From the NCBI RefSeq assembly GCF_017498065.1, contig NZ_JAGDFX010000007.1, positions 1 to 64,000 on the forward strand: a DNA stretch of 64,000 nt. Direction: 5' to 3'. Of the stretch, positions 1 to 64,000 are shown in pieces (position 1 is the first letter of the stretch; every line of letters starts with the position of its first letter). The position numbers and the translations under genes were made by a program. The notes below the pieces were generated by a model. It was given only the letters and a program-made list of their open reading frames with translations. It was not told where the DNA came from and searched no databases. The DNA is from Oceanisphaera pacifica (GTDB taxonomy: Bacteria > Pseudomonadota > Gammaproteobacteria > Enterobacterales > Aeromonadaceae).

Positions 1-124
1 GCGCAATTTGAGTGCGAGACTTTCCATCTTGAAAATGCGCCAGTGCCAGTAAACGCATCTTCATTTGTATAGACTTTTGCTTACGAGCAAGCGCTGTGAA
101 GTCCGTATTTTTGAAGTCATCCAT
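1..124 (-). CDS. IS630-family transposase, N-terminal fragment cut by window edge
   Basis: Reading leftwards from an ATG at 122-124, an open frame of 41 codons runs off the window edge. It begins MDDFKNTDFTALARK and continues through LLALAHFQDGKSRTQIA, which resembles the N-terminal helix-turn-helix of IS630-type transposases (the part that binds the element's ends). The catalytic DDE domain lies outside the window, so integrity cannot be judged. It sits just downstream of aguA, with a terminal-like sequence at 161-187 between them. Family assignment is from the short HTH segment only. Confidence 0.6.
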   Translation of the reverse strand, partial: MDDFKNTDFTALARKQKSIQMKMRLLALAHFQDGKSRTQIA

Positions 125-160
125 AGAGTAATCATCAAGTAAGGCTGGGTGGGAACAATT

Positions 161-187
161 AGACCATATCTTTACTTAGATTGGTAT
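161..187. repeat. IS630-like terminal sequence, second copy at 46715-46741
   Basis: The 27 bases match 46715-46741 at about 24 positions, sharing the core TTTACTTAGATTGGT. Position between the transposase start and aguA fits the inverted-repeat end of the insertion sequence. The distant copy has no transposase beside it. Confidence 0.5.
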
Positions 188-200
188 AATAGCCTACCGC

Positions 201-1277
201 TTACGGCTGTATTGCAGGTATTTGCTGAGTAATACAGTGAATATTGCCGCCCCCCAACAAAACTTCGCGGGTGGCAACGCCAACTACCTCTAACTCTGGA
301 AATATGGTTTCTAATATCTGTTGTGCCTGATCGTCGGTGTGCGGGTCAAGCAACGGAAAAATAAGCCGATTGTTAGTTATCAAAAAATTAACGTAAGAAG
401 CCGCCATACGATCACCGGCTCGGCGCGGAATGCTTGAACCAGGCCTAATACCGGCGGCTTCTTGTTGGCTAATATACAAGGGATTAGGCTGAGGTAACTT
501 CCAAATTTTAAGCTGGCGGCCTTTTGCATCACGGGCTTGGCGTAACACCTGATAAGCGGCCTGAGAGCGCGCATATTGTGGATCTTCTTTATCGTCAGTC
601 CAATGTAATATCACCTCGCCTGGGCGCGCAAAACAGGCCATGTTATCAATGTGGCCATCGGTTTCATCTAAGTACACGCCCAGCGGCAGCCAAATAAAGT
701 GGGTAACACCTAAATAGTCTTTAAGCTGCTGCTCTATCTCTTGTTGGGTATAATCAGGGTTGCGGTTTTTGTTAAGTAAGCACTCGGTTGTGGTTAATAA
801 TGTGCCTTCACCGTCCACATGAATAGACCCGCCTTCTAACACAATTGGCGCCTTAAACATGGGCAAGTGGTGATGCTTCAGTATGGCACCGGCCATGGCT
901 TGATCTTTTTCCCATGAGTAATACAAACCTTCTTCGTGTCCGCCCCAAGCATTAAAGATCCAACTAATACCAGCCTGCTCGCCTTTGTTATTGATAATAA
1001 TAGTTGGGCCGGTATCCCGTGCCCAAGCATCGTCACTGTCAATGGCAACCAAATTTACTGAGGGCGGCATAATGGCGTTAGCCAGCGCCATATCTTGTTT
1101 CGGCACCGCCATATAGACAGGGGTGGCCACAGCAATGGTCTCAGCAATATGGGCAAAGGTGCGTTGTGCTGGCTGACCTAATTCACGCCAATTATCGGGA
1201 CGGTGAGGCCAAATCATCCACACGGCTTCTTGTGGTGCCCATTCACCAGGCATATAAAACTCATTAAGCGCGTTCAT
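201..1277 (-). CDS. aguA: agmatine deiminase
   Basis: Hydrolyses agmatine to N-carbamoylputrescine and ammonia, the first step of the arginine-decarboxylase route to putrescine; cytosolic. The 358 residues are full length for the peptidyl-arginine-deiminase-like fold. Visible signatures are [11 protein letters not shown] (about residues 82-92), the ETDGHIDN segment (205-212) and the C-terminal GGGNIHC with the nucleophilic Cys348. Its ATG overlaps the stop of the upstream aguB by one base (TGATG), so the two are translationally coupled and encode consecutive steps. An IS630 edge lies directly downstream. Confidence 0.95.
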
Positions 1278-2167
1278 CAGCGGCTTCCCTTATGTTGGCC
1301 ATCTGAGGTTTGTAGAGTGGAATACATACCTGGCCGACGATCACGAAATAGCCCCCAACTGGCACGGTTTTTAGCAATGCTGGCTAAGTTAAAGCGGTGC
1401 ACTAATACGCCCTCCGTGGTTTTATCGAGTTGCTGTACGAGCTCGCCAAACTCATCAGTAATAAATGAACTCCCATAAAAAGTAGTTTCTAGCCCGTCTA
1501 TATATTTGCTTTTTTCGACACCAATACGATTAGACGCAATCACCGGCACCAAGTTGGCGGCAGCGTGTCCTTGTTGGGTTCGCGTCCAATGTGGTTGACT
1601 GTTAATACTCGCATCTTGGGGCTCACTACCAATCGCGGTAGGAAAAAACATCAGCTCAGCTCCCATTAATGCCAAACTGCGTGCCGTTTCTGGGAACCAT
1701 TGATCCCAACAAATGGCCACACCAATTTTGGCATAACGTGTTTGCCATACTTTAAAGCCGGTGTCTCCGGGCGTAAAAAATTGTTTTTCTTGATAGCCTG
1801 GGCCGTTTGGAATGTGCGTTTTACGATATATATCCAATACGCTGCCATCGGCATCAATCACTGCCAGCGAGTTATAAAAAGCATTTCCTGCACGCTCAAA
1901 AAAACTAATGGGGAGTACCACAGCAAGCGCTTTGGCAAGTGCTTGAAAATGGTGAATCAAGGAGCTGTTATGAGCTTCTTGGGCTAACGAAAAATGCTCA
2001 GGGCTTTGATCGATACAAAAATAGGGTGTTTCAAATAGCTCTTGGATCAAGATAATTTGCGCGCCTTGGGCGGCGGCATCACGCACCAGCTTTTCTGCGC
2101 GTTGAATATTTTCATCTCTATTCCAGCTGCACGCCATTTGAGTGGCGGCGACACTAACCATGGTCAT
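1277..2167 (-). CDS. aguB: N-carbamoylputrescine amidohydrolase
   Basis: Converts N-carbamoylputrescine to putrescine, CO2 and ammonia, completing the pathway begun by AguA. It is a nitrilase/CN-hydrolase superfamily protein with the triad Glu43 (IQELFE), Lys116 (YRKTHIP) and Cys153 (AICWDQ). The frame is open upstream to 2263, but the ATG at 2167 is preferred: it has a GAGGA ribosome site 7-8 bases upstream and gives 296 residues, the usual family size, beginning [11 protein letters not shown]. The longer reading adds an unrelated N-terminus. First gene of the aguBA pair. Confidence 0.93.
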
Positions 2168-2352
2168 GTTCAATTCCTCAACGTAATAAGTGATTGTGAG
2201 TCGTAAAGGAACTTGAAAGGCATGATGATGTGAGTCTTTAGTAGACAAAACCATGTTACCCACGAGCCAAGCCGTTCGTATTCTAGCAACTCAAAAATAG
2301 AGAGCGCAGTTTGCCTCTAAGCGTAAAATCACGCAATTAGATATTGCGATTT

Positions 2353-2392
2353 ATGCCAAAAAAAACCACCAACCCAAAGTGGGAGGCGGCTA
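2353..2392 (-). terminator. Rho-independent terminator of the antiporter gene
   Basis: On the minus strand a stem with CC-CC-CCC pairing to GGG-GG-GG and an ACTTT loop is followed by eight T. It lies about 40 bases past the stop of the antiporter gene. Two mismatches interrupt the stem. Confidence 0.6.
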
Positions 2393-2429
2393 TTTATTTT
2401 TTGTGTAAAAGTAGGGCTCTCCGATGGAG

Positions 2430-3752
2430 TTAAAGCACCATGGCGGCTAACCAGCCAAAACCGATAAGCGGAATATTATAGTGAATAAAGGTCGGTACCA
2501 CTGAGTCCCAAATATGGTCGTGCTGACCATCAGCATTTAAGCCAGAGGTAGGGCCCAGGGTTGAGTCTGATGCGGGCGAGCCGGCATCACCTAGGGCACC
2601 CGCTGTGCCAATAATGGCCAAGGCCGCTAGCGGTGAAAAGCCTAGCGCTAAGCATAATGGGGCATAAATAGGGGCAATAATGGGAATAGTCGAAAATGAC
2701 GAGCCAATACCCATGGTAATCAATAAACCCACCACCAGCATTACTAACGCCGCCAAAGGCTTATTGTCGCCCATGCTTAATTCAACCGCTTGCACCAAGG
2801 TACCAATGCCATCAGTGGCTTTAATCACAGCGGCAAAACCTGCAGCGGCAATCATAATAAAGCCAATCATAGACATCATTTTTACCCCTTGGGTAAAGGC
2901 ATCTTGGCTTTCTTTAAACTTAATGACACCACCAAAGGTGAAAATCATAAAGCCCACCATGGCACCCAATACAATTGAGTTACTATATAGCTGCAGACTT
3001 AAGGCGCATAAAATAGCCACCATGGCGATCAGCAAATGCGGCACATTAATTTGTATGTGCTCGGGCTCTACGGCCACAATTTTACTTTCGTCATAAAGGC
3101 GAGGCTTGCGATAGGTAAAAAATAACGCAACCAGTAGGCCTAAAAACATGCCAAATACGGGTATGCCCATGGCTATGGGTAGCATAGAGCGAGTGACCTC
3201 TACGCCATTTTCAACCATATTGGCCAGTAATACGGTATGCAGGAAAATACCGCCAAAGCCGACGGGTAACATCATATAAGTAGCTGTTAGACCAAAGGTT
3301 AATAAGCAGGCAACGGCACGGCGGTCGAGCTTAAGAGAGGCCATTACATGCAGCAGCGGCGGAATTAAAATAGGAATAAAGGCGATATGAACCGGCACTA
3401 AGTTTTGCGATGAAACCGCAACCAATAGAATGCTGACCAATAATAACGTCTTAATCCACAGCATGCGGCCAGCGCTGGCGTTTTTGCCCAAGGCTTTAAT
3501 AATATTAAAAGCCAATAAGTCGGTAATGCCAGAGCGGGCAATAGCCACCGCAAAGGCGCCTAGCATGGCATAACTAAGGGCAATGGTTGCACCGCCCCCC
3601 AAGCCACCAGCAAAAGTGTTGGCGGCATCTGTCAGTGATAGGCCTCCTACCATGCCACCTACAATGGCGCTCAGTGTAATGGCAATAACAACGTTAATGC
3701 GCAGTAAACTCAGCACCAGCATCAAGCAGACGGCAATAACAACAGGATTCAT
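2430..3752 (-). CDS. Na+/H+ antiporter family permease (YuiF/NhaC-like)
   Basis: A 440-residue, very hydrophobic inner-membrane protein with about 10-12 predicted membrane segments. The family features seen are the glycine-rich [18 protein letters not shown] near residue 48-65 and the C-terminal [21 protein letters not shown] loop. Relatives are annotated as putative Na+/H+ antiporters (YuiF, HI1107 type); the transported ion cannot be read from sequence and amino-acid or organic-acid exchange is an alternative. The ATG has an AAGGA site upstream. It follows aguB in the same direction but a terminator and separate 5' region suggest its own transcript. Confidence 0.75.
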
Positions 3753-3957
3753 TGTGTATCCTTACGGTTTTGTGATTTTATAGGGATGAAAGTGAGTATT
3801 TTGCGAGTTTAGCGCTGAATGTCGAGCTTTTTTGCCAATATTAACTAGGTTATCTTATTTGTGAGCTTACCCAACGCAATAATAAGCGTATTAGCACAAG
3901 TAATGCCATCTTTGCTGGTATTTTAAGCAGATAAGCAAAGATTGCACTTGGCTCCCC

Positions 3958-3986
3958 TTGGGTTTCAGCTTGCTCGCCCATATACT
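3958..3986 (+). promoter_or_regulatory. sigma70-type promoter of the peroxiredoxin gene
   Basis: TTGGGT (3958-3963) and TATACT (3981-3986) are separated by 17 bases, about 60 bases upstream of the start codon. Found by eye; no OxyR site was identified with confidence. Confidence 0.55.
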
Positions 3987-4045
3987 AGTAAATGAGCGTA
4001 TGGTTTCTTGTAAACCTATATAGTGTAATCACCAAGGAGATAGAC

Positions 4046-4657
4046 ATGAGCGTATTGGTAGGCCGTCAGGCCCCTGACTTTACCGCTGCAGCTGTACTGG
4101 GCAATGGCGAAATCGTTGAAAACTTCAACCTAAAAGAGTTCACCAAAGGTAAAGCAGCTGTGCTGTTTTTCTATCCGCTGGACTTTACTTTTGTATGTCC
4201 TTCTGAGTTGATCGCATTTGACGATCGCTTTGCTGACTTTCAAGAGCGCGGCGTAGAAGTGATCGGCGTGTCCATCGATTCTCAGTTTAGCCACAATGCA
4301 TGGCGCAACACCAGTGTTGATAACGGCGGTATTGGCCAGGTTAAATACCCACTGGTTGCTGATATTAAACACGAAATTTGTCAAGCATACGACGTTGAGC
4401 ATCCAGAAGCCGGTGTTGCTTTCCGTGGTTCTTTCTTAATTGATGCCAACGGCCAAGTTCGCCACCAAGTAGTGAACGATCTGCCTTTAGGTCGTAACAT
4501 CGACGAAATGCTGCGTATGGTTGACGCACTTCAGTTCCACGAAGAGCACGGTGAAGTATGCCCTGCACAGTGGGAAAAAGGTAAAAAAGGTATGGAAGCA
4601 TCAGCCGAAGGCGTTGCTAAGTATCTGACCGAAAACGTAGGTGACGTTAAGCGTTAA
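4046..4657 (+). CDS. typical 2-Cys peroxiredoxin (AhpC/Prx1 class)
   Basis: Reduces hydrogen peroxide and organic hydroperoxides in the cytosol using a peroxidatic and a resolving cysteine. Seen: FTFVCP with peroxidatic Cys51 and GEVCPAQW with resolving Cys172 in a 203-residue protein, the standard layout of the Prx1-like branch. The start at 4046 is set by AAGGAGA just upstream; the frame stays open to 3992 but that extension has no ribosome site. No ahpF partner is adjacent, so the reductant (thioredoxin or another system) is unknown. It has its own promoter and a strong terminator. Confidence 0.9.
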   Translation: MSVLVGRQAPDFTAAAVLGNGEIVENFNLKEFTKGKAAVLFFYPLDFTFVCPSELIAFDDRFADFQERGVEVIGVSIDSQFSHNAWRNTSVDNGGIGQVKYPLVADIKHEICQAYDVEHPEAGVAFRGSFLIDANGQVRHQVVNDLPLGRNIDEMLRMVDALQFHEEHGEVCPAQWEKGKKGMEASAEGVAKYLTENVGDVKR

Positions 4658-4681
4658 TTCGCTTATCGCTTCCCTAAATTA

Positions 4682-4713
4682 AAAAATGCCGGCATCTGTC
4701 GGCATTTTTGTTT
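4682..4713 (+). terminator. terminator after peroxiredoxin gene
   Basis: Perfect stem AAATGCCG (4684-4691) and CGGCATTT (4700-4707) followed by a T-rich tract, 25 bases after the stop. Confidence 0.85.
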
Positions 4714-4803
4714 TGGGTGAGTCAAAAAATATGAGATCGACAAAACGGCCAAAAAAATCCCACGCCGCAGCATGGGAATTGAGGTAAACACCGCTTTATT
4801 CAT

Positions 4804-4837
4804 AGCTGACCGCTTATAGCGTAAGGCTGACAGCTAA
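4804..4837. repeat. REP-like AGCTGACAGCT-family repeat
   Basis: Contains AGCTGACCGCTTATAGC and GGCTGACAGCT, resembling the repeats listed at 17717, 18198, 45361, 54740 and 58155. Non-coding and located between two genes. Confidence 0.5.
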
Positions 4838-4846
4838 CTCACAGAG

Positions 4847-5092
4847 TTATGCGGTTTCTGGCTCGCGCAGTAAGGTGAGTAGAGCTTGGGCGTGCTCACT
4901 GGCTTCGCGACCAATGTCGGTTAAGTAACCGCCATCTTCTAACGTGATCAGGCCTTTACTATGTAGTGATTTAGCCGCTGCAATTAGGCTTGCATCAGCG
5001 TCTTGATGAACTTTAATGCCTTGTTGTGTGGTATCTAAATTGAAATGCAATAAAAAGTTTAATTCGTTGAGTAAGTCTGGATGATAGCGCAT
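4847..5092 (-). CDS. TIGR02647-type small DNA-binding-like protein
   Basis: An 81-residue protein matching the TIGR02647 family by eye (RYHPDLLNELNFLL... FNLDTTQQGIKVH). The family is annotated as DNA-binding on the basis of a winged-helix-like fold; no target is known. The start at 5092 is favoured because GAGGA lies 7 bases upstream and the family begins there; the frame continues to 5119. It is divergent from the ModF-like gene. A REP-like repeat lies beyond its 3' end. Confidence 0.6.
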   Translation of the reverse strand: MRYHPDLLNELNFLLHFNLDTTQQGIKVHQDADASLIAAAKSLHSKGLITLEDGGYLTDIGREASEHAQALLTLLREPETA

Positions 5093-5223
5093 ATAAGAAT
5101 CCTCAATTAAAATAACCACTTCACGTTAGCCTGTTCTTACTATGGTGGTTGCGTGTTGGATCACAATTAATACTTTTATCATTAAAAATACATATTTGCC
5201 CATTTAAAAGGATGTTTACTGCT

Positions 5224-6705
5224 ATGACTGCCATTTTTATCCATGACGCCCAGTTTGCCATTAGTGAGCAAGATCACTTAAGCATTCAACAACTTGAACT
5301 TCAAGTGGGGCAGTGCTGGAGCTTTGTCGGCGCCAATGGCAGTGGCAAAACCTCACTGGCCCGCGTGTTAGCCAACGAGCTGCCGACAATAAAGGGTGAC
5401 GTAGACAATCGCTTTCAGCGCATAGAGTGGGTGTCGTTTGAGCAATTACAGACACTGGCCGATCGTGAGCGCGAACAAGATGACAGTGACTTACAAGACC
5501 ATGTTGATCATGGCCACACTGCTCGTGAAATCATACAAGAGCAGCCTATCAATAACACCGAGCTTGAGGCATTAGCCGAGCGCTTTGGCATTAGTGCATT
5601 GCTTGACCGTGCTTTTCGTTATTTGTCCACTGGCGAAACTCGCAAAGTGTTACTGTGCCGTGCTTTATTACAAGACCCCGACTTACTCATCTTAGACGAG
5701 CCCTTCGACGGCTTAGATGTGGATGCCCATGCCGATTTAACGCAACTTTTACAAGAGCGGGTTGCTGCGGGGCAAACTTTAGTGCTTATTTTAAATCGGT
5801 TAGAAGAGCTGCCCGACTTTAGTGATCACCTAGGCGTTTTAACCGAGTGTGAATTAAATATGGCGGGCTTGCGTTGCGACATTGAAGCCTCTGCAGAGCT
5901 GGCGCAGCTGAGTCATTTATCTGCTGTGGAAGCGGCAACACAAGCGCTGCCGCCTGCCGATCCTGATGCCAAACGTCGTACATTAGATAACGACACACCG
6001 CGTATTGTAATGCGTGATATGCAAGTGAGCTATGGCGATAAGCGTATTCTTGATGGCTTAAACTGGCAGGTAAACCCAGGCGAACACTGGCAAATCGTGG
6101 GGCCTAATGGGGCAGGCAAATCAACCTTACTCAGTTTAGTCACCGGTGATCACCCTCAAGGATACAGCAACCACCTTGTGCTATTTGGCCACAAACGTGG
6201 CAGTGGCGAAAGTATTTGGGATATAAAACAGCACATTGGTTATGTTAGCAGCAGTATGCAGCAAGACTACCGCGTGACTTCTACGCCCAAAGCGGTGATT
6301 TTATCCGGCTTTTTTGACTCTATTGGTGTGTATCAGCAACCCGGCAGCACCCAACTGGCATTGGCAGATCAGTGGCTAACCTTACTTGGCATGAGCCATC
6401 TCGCCAATGAGCCATTTCGACACTTATCCTATGGGCAACAGCGCTTATTACTGATTGCTCGTGCCATGGTAAAGCATCCGCCTATTTTGATCCTCGATGA
6501 GCCACTGCAAGGGCTAGACAGCTTTAATCGCTATTGGGTGAAGCGCTGGATCGATTTATTAGTGGCAGAAGGGGGCACTCAGTTATTATTTGTTTCTCAC
6601 CATGAGCAAGACGCGCCAACTTGTATTAGTCACCGTTTAGTTTTTGTGCCAGCAGAGCATGGCTATCACTACCAGATAACAGATATTACATTAGCATCAG
6701 CTTAA
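5224..6705 (+). CDS. modF: ModF-like tandem ABC ATPase
   Basis: A 493-residue soluble protein with two ABC nucleotide-binding domains and no membrane segment. Domain 1 has GANGSGKT, LSTGETRK and LLILDEPFDGL; domain 2 has GPNGAGKST, LSYGQQR and LILDEPLQGLD. Length and both ends match E. coli ModF (490 residues), historically linked to molybdate uptake because of its neighbours there. No mod transporter is adjacent here, so the molybdate role is not supported by context. The start at 5224 gives the ModF-like N-terminus MTAIFIHDAQF; 5149 and 5212 are also in frame. Confidence 0.85.
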   Translation: MTAIFIHDAQFAISEQDHLSIQQLELQVGQCWSFVGANGSGKTSLARVLANELPTIKGDVDNRFQRIEWVSFEQLQTLADREREQDDSDLQDHVDHGHTAREIIQEQPINNTELEALAERFGISALLDRAFRYLSTGETRKVLLCRALLQDPDLLILDEPFDGLDVDAHADLTQLLQERVAAGQTLVLILNRLEELPDFSDHLGVLTECELNMAGLRCDIEASAELAQLSHLSAVEAATQALPPADPDAKRRTLDNDTPRIVMRDMQVSYGDKRILDGLNWQVNPGEHWQIVGPNGAGKSTLLSLVTGDHPQGYSNHLVLFGHKRGSGESIWDIKQHIGYVSSSMQQDYRVTSTPKAVILSGFFDSIGVYQQPGSTQLALADQWLTLLGMSHLANEPFRHLSYGQQRLLLIARAMVKHPPILILDEPLQGLDSFNRYWVKRWIDLLVAEGGTQLLFVSHHEQDAPTCISHRLVFVPAEHGYHYQITDITLASA

Positions 6706-6759
6706 TAGGCTAATAAAACGCAAGCAGCGCCACTTTTATCATTTGTTGGATCATCGCCC

Positions 6760-7416
6760 ATGTTAAATATGAACTTTAACCAATCTATTGCCATCCATAA
6801 TCAAGCTGATAACTGGCAAGCTTCACCCGCCAACGGCGTGTGGCGTTATCCATTAGAGCGTGAACAAGCGGAAAGTGGCCATGTCACAAGTTTAGTGCGC
6901 TTTGATGCCAACTCTTACTTTCCTGAGCATCTTCACCCATTAGGGGAAGAGTTTTGGGTATTAGAGGGGACTTTTTCAGATGAAAGTGGTGACTACCCCG
7001 CAGGCAGTTATGTGCGCAACCCACCGGGCAGCCGCCATCGCTCCTTTACTCGCGATGGCTGTATGATTTTTGTAAAGCTGAATCAGTTTTCAGCCCAAGA
7101 CAACCAATGGGTTAAGGTGTTGCCTGAGTCATCACAGTGGCAACGGAGCCTGCAAGGCTACCAGTGCTTGCCTTTGCATAGCTTTGACGGTGTGCACACT
7201 TGTGTGCTGCATTTTACACAAGCGGGTGTATTGCCGGTTGATGGCTACAAAAATGGGTTAGAAATACTGGTACTAGCAGGCAGCGTGACCGAGGGTGATA
7301 AGACGTACCCACGGTTAAGTTGGTTGCGTTTTGCTCCCAGCAATAGACCTCACTTACAGCTCGCACCTCATACTCAGTTATGGGTAAGAAGCGGTCATTT
7401 AGCTGACATATCTTAA
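6760..7416 (+). CDS. ChrR-like double cupin protein
   Basis: A 218-residue protein of two cupin halves resembling the anti-sigma ChrR cupin domain. Candidate metal ligands in the first half are His57, His59, Glu63/64 and His93 in EHLHPLGEEFWVLEG and GSRHRSF; the second half (about 125-210) has lost most of them. The zinc-binding N-terminal anti-sigma domain of true ChrR is absent, so a metal-dependent enzyme or sensor is more likely than an anti-sigma factor. The start is either 6760 or 6769. A perfect terminator follows. Confidence 0.7.
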   Translation: MLNMNFNQSIAIHNQADNWQASPANGVWRYPLEREQAESGHVTSLVRFDANSYFPEHLHPLGEEFWVLEGTFSDESGDYPAGSYVRNPPGSRHRSFTRDGCMIFVKLNQFSAQDNQWVKVLPESSQWQRSLQGYQCLPLHSFDGVHTCVLHFTQAGVLPVDGYKNGLEILVLAGSVTEGDKTYPRLSWLRFAPSNRPHLQLAPHTQLWVRSGHLADIS

Positions 7417-7420
7417 TAAT

Positions 7421-7456
7421 AAAACGGCCCGACATCTGCTGTCGGGCCGTTTTTTC
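7421..7456 (+). terminator. strong terminator
   Basis: Stem AACGGCCCGACA pairs perfectly with TGTCGGGCCGTT around a five-base loop, then T6. It closes the cupin gene and could also act in reverse thanks to the leading A4. Confidence 0.9.
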
Positions 7457-7499
7457 CATTAGCACCTAAGCTGCCCGTTACTACAAACAGTCGACACCG

Positions 7500-7700
7500 A
7501 AATATGAAGAATAGACAGGAGGCATTGCCGTAGCCAACCGTCAAATGCCAGGGACGGCATTTGACGAGCGCCGATGGGGCGAGCTTGTCTCGCCGTGACG
7601 AATTGTTTCTGCCTGACCGAACGTCCAGTGAATGTTCGCAGTAGGCAGAAACGATGAGTGTCATCAAACCAAGCGAGTTGGAGAAGGCAAGCCTGCTGGC
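7500..7700. repeat. structured intergenic repeat with three hairpins
   Basis: No convincing gene is present. Three consecutive inverted repeats stand out: AAATGCC/GGCATTT (7543-7562), GGCGAG/CTCGCC (7578-7594) and GTTTCTGCCT/AGGCAGAAAC (7605-7614 with 7643-7652), the last also containing CGAAC/GTTCG. The first part recurs at 46600-46680. It looks like a dispersed non-coding repeat, possibly a palindromic mobile unit. Confidence 0.6.
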
Positions 7701-7735
7701 TATTCCATACACTATGACATTTTACAAACTTGTGA

Positions 7736-8395
7736 CTAAGAAACAGCTTGATCTGTTTCGATAGGGCCCAGTGGCCAACCGCCCAGCTTTTTCCAACGGT
7801 TTACAATCAAACAAAACAGCTCAGCGGTCTTTTGCGTATCATACAAAGCACTGTGCGCTTCTTTGCCATCAAATTTCATGCCCGCTGCTTTACAGGCCTT
7901 AGCCAATACTGTTTGCCCAAGAGCAAGGCCGGCAAGACTTGCGGTGTCAAAGGTAGCAAAAGGGTGAAAAGGATTACGCTTAAGCTCTGCGCGTTCAGCT
8001 GCCGCCATAACAAAACCATGATCAAAGGCCGCATTGTGCGCCACCATAATGGCGCGTTGGCATTTGTTGGCTTTTAAACCTTTGCGAATGCCCTTAAAAA
8101 TATGATCCAAGGCTTCGCGCTCGGTAACGGCACCGCGCAAGGCGCTGTGGGGATCAATACCGGTAAAGGCGAGGGCGGCGGGCTCAAGGTTTGCCCCTTC
8201 AAACGGCTCAACATGAAAATGAAACGTCTGATCAGGCACCAGCCAACCATTGCTATCCATTTTGAGCGTAATCGCGGCAATTTCTAGCAACGCATCGGTT
8301 TTGGCATTAAAGCCGCCAGTTTCTACGTCGATCACCACCGGATAATAACCCCGAAAGCGTTCGTTAAGCTGAGTTAAAGCTGCTGATTCCGTCAT
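7736..8395 (-). CDS. rnt: ribonuclease T
   Basis: A DEDD-family 3'-5' exoribonuclease that trims the CCA end of tRNA and matures 5S and 23S rRNA 3' ends. The 219-residue reading matches E. coli RNase T (215). Catalytic residues visible are Asp23 and Glu25 (IDVETGGF), Asp125 (NAAFDHGF), His181 and Asp186 (EAHSALYD). The ATG at 8395 has an AGGA site; the frame extends to 8452 but the added residues do not belong to the family. It lies beside tRNA-Ser, a fitting but probably chance neighbour. Confidence 0.93.
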
Positions 8396-8546
8396 TGTTG
8401 TCCTAATTAGCCTGAAAAACTGGGTCGCTATTATGCCAGACTCACAGCACATCGTCGCCTATCTCGCCGAAACAGTGGTTTATTAGCGACAAAAACTACA
8501 AAGTGATGCAATTATGTGCAAGCGGCGCTGTTTATTAAAAAAAACA

Positions 8547-8575
8547 TTGCACCTTTAGTCTCGCTTGCCTACTAT
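8547..8575 (+). promoter_or_regulatory. tRNA-Ser promoter with GC-rich discriminator
   Basis: TTGCAC (8547-8552) and TACTAT (8570-8575) with 17-base spacing, followed by ACGCCCCGC. A GC-rich stretch right after the -10 is typical of stringently controlled stable-RNA promoters. Confidence 0.65.
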
Positions 8576-8616
8576 ACGCCCCGCTGAACAAGCAATAGCT
8601 TGTAAGCAAACAATGT

Positions 8617-8704
8617 GGTGAGGTGGCCGAGTGGCTGAAGGCGCACGCCTGGAAAGCGTGTATACGGAAACGTATCGAGGGTTCGAATCCCTCCCTCACC
8701 GCCA
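8617..8704 (+). tRNA. tRNA-Ser(GGA)
   Basis: An 88-base class II tRNA with acceptor arms GGTGAGG and CCTCACC, encoded GCCA tail, a long variable arm (TATACG/CGTATC) and a GGTTCGAATCC T-arm. The anticodon GGA at 8651-8653 in loop CTGGAAA reads UCC and UCU serine codons. Confidence 0.97.
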
Positions 8705-8712
8705 TATTTATC

Positions 8713-8746
8713 AAAAAAGCCCTGTTAGCTAGCAGGGCTTTTTTGT
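8713..8746 (+). terminator. terminator after tRNA-Ser
   Basis: Perfect stem AAAAAAGCCCTG with CAGGGCTTTTTT around TTAGCTAG, eight bases past the CCA end. Confidence 0.9.
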
Positions 8747-8868
8747 GTCTGAAATTCCACTTTTTCATAAACCTTCTTAATACCAGCCTAAGCTCTTATC
8801 CATAAACTCTTTTCATATTTGCTCGCTATTTTTGTGGCTGAGTATTCCGTGACTGGCGTTATTGACAT

Positions 8869-9564
8869 CTAGGGCACTTTGGCGGCTTGGGCTTTCATAG
8901 AATAATTGCGTAGCAGCTGTACAAACTCGCTGGTTTCTCGGTCTAACGAGGACTCATGTATTAGTAAGTCGTAACCATATAGCTGTCTCATGTGACACAT
9001 ACGATGACCGAGCATCGCAATAGCGCCAGAGTAATGCTGGCCATTTTCTGAGCGATAGTGATCATCTTCTATTAACCAGTCATGAAATTGATGGCGCTCA
9101 ATCACACCATAACGCCTTGCTAAGGCTAACAAAGGCCGCTGCTCAGTTAATATATGCACCGCTAAGCGGGGCGTCATAAAAGAGAGAATTTCATCAATAT
9201 CACGAACTTTAATGCCCACATAAGGCAGCTCAACCTGATCGATACCGCGGGTTAAGTTTGGCTGCCCAATGCGAAATATATTGCTCCAATGCAGGCTCCA
9301 GCCGCCTATTTTGTGATGGAAGTGCAAATGTTCGTGACTGAGCGAGAAACTATAACGCGGTTCATGTAGTTTAAGCGCACCTAATATCGCCATCACCATG
9401 CAGGCTAAAAACAAAAATATCACCACAAGCTGAGCACGGCCGTCTAACCAATAGCCAATAAGCAGTATTAGTGGCATCAATATTAAGCCTGCCAGCATGA
9501 GTGCTAAGCCGTTATGGCGCGACATGGGGGCTATGTGTTGAGTTTCTTGCACTGTGTCTCCCAT
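8869..9564 (-). CDS. DUF2982 family inner-membrane protein
   Basis: A 231-residue protein with two membrane segments (about residues 20-40 and 45-63) and a soluble C-terminal domain. It resembles the DUF2982 family of Shewanella, Vibrio and relatives, whose function is unknown. The start at 9564 has only a weak upstream site (TGGAA); an internal ATG at codon 14 is possible. Divergently transcribed from nfsA with a short shared 5' region. Confidence 0.7.
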   Translation of the reverse strand: MGDTVQETQHIAPMSRHNGLALMLAGLILMPLILLIGYWLDGRAQLVVIFLFLACMVMAILGALKLHEPRYSFSLSHEHLHFHHKIGGWSLHWSNIFRIGQPNLTRGIDQVELPYVGIKVRDIDEILSFMTPRLAVHILTEQRPLLALARRYGVIERHQFHDWLIEDDHYRSENGQHYSGAIAMLGHRMCHMRQLYGYDLLIHESSLDRETSEFVQLLRNYSMKAQAAKVP

Positions 9565-9619
9565 TTAACAGCGAGTTCCATTACAGTAATCATACACATA
9601 GACACAGCAAGAGGTAATC

Positions 9620-10357
9620 ATGTCTACCGCTACATCTTCCGCTATTAGCGTAATGCGCCACCACAGATCGATTCGTAAGTTTACCGAGCAAGCCCTGACC
9701 GATGACCAGCGCAGTGCTATTTTGGCCTCGGCTCAAGCCGCTCCTAGCTCTAGTTTTTTACAAGCATCCACAGTGATCCGCATTAGCTCTGCTGAATTAA
9801 GAGAGCAGGTGATGGCCTTGTGTGGCAATCAGGCGTATGTAGGCAGTGCGGCTGAGTTTTGGGTATTTTGTGCCGATTTTCACCGTCACTTACAATGGGT
9901 GCCCGAGGCAAAAACCGGTTTTGCCGAACAGTTATTAATTGGCGCCATTGATACCGCGCTTATGGGGCAAAATGCCTTAACTGCCGCTGAGTCTTTAGGC
10001 TTAGGTGGGGTATTTATAGGTGCTGTGCGTAATCAGCCTCATGCCTTGAGTGATTTATTACAGTTGCCTAAAGGGGTGATCCCGTTATTTGGACTTTGTA
10101 TGGGCCATCCAGCTCAAGACCCAGAGCCTAAGCCGCGTTTACCTGCAAACTTAGTCTTGTGTGAAAATCACTATCCTGCCAAGTTTGATGAAGCACACAT
10201 GCAAGCATACGATGAGCAAGTGCGTCATTATTATCGCACCCGTACTGGGGGTAAAAAAGAAATGAGTTGGACGGGCCAAATAGGCGACACCTTAGCGAAA
10301 GAAGCGCGTCCTTTTATGCTGGAATTTTTACAGCAGCAAGGCTTTTGCATCCGCTAA
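9620..10357 (+). CDS. nfsA: oxygen-insensitive NADPH nitroreductase
   Basis: An FMN-dependent flavoprotein that reduces nitro compounds and quinones with NADPH by two-electron transfer. The 245-residue length, N-terminal RHHRSIRKFT FMN-phosphate motif (about 14-23) and the C-terminal TGQIGDTLAKEARPFMLEFL region match NfsA/Frp. AAGAGGTAATC precedes the ATG. Its stop codon overlaps the stop of a decayed YeiH-like gene on the other strand. Confidence 0.9.
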   Translation: MSTATSSAISVMRHHRSIRKFTEQALTDDQRSAILASAQAAPSSSFLQASTVIRISSAELREQVMALCGNQAYVGSAAEFWVFCADFHRHLQWVPEAKTGFAEQLLIGAIDTALMGQNALTAAESLGLGGVFIGAVRNQPHALSDLLQLPKGVIPLFGLCMGHPAQDPEPKPRLPANLVLCENHYPAKFDEAHMQAYDEQVRHYYRTRTGGKKEMSWTGQIGDTLAKEARPFMLEFLQQQGFCIR

Positions 10358-10581
10358 CCGGTATTTGCAGCGGTTTGTGCCACATCGACTCCCATGGCTT
10401 CGCCTGCGGCCACCACGTGCCACCTCATGTATGGTGGCACCCGTATAAATGCCCATGGCAGCCTTGCTCATCTCTAATAAGGGATAAAAGCGAGCATACA
10501 AACATAGCATGGTGCCAAAAATAACCACAGTGCCAACCGCCACTTAGTGTGTTGTGGCTTGGCGCGCACCACAGGCCCAGC
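10354..10581 (-). pseudogene. YeiH-family (UPF0324) membrane protein, frameshifted C-terminal remnant
   Basis: Reading leftwards, pieces of a YeiH-like C-terminus appear in successive frames: AGPVVRAKPQHTKWRLA, then AVGTVVIFGTM...GIYTGATIHEVA, then VVAAGEAMGVDVAQTAANTG and a TAG at 10354-10356. Two frame changes and the absence of the N-terminal membrane segments show the gene is dead. The pieces are unmistakably collinear with the family. This explains the minus-strand open frames in the gap after nfsA. Confidence 0.75.
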
Positions 10582-10740
10582 CGCCTTTTCTTACAAAAGT
10601 CCAAGCCTGGCTGCCAGTGGCCATTAGTTAGCTTAGGAACAAGGTTTAACACGCAGCAGACAATTATGTTAATCTGACTCAATAGTTAAGAAATTAAAGC
10701 CATTTAACGGTTAACTCTTTGTGTACTCGGCGGTCTATTT

Positions 10741-10875
10741 ATGGGCATGTTAGAAACCTTATTGTGGCAAGTGTGGGATTACTCTGCGATGCCGTTACTT
10801 TTTTTATTCGGCTTTATCGGGGTGTCGATTGGCGCTTGCTTACTACTAATATGGATAGGAAAGCGACGCCGTTGA
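10741..10875 (+). CDS. possible 44-residue single-span membrane protein
   Basis: ATG at 10741 opens a 44-codon frame: MGMLETLLWQVWDY, then a strongly hydrophobic stretch of about 22 residues (MPLLFLFGFIGVSIGACLLL) and a positively charged tail GKRRR. The layout fits a small inner-membrane protein with its C-terminus inside. The ribosome site is weak (CGGCGG) and I do not recognise a family. Chance reading is possible. Confidence 0.35.
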   Translation: MGMLETLLWQVWDYSAMPLLFLFGFIGVSIGACLLLIWIGKRRR

Positions 10876-11293
10876 GGGGAGTTTTATTGACTGAGATCAA
10901 GCTTCTTATTATTACACCGGCGTATGCTAAGTGAACATTAGCCATGTCAGTTATTGCTAATGGATGTCACCTAACATCACTTTACTTCTTTGGTTTATAT
11001 GAGTTTGACTGGTCTTAATGGCCAGTTTTTTTTGCTCGTTATCGAGTACCTCACGAAATCAGTGTAATGGCACACGTCTTTTATTATGCGCTTGAGCAAT
11101 AAGGTAGGCGCCTGTGATACTTCTCGGCTTGTTTTGTGTTATACAATAACAAGAGACAATCTAGCTTGCGCACAAGAAAAAGTGACTTAGATGCTGGTAA
11201 ACATTGTTTGATGAGCAAAGCTTAATCTTGAGCGCAACGCCATGCAGGGGTATGATGCCCGCCGTTGAAAATGGCAGGTTCGCCTAAAGTGAG
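10876..11293. other. intergenic stretch without recognised gene
   Basis: Nothing gene-like is seen. It holds a terminator-like hairpin at 11007-11033 and the palindrome GTTATACAATAAC at 11138-11150, which could be an operator for the following gene. Confidence 0.4.
11007..11035 (+). terminator. short terminator
   Basis: Five-pair stem ACTGG/CCAGT with loop, followed by eight T. May end transcription from the small membrane-protein frame. Confidence 0.55.
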
Positions 11294-11299
11294 GTGGAG

Positions 11300-11812
11300 A
11301 TGAATATCTTTATCATGCGTCATGGGCAAGCGGCGCCTAAAGTATCTACCGATGCTTTGCGCCCGTTAACCGACCAAGGTAAAAGTGAAGTGTGCCTAAT
11401 GGCGCAGTGGCTAGCCGCCCAAGTTTCTAAGTTTGATTATGTGCTAGTTAGCCCGTATCTACGTGCTAGCCAAACGTGGCAGCAGGTATCGCAATATATT
11501 TCTGCCACAGTGGTAGAAAACTGCCCTGAGCTAACGCCAGACGCCGATGCCGATATAGCGGCCAGCGTGCTATTAGCCTACGGTGACTTAGCCCCCGAAT
11601 GCCATGTGTTGGTAATCAGTCACATGCCCATGGTGGGCTTGCTGGTTGAAAGCTTGTGCCCTGCGATTATGGCGCCGATTTTTGTCACCTCAGGTGTGGC
11701 TAAAGTGTCCTTTGGCCAAGGGGGGGCAGGGGTGTTTGATTGGTTAGAAGGGCCGCATAATATTCAAAACCATTATCCGCCTCGTGTTCCGGAATTAAAA
11801 ACGCTACGCTAA
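11300..11812 (+). CDS. sixA: SixA phosphohistidine phosphatase
   Basis: Histidine-phosphatase superfamily enzyme of 170 residues; in E. coli it removes phosphate from histidine of phosphotransfer proteins (ArcB, and the nitrogen PTS). The RHG signature (MNIFIMRHGQ) puts catalytic His at residue 8 as in E. coli SixA, and SPYLRASQT and ISHMPMVG (second histidine) follow. The ATG at 11300 is preferred over an in-frame GTG two codons earlier because GAGGTGG precedes it. Separated from smrB by a terminator. Confidence 0.9.
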   Translation: MNIFIMRHGQAAPKVSTDALRPLTDQGKSEVCLMAQWLAAQVSKFDYVLVSPYLRASQTWQQVSQYISATVVENCPELTPDADADIAASVLLAYGDLAPECHVLVISHMPMVGLLVESLCPAIMAPIFVTSGVAKVSFGQGGAGVFDWLEGPHNIQNHYPPRVPELKTLR

Positions 11813-11846
11813 CTGCTTATCTAGGCCAACATAGCAGATACCAATC

Positions 11847-11873
11847 ACACCGAGCTTATGCTCGGTGTTTTTG
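11847..11873 (+). terminator. terminator after sixA (possibly bidirectional)
   Basis: ACACCGAG pairs with CTCGGTGT around CTTATG, followed by T-rich sequence. It lies between convergent sixA and smrB. Confidence 0.75.
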
Positions 11874-11894
11874 TTGGGGCTGTCCGAACTCTGA

Positions 11895-12419
11895 TTAAGG
11901 TTCAATTTTTAACAGCACTAACAAAGCGGCGTCGCCGCCCCAACCGCGCGTAGCCTGATGAAAAGCCAGCACTTGTGGGTGCTGTACTAGCCACATGGGT
12001 AATTTTTTCTTTAAAATATTTTTACCGTGGCCATGCATAATAGACACACACTGTACATGCTGGCGCTTAGCGGCCAATAATAAAGCAGAGATTTCTTCTT
12101 TCGCTTGCTCTTGCGTTAGGCCGTGTAAGTCTAAAAAAAACTCAGGGGGGTAATCACCGCGGCGTAACTTTTTTAGCTCATAGGCAGAAGTATGGGGCTC
12201 ACGATAGCGAGTGGGCCCTTCTTGATCTAAATAAGGTTCATAAACATCAGAAAAAGGGTGCGCTTCGGCCCTATCTTTGCGTACCATTTGCAGCCGCGTT
12301 TTCACCTTGAGCGGCGAACGGGGCGGACTTATGGTATCCTGCTTTATTTTGCGGACACCCTGCACCGCTGCTTTAAAGAGCGCGTGATCATCATCTTCTG
12401 AGAAGGAGGTGGGGGTCAT
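11895..12419 (-). CDS. smrB: endonuclease SmrB, ribosome rescue factor
   Basis: A 174-residue Smr-domain protein. In E. coli SmrB cleaves mRNA between collided ribosomes. The C-terminal Smr domain shows DLHG (about 97-100) and MHGHGKNIL (about 128-136), both catalytic motifs; the N-terminal about 60 residues are charged and probably extended. Divergent from prmB with a 60-base spacer, the same arrangement as E. coli yfcN/prmB. Confidence 0.92.
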   Translation of the reverse strand: MTPTSFSEDDDHALFKAAVQGVRKIKQDTISPPRSPLKVKTRLQMVRKDRAEAHPFSDVYEPYLDQEGPTRYREPHTSAYELKKLRRGDYPPEFFLDLHGLTQEQAKEEISALLLAAKRQHVQCVSIMHGHGKNILKKKLPMWLVQHPQVLAFHQATRGWGGDAALLVLLKIEP

Positions 12420-12479
12420 GAGTGTATTTTCCGTAATATTTGATTATCAAAATAGCCATCTTAACGAGGCGGAGGGGTT

Positions 12480-13400
12480 TTGGACACGCTTTTTAATGAA
12501 GAAGCACTCATAGAGCTGCACACAATAGGCGACTGGCTGCGTTATTCCGTGAGTCACTTTCAACAAGCTGGCCTGTTTTATGGCCACGGCACCGATAACG
12601 CATGGGACGAAGCCGTGCAATTAATCTTGCCCTTGCTGCACCTACCACAAGGGTGTCCGCCGCAAATACAAAATGCCCGTTTGCTTACTCACGAGCGCGC
12701 ATTATTATTTGATGCGCTTAAACTGCGAGTAGAGCAGCGTATTCCTACACCCTATATTACCCATACCGCTTGGTTTGCCGGTTATGAGTTTTATGTAGAT
12801 GAACGTGTGCTTATTCCGCGCTCACCCATCGCCGAGTTAATTGACGCGCGCTTTGCCCCTTGGCTAGCACTAGAGCCTAAGCGTATCATGGACTTGTGCA
12901 CAGGTTCAGCCTGTATTGCCATTGCACTTGCACATTGTTTTCCTGATGCAGAAGTAGATGCGCTCGATATCTCTCGTGATGCACTGGATGTGGCAGAAAT
13001 AAACATTCATAACCACGGGTTAGAGCAGCAAGTTACCCCGATTGAATCTGACATATTCTCGGCACTGCCAAGCGGTGATAAATATGATCTTATCGTGGTT
13101 AATCCGCCCTATGTAGATGAAGAAGACATGAGCGACTTGCCTGAAGAGTTTCAGCACGAGCCTGAACTGGCATTAGCATCCGGCTTTGATGGGCTAGACT
13201 TTACGCGCCGCTTACTGGCAGAGGCTTGTGACTTTTTATCTGACGACGGGCTGTTAGTGTTGGAAGTGGGTAATAGCCAAATTCATATGCAAGAGGCGTA
13301 TCCAGACTTACCCCTAACTTGGATTGATTTTGAGCATGGCGGCCATGGTGTTTGTGTGATCAGCCGTGGCGACTTAGCGCCATTTCAGCAACAGTTTTAA
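12480..13400 (+). CDS. prmB: 50S ribosomal protein L3 glutamine methyltransferase
   Basis: S-adenosylmethionine-dependent N5-glutamine methyltransferase of 306 residues acting on ribosomal protein L3. The NPPY motif (VVNPPYVDEED) and the SAM-binding DLCTGSACIAIALA are clear. The start is a TTG at 12480 behind GGAGG; the second codon onwards (DTLFNEEALIEL) aligns with E. coli PrmB (DKIFVDEAVNEL), so the rare start is well supported. Followed by aroC 21 bases later, a conserved pair. Confidence 0.92.
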   Translation: MDTLFNEEALIELHTIGDWLRYSVSHFQQAGLFYGHGTDNAWDEAVQLILPLLHLPQGCPPQIQNARLLTHERALLFDALKLRVEQRIPTPYITHTAWFAGYEFYVDERVLIPRSPIAELIDARFAPWLALEPKRIMDLCTGSACIAIALAHCFPDAEVDALDISRDALDVAEINIHNHGLEQQVTPIESDIFSALPSGDKYDLIVVNPPYVDEEDMSDLPEEFQHEPELALASGFDGLDFTRRLLAEACDFLSDDGLLVLEVGNSQIHMQEAYPDLPLTWIDFEHGGHGVCVISRGDLAPFQQQF

Positions 13401-13421
13401 TTATTAAAAAGGAACCTACTT

Positions 13422-14507
13422 ATGGCAGGGAACAGTATTGGCACCCTTTTTCGTGTTTCAACCTTTGGCGAAAGCCACGGCATTGCTCTAGGTGCCGTGG
13501 TAGATGGCGTGCCGCCAGGTATTGAGCTGTGCGAAGCAGATTTGCAACACGATCTTGACCGTCGCAAACCTGGTACCTCGCGTTTTACTACCCAGCGTCG
13601 AGAAGGCGATGTGGTTAAAATATTAAGTGGTGTATTTGAAGGTAAAACCACAGGTACCTCTATTGGGTTGTTGATTGAAAATACCGATCAACGCTCAAAA
13701 GATTACTCCAATATCAAAGACTTGTTTCGTCCAGGGCATGCTGATTATACCTACCATCAAAAATACGGTATTCGTGATTACCGTGGTGGTGGCCGCTCTT
13801 CTGCCCGCGAAACTGCCATGCGCGTGGCGGCGGGGGCCATTGCTAAAAAAGCCTTGGCCAAATACGGCGTGTCTATTTTTGCGCATCTTACGCAACTGGG
13901 CCCCATTAAAGCTGAGGCCTTCGATAAGAGCTTGATTGAAACTAATCCGTTCTTTTTTGCCGATGCCAATAAGCTAGACGATCTTGATCAATATATGCGC
14001 GACTTGAAAAAAGAAGGCAACTCCATTGGTGCCAAAATTCAAGTGGTCGCCCAAGGTGTACCGGTTGGGTTAGGTGAGCCAGTGTTTGATCGCCTCGATG
14101 CCGATATTGCCCACGCGCTAATGGGCATTAACGCAGTAAAAGGCGTAGAAATTGGCGACGGCTTCGATGTAGTCGAGCAAAAAGGCTCCGAGCACCGTGA
14201 CGAAATGCAACCAAATGGCTTTGCCAGCAACCATGCCGGCGGTATTTTAGGCGGCATATCTAGCGGCCAAGACATAGTGGCCAGCATTGCACTTAAGCCC
14301 ACCTCTAGCATTACCGTGCCAGGCCAAACCATAGACACCGAAGGCGAGCCGGCAGAGTTGGTGACCCGTGGTCGTCACGACCCGTGTGTGGGTATTCGTG
14401 CGGTGCCCATTGCCGAGGCCATGTTGGCCATTGTGTTGCTTGATCATTTAATGCTAAATCGCGGCCAAAACGCCGAGGTGTTTACCCAAACCCCTAAACT
14501 GCGCTAA
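13422..14507 (+). CDS. aroC: chorismate synthase
   Basis: Converts 5-enolpyruvylshikimate-3-phosphate to chorismate using reduced FMN; last common step of aromatic biosynthesis. The 361-residue protein shows GESHG near the N-terminus (about 15-19), the central [11 protein letters not shown] and the C-terminal [25 protein letters not shown] precedes the ATG. In the prmB-aroC-epmC order shared with enteric bacteria. Confidence 0.97.
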
Positions 14508-14554
14508 GTAAGGCTCAGTGGGAGCGGGAAGTTAAGCAAAACTAACTATCTAGT

Positions 14555-14610
14555 TTGTAGAGGCCGCAACCGCCAGTTGTGGCTTCTTCGGTGAGCTCTT
14601 TTACTTCCAG
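14555..14610 (+). other. stem-loop between aroC and epmC
   Basis: GAGGCCGCAA pairs with TTGTGGCTTC (two GU pairs) around a seven-base loop. It begins with GTAGAGGCCGC, the same word seen in repeats at 45172 and 54713. No long T run follows, so a terminator role is uncertain. Confidence 0.4.
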
Positions 14611-14648
14611 CTTCCAGCTGCTCTTCCCCTAATATTAAAGGCCGTGTA

Positions 14649-15176
14649 ATGTCATTTTGCTATTCTGATCTGATAACGGTGTTTAACCACTGTTTTGCCC
14701 AAAGCCATAACACACGTTTGGTGCGTGGCGAAGATGAGCCCATTTACTTGCCGGCTGATCCTCACTGTGACTACCATCGCATTGTGTTTGCTCATGGTTA
14801 CTTTGCCAGCGGCTTGCATGAAATTGCCCACTGGCTGATTGCCGGAGAGGCACGCCGCTTGCAAGAAGACTATGGCTACTGGTATTGCCCAGATGGCCGA
14901 GACAGTGCCCAGCAGCACGAATTTGAAACGGTAGAAGTTAAACCTCAAGCTATTGAATGGGCATTGTCACTATGCTGCGGTTTTCATTTTAATGTCAGTT
15001 GCGACAATTTGAATGGCACAGTCGAACCCGACCGTCATCAGTTTAAAGCCTTGGTAAAAGCGCAAGCACTACGCTATGTCGCTCAAGGGTTTAATACCCG
15101 TACCCAAACACTCATGCAAGCACTACAACAGCATTATGGCCAAGGGCCGTTAACGGCTGCAAGCTTTGAGGAATAA
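14649..15176 (+). CDS. epmC: elongation factor P hydroxylase
   Basis: EpmC (YfcM) hydroxylates the beta-lysyl-lysine residue of elongation factor P. The 175-residue length fits, and the metal-binding HEIAHW motif is visible with His57, Glu58 and His61. It lies in the prmB-aroC-epmC-yfcL cluster seen in enterobacteria. Its ribosome site is weak. The partner genes epmA and epmB are not in the window. Confidence 0.93.
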   Translation: MSFCYSDLITVFNHCFAQSHNTRLVRGEDEPIYLPADPHCDYHRIVFAHGYFASGLHEIAHWLIAGEARRLQEDYGYWYCPDGRDSAQQHEFETVEVKPQAIEWALSLCCGFHFNVSCDNLNGTVEPDRHQFKALVKAQALRYVAQGFNTRTQTLMQALQQHYGQGPLTAASFEE

Positions 15177-15278
15177 TTAGAAAGGTTTGTATCTGCAGTT
15201 TTTAAAAAATAATTACTGTAAACTGTGGCGCAAATACAACATATGACGGGTAATCAACCCAGAATTTGAGGCGTAATC

Positions 15279-15566
15279 ATGGATATTTTTGAATTTGAAC
15301 GACGCTTACTCACCGATATTGACAGTAATATTGCGAGTGCAACCGACGACCAACTCTTTGCCGGTGGCTATTTGCGCGGGCATATCACCTTGTCGGTAGC
15401 GCAATGTGAAATAGAGGGGCGCACCCATGTACGCGATGTAAAAGCACGGGTTAACAACAGCCTAAATCAAGCTATTTTAAACGGCGAGCTCAATAGCGAA
15501 GATCAAACCTTGGTGGAATCATTTTGGACCGAGCTGGTTGCCAAAGTAGAACAAACCCGTGCCTAA
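15279..15566 (+). CDS. yfcL: YfcL family protein
   Basis: A 95-residue, acidic, mostly helical cytosolic protein matching YfcL in length, start (MDIFEFERRLLTDIDSNI) and position after epmC. Function is unknown. GAGGCGTAATC precedes the ATG. The 5' gap from epmC is about 100 bases, so it may have its own promoter. Confidence 0.8.
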   Translation: MDIFEFERRLLTDIDSNIASATDDQLFAGGYLRGHITLSVAQCEIEGRTHVRDVKARVNNSLNQAILNGELNSEDQTLVESFWTELVAKVEQTRA

Positions 15567-15732
15567 GAGAAAGGGGACTGGAAGCGAGTAATAGTCACGG
15601 GGCGTCACGGCTTGAGTGTGAATTTCCGGTCTCTAATCATTATTGCGAGAAGTACAGCGACCTGGTAACTCCTCTTATAGAAGCTGTGTGACATGTTTGT
15701 CTTTTGATAGTAGAAGTCGTTGGTTATACATA

Positions 15733-15760
15733 TAAAAAGGAGCCTTGCGGCTCCTTTTAT
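15733..15760. terminator. bidirectional terminator between yfcL and cysNC
   Basis: AAAAGGAGCC (15735-15744) pairs perfectly with GGCTCCTTTT (15749-15758) around TTGC, with A and T runs on both sides. It ends the minus-strand cys operon. Confidence 0.85.
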
Positions 15761-15781
15761 GCGATCTTGTTTCTTACCAAC

Positions 15782-17704
15782 TTAACTTAAGATAATGCCA
15801 CGCTTGCGCAATTCAGTTATTACTAACTCTGCGGCCTCATCGGCACTGAGGTTAGCGGCGTCCAAATGAATTTCGGGCGCTTCTGGAGTTTCGTAGGCTG
15901 AGTCGATACCGGTAAAGTTTTTCAACTCTCCGCTGCGGGCTTTCTTATATAAGCCTTTTACATCACGCTCTTCGGCAATGGCGAGAGGCGTATCAACAAA
16001 TACCTCTATAAACTCCCCGTCAGCTAATTGCTCACGAGCCATACGGCGCTCGGCTTTAAACGGCGAAATAAAGGCGGTGAGCACAATTAAACCGGCATCC
16101 ACCATTAACTTAGACACTTCACCCACACGACGAATGTTTTCTACGCGGTCGGCATCGGTAAAACCCAAGTCTTTATTTAAGCCATGGCGGACGTTATCGC
16201 CATCTAACAAATAGGTGTGATTGCCTAAAGCGTGCAGTTTCTTCTCAACCAAGTTGGCAATGGTTGATTTGCCCGCACCGGATAAACCGGTAAACCATAA
16301 CACGCTTGGGGTTTGGCCTTTGGTTAGTGCGCGGGCTTGCTTGTTAACATCTACGTGTTGATAGTGAATATTCTGACTGCGACGCAGCGCAAAGTGCAGC
16401 ATGCCTGCGGCCACTGTGGTGTTGCTTAAGCGGTCAATTAAAATAAAGCCACCGGTGTCTTTGTTGGTTTTATAATCATCAAAGGCAATGGCGCGGTCTA
16501 GGCTTAAATTACACACCCCAATACCGTTCAGCTCCAGCTGCTTAGCTGCGGTGTGCTCTAGGGTGTTAACGTTAACCTGATATTTAATATCGGTAATGCT
16601 GGCGGTGACGGTTTGCGTACCTACTTTTAGTAAGTAAGGGCGACCGGGCAGCAGGGCGGCTTCATTCATCCACACCAGCGTGCTTTCAAACTGATCGGCA
16701 GTTTCTGCCGGAGCCTGTGCAATAGAGATCACATCGCCCCGCGAAATATCAATTTCGTCTTTTAGTGTTAAGGTCACCGACTGGCCGGCAATGGCCTGCG
16801 CTAAATCGCCATCGTAGGTCACAATGCGTGCCACTTCACTTTCTTTACCTGATGGTTGTACGCGAATGCGATCCCCTGATTTTACTACGCCGCTGGTAAT
16901 GGTGCCCGAAAAGCCCCGAAAATCCAGGTTAGGGCGGTTAACCCACTGCACCGGTAATCTAAAGGGCGCGCTTTGCATATGGGCATCATTAATTTCGACG
17001 GTTTCTAAAAACTCCATCAAGGTCGTGCCTGCATACTGAGGCGCAGAAAACCAAGGAGTATTGGCACTTTTAGTGACAATATTGTCGCCTTTAAACGCCG
17101 ATAGCGGCAGATAAGTCACATTGGTTAAACCAAGCTGCTCAGCAAACTGCCCGTACTCTGCCACTATGTCGTCAAAGCGTGCTTGTGAGTAGTCCACCAA
17201 ATCCATTTTATTAATGGCCACCACAATATTACGAATGCCCAGTAACGACATTAAATAACTGTGACGACGAGTTTGGGTCAAAATGCCTTTACGGGCATCG
17301 ACCATTAAAATAGCTGCATCGGCAGTAGACGCACCGGTCACCATGTTACGGGTGTATTGCTCGTGACCTGGGGTGTCGGCGACAATAAACTTACGTTTTT
17401 CGGTGGCAAAAAAGCGATAGGCCACATCAATGGTAATGCCTTGCTCGCGCTCAGCCGCTAAGCCGTCCACCAATAAGGCGAAGTCCATGTCTTCACCTTG
17501 GGTGCCCCATTTTTGCGAGTCGGCTTCCATGGCCGCTAGCTGATCTTCAAACAGCATTTTAGATTCAAACAACAAACGACCAATCAGGGTACTTTTGCCG
17601 TCATCCACACTGCCGCAAGTAATAAAGCGCAACAAACTCTTTTGTTCATGAGCCTTTAAATATTCTTCAATATTCGTTTCAAGTAACGTCGTTTCGTTCA
17701 TCAT
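15782..17704 (-). CDS. cysN: sulfate adenylyltransferase GTPase subunit fused to adenylylsulfate kinase (CysN-CysC)
   Basis: A 640-residue bifunctional enzyme of assimilatory sulfate activation. The N-terminal GTPase (CysN) has GSVDDGKST (about 31-39), DTPGHEQY and NKMD, and with CysD drives APS formation. The C-terminal APS kinase (CysC) starts near residue 460 with P-loop GLSGAGKST (473-481), DGDNVRHGL and ISPFKAERR, and makes PAPS. In E. coli these are separate proteins; the fused form resembles NodQ. ATGs at 17704 and 17701 are both possible. The usual cysD-cysN junction is split by a four-helix-bundle gene. Confidence 0.95.
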
Positions 17705-17716
17705 TGTTCTCTTTAA

Positions 17717-17754
17717 AGCTATAAGCCGTCAGCTATCAGCTGTCAGATAAACAG
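17717..17754. repeat. left arm of inverted repeat bounding the four-helix-bundle gene
   Basis: The 38 bases align with the reverse complement of 18198-18236 with few mismatches, sharing the core GTCAGCTATCAGCT. It lies between the cysN start and the stop of the inserted gene. Confidence 0.7.
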
Positions 17755-18107
17755 TTAGCTGGCGGCGTTTGATTTATTGATGTGATCAACCCGCTGATCA
17801 TCTTGGATATTTCTCTTGTCTCTGCTAGCCACTGCTGGCCTAGCTCGGCATCGATATAATCAATTTCCATACCGATATAAATTTGTGTCCGCAGCTCGGC
17901 GCATGAACTCCTAGAGATAACAAGAAAATGCACTTTGTCTTTGTCAGTTCGTCGTGTCATGCCCTCAGCAATATTGCTAGGAATAGACAATCCAGAGCGA
18001 GTAACTTGGTCACGAAAGCTAAAGTCTCTCAGCTCTTGAAAGTGCTTATATAAGGCTGCAGAGAGCTTAATGGAACGCTGCCACACTTGAAGTTTTTCAA
18101 AGTTCAT
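17736..18107 (-). CDS. four-helix bundle protein (23S rRNA intervening-sequence type, TIGR02436)
   Basis: A 123-residue helical protein of the family first found inside intervening sequences of 23S rRNA genes. Seen: MNFEKLQVWQRSIKL at the start, then FRDQVTRSGLSIPSNIAEGM, the family hallmark. The related Avd proteins bind nucleic acid in diversity-generating retroelements, but no reverse transcriptase is near. It interrupts cysD-cysN and is bounded by imperfect inverted repeats, so it probably moved in as a unit. Its own 3' end runs into the left repeat. Role in the host is unknown. Confidence 0.85.
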   Translation of the reverse strand: MNFEKLQVWQRSIKLSAALYKHFQELRDFSFRDQVTRSGLSIPSNIAEGMTRRTDKDKVHFLVISRSSCAELRTQIYIGMEIDYIDAELGQQWLAETREISKMISGLITSINQTPPANCLSDS

Positions 18108-18197
18108 ATTGCCACCACTTTGTACGCTTAAACTTCAAGCATAGCTGCTCACTTCGTGATAACTGTTTTTCTGGTTTTAACTGACAGCTGTTTTTTC

Positions 18198-18236
18198 CTG
18201 TTTTAACTGAAAGCTGATAGCTGACAGCTTAAAGCT
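18198..18236. repeat. right arm of inverted repeat bounding the four-helix-bundle gene
   Basis: Contains AACTGAAAGCTGATAGC and CTGACAGCTTAAAGCT; the reverse complement matches 17717-17754. It is directly followed by a 37-base palindrome at the end of cysD. Confidence 0.7.
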
Positions 18237-18237
18237 G

Positions 18238-18274
18238 AAGGTTACTTCTGACGCGAAGCGTCAGAAGTAACCTT
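18238..18274. repeat. perfect 17-base palindrome spanning the cysD stop codon
   Basis: Arms 18238-18254 and 18258-18274 are perfectly inverted around GAA. The right arm includes the last codons and stop of cysD (stop 18261-18263). On the transcript it would form a very stable hairpin immediately after cysD, without a T run. Confidence 0.85.
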
Positions 18275-19160
18275 CCTGTTTCTTTTTCTCCATAGACGCC
18301 GCTGAGTCGTGGTCGATCATGCGACCTTGGCGCTCAGAGGTTTTGGTGAGCAGCATTTCTTGAATAATCTCTGGCAGCGTGGTGGCTTCTGACTCCACCG
18401 CCCCGGTGAGCGGGTAGCAGCCTAGGGTTCTAAAGCGCACATTTTTCATCATCGGCACTTCACCTTCATCCAATGGCAAACGCTCGTCATCCACCATAAT
18501 TAAGGTGCCATCACGCTCAACCACTGGGCGAGGTGCTGCTAAGTACAAAGGCACAATTGGAATATTCTCTAGGTGGATATACTGCCAAATATCAAGCTCG
18601 GTCCAGTTAGAAAGCGGAAAGACGCGCATTGACTCGCCTTTGTGCTTACGGGCGTTATACAGCTTCCACAGCTCTGGGCGCTGGTTTTTAGGATCCCAAC
18701 GATGTTGCTCGGTACGAAACGAAAAAATACGCTCTTTAGCACGGGATTTTTCTTCATCGCGGCGTGCACCACCAAAGGCGGCATCAAAACCATATTTATC
18801 TAGCGCTTGCTTTAAACCTTCGGTTTTAGTCACATCGGTATGAATCGCTGAGCCATGAGTGAAGGGACTAATGTCTTGTTCAATGGCGTCTGGGTTAGTG
18901 TGTACCAGTAACTTAAGGCCTAGCTTTTCTACCATTTGATCACGAAAGGTATACATCTCGCGAAACTTAAAGCGAGTATCTACATGCAATAGCGGAAACG
19001 GTGGCAGAGAGGGATAAAAGGCTTTCATGGCCAAGTGCAGCATTACGGCACTGTCTTTACCAATAGAGTAGAGCATGACCGGGTTATCGGCCTCTGCTAC
19101 TACTTCGCGCATAATGTGGATACTTTCGGCTTCAAGCCGTTGCAGGTGTGTCAAGTTCAT
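18261..19160 (-). CDS. cysD: sulfate adenylyltransferase small subunit
   Basis: ATP sulfurylase catalytic subunit; with CysN forms adenosine 5'-phosphosulfate from sulfate and ATP. The N-type PP-loop [13 protein letters not shown] and [19 protein letters not shown] identify it. The ATG at 19160 gives 299 residues (E. coli 302) beginning [15 protein letters not shown]; the frame extends six codons further without support. The C-terminus ends in EGYF within a perfect palindrome, which may be a sign that neighbouring DNA was rearranged. Confidence 0.95.
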
Positions 19161-19232
19161 TAGTGATATCACTCTCAATTATAGACTACTCTAATAGCTA
19201 AATGTTCTAAATAATATATATATCCAGTTTAT

Positions 19233-20327
19233 TTGATATATGCGTGCAATGATAGTCCTGCTAAAGAGCGAGTGGTTATATATGACAGCATATTGGGTAT
19301 TAGCATCCATAGAGCTTTGTTAGCATTGCTGATCCAAGGCCGTGTGTCTGCAGCAGTGCTATTCACCAGTTGGGCCGTAGGCTTGGTGTTATTGAGGGTA
19401 ACAGGGCAGCAAGCCTTGCTGAGTAGTTTTTCTAATTCTGCCCTTGTAACCTTAATTGTACTGATGCTGGTCTCGCTGGTGCTAGAGCGCTCCCCCTTGT
19501 TAGATCATCTATCTAATACTTTACTAAAAGGGCGAGAGTCGATGGCCAGCTTACAGTTAATGGGGGTAACGTCATTTTTATCGGCTTTTTTAAATAACAC
19601 CGCCGTAGTGGGCTCTTTGTTAGGTGTCATGGCGCGCCAGCGGCACATACCCGCCTCACGTCTGCTTATTCCACTATCTTATGCGTCAATTTTAGGCGGC
19701 ATTACTACCTTGGTGGGCACCTCAACTAATTTAGTGATCAATTCGTTTGTGATCAATGCTGGATTAACGCCATTGGGCATGTTTTCATTCACGTTAGTGG
19801 GCTTGCCGGTTGCGTTAATCTGCATGGGAGCCTTGTTATTTAGCACGCGCTGGCTGCCTAGGCATCAGGCATTAGATAAAGATGCCGCGCAATCGTATTT
19901 TCTAGAAGCGCAAGTTATGGCTCATTCACCACTCATAGGCCAGAGCAGAGAAGAGAATCAATTACGTAATTTAAATGGCTTATTCTTACTGGAAATTGTC
20001 CGCCATGATCGATTGCTTAGCCCTGTTTCTCCTGACGAAGTGCTAGAGCAGGGGGATGTCTTGGTTTTTACCGGCGAAGTAGAAAAGGTACAAACACTGT
20101 AGCGCTTTTCTGGGTTGCAATTATTTGGCGATCAGGCCGATCGCCTATTAGCGTCTAATTTAGTTGAGGTGGTGATCAGTCACGAGTCTGAACTGCCTAA
20201 ACGCACTTTGCGCGAAGTAGACTTTAGAAGCTTGTTTAATGCCGGTGTAGTAGGTATTCGCCGAGGCAAACCTCCCCGTTTTAGGAACAGAGCAGTCAAG
20301 TCGATTAATAAACAGCCAAACAGTTAA
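19233..20327 (+). pseudogene. SLC13-family permease with TrkA-C domains, nonsense mutation and truncation
   Basis: The N-terminal half of an anion permease of the SLC13 type that often accompanies cysDN as a sulfate transporter. Residues from about 30 carry membrane segments, the FLSAFLNNTAVVGSL and GTSTNLVINSFVI signatures and a first RCK_C (TrkA-C) domain. An in-frame TAG at 20101-20103 splits the frame; the next codons (RFSGLQLFGDQAD) continue the same protein into a second RCK_C domain, which then ends in unrelated sequence at 20327. The C-terminal membrane half is missing. Divergent from cysD. Read-through would still leave half a carrier. Confidence 0.8.
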
Positions 20328-20334
20328 CCAGAGA

Positions 20335-20362
20335 TTGCATTCATTATTATCTTTGCTACACT
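20335..20362 (+). promoter_or_regulatory. ffs promoter
   Basis: TTGCAT (20335-20340) and TACACT (20357-20362) with a 16-base spacer, placing the start of transcription at about 20370, close to the RNA's first paired bases. Confidence 0.6.
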
Positions 20363-20375
20363 GGCGTTTCTTCGA

Positions 20376-20490
20376 TGGTGGCCCCGTTGGTCCTCTCGCA
20401 TCGGAATCTTGTTTACTAGGTCAGGCCCGGAAGGGAGCAGCCAAAGCAGGAATCTTCGAGTGCCGGGATGCGGCTGGCGGTGGTCACCTC
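20376..20490 (+). ncRNA. ffs: 4.5S RNA (signal recognition particle RNA, small bacterial type)
   Basis: About 115 bases with the universally conserved apical core: GGTCAGGCCCGGAAGGGAGC and AGCAGCCAAAGCAG, flanked by long paired arms (GTTGGTCC, GCCGGGATGCGGCTGGC). The outer ends GGTGGCC (20377) and GGTCACC (20482) pair. It binds Ffh and targets nascent membrane proteins to FtsY. Exact ends are uncertain by a few bases. A Tn7-like left end begins about 15 bases downstream, consistent with ffs serving as its attachment site. Confidence 0.93.
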
Positions 20491-20504
20491 CAATCTCAAA
20501 ATCT

Positions 20505-20571
20505 TGTTGCTTACACCATAAGCTGACAAATCTTTAGTAATACCTGACATAAATTGCACCATAAGCTGACA
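20505..20571 (+). mobile_element. left end of Tn7-like transposon with TnsB-type binding repeats
   Basis: The end begins TGTTGC at 20505. CACCATAAGCTGACA occurs twice, at 20514-20528 and 20557-20571, 43 bases apart, with a degenerate TACCTGACATAAA between. Tn7-like elements end in TGT...ACA and carry several TnsB sites; the TGTTG start and CCATAA core resemble ends of the Tn6677 (type I-F3 CAST) group from memory. No matching inverted copy was found downstream in the window. Confidence 0.7.
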
Positions 20572-20602
20572 TAGTCTACCTTTGTAGTAACAAAACTACA
20601 AA
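20554..20602 (+). promoter_or_regulatory. putative tnsABC promoter and palindromic operator
   Basis: TTGCAC (20554-20559) and TACCTT (20577-20582) are 17 bases apart. The -35 overlaps the second TnsB-type site. The -10 runs into the palindrome TTTGTAGT-aacaaa-ACTACAAA (20581-20602), just upstream of tnsA. This suggests control both by TnsB and by another repressor. Confidence 0.5.
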
Positions 20603-20613
20603 AAGGTGGTTTT

Positions 20614-21240
20614 ATGTATCGGCGCAGATTAAAACATTCTCCAGTAAAAAATCTCTTTCGCTTCGCAAGCGGTAAGACTCAATCTGTCCTTACGGTTGAA
20701 TCGGCTCTTGAGTTTGATACCTGCTTCCATCTTGAGTACTCCCCAGAAATAACCTCCTTTGAAGCTCAGCCAGAAGGCTTTTACTACAGCTTTGAGGGTA
20801 AGCGTTGCCCGTACACCCCTGACTTTAAAGTTCATCATCAAAAAGATGGAGAACAGTTTATTGAAGTCAAACCCCTATCTAAAGTACTAAAAGAAGATTT
20901 TCGTACACGTTTTCAAGCTAAGCAGTATGCTGCACGTGATGCAGGGATTACCTTGCTATTGGTAACTGAACGTCAAATTCGTGTTTATCCGATTTTAAAC
21001 AATCTGAAACTGCTACACCGTTACTCAGGTTTTCAATCAATCACTGAGGTACACCTTCGTATACTCGAATTTGTTGAAAGGCATGGTATGACTTCTCTGC
21101 TGAATTTAGCACGATCAACGGGAATAAAAGAGGGTGAGCTACTAAGTACTACACTATCGCTAATTGCTACAAACAGACTTGCTACCAACCTACTTGAACA
21201 GAGTTTCTGCCTTGACTCTGAAGTGTGGGAGGCTATATGA
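20614..21240 (+). CDS. tnsA: TnsA-like endonuclease of a Tn7-like transposon
   Basis: Cuts the 5' ends of the element so that, with TnsB, it moves by cut-and-paste. The 208-residue protein has a PD-(D/E)XK core: an N-terminal Glu in SALEFDTCFHLE (33 or 41), Asp70 in YTPDF and Glu84-Val-Lys86 in FIEVKPLSK. Residues about 125-208 form a helical C-terminal domain. It is shorter than Tn7 TnsA (273), as in many Tn7-like relatives. AAAAAGGTGG precedes the ATG. It overlaps tnsB by four bases (ATGA). AT-rich composition contrasts with the flanking chromosome. Confidence 0.88.
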   Translation: MYRRRLKHSPVKNLFRFASGKTQSVLTVESALEFDTCFHLEYSPEITSFEAQPEGFYYSFEGKRCPYTPDFKVHHQKDGEQFIEVKPLSKVLKEDFRTRFQAKQYAARDAGITLLLVTERQIRVYPILNNLKLLHRYSGFQSITEVHLRILEFVERHGMTSLLNLARSTGIKEGELLSTTLSLIATNRLATNLLEQSFCLDSEVWEAI

Positions 21241-23111
21241 AAGGGGTTAATTTGACTCAGGGGTTCTTCTATGATGAATATCCTCTCGATGAAGCCATAT
21301 CTGTTACTGATAATCAGCCACTTGAGCCTGTAAAGGTCTCTAGAGATTTAGCAAGCTACCCTGCGGAAGTACAAGCTGAAGTTAATAGGCGGCTGGCTTA
21401 TTTGACATGGGTTGAAAAGCGGCTGGACGGTGGTTGGACGCAAGCGCGTCTGGAACCTTTATTAGATCAGGCCTCAATAGAGCTAGGCATTGAGCCTCCA
21501 AACTGGAGGACTCTAGTAAGATGGCGAACAAAATACTCCAACTCTGAGTTTGCGCTTTCTTCACTGATCCCTAAGTATGGTAATAAAGGCAATCGGATAA
21601 CAAAAAGTGATAGCAGGGCAGAAAAATTTTATGAGCAAGCGCTTAAACGCTTTTTGGTACAAGAGAGGCCTTCAGTTGCTGCTGTTTATCGTTTTTACGC
21701 GGATTCTATACGAATAGCCAACCAAGAGCTGATTGAAAGGCCAATAAAGGCGTTATCTTATAGTGGGTTCTATAATCGAATCAAAATGTTACCGGCTTAT
21801 GATGTTACGGTAGCTCGTCATGGAAAATTTATCGCCGACACAAAGTTTAATATGATTGGCACTCATATACCTCCTAAACGCGTACTTGAGCGAGTGGAAA
21901 TTGACCACACTCCACTCGACCTGATCCTGCTTGATGACGAACTTGATATCCCATTAGGAAGACCATGCCTTACTGTTCTTATAGATAGCTACAGTCATTG
22001 TATTACTGGATTTTATATCGGGTTTGAGGGGCCGAGCTTTAATTCAGTACGAAAAGCTTTGCTTAACGCTATTAAACCAAAGGCTTATGTTCATAAAAAA
22101 TATCCGGCTATCGAGAATGACTGGCTATGTAGCGGTAAGCCAGAAACGCTAGTTGTGGATAATGGAGCTGAGTTTTGGAGCCAAAGCTTGGAGTTAGTAT
22201 GTCTAGAGCTAGGTATTAATGTGCAATACAATCCAGTACGAAAACCGTGGCTAAAGCCGATGATAGAGCGACTATTTGGCAGTATTAACAGTAGTCTATT
22301 GACCAATATACCAGGTAAGACGTTTTCTAATCTTCTTAAAAAGGAAGAATATCATCCTAATAAAGACGCCATTATGCACTTTTCAACTTTTGTTGAGCAT
22401 TTTCATCAGTGGGTTATTGACCTATACCATCAGAATGCTGATTCGAGAAAGCGCTATATCCCTGCATTATCTTGGAAGAAAGGCTATGAGTATTTACCTC
22501 CGGCTCAGGTTGCTGATGAAGATCTCTGTAAGTTAGAAGTTATCATTGGTTTAGCTAGTCAGCGACAACTTAGACGTGGTGGCATTCATATTTACAATTT
22601 GCGCTACGACTCTGAAGAGCTATCTTCATATCGTAAAAACTATGCGTATGAAAAGCAATCGCCAAAGGTTCTGATTAAAATCAATCCTGATGATATTTCA
22701 TCCATCTATGTATTTTTAGATAAACTAAAAAAGTACCTTCAAGTCCCCTGTGTAGACCGCGTTGGTTACACACATGAGTTAAGTCTCCAACAACACTTCA
22801 TTAACTGCCGTTTGCATAAAAGCTTTATTGATAGTGCATTGGACTTAGACAGTTTGGCTAGAGTTAGAATGAAGCTACATGAACGCATTAAACAAGAAGT
22901 GGCAGAGTTAAAGAGTATAGGTACAAAAAGAAAGTCGCAGTCAAGCATGTCGCGATTGGCTAAGCACCAACAAGTAGGCAGTGGAGAAAAAGGCACTGTG
23001 ATTGAGCAACCCCTACCTAGAGAACTGTCAAAGCCGAAGAGTGAAAAAGATAATTTAATCAACCAAATAGATGAGTGGGATGATTATGTCTCAGAGTTTG
23101 ATGGTTACTGA
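21237..23111 (+). CDS. tnsB: TnsB-like DDE transposase
   Basis: Retroviral-integrase-fold transposase that binds element ends and joins 3' ends to the target. The 624-residue protein (start 21237, GGGAGG upstream, ATGA overlap with tnsA) shows the DDE triad at about Asp223 (VEIDHTPLD), Asp308 (LVVDNGAEF) and Glu344 (WLKPMIERLFG). N-terminal helix-turn-helix domains precede it, and the basic C-terminal tail (about 560-624) is where TnsC contact is expected. The triad is intact. A GTG at 21225 in the same frame is less likely. Confidence 0.9.
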   Translation: MKGVNLTQGFFYDEYPLDEAISVTDNQPLEPVKVSRDLASYPAEVQAEVNRRLAYLTWVEKRLDGGWTQARLEPLLDQASIELGIEPPNWRTLVRWRTKYSNSEFALSSLIPKYGNKGNRITKSDSRAEKFYEQALKRFLVQERPSVAAVYRFYADSIRIANQELIERPIKALSYSGFYNRIKMLPAYDVTVARHGKFIADTKFNMIGTHIPPKRVLERVEIDHTPLDLILLDDELDIPLGRPCLTVLIDSYSHCITGFYIGFEGPSFNSVRKALLNAIKPKAYVHKKYPAIENDWLCSGKPETLVVDNGAEFWSQSLELVCLELGINVQYNPVRKPWLKPMIERLFGSINSSLLTNIPGKTFSNLLKKEEYHPNKDAIMHFSTFVEHFHQWVIDLYHQNADSRKRYIPALSWKKGYEYLPPAQVADEDLCKLEVIIGLASQRQLRRGGIHIYNLRYDSEELSSYRKNYAYEKQSPKVLIKINPDDISSIYVFLDKLKKYLQVPCVDRVGYTHELSLQQHFINCRLHKSFIDSALDLDSLARVRMKLHERIKQEVAELKSIGTKRKSQSSMSRLAKHQQVGSGEKGTVIEQPLPRELSKPKSEKDNLINQIDEWDDYVSEFDGY

Positions 23112-24126
23112 ACGAATCTTATCACCGGAACAGGAAAGTCGGCTACGTCGCTTTGTATGTTGTTTCGTCGAGCAGCCCATAGTGAGTGAAATTTATGATG
23201 ATTTTAATAGGTTACGTTACAACCATCGTTTGGGAGGTGAGCAGCAATGTATGTTGATCACAGGCGACACGGGTTGTGGTAAGTCACTGCTAGTTAAAAA
23301 CTATCAGCGGCAGTTTTCAGGGGTAGAGGAGATGTGTGGCGGATATCCGTATCGGCCTTTACTTATCAGCCGTATTCCTAGCAAACCTACACTGAGTGCC
23401 ACTATCATCGAGCTGCTTAAAGATCTCGGTCAAGCTAGTAGTATCTATCGTAAGGGAAGAAGCTCTGATCTTAGCCTCACTGAAGCCTTAATTAAGTGCT
23501 TGGTTCGTTGTAAAACAGAACTTATTATTATTGATGAATTTCAGGAGTTGGTAGAATTCAAAAGTGGTGAGAAGCGTAGTGAGATAGCTAATCGCCTTAA
23601 GCTGATCAGTGAAAAAGCACGAGTTCCTATCGTTTTGGTCGGCATGCCTTGGGCTGAAAAAATTACAGAAGATCCACAGTGGGCATCGCGGTTAATGACT
23701 CGAAGACTACTCCCTTACTTCAAACTCTCAGAAGACCCAGAAAACTTTATCCGCTTTCTAATGGGGCTCGCTAAAAAAATGCCTTTTACAGAGCTTCCAA
23801 AGCTAGAAAAACAGCATACAGTCTTTGCACTTTTTTCTGCTTGTGGCGGTTGCTTGCGCACTCTGAAGCACTTGCTTGATGAAGCAGTTAAACAGGCGCT
23901 ATTGGCTGATGCTCAGACGCTGACGAGCGAACATCTTAGTAAATCTTTCTCGTTGTTTGAACCCACCAAGGTGAACCCGTTTTTGCAGAAGTTAGAAGAA
24001 CTGCAAGCGAGAGAGGTAAAACACTATTCCCGTTATAACAGTGGCGCCTCTTATGCTGAAGATGCATTGATCCCGACCCAATTTGGGGAGCGAGTACCAA
24101 TTTCTATGTTGATTAAAAAATCTTAG
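23071..24126 (+). CDS. tnsC: TnsC/TniB-like AAA+ ATPase
   Basis: ATP-dependent regulator that links a target selector to the TnsAB transposase. The up-to-351-residue protein has Walker A GDTGCGKS (Lys71) and Walker B LIIIDEFQE (Asp155, Glu156), typical of the TniB/AAA_22 group. The frame overlaps the 3' end of tnsB; starts at 23071, 23080, 23086 and 23101 are all possible and none has a strong ribosome site. No TniQ/TnsD or TnsE gene follows, so the protein that would normally recruit this ATPase to a target is not in sight. Confidence 0.88.
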   Translation: MSGMIMSQSLMVTERILSPEQESRLRRFVCCFVEQPIVSEIYDDFNRLRYNHRLGGEQQCMLITGDTGCGKSLLVKNYQRQFSGVEEMCGGYPYRPLLISRIPSKPTLSATIIELLKDLGQASSIYRKGRSSDLSLTEALIKCLVRCKTELIIIDEFQELVEFKSGEKRSEIANRLKLISEKARVPIVLVGMPWAEKITEDPQWASRLMTRRLLPYFKLSEDPENFIRFLMGLAKKMPFTELPKLEKQHTVFALFSACGGCLRTLKHLLDEAVKQALLADAQTLTSEHLSKSFSLFEPTKVNPFLQKLEELQAREVKHYSRYNSGASYAEDALIPTQFGERVPISMLIKKS

Positions 24127-24137
24127 CACTTCTTAAG

Positions 24138-24186
24138 CTAAGGAATCCTTAGTACACTTATCTTGGCTATACTAAGAGAATCTTAG
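24138..24186 (+). promoter_or_regulatory. paired palindromic operators flanking the xre promoter
   Basis: Two 15-base palindromes of the form CTAAG-N5-CTTAG lie at 24138-24152 (CTAAGGAATCCTTAG, perfect) and 24172-24186 (CTAAGAGAATCTTAG). A TATACT -10 at 24168-24173 sits between them, overlapping the second. The spacing (34 bases, about three helical turns) suits cooperative dimer binding by the Xre protein encoded just downstream. Confidence 0.7.
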
Positions 24187-24210
24187 CTATCTATCTAAAC
24201 GGGATAGCTT

Positions 24211-24543
24211 ATGTATTCAACACTCCCAAAGCGGCTTAAGGCAGCACGTCTAAAAAATCAGCTGACACAACGTCAGCTGGGTGTTCACCTTGGCATGGAT
24301 GAAAATACAGCGAGTGCTCGGATGAATCAGTATGAAAAAGGTAAGCATTCCCCCGACTACCAAACTATGCAACGATTGGCTAAAGTGCTAGATGTTCCTG
24401 TAGCTTATTTCTACTGTGAAGATGACCTTTTGGCTGAGCTACTCTGTGCTATTGCTAAGAAACCGCGAGCAGAGCAAGAAAAGTTATTAAAACTTCTTTC
24501 TGATGATAACAATTTGCTACCTAGCGGTAACTGCTCTGGCTAA
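24211..24543 (+). CDS. Xre-family transcriptional regulator
   Basis: A 110-residue protein with a classic helix-turn-helix in residues 5-60 (LKAARLKNQLTQRQLGVHLGMDENTASARMNQYEKG) and a helical C-terminal part. It lies 85 bases after tnsC and has two palindromic operators at its own promoter, so autorepression is likely. Xre regulators are also found in I-F3 CRISPR-associated transposons, where they control guide expression; here there is no CRISPR. It could instead time expression of the neighbouring restriction system. Composition is AT-rich like tnsABC. Confidence 0.8.
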   Translation: MYSTLPKRLKAARLKNQLTQRQLGVHLGMDENTASARMNQYEKGKHSPDYQTMQRLAKVLDVPVAYFYCEDDLLAELLCAIAKKPRAEQEKLLKLLSDDNNLLPSGNCSG

Positions 24544-24701
24544 TTGCTCAAGCTTCTCTTTGTCGATAGACTCACATCAAACTTATCCAATTGAATTTGC
24601 AATTTCATATTTAGCAAGCACACCTCATTAAATTGCTCTGCCTTTGGCTACAACAGTATTTATTTGCTACAGCTGTGGCTGAACTTTAAATGGAAACCCC
24701 A

Positions 24702-26426
24702 ATGACCCAACGCGTAACGCTGCAACAGCTTGAATCCTTCTTATGGGAAACTGCCGATATTTTGCGCGGCAATATGGATGCCTCTGAATTTAAAGATTAC
24801 ATCTTTGGCATGTTGTTCTTAAAGCGACTGTCTGACGCCTTTGATGAAGCCAAAGAAGGCGTAGTGGCCTATTACCTTGGTAACGGAAAAACCCAAGCGC
24901 AGGCGCAAGAATTGGCAGATGATGAAGACGAATACGATAGCACTTTTTACATTCCGCCCATTGCTCGCTGGCATGCCATTAAAGACTTAAAGCACGACAT
25001 AGGTGCCGAGCTGAATAAGGCGATGGAAGCCATAGAAGAGCACAACGACGCGCTAGAAGGCGTGTTGGTGTCTATCGACTTTAACATTAAGAATAAACTG
25101 TCCGATAAAAAGCTGCGCGACTTACTCAGCCACTTTAGCCGCTACCGCTTGCGCAATAGCGACTTTGAACGGCCCGACTTGCTGGGCACGGCGTATGAAT
25201 ACTTAATTAAGATGTTCGCAGATAGCGCGGGCAAAAAAGGCGGTGAATTTTATACGCCGTCAGAAGTAGTCGAGCTGTTAGTGTGCTTGCTTAAACCCCA
25301 AGCTGGGATGCGCATTTACGATCCCACCGTGGGCTCGGGCGGTATGTTAGTGCAAACCCGTAACTACCTTGCCAGCAATGGGGGCAACTCGGCTAACCTG
25401 TCACTGTTTGGCCAAGAAATGAACCTTAATACCTGGGCCATTTGTAAGATGAATATGTTCTTACACGGGGTATACAGCGCCAATATTCAAAAGGGCGACA
25501 CCTTAGGCAGTCCGCAGCACACCCAAGACGGTGAGCTGATGACCTTTGACCGCGTCATTGCCAATCCGCCCTTTAGTTTAAAGAAGTGGGGCAAAGAAGA
25601 AGCCGATAACGATGCTTACGGTCGCTTCCCATACGGCACACCACCTAAAGACTCCGGTGATTTGGCCTTTGTGCAACACATGATCGCCAGCTTGAACGAC
25701 GAGGGCGTAATGGGCGTGGTCATGCCCCATGGCGTACTGTTCCGTGGTTCTAGCGAGAAGGCCATTCGCCAAGGCATCTTGCAAGATGACTTATTAGAAG
25801 CGGTAATCGGCTTACCCGCCGGTTTATTCTACGGCACCGGCATTCCGGCAAGCTTACTGATCATCAATAAAAACAAACGTGCGGCACGCTTGCGCAAAGT
25901 GTTGTTTATTAATGCCGAATTAGAATACGAAGAAGGCAAAAACCAAAACAAACTACGCCCACAAGACATTGCCAAAATCGTACAAACCTTCGACGACTAC
26001 GCAGAAGTTAAGCGCTACTCCAAAGTGGTGACCATAGCGGAAATTGCCGAAAACGATTACAACCTTAATATCCGCCGTTACGCCGACACCAGCCCGCCAC
26101 CCGAGATCTTCGACGTGCGCGCCATTCTGCACGGTGGCATTCCGGTGCGTGAAGTCGAAAGTGAATATATCCGAGAAGAAATACTGCAAGACTTTGATGT
26201 CAGCACGGTTTTTTCACGCAGAGACAGTGACTATTACGGGTTTAAAGCTGAAATCGACAGTAAAGAAAAGATTCGTCAACTGGTGGGTGCAGAGAACACC
26301 GCCGTTATCGAACAACTAGAGCGTTGGTGGGATAAGTACCGTATGTCGCTGAAAGAGCTCGATGTGCAGGTAGCTGAAGCTGAGGCAATGATGAAGGGCT
26401 TTTTGGCGGAGCTGGGGTATGAGTAA
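24702..26426 (+). CDS. hsdM: type I restriction-modification system methyltransferase subunit
   Basis: N6-adenine DNA methyltransferase subunit, acting with HsdS to protect host DNA. The protein is 574 residues from the ATG at 24702 (578 from 24690; neither has a strong ribosome site). N-terminal helical HsdM_N domain, then [14 protein letters not shown] motif [10 protein letters not shown] and catalytic NPPF. It starts 160 bases after xre; that gap holds no recognised signal. Base composition shifts here to that of the core chromosome, so it may have a different history from tnsABC. Overlaps hsdS by eight bases. Confidence 0.93.
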
Positions 26427-27735
26427 TACGATCCCAGAGGGATGGGCTATTAATCAGCTCGGAAAACTTACTGATGTGCGCTCAAGTAATGTAGACAAGA
26501 AGACCGATGATACAGAAATACCTGTTCGTCTATGTAATTACATGGATGTATACCGCAACAACAGCATTACTTCTGAAGTTGAGTTTATGGAAGCTAGTGC
26601 GAAGCAGAGGGAGATTGATCGGTTCACTTTAGAAAAAGGTGATGTGATTATTACCAAGGACTCTGAAACCCCTGATGATATTGCTGTACCATCTTATGTT
26701 AGTGAAAGCCTTACCGGAGTTGTTTGTGGTTATCATTTAACATTATTACGACCACACAGTAATCTAGCTAACGGGCAGTTTTTATCACACTTGTTTCAAT
26801 TGCAAAGTGTTCAGCATTATTTTTATCTTCTTGCGAACGGAACGACACGCTTTGGTTTAACTGCAGACGCCATAAATGCAGCACCGTTATTAATACCACC
26901 ACTCCCCGAGCAACAAAAAATCGCCAGCATACTGTCATCGGCCGATGAGGTGATTGAAAAAACACGCGCCCAGATCGACAAGCTGAAAGACCTTAAAACC
27001 GGCATGATGCAAGAGCTGCTCACCAAAGGCATCGGTCATACCGAGTTCAAAGACTCGCCAGTGGGGCGGATACCTAGTAACTGGGAAGTTGGTGCAATTG
27101 ATTCTTTTGGAGTCGATATACTCGACGGCGATCGTGGTAAGGAATATCCAAAGGAGAAGGATTTTTATCCCTTTGAGCACTGCCTGTTTTTATCAGCAAA
27201 AAATGTCACAAAGAAAGGTTTTGCTTTTACTACTCTGTCTTTTATTACCAAAGAAAAAGATGAGTTACTTCGTAAAGGAAAGCTAACTCGTGGCGACATT
27301 GTTATCACCACTAGAGGTACTGTAGGTAATATAGCTTTTTATAATGATGAGGCTCCTTTCGACCATATTCGTATAAATTCAGGCATGGCGATTATTAGAA
27401 ATAAGTCAGAAGCGTTGGACTCTCAATTTCTCCATCTGCTAATGAACTCGCCAATGGTGAGCGAACAGGTTGAGCTGTTAGCTTTTGGTAGTGCACAGCC
27501 ACAGCTGACTATAGGTATTATTAAAGGTTTAAATATTCCCAAACCCTGCATTGATGAGCAAAAAGCAATTGCATCTGCCGTTTCTTCTGTAACGAAAAGG
27601 CTACAATTGGCGACTAAAAAATTAGCCTTATTGGAGTCAGCTAAAAAAGCCCTCATGCAAGATCTGCTCACCGGCAAGGTGCGCGTCAATGTGGCTAACG
27701 TAAGCACTGCTCAACAGGAGGCGGTGGCTGACTAA
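26419..27735 (+). CDS. hsdS: type I restriction-modification system specificity subunit
   Basis: Determines the bipartite DNA recognition sequence of the HsdMSR complex. The 438 residues have two target-recognition domains (about 1-150 and 210-385), separated by a conserved helical spacer around [13 protein letters not shown]...[16 protein letters not shown] and closed by a similar C-terminal helix ending [15 protein letters not shown]. The TRDs are AT-richer than the conserved spacers, as usual for swapped segments. The recognised sequence cannot be predicted here. Its stop codon lies inside a 12-base-pair hairpin. Confidence 0.93.
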
Positions 27736-27760
27736 GTTGCGCACGACAGCGCAACTTAGT
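27731..27760 (+). promoter_or_regulatory. hairpin between hsdS and hsdR
   Basis: ACTAAGTTGCGC (27731-27742) and GCGCAACTTAGT (27749-27760) form a perfect 12-pair stem with loop ACGACA. It contains the hsdS stop codon and ends 11 bases before the hsdR ribosome site. No T run follows, so partial attenuation, RNA processing or translational uncoupling of hsdR is more likely than termination. Confidence 0.65.
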
Positions 27761-27778
27761 CTTCCTGCAGGAGTAACT

Positions 27779-30700
27779 ATGTTTCAGGATGAAGAACATA
27801 AAGTAGAGCAACCGGCCATAGAACAGCTAATTAAGCTTGGTTGGTCGTACAAGCCGGGGGCGAGTCTGGCACCGTTGGCTGCTGTTTCTGGCGCCCAAAA
27901 AGCTGAGCGTGATTACTACCGCGATGTGGTACTGACGGGTCGCCTTGAGGCTGCTTTGCGTAAGCTGAATCCGTGGATTAGCGAGGAAAACTTACGCAAG
28001 GTAATGCGTGAAATTACCCATCCCAACCATGCGGCACTCATGGAGTATAACCATGACATCTACCAGAAGCTGGTTAACTATCTGTCGGTAGAGCAAGACT
28101 TAGGCAAGGGCCGCAAAAGCCATACCGTTAACATTATTGACTTTGATAACCCGCTCAACAACGACTTTTTGTGTACCAGCCAGTTTAAAATTGAAGGCGT
28201 TAACCAGAATATCATTCCCGATATTATCTGCTTCGTGAACGGTCTGCCGCTGGCGGTGATTGAGTGCAAGTCCCCGTATATTGCCGATGCCATGAGTGAG
28301 GGCATTAACCAGTTACGCCGTTATGCCAATTTACGTTACCCTGATACTCACGAAGGTGCACAAAAGCTGTTTTGGTATAACCAGCTGATGATCAGTACCT
28401 GCCGCGACCAAGCTAAAGTGGGCACCATTAGCTCAAGCTCTCAGTATTATAGCGACTGGAAAGACGCCCATCTCTATAGCGATGCCGAGATCCGCGCCAT
28501 GGTGAAAAGCGAGACTGAAGCTGAACGCCAAGTATCAGAAATGCCGCTGCACCATTATGCAAACCAAGCTCAAGCTGTTACCGAGGTCACCGCCCAGCAA
28601 CGGTTGTTAGCAGGCATGTTTGATTGCGCGAGCTTTCTCGACCTTATTCGCAACTTTGTAATCTTTGAACCGGTTGAAGGGCGACTTATTAAAAAGATCG
28701 CCCGCTATCAGCAGTATCGCGCCGTAAACAAAGTGATCCATCGTCTTAAAACCGGAGCTGATCGTAAAGCCAAATCGGGCGTAGTGTGGCATACCCAAGG
28801 CTCGGGGAAATCGTTAACCATGGTGATGCTGGCGAGCAAGATGCGCCGAGATGCACAGTTGCAGCAATATAAGCTGGTGTTTATCACCGACCGCACCCAG
28901 CTAGACTCACAGCTGTCTAATACCTTTCGCGCCGCCCAAAGCGAGACCATATATAACGCGGGATCTGTTGCCGAGCTTAAAACCCTGCTGGCGCGAGACT
29001 CCTCCGACATTGTGACCGCCATGGTGCAAAAGTTTCAGGAGGCAGAAGCCGAGGGTGACTTTAGTAATTTGAACCCCAGTGACAAAATCATTGTCATGGC
29101 GGATGAAGCCCACCGTACCCAGTTTGGTAACTTAGCCACCACCATTAATGCCGCCTTACCGAATGCGCCCAAAATTGGTTTTACCGGTACGCCCTTGCTC
29201 AAATCACAAAAGATGAGTGATGCCTTTGGTGGCTATATTGATGAATACAAGATCAACGAAGCGGTAGCAGACGGCGCCACGGTGCGCATTATCTATGAAG
29301 GCCGCCAAGTACAAACCGAAGTGGTGGGCAAGCCGCTGGATGCGCTATTTGATGAGTATTTTAAAGGCTACAGCGACGACGAAAAGCGTGAGATAAAAAA
29401 GAAATACGGCGTAGAGCGGGCAATACGCGAAGCCCCCATGCGCATTCGCTGGGTATGTATCGACTTGCTTAAACATTATCGAGAGCACATACAACCTAAC
29501 GGCTTAAAAGCCATGATAGTGGTGGGCAGCCGTTATGCCGCCGTGCGATTTAAAGATGCACTGGATGCCTTAGAAGCCCCCCAGTCTGAGGTAATTATCT
29601 CGGGCAGCCATAACGACGAGCCGATGTTTGCGCCTTACACCGACGGCAAGCAACATAAACAGGCGATCAGTAATTTTGCTAAGCCGTTGGGCGTGGGTAA
29701 AGACCAAGACCCCACCGCTTTTTTGATTGTAAAAGACATGCTGCTAACCGGCTTTGATGCGCCCATTGCACAAGTAATGTATATCGACCGCAGTTTAAAG
29801 GGCCACACCCTGATGCAAGCCATTGCGCGGGTAAACCGCACCTACTCAAACGAGCACGGTACTAAGCAAGCAGGCTTTGTAGTGGACTATCACGGCTTGT
29901 CGGATCACCTAGCCAGCGCGCTTGATGACTACAGCAGTGAAGACGTAGCGGGCACGTATCACTCGTTAAAAGATGAGATCCCTAAACTTGAAGCCTGCCA
30001 CACGCGCGTTGCTCAAGTATTCAAAGGGCTGAAGGGCTGTGATGTTGATGACTATGTACTGTTTTTAAAAGATGAGGTTACTCGCCAACAGTTTGAGCAG
30101 GCCTTTAAGCGCTTTGCTAAACAAATGGATGTAGTACTGCCCGATGCGGCGGCCAAGCCGTTTACCGCAGATCTGAGATTGTGGGGTAAGGTACAAAACG
30201 GTACGCGGCTTAAGTATCGAGAGCCCGGCATGGATCTTAAAGAGATAGGCGCCAAGGTACGCAACTTAGTCGAAGAGCATATTCTTAGCACAGGTGTAGA
30301 CCCTAAAATTCAGCCCATTGATTTGATGGCTGCAAACTTTAGCCAAACCCTGCAGCAAATTAAATCACCCGAGTCACAAGCCTCAGAGATTGAAAGTGCC
30401 ATTAAGCATCACTTAACCGTCAACCTAGATGAAGACCCTGAATACTACCGGTCGTTAAGCTTGCGCCTGCAAGACATTATTGAAAAGACCAACGGCAAAT
30501 GGGACGAGCAAGTTCAGTTGTTAATGAGCTTTCGTAGCCAAATCAACACAGAGCGCACTCAGGCCGCCAGCGACTTAGGCTTAAGCGATACCGAGTTCGC
30601 CTTTTACAATATCCTAATGGCAGAAGTGGTGAAATATTTAGGAGAAGGTGACGGCGGTGAAGACACGATAAGCGAAGCCGTGCACGACGAGATTAAAGCC

Positions 30701-30904
30701 AGCAGTCAAAGCTTAGTGAGTATGTTTGATGAAGCCACACAAATTGTTGATTTTTTCGCTAAGCCCGACGAAGTAAAACGCATGAAGAAAGCCATTAAGC
30801 GCACCATCATAGGCTGTTCGTTTAGTGACAAGTCGATTGTGAACATGGTGCAAGACCGTTTTATGGAGCTGGCCGAAACTCGCTTTGGCGCTAACAGTCA
30901 GTGA
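27779..30904 (+). CDS. hsdR: type I restriction enzyme motor/nuclease subunit
   Basis: ATP-dependent translocase and endonuclease subunit. The start at 27779 has a GGAG site six bases upstream and gives 1041 residues; the frame extends to 27737. The N-terminal PD-(D/E)XK nuclease shows IIPDIICF...AVIECKSP (about residues 145-170), then SF2 helicase motifs TQGSGKSLTM (Walker A), MADEAHRTQ (DEAH) and GFTGTPL, plus the AIARVNR motif VI. All key residues appear intact, so the system is probably functional. The hairpin before it may lower its synthesis relative to hsdM and hsdS. Confidence 0.95.
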   Translation: MFQDEEHKVEQPAIEQLIKLGWSYKPGASLAPLAAVSGAQKAERDYYRDVVLTGRLEAALRKLNPWISEENLRKVMREITHPNHAALMEYNHDIYQKLVNYLSVEQDLGKGRKSHTVNIIDFDNPLNNDFLCTSQFKIEGVNQNIIPDIICFVNGLPLAVIECKSPYIADAMSEGINQLRRYANLRYPDTHEGAQKLFWYNQLMISTCRDQAKVGTISSSSQYYSDWKDAHLYSDAEIRAMVKSETEAERQVSEMPLHHYANQAQAVTEVTAQQRLLAGMFDCASFLDLIRNFVIFEPVEGRLIKKIARYQQYRAVNKVIHRLKTGADRKAKSGVVWHTQGSGKSLTMVMLASKMRRDAQLQQYKLVFITDRTQLDSQLSNTFRAAQSETIYNAGSVAELKTLLARDSSDIVTAMVQKFQEAEAEGDFSNLNPSDKIIVMADEAHRTQFGNLATTINAALPNAPKIGFTGTPLLKSQKMSDAFGGYIDEYKINEAVADGATVRIIYEGRQVQTEVVGKPLDALFDEYFKGYSDDEKREIKKKYGVERAIREAPMRIRWVCIDLLKHYREHIQPNGLKAMIVVGSRYAAVRFKDALDALEAPQSEVIISGSHNDEPMFAPYTDGKQHKQAISNFAKPLGVGKDQDPTAFLIVKDMLLTGFDAPIAQVMYIDRSLKGHTLMQAIARVNRTYSNEHGTKQAGFVVDYHGLSDHLASALDDYSSEDVAGTYHSLKDEIPKLEACHTRVAQVFKGLKGCDVDDYVLFLKDEVTRQQFEQAFKRFAKQMDVVLPDAAAKPFTADLRLWGKVQNGTRLKYREPGMDLKEIGAKVRNLVEEHILSTGVDPKIQPIDLMAANFSQTLQQIKSPESQASEIESAIKHHLTVNLDEDPEYYRSLSLRLQDIIEKTNGKWDEQVQLLMSFRSQINTERTQAASDLGLSDTEFAFYNILMAEVVKYLGEGDGGEDTISEAVHDEIKASSQSLVSMFDEATQIVDFFAKPDEVKRMKKAIKRTIIGCSFSDKSIVNMVQDRFMELAETRFGANSQ

Positions 30905-30911
30905 TGCGTAA

Positions 30912-31649
30912 ATGAAAATAAATAAGCTTAATGAAGCCGACTTAACCAAACCAGAGTATCGCGACGGCAATGGCTTTATTGTTGAAGTGATCCGCACCGC
31001 GAGGCGCAAGTCTGCCGACATACGAGTAGAAGAGGGCGCAGTATCAGTGGTGGTGCCAGAAGCCACCACAGTTGAACGCATCGACCAACTGCTACTGGCT
31101 AAGCGCGAGTGGATTATCGAAAAGCTGACTCGGCAACGAGAAGTGGCACCTATCAGCAATAAACAGTTTGTGTCCGGTGAGGCGCTCCCTTACTTAGGCC
31201 GTAATTATCGGCTTAAAGTCACCACCGGCGTCTTTCAACCGGTAAAGCTACTGCAAGGCCGGTTAGTGCTACAAGTGCCAGAAGGCCGCCAACAACCGCA
31301 CATGATCCGCAATGCCCTCGTACGCTGGTATAAACATCAGGCTGGGGTAAAGATCCGCCAAAAGGTACGCCGTTACGCGCCACTAGTGGGGGTAGAGCCA
31401 GTCAGCGTCACCATCAAAAGCTTTAAGTCTCGTTGGGGGAGTTGCACTGCCGATGGCAAGCTGGAATTTAATTGGCGGATTTTGCTGGCACCCAACCGCA
31501 TGGTGGATTACGTGGTTGCTCATGAGCTGTGCCATTTGATCCACCACGACCACTCACCCGCCTTCTGGCGAGAGCTAGCCCGCGTCATGCCCGATTACCA
31601 AGAGTGTCGGGAATGGTTGAAGCTGAACTCGGGGAAGTTACAGGTTTAG
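30912..31649 (+). CDS. YgjP-like (M48-type) zinc metallopeptidase
   Basis: A 245-residue protein of the DUF45/YgjP family. The gluzincin motif VVAHELCHL gives His204, Glu205 and His208, and HHDHSPAFW supplies a further histidine (probably His214). Immediately upstream is the family hallmark SRWGSCTADGKLEFNWRI. It begins seven bases after hsdR and shares its direction. Such peptidases commonly trail hsdR in type I loci; the substrate is unknown, with control of HsdR or of the defence response a reasonable guess. Confidence 0.85.
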   Translation: MKINKLNEADLTKPEYRDGNGFIVEVIRTARRKSADIRVEEGAVSVVVPEATTVERIDQLLLAKREWIIEKLTRQREVAPISNKQFVSGEALPYLGRNYRLKVTTGVFQPVKLLQGRLVLQVPEGRQQPHMIRNALVRWYKHQAGVKIRQKVRRYAPLVGVEPVSVTIKSFKSRWGSCTADGKLEFNWRILLAPNRMVDYVVAHELCHLIHHDHSPAFWRELARVMPDYQECREWLKLNSGKLQV

Positions 31650-31747
31650 CTAAGTGGGGTATACAAGTTATCTCTATCTGACTTAGGGTAATGCTCGCTT
31701 ACACTGAGTGCTAGAGCCCAGCCATTGATTATTAACGGGAGAATATA

Positions 31748-32659
31748 ATGAACACTTATCCAATTGGTACACCAGGCTTGCCTTGGGGTGAGGCTGAGCG
31801 TGCTCAGTGGCGTGCCCAGCAAACACAGCAGCGCAGTTATCATAGTGAAGTGTTAAGCGCCATTGAGCACTTAGCAACAGATTTTGATGTGGTGCAATAC
31901 GGTGAGCTTAATGATGAGCAACAGGTGTTGCCTTTAATGGCGCTATACAGTCGCCCTTGGCAGCCTGCGTTGCCGGTTGTGCTAGTTACCGGCGGTGTGC
32001 ATGGCTATGAAACCAGTGGGGTACAAGGCGCGTTGCAGTTTTTGGCACAAGATGCCCAGCGTTATACTAATAAAGTGAATCTGCTAGTGGTGCCCTGTGT
32101 TAGCCCCTGGGCCTATGAGCGTATTCACCGTTGGAATGCCGAGGCCATTGACCCTAACCGCTCATTTTTTGAACCCAGCCCTGCTGCAGAGTCTGCGGCA
32201 CTGATGCGCCTGATTGCCCCCATACGTGATCAGGTGATGCTGCATATTGATTTGCACGAAACCACGGATACCGATGAAAGCGAATATCGCCCAGCACTGG
32301 CTGCACGCGATGGCGTTCCCTTTGTGCCGGGCAGCATTCCGGATGGGTTTTACTTAGTGGATGATACTGAGCAACCGCAGCCTGAGTTTCAAGCTGCCAT
32401 TATTCGTGCGGTAGAAAAAGTTACCCATATTGCGCCTGCGGATGAAAAGGGCGAGATTATTGGCTCGGCGGTGGTGGCGAAAGGCGTTATTCAGTATCCG
32501 CTGACAAAACTGGGCTTGTGTGCAGGGTTAACCAACGCACGTTATAAAACCACCACAGAGGTGTATCCCGACAGCCCCAGCGCCACCCCCGAGCAATGTA
32601 ATGCTGCTCAGGTTAGTGCCATATGTGCTGCCATTGAATACCTGTTATCTGATGCTTAA
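31748..32659 (+). CDS. M14/AstE-AspA-type zinc hydrolase
   Basis: A 303-residue protein of the succinylglutamate desuccinylase/aspartoacylase branch of M14 carboxypeptidases. Zinc ligands are visible as His85 and Glu88 in GGVHGYET and a histidine in HIDLHETTD (166 or 170); DPNRSF (135-140) is the substrate arginine region. Relatives remove an acyl group or a terminal amino acid; the exact substrate cannot be read. ACGGGAG precedes the ATG. It probably marks the return to chromosome after the accessory region, though no transposon right end was found before it. Confidence 0.75.
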   Translation: MNTYPIGTPGLPWGEAERAQWRAQQTQQRSYHSEVLSAIEHLATDFDVVQYGELNDEQQVLPLMALYSRPWQPALPVVLVTGGVHGYETSGVQGALQFLAQDAQRYTNKVNLLVVPCVSPWAYERIHRWNAEAIDPNRSFFEPSPAAESAALMRLIAPIRDQVMLHIDLHETTDTDESEYRPALAARDGVPFVPGSIPDGFYLVDDTEQPQPEFQAAIIRAVEKVTHIAPADEKGEIIGSAVVAKGVIQYPLTKLGLCAGLTNARYKTTTEVYPDSPSATPEQCNAAQVSAICAAIEYLLSDA

Positions 32660-32675
32660 GCTCTTTTTTATGGCA

Positions 32676-32858
32676 CTACACAGGGGGCGACCAGCTTAAT
32701 AGTGCCCAGCGTTGCAGTTCGCCCCCTTGTTGGGCATAAGCAGGATCACGGTGATACCAAGTGGTTAAGTCTTGTGTCTCTTGTGTGCTTAATGGGCCAA
32801 AACGTTCGGCTACTTTGTTGTTGAAGCTCACCCAGCTAAAGCAAGGTGATTCTTGTCG
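32676..32858 (-). pseudogene. C-terminal remnant of an unrecognised protein
   Basis: On the minus strand a frame without start reads SWVSFNNKVAERFGPLS, continues QDLTTWYHRDPAYAQQGG and ends LQRWALLSWSPPV with a TAG at 32676-32678. The composition is protein-like, but an in-frame stop at 32859-32861 cuts the N-terminal side. It lies next to the IS200/IS605 end, so loss of the front half may be linked to that element. I do not recognise the family. Confidence 0.4.
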
Positions 32859-32879
32859 TCATCGGTTTCTGCATAGTGA

Positions 32880-32960
32880 TATTAAATCACGTTAGTCTTC
32901 TGAAGCCTCTTACAAGCGTTTTATGTGTCGGTACTTCCTACCGCCACATGCTCTTTAAGC
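32880..32960 (-). ncRNA. probable omega RNA region of TnpB
   Basis: In this family the guide (omega) RNA comes from the 3' end of tnpB and runs into the element's end. The imperfect hairpin at 32924-32948 falls in the expected place. The boundary with the guide segment is not determined. Confidence 0.4.
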
Positions 32961-34052
32961 AGCTATCCTTAATCCTTCTTTGTGGATATTGATAGCTGCA
33001 TTATGATCTCTATCGTGCTCTGCTCCGCAAGAGCACGACCACGCTCTAATGGCTAATGTCCATTTTCCAGAATACAAAGCCCCACAAACGTTGCACATCT
33101 TGCTCGATGGGAACCATTGATTAACAGCAGATATTTTCCTGCCGTACCAATCGGCCTTATATTCTAATTGCCTTAAAATCTCACCAAAATTAGCATCATG
33201 AAGATGCTTCGCCAGCTTACGATTCTTAACCATATTTTTTACTCGTAACGATTCAACGCTTATCACTTGGTTTTCGTTTATCAGCGCTTTGGTCATTTTA
33301 TGGGTAACGTCTTTACGAGAACTTGCTATCTTTTCGTGGATTTTAGCAATAATGAGCTTTTGCTTATTAAAATTATTCGAGCCTTTTTTCTTCTTGGCTA
33401 ACTGACGCTGCGCTTTGGCCAGCTTCTTAGCGTACTTCTTCGTCATTCTGGGGTTATTAAAGCGCTGGCCATCAGAGCACACGGCTAAGTCAGTAATGCC
33501 CACATCTACTCCAATGGTTTTACTGACAGTAGGGAGCGTTTGAGTGTCTTCTTTCACTAAAATAGACACAAAATACTGACCTGCTTTATTCTTTGAAATG
33601 GTGAGAGAGCTGGGCTTGCCTGTAAACACGCGCGACCACCTGATTTTCAAAGGCTGTTTCATTTTAGCAAGCGTAATGCGCTTATGCTCTGCATCCCACT
33701 TAAAGGCGTTGCTCATGTAGGTAGCGGACTGTCTGGCGTGTTTATTTTTAAACTTAGGATAGCCAAATCCAGACGTAAAGAAGGCTTTAAATCCTTTATC
33801 TAAATGCTTTAAGGCTTGCTGCAATGGCACACTTGATACGTCTTTTAACCAAACGTAATCGGGGTTTTTCTTCATTAAAGTGAGGTTTTTGCTCCAGTCG
33901 TTATACTGGGTTTTATTACCTAACTCATACTGTTCTTTGGAAAAGCTAAGGGCAGAATTATACGCAAAACGAACACAGCCAAAGGTCTGAGCTAACAAAG
34001 TAGCTTGCTCTTTGTTTGGGTAGAGCCTGTATTTGTATGCGACTAATTTCAC
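32955..34052 (-). CDS. tnpB: TnpB RNA-guided nuclease of IS200/IS605 element
   Basis: Transposon-encoded nuclease, related to the ancestor of Cas12, that uses an omega RNA to cut empty donor sites. The 365 residues start with MKLVAYKYRLYPNKEQ. RuvC residues are intact: Asp183 (GVDVGITDLA), Glu267 (ISVESLR) and Asp349 (EHDRDHNAA). A zinc finger is formed by Cys320, Cys323, Cys340 and Cys342. Its start is 70 bases from the tnpA start on the opposite strand. Likely active. Confidence 0.92.
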   Translation of the reverse strand: MKLVAYKYRLYPNKEQATLLAQTFGCVRFAYNSALSFSKEQYELGNKTQYNDWSKNLTLMKKNPDYVWLKDVSSVPLQQALKHLDKGFKAFFTSGFGYPKFKNKHARQSATYMSNAFKWDAEHKRITLAKMKQPLKIRWSRVFTGKPSSLTISKNKAGQYFVSILVKEDTQTLPTVSKTIGVDVGITDLAVCSDGQRFNNPRMTKKYAKKLAKAQRQLAKKKKGSNNFNKQKLIIAKIHEKIASSRKDVTHKMTKALINENQVISVESLRVKNMVKNRKLAKHLHDANFGEILRQLEYKADWYGRKISAVNQWFPSSKMCNVCGALYSGKWTLAIRAWSCSCGAEHDRDHNAAINIHKEGLRIAA

Positions 34053-34121
34053 TTGGTCTTCCTCTTTGCTGTACTTTACTATACAGACCTTAACTTACTA
34101 ATCAATAGTTGGTCCAATCTC

Positions 34122-34535
34122 ATGAATGGGGAGTTTTCTGTCAGAAAGGGCAGGCACTGCGTAAGTGCATTACATGCGCACCTAGTGTTTGTCACAAAAT
34201 ACCGAGCAAAAGTGTTTAATGGCGCTATTTTGGAGAGGTTAGAGGCAATATTAAGAGAGGTATGTGTCGATTTTGAGGTTGAGCTGACCGAGTTTAACGG
34301 GGAGGAAGATCATATTCACTTATTAATTGAGTACCCTCCTAAAGTTCAAATTAGCAAGCTAATTAATTCTCTAAAGGGCGTTAGTTCACGACTTTTACGA
34401 AAGGAATATTCCGCTATTCATCAATATTTATGGAAGGGTGCACTGTGGTCTCCCAGCTACTTCGCTGGCTCTTGCAAAGGCGCTTCACTTGAAATTATTG
34501 CTAACTATATTGAGCGGCAAAACAGACCTAGTTAG
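34122..34535 (+). CDS. tnpA: IS200/IS605 transposase TnpA (HUH tyrosine)
   Basis: Single-strand DNA transposase of 137 residues. The HUH motif is seen in EDHIHLLIEYP and the catalytic tyrosine as Tyr129 in NYIERQN. The start at 34122 (MNGEFSVRKGRHCV) matches relatives that begin with RKGRHCVS; the frame stays open to 34053 but the extra residues are not family-like. No obvious ribosome site. Divergent from tnpB, the IS605/IS608 layout. Confidence 0.9.
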   Translation: MNGEFSVRKGRHCVSALHAHLVFVTKYRAKVFNGAILERLEAILREVCVDFEVELTEFNGEEDHIHLLIEYPPKVQISKLINSLKGVSSRLLRKEYSAIHQYLWKGALWSPSYFAGSCKGASLEIIANYIERQNRPS

Positions 34536-34871
34536 TATTACGCCTTACATCCCCGACCTGAAGGACGGGGTTTTTCGGCTAAAATTGATAAACCTGACAC
34601 CAAAAGTGTTTATCTTTGTTATCGCCATTGTAAAGCTCGCGAGTCAGTATGGTGAGCGGTACTGTGAGCTAAATCAAATAGCTTGCAACTTATTACACTT
34701 TTCGCAATTAAGAGTTGTTGCTAAGATCTTATTTTCAATGTTCAATTCTGCCCATAACTTACCTATAATACCGGCATTAATGACGCTAAAAGGCAGCATT
34801 TTTGCTTGCCGTAATCACCCTATAATTAAATGTAACCACATAGTGGCTGTAAACGGCTAAACCATTAGAGA

Positions 34872-35540
34872 ATGCCCATGAGGATGCAAGGTAAAATATT
34901 AAATTGGCATGATGATAAAGGGTTTGGCTTTGTTGACCCCCTAACGGGCGGCCAACGTGCCTTTGTGCACATTAAATCTTTTATCTCTCGTGCACGAAGG
35001 CCGGTCAACGGCGATGTTATTCATTATGAGCTGGTACAAGAAAGCCATCATCGTTATAAAGCCGAATGTATTCAGTTTGCGGATGACGTGCAAACCGCTA
35101 AACCACAGCGTTATCTTAGCAACAATCATCATGCCCAAAAAACACACTCAAAGCGTACGCTAGAAGCGCTACTCACTGGACTTTTTTGTGCATTTATACT
35201 GATATTTTCACTGATAGGTAGCTTACCTCTTATATTAGCGGGCGCCTTTATTGTGATGAGCACAGTGACGTTTGTGGCCTACGGTATTGATAAATCGGCC
35301 GCTGAAAGTGGCCGCTGGCGTACCAAAGAAAGTACCTTACATGTGTTTGCTTTTTTGTGTGGTTGGCCAGGGGCTTTTGTGGCACAACGTTTATTACGGC
35401 ATAAATCGAGTAAACACGAGTTTCAGTCTTTTTATAAAGTGACAGTGGCACTAAATGTGGCCGGTATTGTGTTTTTATTTACCGAAACCGGTCGCACATT
35501 TTTAAATCAAATCGTGCTACCTTGGCTTGCCAACGCATAA
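34872..35540 (+). CDS. cold-shock domain and DUF1294 membrane protein
   Basis: A 222-residue two-part protein. The N-terminal 65 residues form a cold-shock (OB) domain with RNA-binding KGFGFV and AFVHI motifs; residues about 100-222 hold DUF1294 with three or four membrane segments. The fusion is recurrent in gammaproteobacteria, but no function is established. The start may be codon 1, 3 or 5 (three ATGs). Its 3' end overlaps the open frame, but not the chosen start, of the next gene. Confidence 0.8.
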   Translation: MPMRMQGKILNWHDDKGFGFVDPLTGGQRAFVHIKSFISRARRPVNGDVIHYELVQESHHRYKAECIQFADDVQTAKPQRYLSNNHHAQKTHSKRTLEALLTGLFCAFILIFSLIGSLPLILAGAFIVMSTVTFVAYGIDKSAAESGRWRTKESTLHVFAFLCGWPGAFVAQRLLRHKSSKHEFQSFYKVTVALNVAGIVFLFTETGRTFLNQIVLPWLANA

Positions 35541-35623
35541 GTCAGCCACCCCTTGGTTTAATAGAGGCAGGCGCGTTTTGTGATTGTTCATCCAACGACT
35601 GTGTGAGCTTGGTAGGAGAAATA

Positions 35624-36226
35624 ATGCGATTAGTAAAAAGGAGTTATTTTTTCTCCGTAATCAATAGGGTTATACAACAGGCAAAAATGCCTTGGTTAGC
35701 GGTTGCTGTGGTGATGCTAAGTGGTTGCGCCAGCATGACAGAGCAAGAATGCCTAACCGCAAATTGGGAAGACAAAGGCAACAGTGATGGGCGGGCCGGC
35801 TATGGACTCACGCGACTAGATAGTCACTATAAAGCCTGTGCAAATGTTGGCGTAACACCCAATATGCAGCAATATAAACAAGGACGAGAGCAGGGGCTTA
35901 AGCATTATTGCACGCCAGAAAATGGCTTCTTACAAGGGCAACAGGGGCAGGCTTATCGCCAAGTTTGCCCCACCGATTTGGCACCGACTTTTTTACGCGC
36001 CTTTACCGATGGCAAGCAGCTGTATGATGCCAAACAGCGCATAACAGACGTTGCAAACGATATTAAAGAGATAGAGCACAGCTTAAGCAACGAGTCTGAT
36101 AAAGCGCAACGCCGATATTTACGACAAAAGCTTCGCGGTATGAACAGAGAACTACAACGGGTTCGACACGACAGGCGTTATCTAGAAAGTCGACTAGAGC
36201 GCGCTCGTTATTATCAGCATCAATAA
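35624..36226 (+). CDS. DUF2799 lipoprotein
   Basis: A 200-residue exported lipoprotein. The lipobox VMLSGCAS places the lipidated cysteine near residue 35 after a long basic leader; TAGGAG supports the start at 35624, and a downstream ATG at 35687 would give a short leader lacking basic residues. The mature part contains the DUF2799 core (CLTANWEDKGNSDGRAGYG...) and a charged C-terminal coiled coil (about 150-195). Function unknown; envelope localisation inferred. Confidence 0.8.
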   Translation: MRLVKRSYFFSVINRVIQQAKMPWLAVAVVMLSGCASMTEQECLTANWEDKGNSDGRAGYGLTRLDSHYKACANVGVTPNMQQYKQGREQGLKHYCTPENGFLQGQQGQAYRQVCPTDLAPTFLRAFTDGKQLYDAKQRITDVANDIKEIEHSLSNESDKAQRRYLRQKLRGMNRELQRVRHDRRYLESRLERARYYQHQ

Positions 36227-36366
36227 CGATAATGGCCAGCTTTGCACGAAATTTTAGATATTGTTAACAGAGCTGAGCCATGCCACAAGCAAAATTAACG
36301 CTGATGCTTGCTTAGCTATCTTGCCCCTCTTAACATGAGACTTACTCTCATCTTGGAGGTTTAATT

Positions 36367-37416
36367 ATGCACGGTGAATACAAAGTGCCCGGCGGCAAAC
36401 TGGTGGTGGCAGATCTGGCGCTAGAGCAAGACTGTTTAAGCCAAGTGAGTATCTCAGGTGACTTTTTCTTAGAGCCAGATACCGCCTTAAATCACATTAA
36501 CCAAGCCTTAATTGGCCTACCTCGCACGGCAAGTCATTCAACGCTTACTAACGCCATTTTAGCGGCATTAGACGACGATGTGGTTATGTTTGGCTTCTCG
36601 GCTGCCGCCGTTGCCACCGCAGTACGTCGGGCATTGGGCATGGCCAGCAGTTGGCAAGATCACCAATTTAGCATTATTCCCCCTGTTACCTTACCGGCCA
36701 TAGAGCATGCTGCATTAGATGAAGTGCTCGTTGACTCTGTTGCCAAAGGCTTGCGCGGCCCTACATTGCGGTTTTGGGACTGGGACGACTCAGTGGTGGT
36801 GATTGGTTCATTTCAATCGGTTAAAAATGAAGTGGACATAGACGCCGCCAATCAAGCGCAAGTTAAAGTGGTGCGCCGCGTTACCGGTGGCGGTGCTATG
36901 TTTATGGAGCCAGGCAATTGCATTACCTACTCACTCACCGTGCCCACTTCACTGGTAGATGGTATGAGCATAGAGCAGTCTTACCAGTTTTTAGATGCTT
37001 GGGTATTAGGCGCACTCAACGACATGGGCATTAAAGCGCATTATGTGCCGCTTAACGACATTGCCTCTGCTCAAGGTAAAATTGGCGGCGCGGCACAAAA
37101 GCGTTTTGCCAATGGCGTGTTAGTGCACCATGCCACCTTAGCCTTTGATATTGATGCCAGTAAAATGTCACAAATTTTACGCACTGGTAAAGAGAAAATT
37201 TCCGACAAAGGCATTACTAGCGCCAATAAACGCGTAGATCCTATGCGTAGCCAAACTGGTCTTACGCGAGCAACCATTATTGAAGCCTTTAGCAGCCACT
37301 TTGCACAATGTTACCCCAGCCAAGCAGGGCAATATTTACCTCAAGAGTTGGCTGGCGCTAGAGCATTAGTAGCCAGCAAATTCTCTACCGCAGAGTGGTT
37401 ATATAAAGTGCTCTAA
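36367..37416 (+). CDS. lipoate-protein ligase-like protein with N-terminal accessory domain
   Basis: A 349-residue member of the biotin/lipoate A/B ligase superfamily, which attaches or transfers lipoate to lysine of acceptor proteins. The catalytic domain (about 105-349) has RRVTGGGAMF (170-179) and GKIGGAAQKR (237-246), with Lys238 matching the lipoyl-AMP lysine. Residues 1-95 look like the LplA C-terminal/LplB accessory domain, but placed at the N-terminus, the reverse of E. coli LplA. GGAGG precedes the ATG. Substrate (lipoate or octanoate) cannot be decided. Confidence 0.7.
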   Translation: MHGEYKVPGGKLVVADLALEQDCLSQVSISGDFFLEPDTALNHINQALIGLPRTASHSTLTNAILAALDDDVVMFGFSAAAVATAVRRALGMASSWQDHQFSIIPPVTLPAIEHAALDEVLVDSVAKGLRGPTLRFWDWDDSVVVIGSFQSVKNEVDIDAANQAQVKVVRRVTGGGAMFMEPGNCITYSLTVPTSLVDGMSIEQSYQFLDAWVLGALNDMGIKAHYVPLNDIASAQGKIGGAAQKRFANGVLVHHATLAFDIDASKMSQILRTGKEKISDKGITSANKRVDPMRSQTGLTRATIIEAFSSHFAQCYPSQAGQYLPQELAGARALVASKFSTAEWLYKVL

Positions 37417-37488
37417 ATGGACTTTTGTTGAGCGAGCGCCCGACATTGTCTACAATGGCGCACTTTTCATTTACGTTAGGTCATAATA

Positions 37489-37737
37489 ATGAACGAGACT
37501 AAATCGCTACCCCCATTACCCGATCGCCTGTCGATTAACCCACGCAGCCCTTTTCATGTAGCTGAGGTGTTTGAGCACAACATTGGTATTCGACTCAATG
37601 GAAAAGAGCGTTTTGACGTTGATGAATATTGCATTAGTGAAGGCTGGGTAAAAATCTCTTCGCCTAAAGCGCTAGATCGCCGTGGTCAGCCGTTACTTAT
37701 TAAAGTAAAAGGCACAGTAGAAGCTTTTTATAGCTAA
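37489..37737 (+). CDS. DUF3297 family protein
   Basis: An 82-residue protein matching DUF3297 across its length (LPDRLSINPRSPFH, then VAEVFEHNIGIRLNG). The family is widespread in proteobacteria and has no assigned role. It has its own short upstream region and is followed by a strong terminator. Confidence 0.75.
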   Translation: MNETKSLPPLPDRLSINPRSPFHVAEVFEHNIGIRLNGKERFDVDEYCISEGWVKISSPKALDRRGQPLLIKVKGTVEAFYS

Positions 37738-37759
37738 ACGACATTACCGCTTTAAACTC

Positions 37760-37793
37760 AAAAAGGCCTAGATTTTTATCTAGGCCTTTTTTA
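37760..37793 (+). terminator. terminator after DUF3297 gene
   Basis: AAAAAGGCCTAGAT pairs with ATCTAGGCCTTTTT around TTTT; an essentially perfect stem. Confidence 0.9.
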
Positions 37794-37944
37794 TAGCCCA
37801 ACAATAAACGCGTTGTGCAGTACTCTGTTTATGCTAGAGCAGTCAGCCATTATTTATACTAAAAGTGACAATTTACACCTCTATATAAGATGTTAAGCTG
37901 AACGTGAGTCATGCAGTAATAAAAACGATATTTTCAACAATAAT

Positions 37945-37962
37945 GAGAGGCCGTTATGATTG
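37945..37962 (+). promoter_or_regulatory. orphaned ribosome site and start codon left of ISAs1
   Basis: GAGAGG (37945-37950) is five bases from ATG (37956-37958), and the IS begins five bases after that codon. This is probably the start of the gene the IS interrupted, plausibly the alkylsulfatase on the other side. Confidence 0.45.
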
Positions 37963-39202
37963 CAGGGCGGGATCAAACTTTGTTAATGAAATTTGAACGG
38001 CCAGATCGTCTGTGATCTAATTAGCGCTTCTTGATAAAGGAGCCCAGCCATGACCTTGATTGAACACCTCACCCTTGTTGAAGAAACTCGCTCAGATATT
38101 AACCAAAAACATGATTTAGTCGATGTCATGTTCTTGGTTGTCAGCGCCATCATGGCTGGTGCTGAAGGTTGGCAAGATATTGAAACCTATGGTGATTCCA
38201 AAGCGGACTGGTTACGAAAGTACCGTCCATTTGCACACGGTATTCCTCGTCGGCATACCATTGCACGCATCATGCGGTGCGTCGTTGTTGAGTCCTTGAT
38301 GGAAGCCTTGCTGGGCTGGGTTAATGAGCACCGAACCCATTATGGCAAACCTATCATTGCTTTTGACGGCAAAGTGCTACGTGGCTCATATCGAAAAAAT
38401 GCCTCTAAAGCGGTGCAGCTGGTGACTGCTTACGATACCGAAAATGGCTTGGTGTTAAGCCAAAAAGCGACGCCTTCAAAGAAGGGAGAAATCGCCACCG
38501 TCCGAGAAATGCTGGAAGTCCTCAACCTCAAAGGTTCTGTGGTCACGCTTGATGCTCTACACTGTCAGCGGGAAACACTGGAGCAAGTTCAGGACAAGAA
38601 AGCGCACGTGGTGGTACAGGTAAAACATAATCAACGCAAGCTGCGCGAAGGGGTCCAATCTCAGTTCCAGGCTGTCTTCGATGCTGGTAAAGAGAAGATC
38701 GTTGTCGAGCACAAAGAAGCCGGTCATGGCCGTAAGGAAGATCGCTATGTCTTTCAATTAAAAGCGAAACTTCCTGAGGGACTGGCAGAAAAATGGCCGA
38801 CTATTCGCAGTATTATCGCCGTTGAACGCCACCGTACCATCAATGGTAAAGGGACAGTGGATACTTCTTACTATGTCAGTTCACTGTCACCTAAACACAA
38901 GCTGCTGGGGCACAATATTCGTCAGCACTGGCGTATCGAGAACAGCCAACACTACATTCTGGATGTGGTGTTTAACGAAGATGCCTCACGGATTGCCACG
39001 GAAGGTGCTGTCGAAAATATGGCCTTGTTCCGGCGGTTTATCATGAACATTCTCAAGCAAAGCCAGTGCGGCTCCCCGAGTCAGCGCAACAAGCTGAAAC
39101 GGGCAAGCTGGAACGACGATTACCGGGCTCAATTATTTTTTGGTTAAATTGCCAACAAAGTATGCTCTCGCCCTGTCATTAACAAAGTTTGATCCCGCCC
39201 TG
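37963..39202 (+). mobile_element. ISAs1-family insertion sequence
   Basis: A 1240-base element with perfect 27-base terminal inverted repeats (37963-37989 and 39176-39202), each beginning CAGGGCGGGATC. It encodes one complete transposase. The flanking bases show no direct repeat, although this family normally makes an 8-10 base duplication. Confidence 0.92.
38050..39147 (+). CDS. ISAs1-family transposase
   Basis: A 365-residue DDE transposase. Catalytic candidates are Asp106 (IIAFDGK), Asp168 (VVTLDALHCQ) and Glu297 (HWRIENSQHY), spaced as in the family, with the N-terminal DDE_Tnp_1-associated domain before them. Full length and uninterrupted, so probably active. AAAGGAG lies seven bases from the ATG. 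Confidence 0.93.
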   Translation: MTLIEHLTLVEETRSDINQKHDLVDVMFLVVSAIMAGAEGWQDIETYGDSKADWLRKYRPFAHGIPRRHTIARIMRCVVVESLMEALLGWVNEHRTHYGKPIIAFDGKVLRGSYRKNASKAVQLVTAYDTENGLVLSQKATPSKKGEIATVREMLEVLNLKGSVVTLDALHCQRETLEQVQDKKAHVVVQVKHNQRKLREGVQSQFQAVFDAGKEKIVVEHKEAGHGRKEDRYVFQLKAKLPEGLAEKWPTIRSIIAVERHRTINGKGTVDTSYYVSSLSPKHKLLGHNIRQHWRIENSQHYILDVVFNEDASRIATEGAVENMALFRRFIMNILKQSQCGSPSQRNKLKRASWNDDYRAQLFFG

Positions 39203-39206
39203 TGGA

Positions 39207-41084
39207 ATGGTTGTGGTCATGACTTCTTTTGCAAATGAACCTGAACAGAGTAAATTTGATTCCAGCCTGTTAAAGCCTGAATTACTCAATCAAAATTCTC
39301 CAAGAGAGGTTGAATCGTTTGAAAGCCCTGATTTCCTTAAGCATCTGGCTCCAATCAGAAAAACGTTCGGAAACCTAGCTTATACGGAGTCATCTGAGAA
39401 AGTGAACCCACGAATGACTGCGTTTGCAAAACACATGGAAAAAACCATGTATGAGCCTGTTAAAGACAGAGTCTTCCTAATGAGCGGATGGCAGTTGACA
39501 GCTACACTTATTGTTGTGGGCGATGACGGCTTAATTGTTATCGATCCGGGTGAAAACGATGACGCTGCCAGTGCTTTGATGAAGGCTTTTCGTGATGAAA
39601 CCGGTAACACCACGCCAGTAAAAGGGGTAATTTATACTCACCGTCACATTGACCATCCCTTTGGTGTAGCGGGTGTTGGTGTGACCCAAGACATGGTAGA
39701 TAACGAAGAGGTGCGAATCTTCGCTCACCATGAATTTATGGATTATTTGGCGAACGATGCCAGTGTGGTCAGTGATATCCTGACTCAGCGTTCTGCCTAT
39801 GCTGCGGCTTCTTATTTAGGGGTTGGCGAAGATGGTTTTGTGCATGGTGGACTTGGGCCTGCGTTTACATTCGGTACTCAATCCTTGTATCGTCCAACGG
39901 AACTCGTCACAGACAAACTAGAAGTGGAAGTGGCTGGCGTTAATATGGTGATTTTTGAAGCCTACGGGGATGCCGAAGACGAAATATCCGTCTTTTTCCC
40001 TGACTTCAATCACCTTAATGGCGCTGAGACTATTCAAGGTGAATCGTTTCCTAATATTTATTCTCTACGTGGAACGAAATTTCGGGACCCAGTTAAGTGG
40101 TACAAGGGTATTGATAGATTACTTGAATCTGCGCAGAAGGCTGACAGCTATAGTCATTCTCATGGACGTGCATGGCTGGGTAATGACTTTATAGTTGAGC
40201 GTATTCAAAACTATCGTGATGCTATTCAGTATGTTCATGATCAAACCATCCGTCATATGAACAAAGGCGCGATTCGCGAAGAGCTGGTTGACCTAGTCGA
40301 GTTGCCTCCACAGCTGGCTGATGATCCTTGGTTGCAAGAGTTTTACGGAAGCGTTGAACACTCAGTTCGCAATATTTACGTTGATTATATGGGCTGGTTT
40401 CAAGGCGATGCGACTGAATTGGCCACACCTTCATTTCATCGCAAAGCTAAGCTATACGTTGAAGCCATGGGTGGCGCGAGTAGTGTCATGACAATTGCCA
40501 ATCAAGCCGTTGAAGCGCAAGATTATGGTTGGGCGGCAGAAGTGCTTACCCACCTTGTTCGTGCGGAGCCTGAGAATCAAACAGCGAAGGATCTAAAGGC
40601 CCATGCGCTTAGAGAGTGGGGCTATGATCAATCAAACCCCTATTTCAGACAGTTTGCGCTGAGCGGTGCTGCTGAACTGGATAACACCAAAAAAGATTTG
40701 CCTCCGGTTGACTTTGGAAGTCCGGCTATTGTTTCTCAGTTAAGCATCGGTACTTTGCTCGAAAACTTGCGGGTCAAAATTGATGCTGATAAGGCTGTGA
40801 ATGCTGACTTCAAAATTGGTTTCAATATTACTGACCGAGATGAGCAGTATGGGTTTCATATTCGTAATGGCATAGCGGCATTTTATGAGTATGTTCCAGA
40901 TGATGCCCAAGTTACTCTCAATATCCCTAGCCAAGTTATTTATGACTATGTTTTGGGAAAAAAAGGTATCAAGCAGTCAATTTCCGACGGCAGTGGCACG
41001 ATTGAGGGAGGTATCGATAAACTGGATGAGTTTGGAAGCTACTTCGACTTTAGTAAGACAGATATCAATATTTCATCGAGATAG
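39207..41084 (+). CDS. MBL-fold alkyl sulfatase, 5' end apparently lost to ISAs1
   Basis: Zinc-dependent hydrolase of the SdsA/YjcS/Bds1 type that releases sulfate from alkyl sulfates such as SDS. The zinc motif THRHIDHPFG, SYSHSHGRAWLG, an alkylsulfatase dimerisation region and a C-terminal SCP2-like lipid-binding domain are present, about 620 residues in all. The first ATG is 39207, five bases past the IS; 39219 is next. The leading residues MVVVMTSFANEPEQ look like the end of a cut signal peptide, so the original start was probably left of the IS. Neither ATG has a good ribosome site. Possibly not expressed or not exported. Confidence 0.8.
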   Translation: MVVVMTSFANEPEQSKFDSSLLKPELLNQNSPREVESFESPDFLKHLAPIRKTFGNLAYTESSEKVNPRMTAFAKHMEKTMYEPVKDRVFLMSGWQLTATLIVVGDDGLIVIDPGENDDAASALMKAFRDETGNTTPVKGVIYTHRHIDHPFGVAGVGVTQDMVDNEEVRIFAHHEFMDYLANDASVVSDILTQRSAYAAASYLGVGEDGFVHGGLGPAFTFGTQSLYRPTELVTDKLEVEVAGVNMVIFEAYGDAEDEISVFFPDFNHLNGAETIQGESFPNIYSLRGTKFRDPVKWYKGIDRLLESAQKADSYSHSHGRAWLGNDFIVERIQNYRDAIQYVHDQTIRHMNKGAIREELVDLVELPPQLADDPWLQEFYGSVEHSVRNIYVDYMGWFQGDATELATPSFHRKAKLYVEAMGGASSVMTIANQAVEAQDYGWAAEVLTHLVRAEPENQTAKDLKAHALREWGYDQSNPYFRQFALSGAAELDNTKKDLPPVDFGSPAIVSQLSIGTLLENLRVKIDADKAVNADFKIGFNITDRDEQYGFHIRNGIAAFYEYVPDDAQVTLNIPSQVIYDYVLGKKGIKQSISDGSGTIEGGIDKLDEFGSYFDFSKTDINISSR

Positions 41085-41134
41085 TCTGAGTTTAATTCGT
41101 AGCCGAATAAGCCACTCAAGTTAGCTTGTTATAC

Positions 41135-41183
41135 ACGCCCTTTATCACTACGTAAGTTGTACAGTGAGAAGGGCGTTTTTTAT
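41135..41183 (+). terminator. terminator after alkyl sulfatase gene
   Basis: CGCCCTT and TCACT pair with AGTGA and AAGGGCG across a 15-base loop, then T6. Confidence 0.7.
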
Positions 41184-41340
41184 GTACAACTGGCCATCAT
41201 TCTGGCCAGAGCTTAGAGCACAGGCAAGACAGGATAGAGAAATGGTTAAATAGTATGTCTATCTTTGGATGGACGTTTAAAGGTTGGATGAAGTAAGCTA
41301 GGCTGCAAAGCAGTGTGAGAATCAACAATGAGAGCTTAAT

Positions 41341-41664
41341 ATGCGATCTGTACCAGAGCGGAATTGGAAGTTATTTCGAAGGTTACAAGCAGAGTTACTT
41401 GCGACAGCGTCTGATTTAGTCTTTAAAAAAGTGGAGCGGCTATCCCAAGATCGTGCTGGCAAAGAGCATCAATCGTATTTGGACTTATATTGCCTGATTA
41501 AAGAGGAAGACGAAAAAATAGCACAGATGTTTAATAACCCAACGCGTAATAATGTATTGTTTAAAATAGGTTTTTTAAAGCAATATGGTATTTTGAGTGA
41601 TGAGCAATTTCAGCTTTTTAGTGAAGAAACACAAAAACGCGTAACCCCCTACGCGACAGAGTAA
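41341..41664 (+). CDS. conserved small hypothetical protein
   Basis: A 107-residue, helical, cytosolic protein (MRSVPERNWKLFRRLQ...). Similar small proteins starting MRS-PERDWK and containing a LY-LI-E-DE-IA motif occur in many proteobacteria, without known role. GAGAGC precedes the ATG. A 10-base-pair inverted repeat (41667-41676 with 41690-41699) follows and may weakly terminate. Confidence 0.6.
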   Translation: MRSVPERNWKLFRRLQAELLATASDLVFKKVERLSQDRAGKEHQSYLDLYCLIKEEDEKIAQMFNNPTRNNVLFKIGFLKQYGILSDEQFQLFSEETQKRVTPYATE

Positions 41665-41813
41665 ATCGCTAACGCTGTTCGCTCGGGTAAGCGTTAGCGG
41701 TTATTAGATTGCCAGCATCGTTTGTCTATAACAGTAGGTTTTCTGGCATTAAATTTAACATAATGTTTGCCGTGGCGAAGTGTGAATCTTTGCTTGCAGA
41801 GTAGGCATGTATG

Positions 41814-43016
41814 TTATTGCGCTTTGGCTTTTATTTCACACAAAAACCAGTAAGCGAACGCGGATAGTAGGGCGCATCCACTCATGGTGAACAGCATATA
41901 TAAGGGGGATGAGTCGGGTAGTGCAGAAACAAAAGCCGCGGCAAGGGCGGCAATGCCAAAACGTAGTGTGCCAGCAAGTGAAGACGCTGTTCCTGCCAGA
42001 TTAGGTAAGTTACTGAGTAAACTTGCCATGCTATTGCTGCCAATGGTCGAGATAACCCCTACATACAACATAATAGGCATAACGACTGACCAAAGTCCCC
42101 AACCTAATAAAGGACCTAAAGGCATAAGTAAGCCTGCCAGTAATTGTAAACTTAAGGCTAAGCGCAACATGGTGCGCGAGCCTAACCGTCGAACCCATTT
42201 GCCATTAAGGGTGGTGAATAGCATTAGGCTGATGACGTTAAGGCCAAATAAATAGCCGGTATGTTGAGGCGATACGCCATAAATATCGATATAAATAAAG
42301 GAAGCGCCGGTTAAAAAAGCAAACATACCGGCAAACGAAAAAGCCCCGCATAGCATATAACCCAGTGCGATTGGGCTGGACAGTAAGCGCAGGTAACTGC
42401 GTAAAATAGAAGCTAAATGCAAAGGCTGGCGCCGAGCTAGGGGTAAGGTTTCGGGTAGTTTAAAGCTGCTAAATATTGCGACTATAATAGTGACGCCTGT
42501 GAGCACCCAAAAAATAGCTCGCCAGCCAAACCAATGGGCTAAATGCCCACCCAGCATAGGGGCAACTAATGGCGCAAGTGTCATCACCAGTGTGATATAG
42601 GCCATGGTGCGAGCAAAGTCTTCTCGGTTAAATAAATCTCGCACTAGGGCTTGTACTACTACCGCAGACGCCGCGCCAGCAAAGCCTTGGGCGCCGCGCA
42701 GCCAGGTGAGGCTTTCTACACTGGTGGCCATAGCACATAGCGTGGCGGCAATCGCAAACACCAGCATGCCCCCTAATAATACAGGGCGTCGGCCTTTGGC
42801 GTCTGATAGGGGGCCAAATAATAATTGCCCTAATGCAAAACCGCCGGTGTAAGCGGCTAGGGTGGCTTGTACTCGGTGAGAGTTGCTGCCCAGCGTTTCG
42901 GCAATGGCTGGCATGGCTGGCAGGTACATATCAATGGCAAGGGGAGTTAAGCCAGATATTGCGCCCAGTAAAATAATTAATGGTAGTGTGGCATTGGCTG
43001 CAGGTTGAGATGACAT
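41814..43016 (-). CDS. bcr: Bcr/CflA-type multidrug efflux transporter
   Basis: A 12-span major facilitator superfamily drug:H+ antiporter of 400 residues from the ATG at 43016. The conserved DMYLPA (about 29-34), GQLLFGPLSDAKGRRPVLLGG loop and SSLAGTLRFG motif of Bcr are all visible. The frame runs upstream to 43061, but family members begin at this point. Ribosome site weak (AGAGGA 12 bases upstream). Substrates of relatives include bicyclomycin and sulfonamides; specificity here is unknown. Confidence 0.87.
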   Translation of the reverse strand: MSSQPAANATLPLIILLGAISGLTPLAIDMYLPAMPAIAETLGSNSHRVQATLAAYTGGFALGQLLFGPLSDAKGRRPVLLGGMLVFAIAATLCAMATSVESLTWLRGAQGFAGAASAVVVQALVRDLFNREDFARTMAYITLVMTLAPLVAPMLGGHLAHWFGWRAIFWVLTGVTIIVAIFSSFKLPETLPLARRQPLHLASILRSYLRLLSSPIALGYMLCGAFSFAGMFAFLTGASFIYIDIYGVSPQHTGYLFGLNVISLMLFTTLNGKWVRRLGSRTMLRLALSLQLLAGLLMPLGPLLGWGLWSVVMPIMLYVGVISTIGSNSMASLLSNLPNLAGTASSLAGTLRFGIAALAAAFVSALPDSSPLYMLFTMSGCALLSAFAYWFLCEIKAKAQ

Positions 43017-43193
43017 GGCGCAACGGGATCCTCTAGAGAAAGGCGCCATCCTTGTGCGCAAATTGAAGCACTGCTTTGTTGATTAAGCACTGAGCCATAA
43101 GTATAAACGATACGTATCAGTTTGTGTCTAGGTTATGCTTTTTAAATGCACTTTTTACTCTGCGTCAAACTTGCAACCAGCACGGGATAATAT

Positions 43194-43214
43194 TACTGTA
43201 TGTACATACATGTA
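43194..43214 (+). promoter_or_regulatory. LexA box upstream of yebG
   Basis: CTGTATGTACATACAT (43196-43211) matches the LexA consensus CTGT-N8-ACAG in all but the last base, embedded in TACTG...CATGTA. It lies 14 bases before the yebG start, so SOS control is expected. Confidence 0.8.
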
Positions 43215-43224
43215 AGGAGTGATT

Positions 43225-43545
43225 ATGGCCGTAGCAATACAGTACCTTGTGGTAAGAAATGGAATCGAGAAAATGACATTTACTAATAAAAAAGAAGCCG
43301 ATGCTTATGATCGTCTGCTTGATTTGGCCGAACACTTAGATGAAGTGTTAGCAGAGGCACCTATTAGTTTAAATGAAACCGATCGCGAATCTTTAGCGCT
43401 GTATTTAGCGCAAAATCAGGCTTTGTTAAGCGGGCCGAAAAAGAAGGCGACTAAAAAAGTAAATAAAGAGGCACTCGCTGATGAGAATAACCAAGTGCCT
43501 AAAAAAGAGACGAGTAGCATAGATAATGTAGCGGCCATTGCCTAG
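43225..43545 (+). CDS. yebG: YebG family SOS-induced protein
   Basis: A 106-residue small protein; E. coli YebG is a LexA-regulated protein of unclear role. N-terminal MAVAIQYLVVRNG and KMTFTNKKEADAYDRLLD align with it; the C-terminal third is charged and low in complexity. The ATG at 43225 has AAGGAG seven bases upstream; an in-frame GTG two codons before is less likely. Regulation by the LexA box just upstream. Confidence 0.9.
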   Translation: MAVAIQYLVVRNGIEKMTFTNKKEADAYDRLLDLAEHLDEVLAEAPISLNETDRESLALYLAQNQALLSGPKKKATKKVNKEALADENNQVPKKETSSIDNVAAIA

Positions 43546-43561
43546 CGTTTAGTCATTGACG

Positions 43562-44962
43562 CTAATGATTGTCCCCCAATATACGGTAAACTTCGTCAAT
43601 AGAATCTTGCTGTTGTTTGGCATAGAGCTCAAACTCGTCTAATACGGGGCAGCCGAGCGCTTGTTCAAAGCTCGCCTGATCTGCACTTTTGTGGTACACA
43701 GATTGCAGGCTGTCCCCTAAATTGGATTGAAAAATACCTGCGGCACTGACCGGTAAAAAATCTTCGTAAATAATCGGCATCCCACTTACCCAGCCTTGCT
43801 CTATCAGCGACTCTAGCGAGTCAGTCACACTGATAGCTCCTGTTTTTTCTAATCCCTCTTGAGTGACCTGATAACGAAAATAGCCCAACTGTTGGCTACG
43901 CAGACTCTGTTCATCATCGGGAAATTCAGAAAAAATATCGACCAGTTGTTGCTGATATTGTTGATTGTTATGTTCAGTGGCGGCCAAGGTGTGGCGAGCA
44001 CGATTGAGTAGTTCATCATACAAAGCTCTCCCCTTAGGCGTTAATGCCATTCCTCTTTGTTCTACCTCACCAAAACGTGCGCTGTGAGTGCCTGCTTCTG
44101 TGTGTGCATTTTTAGTATCTTCCCCTATAAATAACACTGGCTCTTCTAGTGCTTTAAAGCTGGTTTGGCGCAATAGAATAGGGCAGCGGCGGCGAGGGGG
44201 ACCTTCAACTGTAGCTTTTGAAGTGATGCCATAAGTGGGCATTTTTTGTTGTACGGCATCTATATCTAGGGCTCTGGGCGTTAAGTGATTGATATGAGGC
44301 CCATTAAAGCACACCACATCCGCAATAAGTGGGTGCACCTTGTTGAGTGCTTGATACGTTTCTAAAGACACGTTGGCGTGTTGTTGCCAGCGAAAGGTTT
44401 CGAGTATTTCACTAACAAACTGATGTGCTTGTGCGGTATTTAAGCGGCCCATGGCTTCGGCTTGGCTAAGCAGTAATCGTGCCTTGGCCGTGAAAATATC
44501 GCGCTTATCTAAAAGGGTACTGGCTTGCTGGCGTAAATCGGGGTCTTCAATAAGATCGAGCCTGAGCAAAGAGGTGAAAATACGAAAGGGATTTTTTTGT
44601 AAAGACGCGTCGTCTATGGGGCGAAATGCAGTGGAGTGCACAGGCACGCCTGCAGAGGATAAATCATAGTAGCCAACGGGGTACATGCCCATTAAAGCAA
44701 ACACACGGCCTAACATATTCAGCTCTTCGGCACTGCCCACTCTAATGGCACCGTGGCGCTCAAGGTGTAGGCGTGCTTGTTCATTACTTTGGCTCAGTTG
44801 TTGAGCTAGTGCGTGCTGGGTACGCAGGGTCTCTTGATTAATATCCTCCACTAGCTGCACGAGCGTGGCATATTGGGGCACTTCTTGTTGGTACATCTGT
44901 GACATGGCATCGGAAAAAAGTGTACGAATATCATCAGCAGATAAAGAAAGATTTAAAGCCAT
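43562..44962 (-). CDS. ydcJ: DUF1338 / HglS-type 2-oxoadipate dioxygenase-decarboxylase (YdcJ)
   Basis: A 466-residue VOC-superfamily protein close to E. coli YdcJ. Family member HglS converts 2-oxoadipate to 2-hydroxyglutarate with Fe(II) in D-lysine breakdown. Visible are RHGAIRVG (first metal histidine), GPHINHLTPR (second histidine) and ARFGEVEQRG (glutamate ligand), all in order. Length and both ends match. AAGGA is ten bases from the ATG. No lysine catabolic genes are near. Confidence 0.88.
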   Translation of the reverse strand: MALNLSLSADDIRTLFSDAMSQMYQQEVPQYATLVQLVEDINQETLRTQHALAQQLSQSNEQARLHLERHGAIRVGSAEELNMLGRVFALMGMYPVGYYDLSSAGVPVHSTAFRPIDDASLQKNPFRIFTSLLRLDLIEDPDLRQQASTLLDKRDIFTAKARLLLSQAEAMGRLNTAQAHQFVSEILETFRWQQHANVSLETYQALNKVHPLIADVVCFNGPHINHLTPRALDIDAVQQKMPTYGITSKATVEGPPRRRCPILLRQTSFKALEEPVLFIGEDTKNAHTEAGTHSARFGEVEQRGMALTPKGRALYDELLNRARHTLAATEHNNQQYQQQLVDIFSEFPDDEQSLRSQQLGYFRYQVTQEGLEKTGAISVTDSLESLIEQGWVSGMPIIYEDFLPVSAAGIFQSNLGDSLQSVYHKSADQASFEQALGCPVLDEFELYAKQQQDSIDEVYRILGDNH

Positions 44963-45171
44963 AGCGTGATAATCCTTTAATTAACAATGAGCCATAAACA
45001 AAATGTGTCTCCTTCTACTCTAGCTAGCTCATTTATATTTACCAAGTGTAAACCAGTTAAAAGACAGCTTTAAGCCATCTAACAAGCAGCTGTACGTTAT
45101 ACGCTGAGCGCTGTACGAAAAATCAAATCGCAATTTTTTTGACGTCAGGCGTTGGTTTTCAGCCGTAAGCT

Positions 45172-45335
45172 GGTAGAGGCCGCTTTAGCTGGCCGGTTTT
45201 GTGAAGCAAAACAAGAATACATCGACCATATTAATTTTAAGTACGACGCTGTTGATGGTGTACCTGTTTTGCACAGTGCTTTTTTGATGAACTTTAATGC
45301 CGCTACGCGCCATCGGCCAGCTGAAGCGGCCTCTA
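45172..45335. repeat. MITE-like unit with 22-base inverted ends
   Basis: GTAGAGGCCGCTTTAGCTGG at 45173 is inverted at about 45314-45335 with one mismatch over 22 bases, enclosing about 120 bases. The right end plus following sequence recurs at 54711-54760. No coding function is evident. Confidence 0.6.
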
Positions 45336-45360
45336 CATGGATGTTTAGGGTTGGTTTTTA

Positions 45361-45398
45361 AACTGAAAGCTGACAGCTTCCGGCTGAGAGCTTTCATT
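45361..45398. repeat. REP-like AACTGAAAGCTGACAGCT repeat
   Basis: Starts AACTGAAAGCTGACAGCT and continues to a partly inverted copy (GAGAGCTTTCAT). Same family as 18198-18236 and 54740-54779. Confidence 0.6.
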
Positions 45399-45402
45399 TC
45401 GG

Positions 45403-45576
45403 CCGTCATTGCGAGGAGTGCAACGACGCGGCAATCCATTTAACAAGCAGCCGTACGCTTCACGCTGAGCGCCTGACGAATAAACAAAACCGCAGTTTTT
45501 CTTTAACATAAAGCGGTCAGCATTAGATGTAGCGCTTTCTTTTGAAATGGATTGCCGCGCTACGCTCGCAAAGACG
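45403..45576. repeat. palindromic GTCATTGCGAGGAG repeat
   Basis: The left part (GTCATTGCGAGGAG... GCGGCAATCCATTT) is inverted at 45542-45576 (AAATGGATTGCCGC ... CGCAAAGACG), enclosing about 100 bases. Similar palindromes are known from many proteobacterial genomes. A degraded half-copy may be present at about 15640-15665. Confidence 0.65.
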
Positions 45577-45763
45577 CAATAAGGGCAAATACCAAGCTCT
45601 GTCGTCTTGCGGAGCAAGAAGCTTGCTCTTGTACGCCTTACACCTCACTCCTTACCATTGTTCCGTACCGCGTAACGCGATTAGCCGCTTCGCCTTGCCG
45701 TTATGCAATAATGAGGCTTATCGGTATTATTTTAGCGAAATCAAAACATAAGGAGCAATATTG

Positions 45764-46477
45764 GTGATGGATATCATAGTGATCTTAGGGCTGACCTTAT
45801 TAGCGGGCATGGCGATGCCCTTGGGGGCTTTTGTTGCCAGTAAAGACCATGTGTGGCCAAACTGGTTAGAGGATGAATTTCGTCATGGGGTGGCCGCCTT
45901 TGGGGGTGGAGCTTTATTGTCGGCGGTGGCCTTGGTGTTGGTGTCTGAGGGCACGGCTAAGTTGTCTTTAATGAGTGCTGTGTTGTGCTTTGTAGCCGGA
46001 GGCGCGGCATTTATGTTGCTTGATATTGTGCTGTATAAGCTAAACACGCCTGCTAGTCAGCTAGCGGCCATGTTGGCCGATTTTATTCCTGAATCGCTGG
46101 CGCTAGGGGCGGCTTTTGCTTTAGGTGGTATGGGCAATGCGTTATTACTGGCCATGTTAATGGCACTGCAGAATATGCCTGAGGGCTTTAATGCCTATCG
46201 CGAGTTGGGCGTGTCGGGGCGCTTTAAAGGCAGCAAAATTATTATTATCTTTGCGGTGATGGCGTTGCTAGGCCCAGTTGCAGGGCTATCGGGATATGTG
46301 TGGCTGGCGGATGCCCAGCTGTGGGTATCAGGCATTATGTTGTTTGCCGCGGGAGGTATTTTATATTCGGTATTTCAAGATATCGCGCCGCAAGCCGTGT
46401 TAGACAAGCATTGGGCACCGCCCATGGGGGCGGTACTGGGTTTTGTACTCGGGGTAGCCGGACACATGCTAGTTTAA
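45764..46477 (+). CDS. ZIP-family-like metal transporter
   Basis: A 236-238-residue inner-membrane protein with about eight membrane segments, resembling bacterial ZIP permeases for divalent metals. The membrane motifs DFIPESLALGAAF and ALQNMPEGFNAY occupy the positions of the ZIP metal-binding helices, but the usual histidines of HNxPEG and HEIPHE are missing (Gln and Asp instead). TTG 45761, GTG 45764 and ATG 45767 are all possible; AAGGAG spacing favours GTG. Substrate uncertain, and loss of the histidines may alter metal choice. Confidence 0.7.
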   Translation: MMDIIVILGLTLLAGMAMPLGAFVASKDHVWPNWLEDEFRHGVAAFGGGALLSAVALVLVSEGTAKLSLMSAVLCFVAGGAAFMLLDIVLYKLNTPASQLAAMLADFIPESLALGAAFALGGMGNALLLAMLMALQNMPEGFNAYRELGVSGRFKGSKIIIIFAVMALLGPVAGLSGYVWLADAQLWVSGIMLFAAGGILYSVFQDIAPQAVLDKHWAPPMGAVLGFVLGVAGHMLV

Positions 46478-46589
46478 TAAGAAGGTCGCAAGTCATGTAG
46501 TCGCTGCTTTAGCTGCGAAATGGTGCTCCCTTTATCCTCCCCTATGCCGCCTGTGAACGGGGTTAGCAGGCAGCTCGGTGCTTCAAGAG

Positions 46590-46690
46590 AGGTAACGGAG
46601 CTTGGCTTCCGCGACCGTGAAATGCCAGGGATGGCATTTCCCGAGCCCCCATGGATGGGTTTATGGCGTGTCGTGGAAGGTAAGTCTGTT
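46590..46690. repeat. second copy of the structured 7.5-kb repeat
   Basis: AAATGCCAGGGATGGCATTT (46620-46639) differs by one base from 7543-7562, with similar flanking sequence (CCGTG before, CGAGC-CC--ATGG after). It has no gene. An IS630-type end follows at 46715. Confidence 0.6.
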
Positions 46691-46714
46691 TCCTCTATGA
46701 TCCAGCTTTAAATC

Positions 46715-46741
46715 AGATCATATTTTTACTTAGATTGGTGT
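46715..46741. repeat. solo IS630-like terminal sequence
   Basis: Shares TTTACTTAGATTGGT with 161-187 but no transposase is adjacent. Probably a footprint or a MITE end. Confidence 0.5.
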
Positions 46742-46748
46742 TACATCT

Positions 46749-48593
46749 TTACCGATTTTTACACTTAACGCCCGAGGCTTGTTCTCTATGGTTGAGTACC
46801 TCGGGCATGGTTTCTAGGTGATCGGTCTCAAATAGGGTTTCTAACTCGGTACGCGCTTGGCGAGCGGTTTGAAAAAGTGCCGTTTCGTCATTGTAAAATT
46901 CATGTTGTTGCTGAAGTACCCGTTCGTCATGTTCACGAAAGCGCTGTAACCGTGCTTCTATCTGCGTCTCTTTTAGCCCTAAGCCTTGTAGCACCTGACG
47001 ACTCATCTCTAAGCTTGAGTGAAAGGTTTCGCGTATCGGGTTTACGCCTAAATCCCATAGTTTATGGACATGTTGACGGTTGCGTGCTCGGGCTATCACT
47101 TTCATTTTTGGGTAGCGCTTACGAATGGCTTGTGCCGTATGCAGGTTTATATCAGGGTCGTCGGTGGCAATAATAAAAAATTCGGCTTGCTCGGCTCCGG
47201 CACTGCGCAGCACGCCTGGGCGCAGTGGATCACCATAATAAATGGCAATATTGTCGAGACTGCGGGTAATGCTAATGGTGTCGACTTCGGTTTCAAAGGC
47301 CACAAAAGGCACCCGCTGGGCACGTAATACCCGAGTGATAATTTGTCCCATGCGGCCCATTCCCACAATCACGGCGCGAGGGTGATGATCGTCAACCTCT
47401 TCATATTCGGGTGGAACTTTAGGCGTAACCTGTGGGTGTGTTAAATGGCGTGATAACAATAATAAAATCAGCGGCGTTAGCGCCATCGACAAGGTAATGG
47501 CCATTACCAGCATATCGTGCAGCTGTGCATTAAACAGGGCGTTGTCTTTGGCTAAGCCAAATAATACAAAGGCAAACTCACCGCCAGCGGCCAGTAATAA
47601 CCCCAGTTTAAGGGCGCTAAGGGTGTCTAATTTGCCAATAAGTCGACCGACAAAGAAAAACAGCGGAAATTTAAGTGCCAATAAAAGCAATGCTAAGCCT
47701 ACGATAACAATGGGGTGCTCTACCAATAGGCTTAAGTCGGCACTCATACCTACACCAATAAAGAACAAGCCCAATAGTAAGCCTTTAAAGGGCTCTAACT
47801 GTGATTCTAATTCGTGGCGATATTCGGAGTCGGCTAACAGCATACCGGCTAAAAACGCCCCCAAAGCCATAGACACATGCGCCCATTCCATTAACCAGGC
47901 TGTGCCCATGACCACTAAGAGAGCGGTGGCTGTTGACACTTCTTGTAGGCCGGTTTTGGCCACAATGCGAAACACTGGTCGTAATAAGTAACGCCCACCT
48001 AATACGACCACGCCAATGCTGGCAGCAATTTGTAATAGGTGTGATCCGCCCTCGCCAGTGCTCACTTGCGCACTGCCTAAGGCAGGCACTAAGGCAATTA
48101 AAGGAATGGCGGCAATATCTTGAAACAGTAAAATAGCAAAGGCTTGGCGACCATGGGCGCTGCTCATTTCTTTGCGCTCCGCCAGCAGTTGCAGCCCCAT
48201 AGCGGTGGAGGATAAGGCTAAGCCAAAGCCCAAAATCAGTGCTGCCTGCCACGATTGGTTGAAAAGCTGCCAAGCGCCCAGTGCCAGTAATGTCCCGGTG
48301 AGCATCACTTGGGCTAAGCCTGCGCCAAATACTGCGCGGCGCATCACCCAAAGTCGGCGAGGTGAGAGCTCAAGGCCGATAATAAACATCAGCATCACCA
48401 CCCCCAGCTCCGAAAGCTGAGAAATACTTTCTGGCTCGTGGATAAGGCCTAATACTGAGGGGCCAATGAGTACGCCACCTAATAAGTAGCCTAAAACGGC
48501 ACCTAATTTTAGGCGCTTGGCCAGTGGTACCATGAGTACGGCGGTCAGCAAAAATATAACGCTGGCATGAAGTAAGCCACCGGTCTCAGACAT
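46749..48593 (-). CDS. Kef-type cation:proton antiporter (CPA2)
   Basis: A 614-residue K+/H+ antiporter-like protein with about 12 membrane segments (1-375), then a cytosolic TrkA-N domain from about 405 with nucleotide-binding VIVGMGRMGQ. The Q/D region FQDIAAIPL and LGLLLAAGGEFAF fit the KefB/KefC/YbaL group; no KefG/KefF ancillary gene is adjacent. The ATG at 48593 follows TAGGAG by five bases; an in-frame GTG lies two codons before. Likely to protect against electrophiles or pH stress. Confidence 0.85.
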   Translation of the reverse strand: MSETGGLLHASVIFLLTAVLMVPLAKRLKLGAVLGYLLGGVLIGPSVLGLIHEPESISQLSELGVVMLMFIIGLELSPRRLWVMRRAVFGAGLAQVMLTGTLLALGAWQLFNQSWQAALILGFGLALSSTAMGLQLLAERKEMSSAHGRQAFAILLFQDIAAIPLIALVPALGSAQVSTGEGGSHLLQIAASIGVVVLGGRYLLRPVFRIVAKTGLQEVSTATALLVVMGTAWLMEWAHVSMALGAFLAGMLLADSEYRHELESQLEPFKGLLLGLFFIGVGMSADLSLLVEHPIVIVGLALLLLALKFPLFFFVGRLIGKLDTLSALKLGLLLAAGGEFAFVLFGLAKDNALFNAQLHDMLVMAITLSMALTPLILLLLSRHLTHPQVTPKVPPEYEEVDDHHPRAVIVGMGRMGQIITRVLRAQRVPFVAFETEVDTISITRSLDNIAIYYGDPLRPGVLRSAGAEQAEFFIIATDDPDINLHTAQAIRKRYPKMKVIARARNRQHVHKLWDLGVNPIRETFHSSLEMSRQVLQGLGLKETQIEARLQRFREHDERVLQQQHEFYNDETALFQTARQARTELETLFETDHLETMPEVLNHREQASGVKCKNR

Positions 48594-48684
48594 GATCACT
48601 CCTAGGGATAAGGCGATAACTAACGGTTATTTAGAGTGTCGCACGCGGCTGTAAAAAAAGGAATACGATATAAACAGCGTTTGT

Positions 48685-48715
48685 CTGACGGTTGAAAGCT
48701 TATCGCTGAAAGCTC
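48685..48715. repeat. degenerate REP-like repeat
   Basis: CTGACGGTTGAAAGCTTATC and CTGAAAGCTC resemble the AGCTGACAGCT family; intergenic between divergent genes. Confidence 0.35.
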
Positions 48716-48774
48716 TTACGCTGTCTTATGCTTTCTTTAGCGCAGGTAGAATGTCAAAATAGGTTTTTTTATTG

Positions 48775-50760
48775 ATGAGGCTGATAGGCTTGGACGACGA
48801 CAGCACGCTTTCTGATCTGCCATCAACCCCCGTTGTTGAGCAAGCAAGCACCCCATTGGCCAGTCTTTTTACCGAACAAGGCCCCTTGGCAAAGGCCATT
48901 GATGGCTTTAAGCCCCGCCAAGCACAAGTGGATATGGCCGCCGCCGTCACTCAAGCGCTGCATGACAAGCAGCCGTTAGTGGTAGAAGCGGGCACAGGGA
49001 CGGGTAAAACCTATGCCTATTTGGCCCCTGTATTGGCGGCGGGCAAAAAGGTAGTGCTGAGTACTGGTTCTCGTAACCTGCAAGAGCAGCTGTTTCACCG
49101 TGACTTACCCACCTTGGTTAACGCCATGGCCTATCATCATCCGGTGGCCTTATTAAAAGGGCGAGCTAACTATTTGTGCATCGAGCGCTTAAATCTGCTA
49201 AACGACAGTGTGCCGCCTCTATCAGAAGCTGGTTTGGCGGACTTGCAGCGGGTACGCCGTTTTAAGCCCATGACGCACAGTGGCGATATTGGTGATATTC
49301 CGGGGCTATCTGAGCGTAGCGAAGTCTTGCCCTTAGTCACCAGCACCAACGATAACTGTTTGGGGCGAGAATGCAGCCATTATCAAGACTGTTACTTGGT
49401 CAAAGCCCGAGCCAATGCGCTAGAGGCGCAGGTGGTTGTGGTCAACCATCATTTGTTTTTTGCCGATATGGCGGTGCGGGATACGGGCTTTGGTCAGCTT
49501 ATTCCCGATGCCGATGCCTATATTTTGGATGAGGCCCATCAACTGCCAGATATTGCCGGTCAATACTTTGGGCAAAGCCAGTCTAGCCGTCAGTTATTGG
49601 ATTTGGCGCGAGACTTGCGAGTAGCGCAAAAAGTTGAAGCCAAAGACATGGCACAAATTAGTAAAGTGGCCGATCAAATCGAGCGCTATGCCCAAGACTT
49701 AAGGCTGACCTTTGGTTACGACAGCCAGCGAGGGCAATTACGCCCCATGCTCGCTAAGCCCGAAGTGAAACATGCCCTTGAGCGATTAAATGAGAGTTTA
49801 GCTTTTTGTTATGAGGTGCTGAAGCTGGCGCTTGGGCGTGGTGAGCAACTTGATCAATGCTTTGAGCGCTTGGTAAGTTTGCGCACGCAATTAGAGGCGG
49901 TCACCAAGGTTGAAGAAGACGGCTATTCATATTGGTTTGAAAGCACGCGTTTACATATTAGCTTTCATAAAACGCCTTTGTCAGTCGCAGAGCGCTTTTC
50001 AACTGAGCTTGCCAAAGAATCGGTAAGCTGGATATTTACCTCCGCCACCTTAGCGGTAGGCAACAGTTTTCATCACTTTTGTACCGACATGGGGCTCGCT
50101 CACGCCCGTACCTTGCAATTAGACAGCCCTTTTGATTATTCTCGCCAGTCGCGTTTATGCGTGCCACGCTATTTACCGCCCACTCATGCTCGGCAAAGGG
50201 GGCGTTGGCTTGCTGAAACGCTCACCGATACCTTAGCCGCCGTACCCGGAGGCAGTTTCTTTTTGTGCACCAGCTATAAGGTGATGAATGAGGTGGCCGA
50301 GGTGTTGCGCCTAAGTTTAGCTCGCACCGTATTAGTGCAGGGCGAAGATAATAAAGTACGATTATTAGAAAGGTTTAGCCAAGATGGTCGGGCGGTATTA
50401 GTGGCCACCAGCAGCTTTTGGGAAGGTATAGATGTGCGAGGGCATGCATTGCAGTGTGTGATCATCGATAAGTTGCCCTTTAGTACCCCAGACGATCCAC
50501 TATTAAGCGCGCGCCTTGATGATTGTCGCCGTAAAGGCGAAGACGGTTTTGCTAAGGTGCAGCTCCCCAAAGCCATTATTACCTTAAAGCAGGGCGTGGG
50601 GCGTTTGATCCGAGATGTAGCCGATAATGGCGTATTAGTGATCACCGACGACCGCTTAGTTAATCGCGCCTATGGCGCCGATTTTATTAGTAGCCTACCT
50701 GCTATGCCGCGTACGCGTAGCTTGCAGCAGGTGGCCGAATTTTTATCTACCTTGGAGTAA
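48775..50760 (+). CDS. yoaA: XPD/DinG-family DNA helicase YoaA
   Basis: A 661-residue SF2 helicase with an iron-sulfur domain; E. coli YoaA works with HolC in repair of blocked replication forks. Walker A EAGTGTGKTYAYLAP, DEAH in ILDEAHQLPD, and four Fe-S cysteines (YLC, NDNCLGREC, DC). The C-terminal QGVGRLIRD is motif VI. TTG at 48772 is followed by ATG at 48775; neither has a strong ribosome site. The N-terminus is about 20 residues longer than E. coli's. tsaB follows after five bases. Confidence 0.92.
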   Translation: MRLIGLDDDSTLSDLPSTPVVEQASTPLASLFTEQGPLAKAIDGFKPRQAQVDMAAAVTQALHDKQPLVVEAGTGTGKTYAYLAPVLAAGKKVVLSTGSRNLQEQLFHRDLPTLVNAMAYHHPVALLKGRANYLCIERLNLLNDSVPPLSEAGLADLQRVRRFKPMTHSGDIGDIPGLSERSEVLPLVTSTNDNCLGRECSHYQDCYLVKARANALEAQVVVVNHHLFFADMAVRDTGFGQLIPDADAYILDEAHQLPDIAGQYFGQSQSSRQLLDLARDLRVAQKVEAKDMAQISKVADQIERYAQDLRLTFGYDSQRGQLRPMLAKPEVKHALERLNESLAFCYEVLKLALGRGEQLDQCFERLVSLRTQLEAVTKVEEDGYSYWFESTRLHISFHKTPLSVAERFSTELAKESVSWIFTSATLAVGNSFHHFCTDMGLAHARTLQLDSPFDYSRQSRLCVPRYLPPTHARQRGRWLAETLTDTLAAVPGGSFFLCTSYKVMNEVAEVLRLSLARTVLVQGEDNKVRLLERFSQDGRAVLVATSSFWEGIDVRGHALQCVIIDKLPFSTPDDPLLSARLDDCRRKGEDGFAKVQLPKAIITLKQGVGRLIRDVADNGVLVITDDRLVNRAYGADFISSLPAMPRTRSLQQVAEFLSTLE

Positions 50761-50765
50761 TACCC

Positions 50766-51452
50766 ATGAGTCGAATACTGGCCATTGATACTGCCACTGA
50801 AGCCTGCTCTGCTGCATTGTGGCAAGACGGCGCTGTATTAAGCCGTTATCAGGTGGCGCCTCGGGGACATACCGATTTAATCTTACCCATGGTGGCCGAG
50901 CTGTTAGCCGAAAGTGAATTAAGCTTACAAGATTTGGATGGCTTAGCCTTTGGCCGAGGGCCTGGCTCCTTTACTGGGGTGCGCATTACCCTAGGGGTGG
51001 CACAGGGCTTGGCCTTTGGCGCTAATTTACCTTTGTTAGGCGTGTCTAACTTGCAGGCGCTGGCACAAGGGGCGCACCGAGTGTGTGGCGCCGAACAAGC
51101 ATTAAGTGCCATTGATGCGCGCATGGGGGAAATTTACGTTGGCGGTTTTGCATTCAAGCAAGGGCTGATGGTAGAGCATTGGCCAGAGCAAGTGTTAACA
51201 CCTGAGCGATTTTTAGAACAAACTCAACAAGATCACTGGAATGATGGGGTGGGATCAGGGTTTGTGACCTATCCTGCACTGGCCACACGCGTTAACACTG
51301 TTTGTGAGGCGCACCCATATCCTGATGCACAAGATTTATTACCGCAAGCCTTGGCATTATACCAAGCAGGACTTGGCGTGGATGCCGCGGATGCTCAGCC
51401 CGTATATTTAAGAGATACAGTGACTTGGCAGAAGCTGCCGGGCCGAGAATAG
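50766..51452 (+). CDS. tsaB: tRNA threonylcarbamoyladenosine biosynthesis protein TsaB
   Basis: Dimerisation partner of TsaD in forming t6A37 of ANN-decoding tRNAs; essential in E. coli. The 228-residue ASKHA-fold protein shows ILAIDTATEACSAALW and GRGPGSFTGVRI. The yoaA-tsaB order is conserved with E. coli. The start lies five bases after yoaA, so they are probably one transcript. Confidence 0.95.
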   Translation: MSRILAIDTATEACSAALWQDGAVLSRYQVAPRGHTDLILPMVAELLAESELSLQDLDGLAFGRGPGSFTGVRITLGVAQGLAFGANLPLLGVSNLQALAQGAHRVCGAEQALSAIDARMGEIYVGGFAFKQGLMVEHWPEQVLTPERFLEQTQQDHWNDGVGSGFVTYPALATRVNTVCEAHPYPDAQDLLPQALALYQAGLGVDAADAQPVYLRDTVTWQKLPGRE

Positions 51453-51460
51453 GAGCCGAT

Positions 51461-51607
51461 GTGGTTATATTTTCTATGAGGCGGCGTCAAGAAAACGATA
51501 AGCCGCTGTTTTATATGCAGCGACCCTACCACCGTAGTTTGCACTATCGTCGCCGACGCAGGCGTAATAATCAGCGGCACCTAAGGTTGTGGCATCGCCG
51601 AAAATAG
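51461..51607 (+). CDS. possible arginine-rich 48-residue protein
   Basis: A GTG at 51461 lies five bases past AGGAG, which itself overlaps the tsaB stop. The frame encodes a very basic 48-residue peptide containing SMRRRQ, HYRRRRRRNNQRH and a RRK end, about 15 arginines. An overlapping ATG at 51459 gives only six codons; an in-frame ATG lies at 51476. No family recognised; it could be a nucleic-acid-binding peptide or spurious. Confidence 0.35.
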   Translation: MVIFSMRRRQENDKPLFYMQRPYHRSLHYRRRRRRNNQRHLRLWHRRK

Positions 51608-51766
51608 TACAAAAATCACCGATCTATGTTAAATTTAATGCATTATACTGTGGATTTGTATTTATTTTTAGAGTAAAAGCTTTAATGTATGGGCTAGCGA
51701 ATAAGTAGGGCATGTTAATGACGGTTGAACATGCTAAGCCTTTTTGTCTTATTTCAGGAGATTGAT

Positions 51767-53485
51767 ATGGAAAACATCCAATCTGGTCCCACACCGACTC
51801 CCTTTGTGGATAAGCCTTGGCTACAGCGTTATCCAAAAGATGTGCCCGCCGACATTGATACTGATGCGTTTACCTCTTTGCTTGATATGTTTGAGCAAGG
51901 AATAAAAGACTACTCTGAACAGCCGGCTTACCATAACTTTGGCCAGAGCCTGAGCTATGGTGAGTTAGATAGCTTGTCTCGCGACTTTGCGGCCTACCTG
52001 CAACAAGCGTTAAAACTCAAAACTGGGGACCGCATCGCCTTAATGATGCCGAACCTGTTGCAATATCCCGTGTGTTTATTTGGGGCCTTGCGTGCCGGGT
52101 TAGTGGTGGTAAACGTTAATCCTTTGTATACGGCGCGCGAGCTTAGGTACCAACTGAGAGATGCCAAAGTTGACACCATAGTGATAGTGGAGAACTTTGC
52201 TAGTACCTTAACCGAAGTGCTTAAAGACACGCCCGTCAACAATGTGATTTTAACTCGCATGGGCGACCATTTAGGAGTGCTTAAAGGCGCCTTACTTAAT
52301 TTTGTGGTGAAGCATGTTAAAAAGCTGGTGCCCGATTACCACCTACCTAGACATATTCGCTATAAAACGGTATTAAAAAAAGGGCAGGGGCTGCGTTATA
52401 ACCGACCTAAGCTTAACGGCGATGATTTGGCATTTTTGCAATATACCGGGGGCACCACTGGGCGCTCTAAAGGTGCCATGTTAAGTCATCGCAATATGTT
52501 GGCGAACGTTGAACAAGCCTTAGGTGTATATGGGCCAGTGCTCAGCATGGGTAAAGAAAAAGTGGTAACGGCACTGCCGCTATACCATGTGTTTGCACTG
52601 ACGGTTAATGGTTTGCTATTTTTTCGCATTGGTGCACAAAACTTGCTGGTAACCAACCCCAGAGATATACCCGGCTTTGTTAAAGAGCTGAAAGGTTATG
52701 ACTTTAGCTGTATTACTGGGGTGAATACCTTATTTAATGCGTTGGTAAACAACGATGATTTTCAGCAACATGACTTTAAAAGTTTAAAGCTGACCATAGG
52801 TGGCGGTATGTCGGTACAACGGGTGGTGGCAGAACGCTGGCAATCCATTACTGGCAGTCGATTATTAGAAGGCTATGGCTTAACCGAGTGCTCACCGCTG
52901 GTAACTGTTTGCCCCTATGATATGGACGGTTATAACGGCTCCATTGGCTTGCCGGTGTGCTCAACCGATGTGCGTTTGGTCGATGATAATGACCAAGAAA
53001 TAACGCTTACTCATACTCCTGGCGAAATGGAAGTGAAAGGCCCGCAAGTGATGAGTGGTTATTGGCAAAATGAAGAAACAGAAGGGGATACCCCCGACAG
53101 TCCTTTTCATGAGGGTTGGTTGCGCACCGGTGATATTGCCACCATAGATGAGCAAGGCTTTTTAACCATAGTGGATCGCAAAAAGGACATGATTTTAGTC
53201 TCGGGCTTTAATGTGTTCCCAAATGAAGTAGAAGGCGTGGCCATGCAGCATGATGCGGTATTAGAAGCCGCCGCCGTAGGGGTTGAGCAAGATGACGGTG
53301 AGCTGGTGAAGTTGGTGGTGGTGGTAAAGCCCAATAAATCGCTGACTGAGCAAGAGATTAAGGCCCATTGCCGTCAATATCTTACTGCCTATAAGGTACC
53401 TAAAGTGATAGAATTTAGGGACGAATTGCCTAAAACGAATGTCGGTAAAATATTACGCCGAGAGCTAAGAGACTCAGCCCAGTAG
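51767..53485 (+). CDS. fadD: long-chain acyl-CoA synthetase
   Basis: Activates imported long-chain fatty acids to acyl-CoA with ATP at the inner membrane, feeding beta-oxidation. The 572-residue reading from the ATG at 51767 (CAGGAG upstream) has the AMP-binding signature [13 protein letters not shown] (226-238), the YGLTECSP motif and the FACS motif with DRKKDMI near the C-terminus. The frame extends upstream to 51725. fadR, its expected regulator, is in the window at 58946, but I could not see a convincing FadR operator. Confidence 0.94.
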
Positions 53486-53504
53486 ACTGACTCTGTTAGC
53501 AAGC

Positions 53505-53542
53505 GGCTAAAATCCTGGGCTATTTGCTCGGGGTTTTTATTT
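53505..53542 (+). terminator. weak terminator between fadD and rnd
   Basis: CTGGGC and GCTCGG pair with two GU pairs around TATTT, followed by GGTTTTTATTTT. Confidence 0.45.
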
Positions 53543-53563
53543 TACCGCTCACACTGAGTACTC

Positions 53564-54658
53564 ATGACTTATACACTGATCACCGATAATCAACACCTTA
53601 TTGAAGCCTGTCATACCGATGCCACCGTGCTGGCGCTTGATACCGAGTTTATTCGCACGCGCACTTTTTATGCCAAACCCGGTTTATACCAGTTATTTGA
53701 TGGCCAAAATACGCTATTAATTGACCCTATTGCTGTGTCTGACTTATCTCCTTTATGGCGCTTACTCCATGATCCAAAAAGGGTGTCCATTTTGCATTCT
53801 GGCAGTGAAGACATTGAGCTATTACATCAGCAAAGTGGCGCCATACCAGCACAAGTGCATGACACGCAATTGGCGGCTGCCTTTTTAGGCTTAGGCAGTC
53901 AATTGGGTTTTGCCCCTTTAGTAGAAAAGTTACTGGGAGTGAGTTTAGATAAAGCCCATAGCCGTACCGATTGGCTGGCGCGGCCTTTGTCGAATGAGCA
54001 GCTCAATTATGCCGCTGATGATGTCATTTACCTATATCCGCTCTATCAAAAATTAATGGAGCAATTAGCAGAAAAAGGCCTGACGGAGTGGTTTGAACAA
54101 GAGTGTACCCGTGTGGCTCATAAGCGAGTGCAGGCGGTTGACCCCAATCTTGTCTATCAAGATATGAAATACGCGTGGACGCTAGACAGACAAGGGCTGG
54201 CCATTTTACAAGCGCTGTGTGCGTGGCGATTAACCGAAGCGCGCCGTCGCGACTTGGCCATTAACTTTGTGGTAAAAGAAGCCCATTTGTTGCGCATTGC
54301 CGAGCGGGCACCCAAGACGATGGATGATTTGGCTAAACTTGAGCTGGCACCCATGGAAATACGCCGCCACGGCACGACCTTGCTGAAGCTGGTACAAGCT
54401 GCATTAGCGGATCCAGAGCGCTGGCCGCAGCCCGTTACAAGGCTGATTGATTACCCTGATTATAAAGCCGAGCTGTCTCGCATTCGCTCTTTGATTAATG
54501 CAACAGGAGAGCAAGCAGGGATCCCCGGCGACGTGATCGCCTCTAAGCGGATGATCCACCAATATTTAAGTTGGAAGTGGCGCTTTAACGAAAGTGAGCA
54601 CATGACCCCGACCTTATTAACAGGCTGGCGCAAAGAGCTACTAGGCACCAAGCTTTAA
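53564..54658 (+). CDS. rnd: ribonuclease D
   Basis: A 3'-5' exoribonuclease for tRNA and other stable-RNA 3' trimming, 364 residues. DEDD motifs: LALDTEFIRTRT (Asp, Glu), HSGSEDIELL (Asp) and YAADDVIYLYPLY (Tyr-Asp). The C-terminal HRDC domains are present (about 215-355). fadD-rnd-min order matches E. coli. Ribosome site weak (GAGTACTC). Confidence 0.94.
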   Translation: MTYTLITDNQHLIEACHTDATVLALDTEFIRTRTFYAKPGLYQLFDGQNTLLIDPIAVSDLSPLWRLLHDPKRVSILHSGSEDIELLHQQSGAIPAQVHDTQLAAAFLGLGSQLGFAPLVEKLLGVSLDKAHSRTDWLARPLSNEQLNYAADDVIYLYPLYQKLMEQLAEKGLTEWFEQECTRVAHKRVQAVDPNLVYQDMKYAWTLDRQGLAILQALCAWRLTEARRRDLAINFVVKEAHLLRIAERAPKTMDDLAKLELAPMEIRRHGTTLLKLVQAALADPERWPQPVTRLIDYPDYKAELSRIRSLINATGEQAGIPGDVIASKRMIHQYLSWKWRFNESEHMTPTLLTGWRKELLGTKL

Positions 54659-54710
54659 AGAAGTGCTGTACGGAAACATGAGGCGTACCGCCTTGTTTAA
54701 GCTTGGCGCG

Positions 54711-54779
54711 GCCTCTACATGTATGTTTAGGGTTGGTTTAAACTGAAAGCTGACGGCTGACGGCTGACAGCTTTCAGTT
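54711..54779. repeat. REP-like hairpin and MITE-end repeat
   Basis: GCGGCCTCTACATGTATG and GTTTAGGGTTGGTTT recur from 45328, followed by AACTGAAAGCTG (54740) and its inverse CAGCTTTCAGTT (to 54779) with CTGACGG repeats in the loop. It lies between convergent rnd and minE. Confidence 0.65.
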
Positions 54780-54795
54780 CGGCGCTGCCCTTACG

Positions 54796-55062
54796 CTACT
54801 TCTCTTCCCCTTCGGGAAACATAATATTCAGCTCTAATACCGACAGGTTGTCACCTTTTTGATCGAGTTGTACTGAGATCTGATCAATATCAATATCCAC
54901 GTACTTACGAATAACCGTTAAAATATCTTGCTGCATTTGCGGCAGATAATCAGGTGTATCCCGCTGGCTTCGTTCGTGGGCAACAATAATTTGTAAGCGC
55001 TCTTTGGCAAGCTGAGCACTGTTTTTATTTTTTTTAGAGCGAAAATAGCCCAATAAAGACAT
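54796..55062 (-). CDS. minE: cell division topological specificity factor MinE
   Basis: Stimulates MinD ATPase and drives pole-to-pole oscillation so that MinC blocks division only away from midcell. The 88 residues have the N-terminal amphipathic LLGYFRSKKN, the anti-MinCD helix (AKERLQIIVAHERSQR) and the dimeric topological domain. It starts six bases after minD ends. Confidence 0.97.
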   Translation of the reverse strand: MSLLGYFRSKKNKNSAQLAKERLQIIVAHERSQRDTPDYLPQMQQDILTVIRKYVDIDIDQISVQLDQKGDNLSVLELNIMFPEGEEK

Positions 55063-55068
55063 AGTGAC

Positions 55069-55881
55069 TTACCCCCCAAAGATTCTGCTGAAAAATCCCT
55101 TTTTCTCTTCATCAATGAAGCGGAAAGGGCGTTCTTCGCCAAGCAAACGCGCCACGGCATCACCGTAGGCCAAGCAAGCGTCTGACTCGCCATCTAAAAT
55201 CACTGGCTCGCCAGCGTTAGAGGCTTTTAGTACGGCCTGAGATTCAGGGATGACCCCTAATAGTGGAATCGCCAGAATTTCTTGTACGTCTTGTACGGCC
55301 AGCATATCGCCACGGGTCACACGATCAGGGGCGTAGCGAGTCAGTAATAGGTGCTCTTTAACGGGCTCCATATTTTGCTCTGCACGCCAAGACTTAGAAG
55401 ACAAGATACCTAATACGCGATCGGAGTCTCTTACCGAAGACACTTCTGGGTTGGTGGTAATAATGGCTTCATCGGCAAAATACAAGGCGATAAGCGCACC
55501 CGATTCAATGCCGGCGGGGGAGTCACAAATAATGTACTCAAAATCCATATCGGCTAAATCATCTAAAATCTTTTTCACGCCATCACGAGTGAGGGCATCT
55601 TTATCACGGGTTTGTGAGGCGGGCAATATATAGAGATTATCAATGCGTTTATCGCGAATAAGTGCCTGATTTAAATTGGCGTCGCCATTAATGACATTCA
55701 CAAAGTCATAAACTACGCGGCGCTCGCAACCCATAATTAAATCTAGGTTACGTAAGCCAATATCAAAGTCGATAACCACTGTTTTATGACCTAGGTTTGC
55801 TAGGCCAGTACTAATAGCAGCGCTAGAGGTTGTTTTACCCACACCACCTTTACCTGATGTGACGACGATAACTCGTGCCAT
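55069..55881 (-). CDS. minD: septum site-determining ATPase MinD
   Basis: Membrane-binding ATPase of the Min system, 270 residues. Deviant Walker A GKGGVGKTTSS (10-20), Walker B FEYIICDSPAG, and a C-terminal amphipathic membrane helix KKGFFSRIFGG. Second gene of minCDE. Confidence 0.98.
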   Translation of the reverse strand: MARVIVVTSGKGGVGKTTSSAAISTGLANLGHKTVVIDFDIGLRNLDLIMGCERRVVYDFVNVINGDANLNQALIRDKRIDNLYILPASQTRDKDALTRDGVKKILDDLADMDFEYIICDSPAGIESGALIALYFADEAIITTNPEVSSVRDSDRVLGILSSKSWRAEQNMEPVKEHLLLTRYAPDRVTRGDMLAVQDVQEILAIPLLGVIPESQAVLKASNAGEPVILDGESDACLAYGDAVARLLGEERPFRFIDEEKKGFFSRIFGG

Positions 55882-55906
55882 ATTATATTCCTAAAGTCGT
55901 AAAAGA

Positions 55907-56599
55907 TTAGAGGCGGTCGAGCGTTAATTGCTCGTCTGCCAAAGAAATGGTGACGGCTTGTTCCCAATGTTCACCTTGTAAGCCTGCGCTAAGCTGATAG
56001 TGACCTGCCACTGAAATCAGCTCGGCCATTAACTGCTGGCAATAAATTCTTGCCGATTCGTTGCCCTTTGCGCCTGCTACGGCTCGGCCGCGTAAAGCGC
56101 CATAGATATGAATGCTGTCATCAGCAATCACCTCTGCCCCATTACTCACCGCGCCTAAAACCACTAATGAACCATTAGGGGCGTAGACTTGCTGACCTGA
56201 GCGTACTTGGCCTCTGTGTACTTTAGTACCGGGTGAGTTAAGTAACTCAGGCGGCGGCTCTTTTGCTTCAACTTGCACTTGGGTGACGGCGGCTTTGCCG
56301 GTGCTCACAATGGCAAGCCCTGCAGCTCGTGCCGCAGCGCGAATTTCATCGTTTTGTGCCCCTGTCACGCCCACAGGTACTAAGTTGAGCTCTTTAAAGG
56401 CATCAGCTAATGAGATAAAATCAGGTGTTTGTTGTAATTTTTCAATATTAATCACCAAGGGTGCGGCCCGAAAAAAATCCGGGGCCACGGCAATTTTCTC
56501 TGCTAATAGGCGTTTTACTTCTGTAATGTCGTGACTGGCAATATGCACCACAGAAAGCGTAAAACTACTGCCTTTTAATTCAATACCATGCTCCGCCAT
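55907..56599 (-). CDS. minC: septum formation inhibitor MinC
   Basis: Inhibits FtsZ assembly when recruited to the membrane by MinD. The ATG at 56599 gives 230-231 residues, the E. coli length, beginning MAEHGIELKGSSFTLSV. The C-terminal beta-helix includes RSGQQVYAPNGSLVVLG. The frame continues to 56707, but that part would overlap ycgL on the other strand and is not conserved. First gene of minCDE. Confidence 0.95.
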   Translation of the reverse strand: MAEHGIELKGSSFTLSVVHIASHDITEVKRLLAEKIAVAPDFFRAAPLVINIEKLQQTPDFISLADAFKELNLVPVGVTGAQNDEIRAAARAAGLAIVSTGKAAVTQVQVEAKEPPPELLNSPGTKVHRGQVRSGQQVYAPNGSLVVLGAVSNGAEVIADDSIHIYGALRGRAVAGAKGNESARIYCQQLMAELISVAGHYQLSAGLQGEHWEQAVTISLADEQLTLDRL

Positions 56600-56705
56600 A
56601 AGCGGCTGTCCCCCCGAGGATATAATCCTTTTTATTATTAGTCGCACTGATGTTATAGTTTGGCGACCTAACTGGCAATAAAGCCGACGGATTATAGCAA
56701 TATTC

Positions 56706-56975
56706 ATGTTATCTGTAGTATATAAAAGTCCTAAAATGGACCAAACTTATCTTTTTGTGGAAAGACGCGACGACTTCTCTCGCGTGCCTTCTGCATTACT
56801 TAATACCTTTGGTACGCCAAAGTTGGCTATGATTATAAATCTGGCCACTAAAACTCACCTTGGGCAAGCTGATTTAGCCAAGGTGAAGGCGGCGTTAACT
56901 ACCCAAGGGTATTATTTACAACTGCCGCCTCCGCCAGAAAATCTGCTAAAACAGTTTCGTGCGGATCAAGTGTAG
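56706..56975 (+). CDS. ycgL: YcgL family protein
   Basis: A small 89-residue protein (MLSVVYKSPKMDQTYLFVERRDDFSRVP) matching YcgL to the GYYLQLPPPPENLLKQ end. Function unknown. Divergent from minC with about 105 bases between starts, the E. coli arrangement. Confidence 0.87.
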   Translation: MLSVVYKSPKMDQTYLFVERRDDFSRVPSALLNTFGTPKLAMIINLATKTHLGQADLAKVKAALTTQGYYLQLPPPPENLLKQFRADQV

Positions 56976-57031
56976 CCGCTTTTGTGCTGTTTAGGCCAAG
57001 CCAACTGAATAGTGATCAACAGGAGCGACTC

Positions 57032-57694
57032 ATGTATCAACATTTAGACTTGCAAGGCCAACCATTGCCCTATGCGGTTGGCAAGGTGGTGTGTGTTGGC
57101 CGCAGCTATCAAGATCATGCCACTGAGCTAAACAACCCGATTCCCAGCCAGCCTTTGTTGTTTATTAAACCTGCTAGTAGTTTAGCAGGCTTAAATGAGC
57201 CGTTACTGCTGCCGCAAGGATTAGGGGCTGTGCACCACGAGCTGGAAGTGGCGTTATTAATTGGTCGGCGTTTATGTCATGCCGAACCTGGGCATACCCA
57301 GGACGCCATTGTGGGGGTGGGGCTGGCGCTTGATCTTACCTTACGTGATCTGCAAAACGATCTTAAAGCCAAAGGTCACCCCTGGGAGCGCGCCAAAGCC
57401 TTTGACGGCAGTTGCCCCATGAGCCCCTTTGCGGTGCCGGATATGCTGGGTGATTTGCAGCAACTGGATTTTAGCTTGCAGGTGAATGGCGTGACGCGCC
57501 AGCGGGGTAACACCGCCGATATGATGTGGACGTTTGCGCAGTTATTGGCCGAAATGAGCCGCAGCTTTACCCTTAACCCAGGTGACATTGTGCTAACGGG
57601 CACGCCCAAAGGGGTGGCGGAGCTAAAGCCACAAGACACACTCGATATGCAACTAAACGGCCAATACCGCTTTAGTGCTCAAGTAGCAGGATAA
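57032..57694 (+). CDS. ycgM: fumarylacetoacetate hydrolase family protein YcgM
   Basis: A 220-residue FAH-superfamily hydrolase close to E. coli YcgM; relatives act as acylpyruvate hydrolases or oxaloacetate decarboxylases. The metal site is seen in [11 protein letters not shown] (Glu, Glu), and LTGTPKGV is the C-terminal loop. CAGGAG precedes the ATG at 57032; a longer GTG start at 56984 has no support. ycgN follows after four bases. Confidence 0.9.
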
Positions 57695-57698
57695 TAGA

Positions 57699-58133
57699 AT
57701 GCAAGCCGATTTTTGGTATACCAAGTCGTTAGAACAGATGTCAGATAAAGAGTGGGAAGCCTTGTGTGATGGCTGTGGCAAGTGCTGTTTGAATAAACTG
57801 ATAGATGAAGACACCGACGAGTTAATACACACTAATGTGGCGTGCGAGTTATTGAATACGCATTCTTGTGCCTGTAGTAACTATGAGAATCGTTTTTCGA
57901 TTGTGCCTGATTGTTTGAAGATCACTCGCGATAAGTTAGATGATTATTTTTGGCTGCCCTCAAGCTGCGCTTATCGGTTGTTGTCTGAGGGTAAGTCATT
58001 GCCCTCATGGCACCCCTTGCGCACCGGCTCTAAAAGCGCCATGCATAAAGCTGGGCAGTCCGTGAGAGGCAAGGTTGTGCCTGAGTCTAAAGCGGGCGCA
58101 TGGGAAGATCATATAATTACATGGTCGAGTTGA
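57699..58133 (+). CDS. ycgN: YcgN family cysteine-cluster protein
   Basis: A 144-residue protein with an N-terminal CDGCGKCC cluster, CAC and a further Cys (SSCAYR), typical of the UPF0260/YkgJ CxxCxxCC group that may bind zinc or iron-sulfur. Function unknown. Cotranscribed with ycgM and ycgL by position. Confidence 0.88.
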
Positions 58134-58154
58134 ACTTAAAACACAGCAAAACAC

Positions 58155-58187
58155 AGCTTTAAGCCGTAAGCTATAAGCGGTCAGTTA
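58155..58187. repeat. REP-like repeat
   Basis: AGCTTTAAGCCGTAAGC then TATAAGCGGTCAGTTAG, close to the repeat arms around the four-helix-bundle gene at 17717. Confidence 0.5.
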
Positions 58188-58208
58188 GAGACAAGAGCAA
58201 GGCCTAAC

Positions 58209-58240
58209 AAAAAATCGAACCCTAGTGGTTCGATTTTTTT
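58209..58240. terminator. bidirectional terminator between ycgN and dsbB
   Basis: AAAAAATCGAACC (58209-58221) pairs perfectly with GGTTCGATTTTTT (58227-58239). It separates convergent genes. Confidence 0.9.
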
Positions 58241-58272
58241 GTTTGATGTGATTTTTAGCTGGGCGCTTGGTG

Positions 58273-58788
58273 CTAGGCGCTTGGCGCTGCTCTTCCAACG
58301 AATCTTACTAAAATAAACAAGCCTGCCAAGGCCGCTAATATCACAAAAATGCCTAGTAACCATTGCGGCATGCTTAACCCCATCCAGCTCCAAGAGACAT
58401 CTGCACAATCCCCACTGGGGTAAAACAAAGCCGGTAGCCAACGATCGAGGGCCAACCAAGTTGGAAACTCCGCCACCGTCGAGCACTGGGTAAAGGGGGA
58501 GGGGTTAAACTGGTAGTTAATGTGCCCTTTGGCAAGTAATACGCCCTTAATTGCACTGGCAAGCCAACCAAGTAACGCCACACTGCTGATGAGCGCACTC
58601 TTAGGCGCAAGCCAACCTAAAGCACCTGCTAATATAATGCCGGCCAAGGCGGCCCTTTGATACACGCACATCACACAAGGGGCCATACCTTGGCCATACT
58701 GAAAGAAAAGGGCGATGGCGAATAACAAGGCACTGCCCAGTGTGAGCAGTGCCCAAGCAAAGCGTGAGCGAGAAAAGGCATATAACAT
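58273..58788 (-). CDS. dsbB: disulfide bond formation protein DsbB
   Basis: Inner-membrane quinone reductase that reoxidises DsbA. From the ATG at 58788 it has 171 residues and four membrane segments. Cys38-Val-Met-Cys41 is the first redox pair and Cys102 with Cys128 the second, at the expected periplasmic loop positions. A longer frame to 58878 adds a non-family N-terminus. Divergent from fadR; in E. coli nhaB lies between them, and it is absent here. Confidence 0.93.
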   Translation of the reverse strand: MLYAFSRSRFAWALLTLGSALLFAIALFFQYGQGMAPCVMCVYQRAALAGIILAGALGWLAPKSALISSVALLGWLASAIKGVLLAKGHINYQFNPSPFTQCSTVAEFPTWLALDRWLPALFYPSGDCADVSWSWMGLSMPQWLLGIFVILAALAGLFILVRFVGRAAPSA

Positions 58789-58945
58789 AAGATGAACCCT
58801 ATAAATGTTAAACAGGAACGCGGGAGTGGCGCTTGTAGAAAACTGGTCTGCTCTGTTACTATCACTCTTTGATTTCATTTAGGGTTTTATATGCAAAGCC
58901 TTTAATGTTTTTTACGTTAAGCCCATTAATAAATAGAGTGGTTTC

Positions 58946-59659
58946 ATGGTCATTAAGGCACAAAGTCCCGCCAGTTTTGCGGAACAATATATCATAGAAT
59001 CCATTTGGAACGGTCACTTTTCCCCCGGCACTATTTTGCCCGCCGAGCGTGAGTTATCTGAGTTAATTGGGGTGACCCGAACCACGTTACGCGAGGTGCT
59101 ACAGCGCTTGTCTCGTGATGGTTGGCTGACCATTCAACATGGTAAACCCACCAAAGTGAATAACTTTTGGCAAACTTCCAGTTTAAATATTTTAGAAACC
59201 CTCGCGCGACTCGATGCAGATAAAATGCCCGAGCTGATTGATCATTTATTATCGGCGCGTACCCACATTAGCAGTATTTTTATTCGGGCAGCCATTAAAA
59301 ATAACCCCGATAAGCTTAAAGAAGCGGTTGCTGAATTAGATGCCTTGCCTGATGAGGCCGACGCCTACGCGACCTTTGACTATGAGTTGCACCAGCAGCT
59401 GGCCTTTGCCTCGGGTAATCCTATTTATGGTTTAATTTTAAATGGTTTTAAAGGTTTATATTGCCGTGTAGGCAGTTACTACTTTTCACAGCCAAGTACC
59501 CGCCAGCTGGCCGCCAAGTATTACCGAGATTTAGCGGCGCTGGCAGAGCAGGGCTCACTTAATCTAGTCAGTGAGCGGGTTCGAGACTACGGCAAGGCGT
59601 CGGGCTTGTTGTGGCTCGAGATGCGTGAAAATGTTCCTGCAGATTTTATTGAAAACTAA
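58946..59659 (+). CDS. fadR: fatty acid metabolism regulator FadR
   Basis: A 237-residue GntR-family regulator that represses fad genes and activates fab genes until bound by long-chain acyl-CoA. N-terminal winged helix (about 10-75, [19 protein letters not shown]) and the all-helical acyl-CoA-binding FadR_C domain (about 80-230). It ends 17 bases before the convergent ycgB. fadD in the window is a likely target. Confidence 0.94.
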
Positions 59660-59676
59660 CGCCTCGCTTTTACTCC

Positions 59677-61194
59677 TTATGACTCTTTTAACGGGGGGCA
59701 GCGGCCAATAATATTGGCGCTGCCCTCGGTGTTTTCTTGCTCTAAAATAACATTAAAGCCCCAGAGTTGATGAATATGCTTGAGCATTTCGCAGTGGGAG
59801 TCGGCCAGTGGAATACGGTTGTGCGGCACATAGCGCAAGGTCAGTGAACGATCGCCTTTTATCTCTACGTTATGCACTTGAATGTTGGGCTCTAAATTAG
59901 CCAAGTTATACTGATCTGACAGTGTTTGGCGCAGCGCTTTATAGCCTTGTTCATCGTGAATGGCAGATATTTCAAGGTAACTTAGGGTGTCGTCGTCTGA
60001 CACCGCAAACAAATGCAGATCGCGCATTACCTTGGGCGATAAAAACTGACTAATAAAACTCTCATCTTTAAAGTTCTCCATGGCAAAGTGTAATGTTTTC
60101 ACCCAATCGGAGCCGGCTATATCCGGAAACCAGGCTTTATCTTCAGCAGTGGGGTGCTCACAAATACGGCGTAAGTCGACAAACATTGCAAACCCCAGCG
60201 CGTAAGGGTTAATACCTGAGTAGTGGGGGCTGTTATAGGGAGGTTGGTAGATAACATTGGTATGGTTATGCAGTATCTCCAACATAAAGCTGTCGGTAAC
60301 TAAGCCCTCGTCATACAGATGTTGAGTAATGGTGTAATGCCAAAAGGTCGCCCAGCCCTCATTCATAACCTGAGTTTGTTTTTGCGGATAAAAATATTGG
60401 CTTATTTTACGGACAATACGCACTATCTCTCGCTGCCATGGCTTGAGTAAGGGCGCGTTTTTCTCGATAAAGTACAGTAAGTTTTCTTCTGGCTCCGCGG
60501 GATAACGCGGCTTGGGGGCAGCCTGCTCCTCTGCGGCGCGGGGTAAGGTTTTCCACAGCTCGTTGACTTGAGTTTGCAGATAAGCTTCTCGTGCTTTTTG
60601 GCGGCGTTTTTCTTCGGCTAACGATAACTGCTGTGGGCGTTTATAACGATCAACGCCATAATTCATTAGCGCGTGGCAACTGTCGAGCAAGGCTTCAACG
60701 GCTAATACACCGTGTTTTTCTTCACATTCACTAATGTAGTGTTTGGCAAACAGTAGGTAGTCAATAATGGACTCGGCATCGGTCCAGGCTTTAAATAAAT
60801 AGTTATTTTTAAAAAAAGAGTTATGCCCATAACTGGCATGGGCGATCACCAGTGCCTGCATGGGCAGGGTATTTTCTTCCATTAAGTAGGCAATACAGGG
60901 ATTAGAGTTAATGACAATTTCATAAGCGAGGCCCATTTGTCCGCGTTTGTACGTTTGCTCAGTTTGAATAAACTTTTTACCGTACGACCAATGATGGTAG
61001 CCAATGGGCATGCCAATGCTGGAATAAGCATCCATCATTTGCTCACCCATAATAATCTCTATCTGATTAGGGTAAGTACTCAGCCCATAATGTGCGGCAA
61101 TACGAGCAATTTCACTGTGATAGGCTTCAAGTAGCTCAAAGGTCCAATCTGGGCCGTCACTTAATGGTTGAGTGCAAGTTTGGAATTCAATCAT
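59677..61194 (-). CDS. ycgB: SpoVR family protein YcgB
   Basis: A 505-residue soluble protein of the SpoVR family, start at 61194 after GAGGTAACT; the frame extends to 61299 inside yeaH. E. coli YcgB belongs to the RpoS-dependent stress regulon with yeaG and yeaH; molecular function is unknown. It is last in a yeaG-yeaH-ycgB operon with a seven-base gap from yeaH. Confidence 0.92.
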   Translation of the reverse strand: MIEFQTCTQPLSDGPDWTFELLEAYHSEIARIAAHYGLSTYPNQIEIIMGEQMMDAYSSIGMPIGYHHWSYGKKFIQTEQTYKRGQMGLAYEIVINSNPCIAYLMEENTLPMQALVIAHASYGHNSFFKNNYLFKAWTDAESIIDYLLFAKHYISECEEKHGVLAVEALLDSCHALMNYGVDRYKRPQQLSLAEEKRRQKAREAYLQTQVNELWKTLPRAAEEQAAPKPRYPAEPEENLLYFIEKNAPLLKPWQREIVRIVRKISQYFYPQKQTQVMNEGWATFWHYTITQHLYDEGLVTDSFMLEILHNHTNVIYQPPYNSPHYSGINPYALGFAMFVDLRRICEHPTAEDKAWFPDIAGSDWVKTLHFAMENFKDESFISQFLSPKVMRDLHLFAVSDDDTLSYLEISAIHDEQGYKALRQTLSDQYNLANLEPNIQVHNVEIKGDRSLTLRYVPHNRIPLADSHCEMLKHIHQLWGFNVILEQENTEGSANIIGRCPPLKES

Positions 61195-61201
61195 AGTTAC
61201 C

Positions 61202-62470
61202 TCACGCCACCTGCTTTTTAAACAAGGCTCTAAAGACCGGATAAATGTCTGCTGGAGAGCGAATATGCTCCATAGCAAAATTGGGAAAACGACGGGCAAT
61301 GGCTTGATATTCTTGCCACAAGCTTTGGTGCGCGCGCGTGGTTATTTCAATGTAGGCGTAATAGCGCACCAAGGACATAATGTCGTCTTCCATTAACGTT
61401 TTACACTGAGGTGAATCATCGGCCCAGTTATCGCCGTCGGAGGCTTGAGCGGCATAAATATTCCACTGCTCTGGGGGGTACCGTTCATCAATGACTTTTT
61501 TCATTAATTTTAAAGCACTGGATACTATGGTGCCGCCGGTTTCTTGGGAGTAAAAAAACTCTTGTTCGTCAACTTCTTTGGCTTGGGTGTGGTGGCGAAT
61601 ATAGACCACTTCCACGTTTTTATAGGTGCGGGTTAAAAACAAATACAATAATAAATAAAAACGCTTGGCCATGTCTTTGGTCGCCTGATCCATCGATCCC
61701 GACACGTCCATAAGACAAAACATGACCGCTTGAGTGGAGGGAATGGGGCGTTGCACAAAATTGTTAAAACGCAAATCAAAGGTATCAATAAAAGGAACGG
61801 CAGCAATGCGGCGTTTAAGCTCAATAATATGCTGCTCTATGGCCTGTATGCGCTCATAGTGTTGCGCGGGGTGGCGACTAAGCTCAACTAGCTCTTGTTC
61901 AAGCTCGGCTAAGGTTTTCTTTTTGCTCGCTTGTAGCGCCATGCGTCTTGCTAGTGACTGGCGCAATGAGCGCACAATATTGATATTACCGGGTACGCCA
62001 TCTGTGGAATAGCCGGCACGAAAGGTTTTCATTTCACTGATTTTATTCAGTTTGTTTTTTTCAAGATTAGGCAGTGCTAAATCATCAAATAATAAATCTA
62101 AATACTCCTCTTTTGAGATATTAAACACAAACTCGTCTTGTCCTTCTCCTTGGTCACTCGCCTCCCCTTGGCCGCTGCCTCCGCTCGCTCCACCGGGAGG
62201 CCGCTCTATTTTATCTCCTTTAACAAACTGGTCGTTACCGGGGTGAACTTGCTCTCTGACACCGCCTTTGCCTTGATGAAAAATAGGCTCAGAAATATCC
62301 CGGGCCGGAATAGAGACACTCTCACCCTTGTCTATGTCTTGAATACTGCGCTTAAGTACCGCATCTGATACCGCCTTTTTGAGTTGTTGTTGGTAGCGGC
62401 GGATAAAGCGCTGCCGATTAACAGCGCTTTTATTGCGGCCATTTAGTCGTCTATCGATAAAATGCGCCAT
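61202..62470 (-). CDS. yeaH: DUF444 von Willebrand factor A protein YeaH
   Basis: A 422-residue partner of the YeaG kinase. The vWA metal site (MIDAS) is seen as DVSGS with Asp255, Ser257 and Ser259; residues 85-112 are a Gly/Ser-rich linker. Middle gene of the yeaG-yeaH-ycgB module, 21 bases after yeaG. Confidence 0.93.
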
Positions 62471-62491
62471 AGTGTTCCCATCCTTGGCTAA

Positions 62492-64000
62492 TTAACTGGA
62501 CTTACGCACGCGTAAGTACCATTCAGATAACAACCTCACTTGCTTGCGGGTATAGCCTTTTTCCATCATGCGCTCCACAAAGTCATCGTGCTTTTTCTGC
62601 TCATCGGCACTGGTTTTGGCATTAAAGGAGATAACCGGCAGTAGCTCTTCGGTATTAGAGAACATTTTTTTCTCGATGACGGTTCTTAACTTTTCGTAAC
62701 TGGTCCAGTTGGGGTTTTTACCGGCATTATTGGCGCGGGCTCTTAATACGAAGTTGACGATTTCATTACGGAAGTCTTTGGGGTTGCTGATCCCTGCTGG
62801 TTTTTCTATTTTTTCTAGCTCGGCATTGAGGGCGGCGCGATCAAACAGCTGCCCGGTGTCTGGATCTCGGTACTCTTGGTCTTGAATCCAAAAGTCGGCG
62901 TAGACGACATAGCGGTCAAAAATATTCTGCCCGTATTCAGAATAAGACTCTAAATACGCGGTTTGAATTTCTTTGCCGATAAATTCAACATACTTAGGAA
63001 TAAGGTAACCTTTAATAAACTCAAGGTAGCGCTCTTGTACCTCTTGTGGAAATTGCTCCCGCTCTATTTGCTGCTCGAGTACATAGAAAAGATGTACCGG
63101 GTTAGCGGCCACCTCGGCATGGTCAAAGTTAAACACCCGCGATAATATCTTAAAGGCAAAACGGGTCGATAACCCTTGCATGCCTTCATCGACACCGGCG
63201 TAATCGCGGTACTCTTGGTAAGACTTGGCTTTAGGGTCGGTGTCTTTTAGGCTTTCACCGTCGTAAACACGCATTTTGGAGTAAAGATTAGAGTTTTCCG
63301 TTTCTTTCATGCGTGACAGCACACTAAACTGTGCCAAGGTTTCTAAGGTGCCAGGCGCGCACTTAGCGTTAGCAAGCTCACTGTTATGCAGCAGTTTTTG
63401 GTAAATCTCAATTTCTTCGCTGATCCGTAAGCAGTAAGGCACTTTAACGATATAAACACGGTCTAAAAACGCCTCGTTATTGCGGTTGTTTCTAAAGTGC
63501 TGCCATTCTGACTCATTAGAGTGAGCTAAAATAATGCCTTCAAAGGGCAGGGCAGACAGCCCCTCGGTACTGTTGTAGTTTCCCTCTTGCGTGGCCGTTA
63601 ATAAGGGGTGTAATACCTTAATAGGTGCCTTAAACATCTCGACAAATTCCATTAGTCCCTGATTAGCCTTACATAAAGCCCCCGAGTAAGAATAGGCATC
63701 GGCATCATCTTGAGAGAAATGCTCAAGTTGTCGAATATCGACCTTACCCACTAAAGATGAAATATCTTGGTTGTTATCATCACCGGGCTCGGTTTTAGCG
63801 ATGGCAATTTGGTCAAGAATTGAGGGGTAGACCTTTTCTACTTTAAAGCGGCTAATGTCGCCCCCGTATTCGTGCAGACGTTTGACCGCCCAAGGCGACA
63901 TAATGGCGCGGAGATATCGCTTAGGAATGCCATACTCTTGCTCTAATACGGCGCCGTCTTCTGTGGCATCAAACAAACAAAACGGATGGTCGTTGACCGG
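62492..64000 (-). CDS. yeaG: PrkA-type serine protein kinase YeaG, N-terminus outside window
   Basis: The C-terminal about 500 residues of a roughly 640-residue AAA+/PrkA protein kinase-like protein linked to nutrient and stationary-phase stress. The frame is open through the window edge (PVNDHPFCLFDATEDG), so the Walker A region of the AAA+ domain lies beyond it. The conserved KTEPGDDNNQDISSLVGKVD and GLSTRFAFKILSRVFN are intact, and the end VRKSS matches E. coli. Partial by window edge only. Confidence 0.95.
   Translation of the reverse strand, partial: PVNDHPFCLFDATEDGAVLEQEYGIPKRYLRAIMSPWAVKRLHEYGGDISRFKVEKVYPSILDQIAIAKTEPGDDNNQDISSLVGKVDIRQLEHFSQDDADAYSYSGALCKANQGLMEFVEMFKAPIKVLHPLLTATQEGNYNSTEGLSALPFEGIILAHSNESEWQHFRNNRNNEAFLDRVYIVKVPYCLRISEEIEIYQKLLHNSELANAKCAPGTLETLAQFSVLSRMKETENSNLYSKMRVYDGESLKDTDPKAKSYQEYRDYAGVDEGMQGLSTRFAFKILSRVFNFDHAEVAANPVHLFYVLEQQIEREQFPQEVQERYLEFIKGYLIPKYVEFIGKEIQTAYLESYSEYGQNIFDRYVVYADFWIQDQEYRDPDTGQLFDRAALNAELEKIEKPAGISNPKDFRNEIVNFVLRARANNAGKNPNWTSYEKLRTVIEKKMFSNTEELLPVISFNAKTSADEQKKHDDFVERMMEKGYTRKQVRLLSEWYLRVRKSS

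Follow-up and report, generated by a model that had tools for sequence, protein, structure and literature searches.

Among described systems, the locus reported here most resembles the type I-F3b element Tn6900/AsCAST (PMC11406308), with which it shares the gene order tnsA-tnsB-tnsC-xre and 51-65% protein identity. In the review describing this group, ffs and rsmJ are named as type I-F3b attachment sites (PMC11406308), while a survey gives a CAST insertion distance of 50 to 60 bp (PMC8649781). Xre controllers of the C.Csp231I class have been given as the class of I-F3b CASTs (PMC12452197), the controller class and its CTAAGN5CTTAG operators being described for C.Csp231I (PMC4321490). Furthermore, Tn7-like elements without TniQ already figure in a survey.

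The window, i.e., the whole stretch of 64,000 nucleotides of Oceanisphaera pacifica DNA that was analysed, holds a tnsABC-xre cluster that is, in all likelihood, the left part of a type I-F3b CAST which homed to ffs, later lost its right part and is now immobile as a unit. Comparison was made with the element on Aeromonas salmonicida pS44-1 (NZ_CP022176.1), which we take to be Tn6900/AsCAST, and with that of P. toruni. The layout of the pS44-1 element is tnsA-tnsB-tnsC-xre-(one ORF)-tniQ-cas8/5-cas7-cas6, and that of P. toruni is the same but for a COR-domain gene after xre. The pS44-1 element has left-end sites similar to those of the window and two xre operators 34 bp apart; it differs in possessing tniQ-cas8/5-cas7-cas6 and both ends, where the window is without the right part, and in that no ffs was found adjoining it.

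Transposition genes and their controller

The cluster consists of the following features, all on the + strand:

20614..21240, +, tnsA (PF08722; 55% to pS44-1 TnsA)
21225..23111, +, tnsB, with a GTG start and an ATG at 21237 (PF09299; 57% to P. toruni and 51% to pS44-1 TnsB)
23071..24126, +, tnsC, start codon unsure (PF05621 TniB and PF13401; 59% to pS44-1)
24138..24152, +, predicted xre operator 1, CTAAGGAATCCTTAG, an exact CTAAGN5CTTAG
24172..24186, +, predicted xre operator 2, CTAAGAGAATCTTAG, an exact CTAAGN5CTTAG
24211..24543, +, xre, for an RtbC-type controller of C.Csp231I class, 65-71% to the Xre of two I-F3 CASTs

The sequence-only reading had described tnsA, tnsB and tnsC as intact and noted an xre gene; all four frames are indeed open, and their products fall in the Pfam families expected of them, with rve in TnsB, at 30.4 bits, slightly below its cut-off of 32.6. 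Three relatives can be aligned with the Tns proteins along their length, with conserved acidic and Walker-type motifs, presumably catalytic, common to all. Among the records and chains searched, the proteins nearest to all three are I-F3 CAST proteins, as characterizes the I-F3 branch; the best solved chain for TnsB is PseTnsAB, followed by Tn6677 chains, and that for TnsC is the TnsC of entry 30ga, followed by Tn6677 TnsC. The open state of the four genes, which long-dead genes would not show, counts against a decayed element.

The placement of the window's TnsB within a phylogeny of 35 rows is weak (80/83). Fragments (G111, G164), a short contig (L109), locus L115, the more distant L025-L030 and weaker hits below them, G098, and the presumed duplicates of G076 and G103 (L113 and L114) were excluded from this tree. 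No clustering of TniQ loss was seen on it: 7 changes account for the 7 rows, a minimum of 6 being forced, and the shuffled mean is 6.5.

The xre product matches the Csp231I C protein in the PDB (E 4.6e-23) and Control_protein in PADLOC (E 2.8e-30), and the window thus possesses the C.Csp231I-class controller of I-F3b CASTs. The likeness to C.Csp231I lies in this protein match and in the exact CTAAGN5CTTAG pair ahead of the gene, while the difference is that the window gene sits beside tnsABC, as in I-F3b CASTs. Start to start, the operators are 34 bp apart in the window, compared to 33 in the C.Csp231I paper (18 bp between 15 bp sites) (PMC4321490). When all fetched loci matching xre or tniQ were counted, a less favourable count than that of 13 hand-picked loci, the exact operator was absent upstream of xre in 13 of 31 xre-bearing loci and upstream of tniQ in 9 of 18 tniQ-bearing loci. 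The RtbC-type Xre would be expected to act on the two operators ahead of its own gene and, by analogy with some relatives, may have acted on one ahead of tniQ.

The ffs site and the left end

The cluster is preceded by its attachment-site gene and a transposon end:

20385..20482, +, ffs (4.5S/SRP RNA), the gene serving the element as attachment site (Rfam RF00169 full length, 70.7 bits)
20421..20452, +, putative ffs protospacer, deduced from the ffs-like spacer of G402 (24/32 match; shuffled-spacer comparison)
20500..20504, +, AATCT, presumably the target-site duplication on the left side, as judged from TTTTT in G402; no right counterpart was found
20505..20573, +, transposon left end, with a TGTTG terminus and three TnsB-type sites (20513-20530, 20534-20551 and 20556-20573)

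The terminus previously noted behind the 4.5S gene is present at 20505, its distance from the Rfam end of the gene being 22 bases and not about 15. Of the other occupied ffs loci, 18 in number, 12 have a TGTTG or TGTCG terminus 20 to 25 bases past the gene, as does neither of two element-free loci; of the six occupied loci without it, four have TGATG, and L114 and L086 are ambiguous. On a site profile trained on 15 sites, the three of the left end among them, these three reach 25.1, 16.0 and 28.4, and no other place in the 64 kb exceeds 13.3. A 16-base pattern derived from the window, searched with up to 3 mismatches, has just two copies there, both in the left end (0 and 1 mismatch); at least two matches were also obtained in 14 of 100 shuffles. 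In the pS44-1 and G402 elements this pattern is present at either end, and these matches across elements are firmer support for the left end than the scores internal to the window.

The G402 spacer, which belongs to a member of the same genus, matches ffs at 24 of 32 positions, compared to a maximum of 20/32 over 1000 shuffled spacers. Measured with this spacer, taken from G402 in both cases, the terminus-to-protospacer distance is 52 bp in the window and 55 in G402, the former in agreement with I-F3b insertion ~50 bp downstream of the ffs protospacer. The two bases preceding the protospacer are GG, not the CC of type I-F systems, which speaks against the reading. PAM ambiguity in I-F3 is mentioned in a review (PMC11406308).

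Comparison of the ffs locus with and without insert, which had been proposed as a check, places the junction just after ffs: the site is element-free in G371 of the same genus, and occupied in G402, whose remnant occupies the same post-ffs site and has a similar left end and 20 tnsA residues that are 95% identical to the window. The ancestor of the window cluster, presumably complete, would have had tniQ-cas8/5-cas7-cas6 together with a guide RNA whose spacer matched ffs. Its TniQ-Cas guide complex, positioned on ffs, would have recruited TnsC, and insertion by TnsA and TnsB ~50 bp downstream of the target would have placed the left end at 20505.

Restriction genes and the right flank

Beyond xre, three further stretches lead back to native sequence:

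24690..31649, +, type I restriction-modification genes hsdM, hsdS and hsdR and a YgjP-like gene, probably cargo
31650..35521, no strand, rearranged stretch, expected place of the lost right part, with an AstE-like gene, ORFs that we take to be IS200/IS605-like, and a DUF1294 gene
35522..37416, +, native right flank, with a DUF2799 gene and an lplA-like gene, in the order found downstream of ffs in G394

The restriction genes were probably carried in as cargo; the top-scoring HsdR elsewhere in the genus is 33% identical. The genes that follow ffs in an element-free relative are met again on this contig, at 35.5 kb. When the stretch between 31.6 and 35.7 kb was compared with relatives, the sole match was the AstE-like gene, which has a different location in relatives, away from ffs, and no deletion junction was found there. 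What lay to the right of the cargo, i.e., tniQ, cas genes, array and right end along with native flank next to it, was probably lost in a later deletion or rearrangement, which would have left open tnsABC and xre beside the type I restriction-modification genes, immobile without a second end and a selector.

Searches for a selector, an array and a second end

Relatives with the tnsA-tnsB-tnsC-xre order mostly carry tniQ-cas8/5-cas7-cas6. The earlier report that tniQ and cas genes are missing extends to the whole window, where tblastn with the S44 and P. toruni TniQ, Cas8, Cas7 and Cas6 returned nothing. The 11 kb on which the absence of TniQ had originally been judged were too short a test, since in G030, which belongs to the same order, 14 kb with cargo separate tnsB from tniQ. 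A search of the whole genome (G000) nevertheless bears the absence out: neither the I-F3 TniQ profile nor PF06527 has a match, nor do Cas7 and Cas8, and the same searches are positive in relatives. PF06527 in particular is positive in 7 of 11 genomes or records searched and in none of the 14 built-in control genomes. G000 therefore lacks matches both for the TniQ-domain protein of Tn7-like elements with TnsD and for the tniQ, cas8/5 and cas7 of I-F3b elements. I-F3 TniQ and Cas7 are both absent in 6 of 22 related genomes.

With up to 3 mismatches, the repeat and spacer patterns of the G402 CRISPR array do not occur in the window, and a 291-base query from G402 has no match in G000, this single query having missed pS44-1 too. 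No right-end-oriented site scoring 10 or more on the site profile lies to the right of the left end in the window, and none of the 16 occurrences of GCAACA or GCGACA to the right of xre is followed by AATCT. Genome-wide, the end-site pattern occurs with 0-1 mismatch solely at the left end; at two mismatches there are 8 further matches, compared to 7 for a reversed control pattern. The window thus has a left end only, where I-F3b elements have TnsB sites at either end and a duplication of the target site. As no second end was found, the element cannot move or excise as a unit, whatever selector chose its target. Among viral contigs, two stretches matched a pattern, and neither was confirmed as a relative.

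It is very improbable that the element is complete and still mobile, with a tniQ-cas module or right end that lies in another part of the genome or falls into a gap of the assembly. The 14 kb between tniQ and tnsB in G030 and the draft assemblies in which these genes fall on different contigs (G061, G320, G103 and G176) speak for such an arrangement, and the 37 contigs of this draft leave some room for a module in a gap, while the completeness given as 100 speaks the other way. Against it stand the matchless TniQ, PF06527, Cas7 and Cas8 searches, the distribution of the end pattern and the return of native flank genes on the same contig.

A new kind of selector, e.g., the xre product or a restriction subunit taking the place of TniQ, would be in keeping with the open tnsABC and xre, and with three other genomes (G076, G365 and G229) that also keep open tnsABC without I-F3 TniQ. 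However, the same xre type and paired operators are found in tniQ-cas-bearing elements, and the xre product is therefore a known controller; furthermore, the loci of G076 and G365 (L076 and L077) have no match to the window Hsd proteins. Given this, and the lack of a second end and hence of a mobile unit, the proposal is rejected as extremely improbable. The sequence-only reading had offered an eroded element or a selector that is of a new kind or encoded elsewhere, and of these the eroded element stands. It had also named what would speak against it, yet no tniQ was found further out, and the element-free relative, compared with the occupied one, upholds the ffs junction. The cluster looks like an ordinary decayed transposon rather than a new way of target choice: a CAST half stripped of its selector genes mimics a selector-less Tn7-like element, which settles the lead.

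Target immunity is a property of Tn7, and the remnant might be kept by selection, its one remaining end, with TnsB and TnsC on it, marking ffs as occupied, excluding related I-F3b elements and holding the restriction genes at the site. The reading frames are open throughout, and G402 and G380 of the genus also have element traces at ffs; recent deletion accounts equally well for the open frames, and selection of this kind is considered very improbable. If it did operate, a single left end with tnsBC would serve the host as a bar to incoming I-F3b elements at ffs.

Read as the left part of an I-F3b CAST, the window cluster is a further instance of such elements arriving and decaying at ffs within one genus. 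In G030, as in the window, ffs is followed by a left end, tnsABC, xre and cargo on one contig, the difference being that its cargo consists of what by eye appear to be metal-efflux genes, with tniQ, cas genes and array-like matches beyond it. The G402 remnant, for which only the start of tnsA was found among the tns genes, retains both ends, the TTTTT duplication, a CRISPR array with the ffs-like spacer and CBASS-like cargo, unlike the window. The genus therefore presents three states of the site, i.e., element-free in G371, two-ended and gene-poor in G402, and one-ended and gene-bearing in the window.

The element beside ffs and its relatives

The element beside ffs is the left remnant of a type I-F3b CRISPR-associated Tn7-like transposon (CAST), a reading that rests on its relationships, on where it sits and on the failure to find TniQ, Cas7, Cas8 or a second end, and it works, or worked, in the manner of such a CAST. 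It lies in a genome (G000) of 3.1 Mb in 37 contigs, on a contig of 197 kb whose first 64 kb constitute the window, next to the following gene:

20385-20482, ffs (4.5S RNA gene)

The TGTTG terminus of the element is located at 20505, 22 bases past the end of ffs, and is directly followed by three direct TnsB-type sites (site profile) and then by tnsA, tnsB, tnsC and xre in that order, all four with open reading frames. Beyond xre lie hsdM, hsdS, hsdR and a YgjP-like gene. The coordinates and gene calls of the sequence-only reading proved correct. Ahead of ffs, a permease gene (19233-20348) is open for 289 codons compared to 575-589 in most relatives, and approximately 760 bp that separate this gene from ffs in, for example, the related genome G398 are missing from the window.

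Twenty-two plasmid records match the window DNA, the best five with tnsA-tnsB-tnsC-xre sets in Aeromonas and Photobacterium. In both regions that were read, those of Aeromonas salmonicida pS44-1 and a P. toruni plasmid, the set continues into tniQ, cas8/5 (annotated as hypothetical or Csy2), csy3/cas7 and cas6f, and the TnsA, TnsB, TnsC and Xre proteins are 51 to 71% identical to those of the window. Among structure chains, the window TnsB first matches PseTnsAB and then Tn6677 TnsB, TnsC first matches the TnsC of entry 30ga and then that of Tn6677, and Xre matches the uncharacterised 4o8b and the Csp231I C protein. In a TnsB tree of 35 rows the window groups, with weak support (80/83), with P. 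toruni, G061 and G030 (a one-contig genome with an ffs-borne I-F3 element), all of which carry tniQ. According to a review (PMC11406308), ffs and rsmJ serve as sites for I-F3b, and the Xre protein is RtaC in I-F3a and RtbC in I-F3b; in a Shewanella survey the I-F3b Xre proteins cluster with C.Csp231I (PMC12452197).

Targeting genes and the second end

The element is not classed as a functional I-F3b CAST because tniQ, cas7, cas8 and a second end were sought and not found. A profile built from six I-F3 TniQ proteins returned no match in G000 or in the other 22 Oceanisphaera genomes searched. In the set of 22 genomes, G000 included, that have the closest TnsB (L001-L021 and L024, at least 41% identical), 16 matched, as did both plasmid records. 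The Pfam TniQ model likewise found nothing in G000 and matched seven of the 11 genomes or records searched. For Cas7, G000 gave no match and the 16 genomes with I-F3 TniQ all gave one; distant Cas7 matches (136 to 150 bits) in five other genus genomes are taken for ordinary type I-F. Cas8 was not detected in G000 or in G402, a genus genome with traces of such an element at ffs; G380, another such genome, matched weakly at 37 bits, and G030 and pS44-1 strongly. A Cas6 search of the 64-kb window found none. An end-site pattern, blind to the degenerate middle site, occurred across G000 with zero or one mismatch at the left end only, and its eight matches at two mismatches are close to the seven in all of the reversed control. 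To the right of the left end, the window holds no right-end-oriented site scoring 10 or more on the site profile, on which the lowest of 15 known end sites scores 15.8. The G402 array had no match in G000, a weak negative since this query missed pS44-1 too.

Six of the 22 genomes (G000, G076, G365, G229, G111 and G164) lack both I-F3 TniQ and Cas7. In G229, G111 and G164 this may reflect assembly or decay, since in both G229 and G111 the tns genes sit where a contig stops, the completeness of G111 is 88%, and in G164 the gene is fragmented. The single-contig G365 has two other TniQ-domain genes close to another TnsB-like gene. Its I-F3-type tnsABC (G365:C1, L077:12530-16028) is open and, like that of the window, is accompanied by no I-F3 TniQ or Cas7 genome-wide; the related set of G076 is preceded by what is presumably rsmJ. 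Among 12 named genomes searched for TniQ, 11 gave some match, nine of these a full-length I-F3 TniQ, G414 broken pieces only and G415 a weak match only; G405, whose contig stops just past tnsC, gave none. TniQ loss is not clustered on the 35-row tree (7 changes for 7 rows versus a shuffled mean of 6.5), and Tn7-like elements without tnsD/tniQ are already on record, given that a survey reports these genes in 73 to 97% of elements per clade (PMC8649781). A recent deletion is the simplest account of the open tnsABC frames; a retained function, target immunity for example, is possible.

The ffs junction and the right side

Among 20 other aligned ffs loci, TGTTG or TGTCG was found 20 to 25 bases past ffs in 12 of the 18 that are occupied and TGATG at 9 or 10 bases in four, with L114 and L086 ambiguous; neither terminus type occurs at the two element-free sites. 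G380 retains a left end with 73 tnsA residues, beyond which the DNA is unrelated. In G402, ffs is followed by an insert of 7,972 bp (L054:2263-10234) that starts with TGTCGC, ends with GCGACA and is bracketed by a TTTTT duplication. When its flanks were joined and compared to the element-free G371, the left 60 bases aligned with one mismatch, and the right side showed 4-base and 1-base gaps and several mismatches in the first 20 bases before aligning, less well further out. Of the 32 positions in the last spacer of the G402 array, 24 agree with ffs, both in G402 and in the window, compared to a maximum of 20 in 1000 shuffled spacers and 19 at the best places outside ffs (two stretches of relatives' DNA). 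The transposon begins 55 bp from this match in G402 and 52 bp from it in the window; for CASTs, the distance is 50 to 60 bp according to a survey (PMC8649781). The G402 insert contains a short I-F type array with the ffs-like spacer, CBASS-like cargo (patatin and DncV-like proteins) and a tnsA reduced to 20 residues; TnsB, TnsC, TniQ and Cas queries gave no match in the fetched stretch, and judged by its sequence it is a two-ended element without its machinery.

In the insert-free G394, a DUF2799 gene and an lplA-like gene lie within 5 kb past ffs, and their window counterparts (47% and 74%) are found in the same order at 35522 and 36367. Since these flank genes resume at 35522, and an AstE-like gene, insertion-sequence-like ORFs and a DUF1294 gene lie between them and the restriction genes, the right part of the element was probably lost in a rearrangement. 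Eight of the 22 further genus genomes have full-length relatives of the AstE-like gene (73-77%), which lie 38 kb or more from ffs or on a different contig. The best-scoring genus HsdR outside G000 is 33% identical, which favours acquired DNA as the source of the restriction genes, either as element cargo or as arrivals with the rearrangement. Further along the window (37963-39202), a 365-codon transposase-like ORF, recognized by eye, lies inside perfect 27 bp inverted repeats and adjoins an alkyl sulfatase gene.

Candidate operators of xre

The recognition sequence of C.Csp231I is CTAAGN5CTTAG (PMC4321490). Two exact copies occur in the window, both within the 84 bases separating tnsC and xre; allowing one mismatch adds two, a count of four that 23 of 100 shuffles also reached. 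Across all fetched loci that matched xre (n = 31, two from one genome), an exact upstream pair 34 bp apart was found in ten and a single copy in eight, and the 13 without one are four solitary genus xre genes, L078, L080, L081-L086 and L088. At tniQ, a copy lies 21 to 27 bp before the gene in nine of 18 loci and is missing from nine, including pS44-1. The window has copies at xre only, as the pair, a pattern consistent with loss of the tniQ operon, if not proof of it. Just after ffs in four genus genomes (L057:3281-3733, L058:11543-11854, L059:2350-2652 and L060:2399-2701) lie the solitary genes, encoding Xre proteins 63-71% identical to that of the window, at loci with no tns match, left-end site or exact upstream CTAAGN5CTTAG; these could represent older remains of the same elements.
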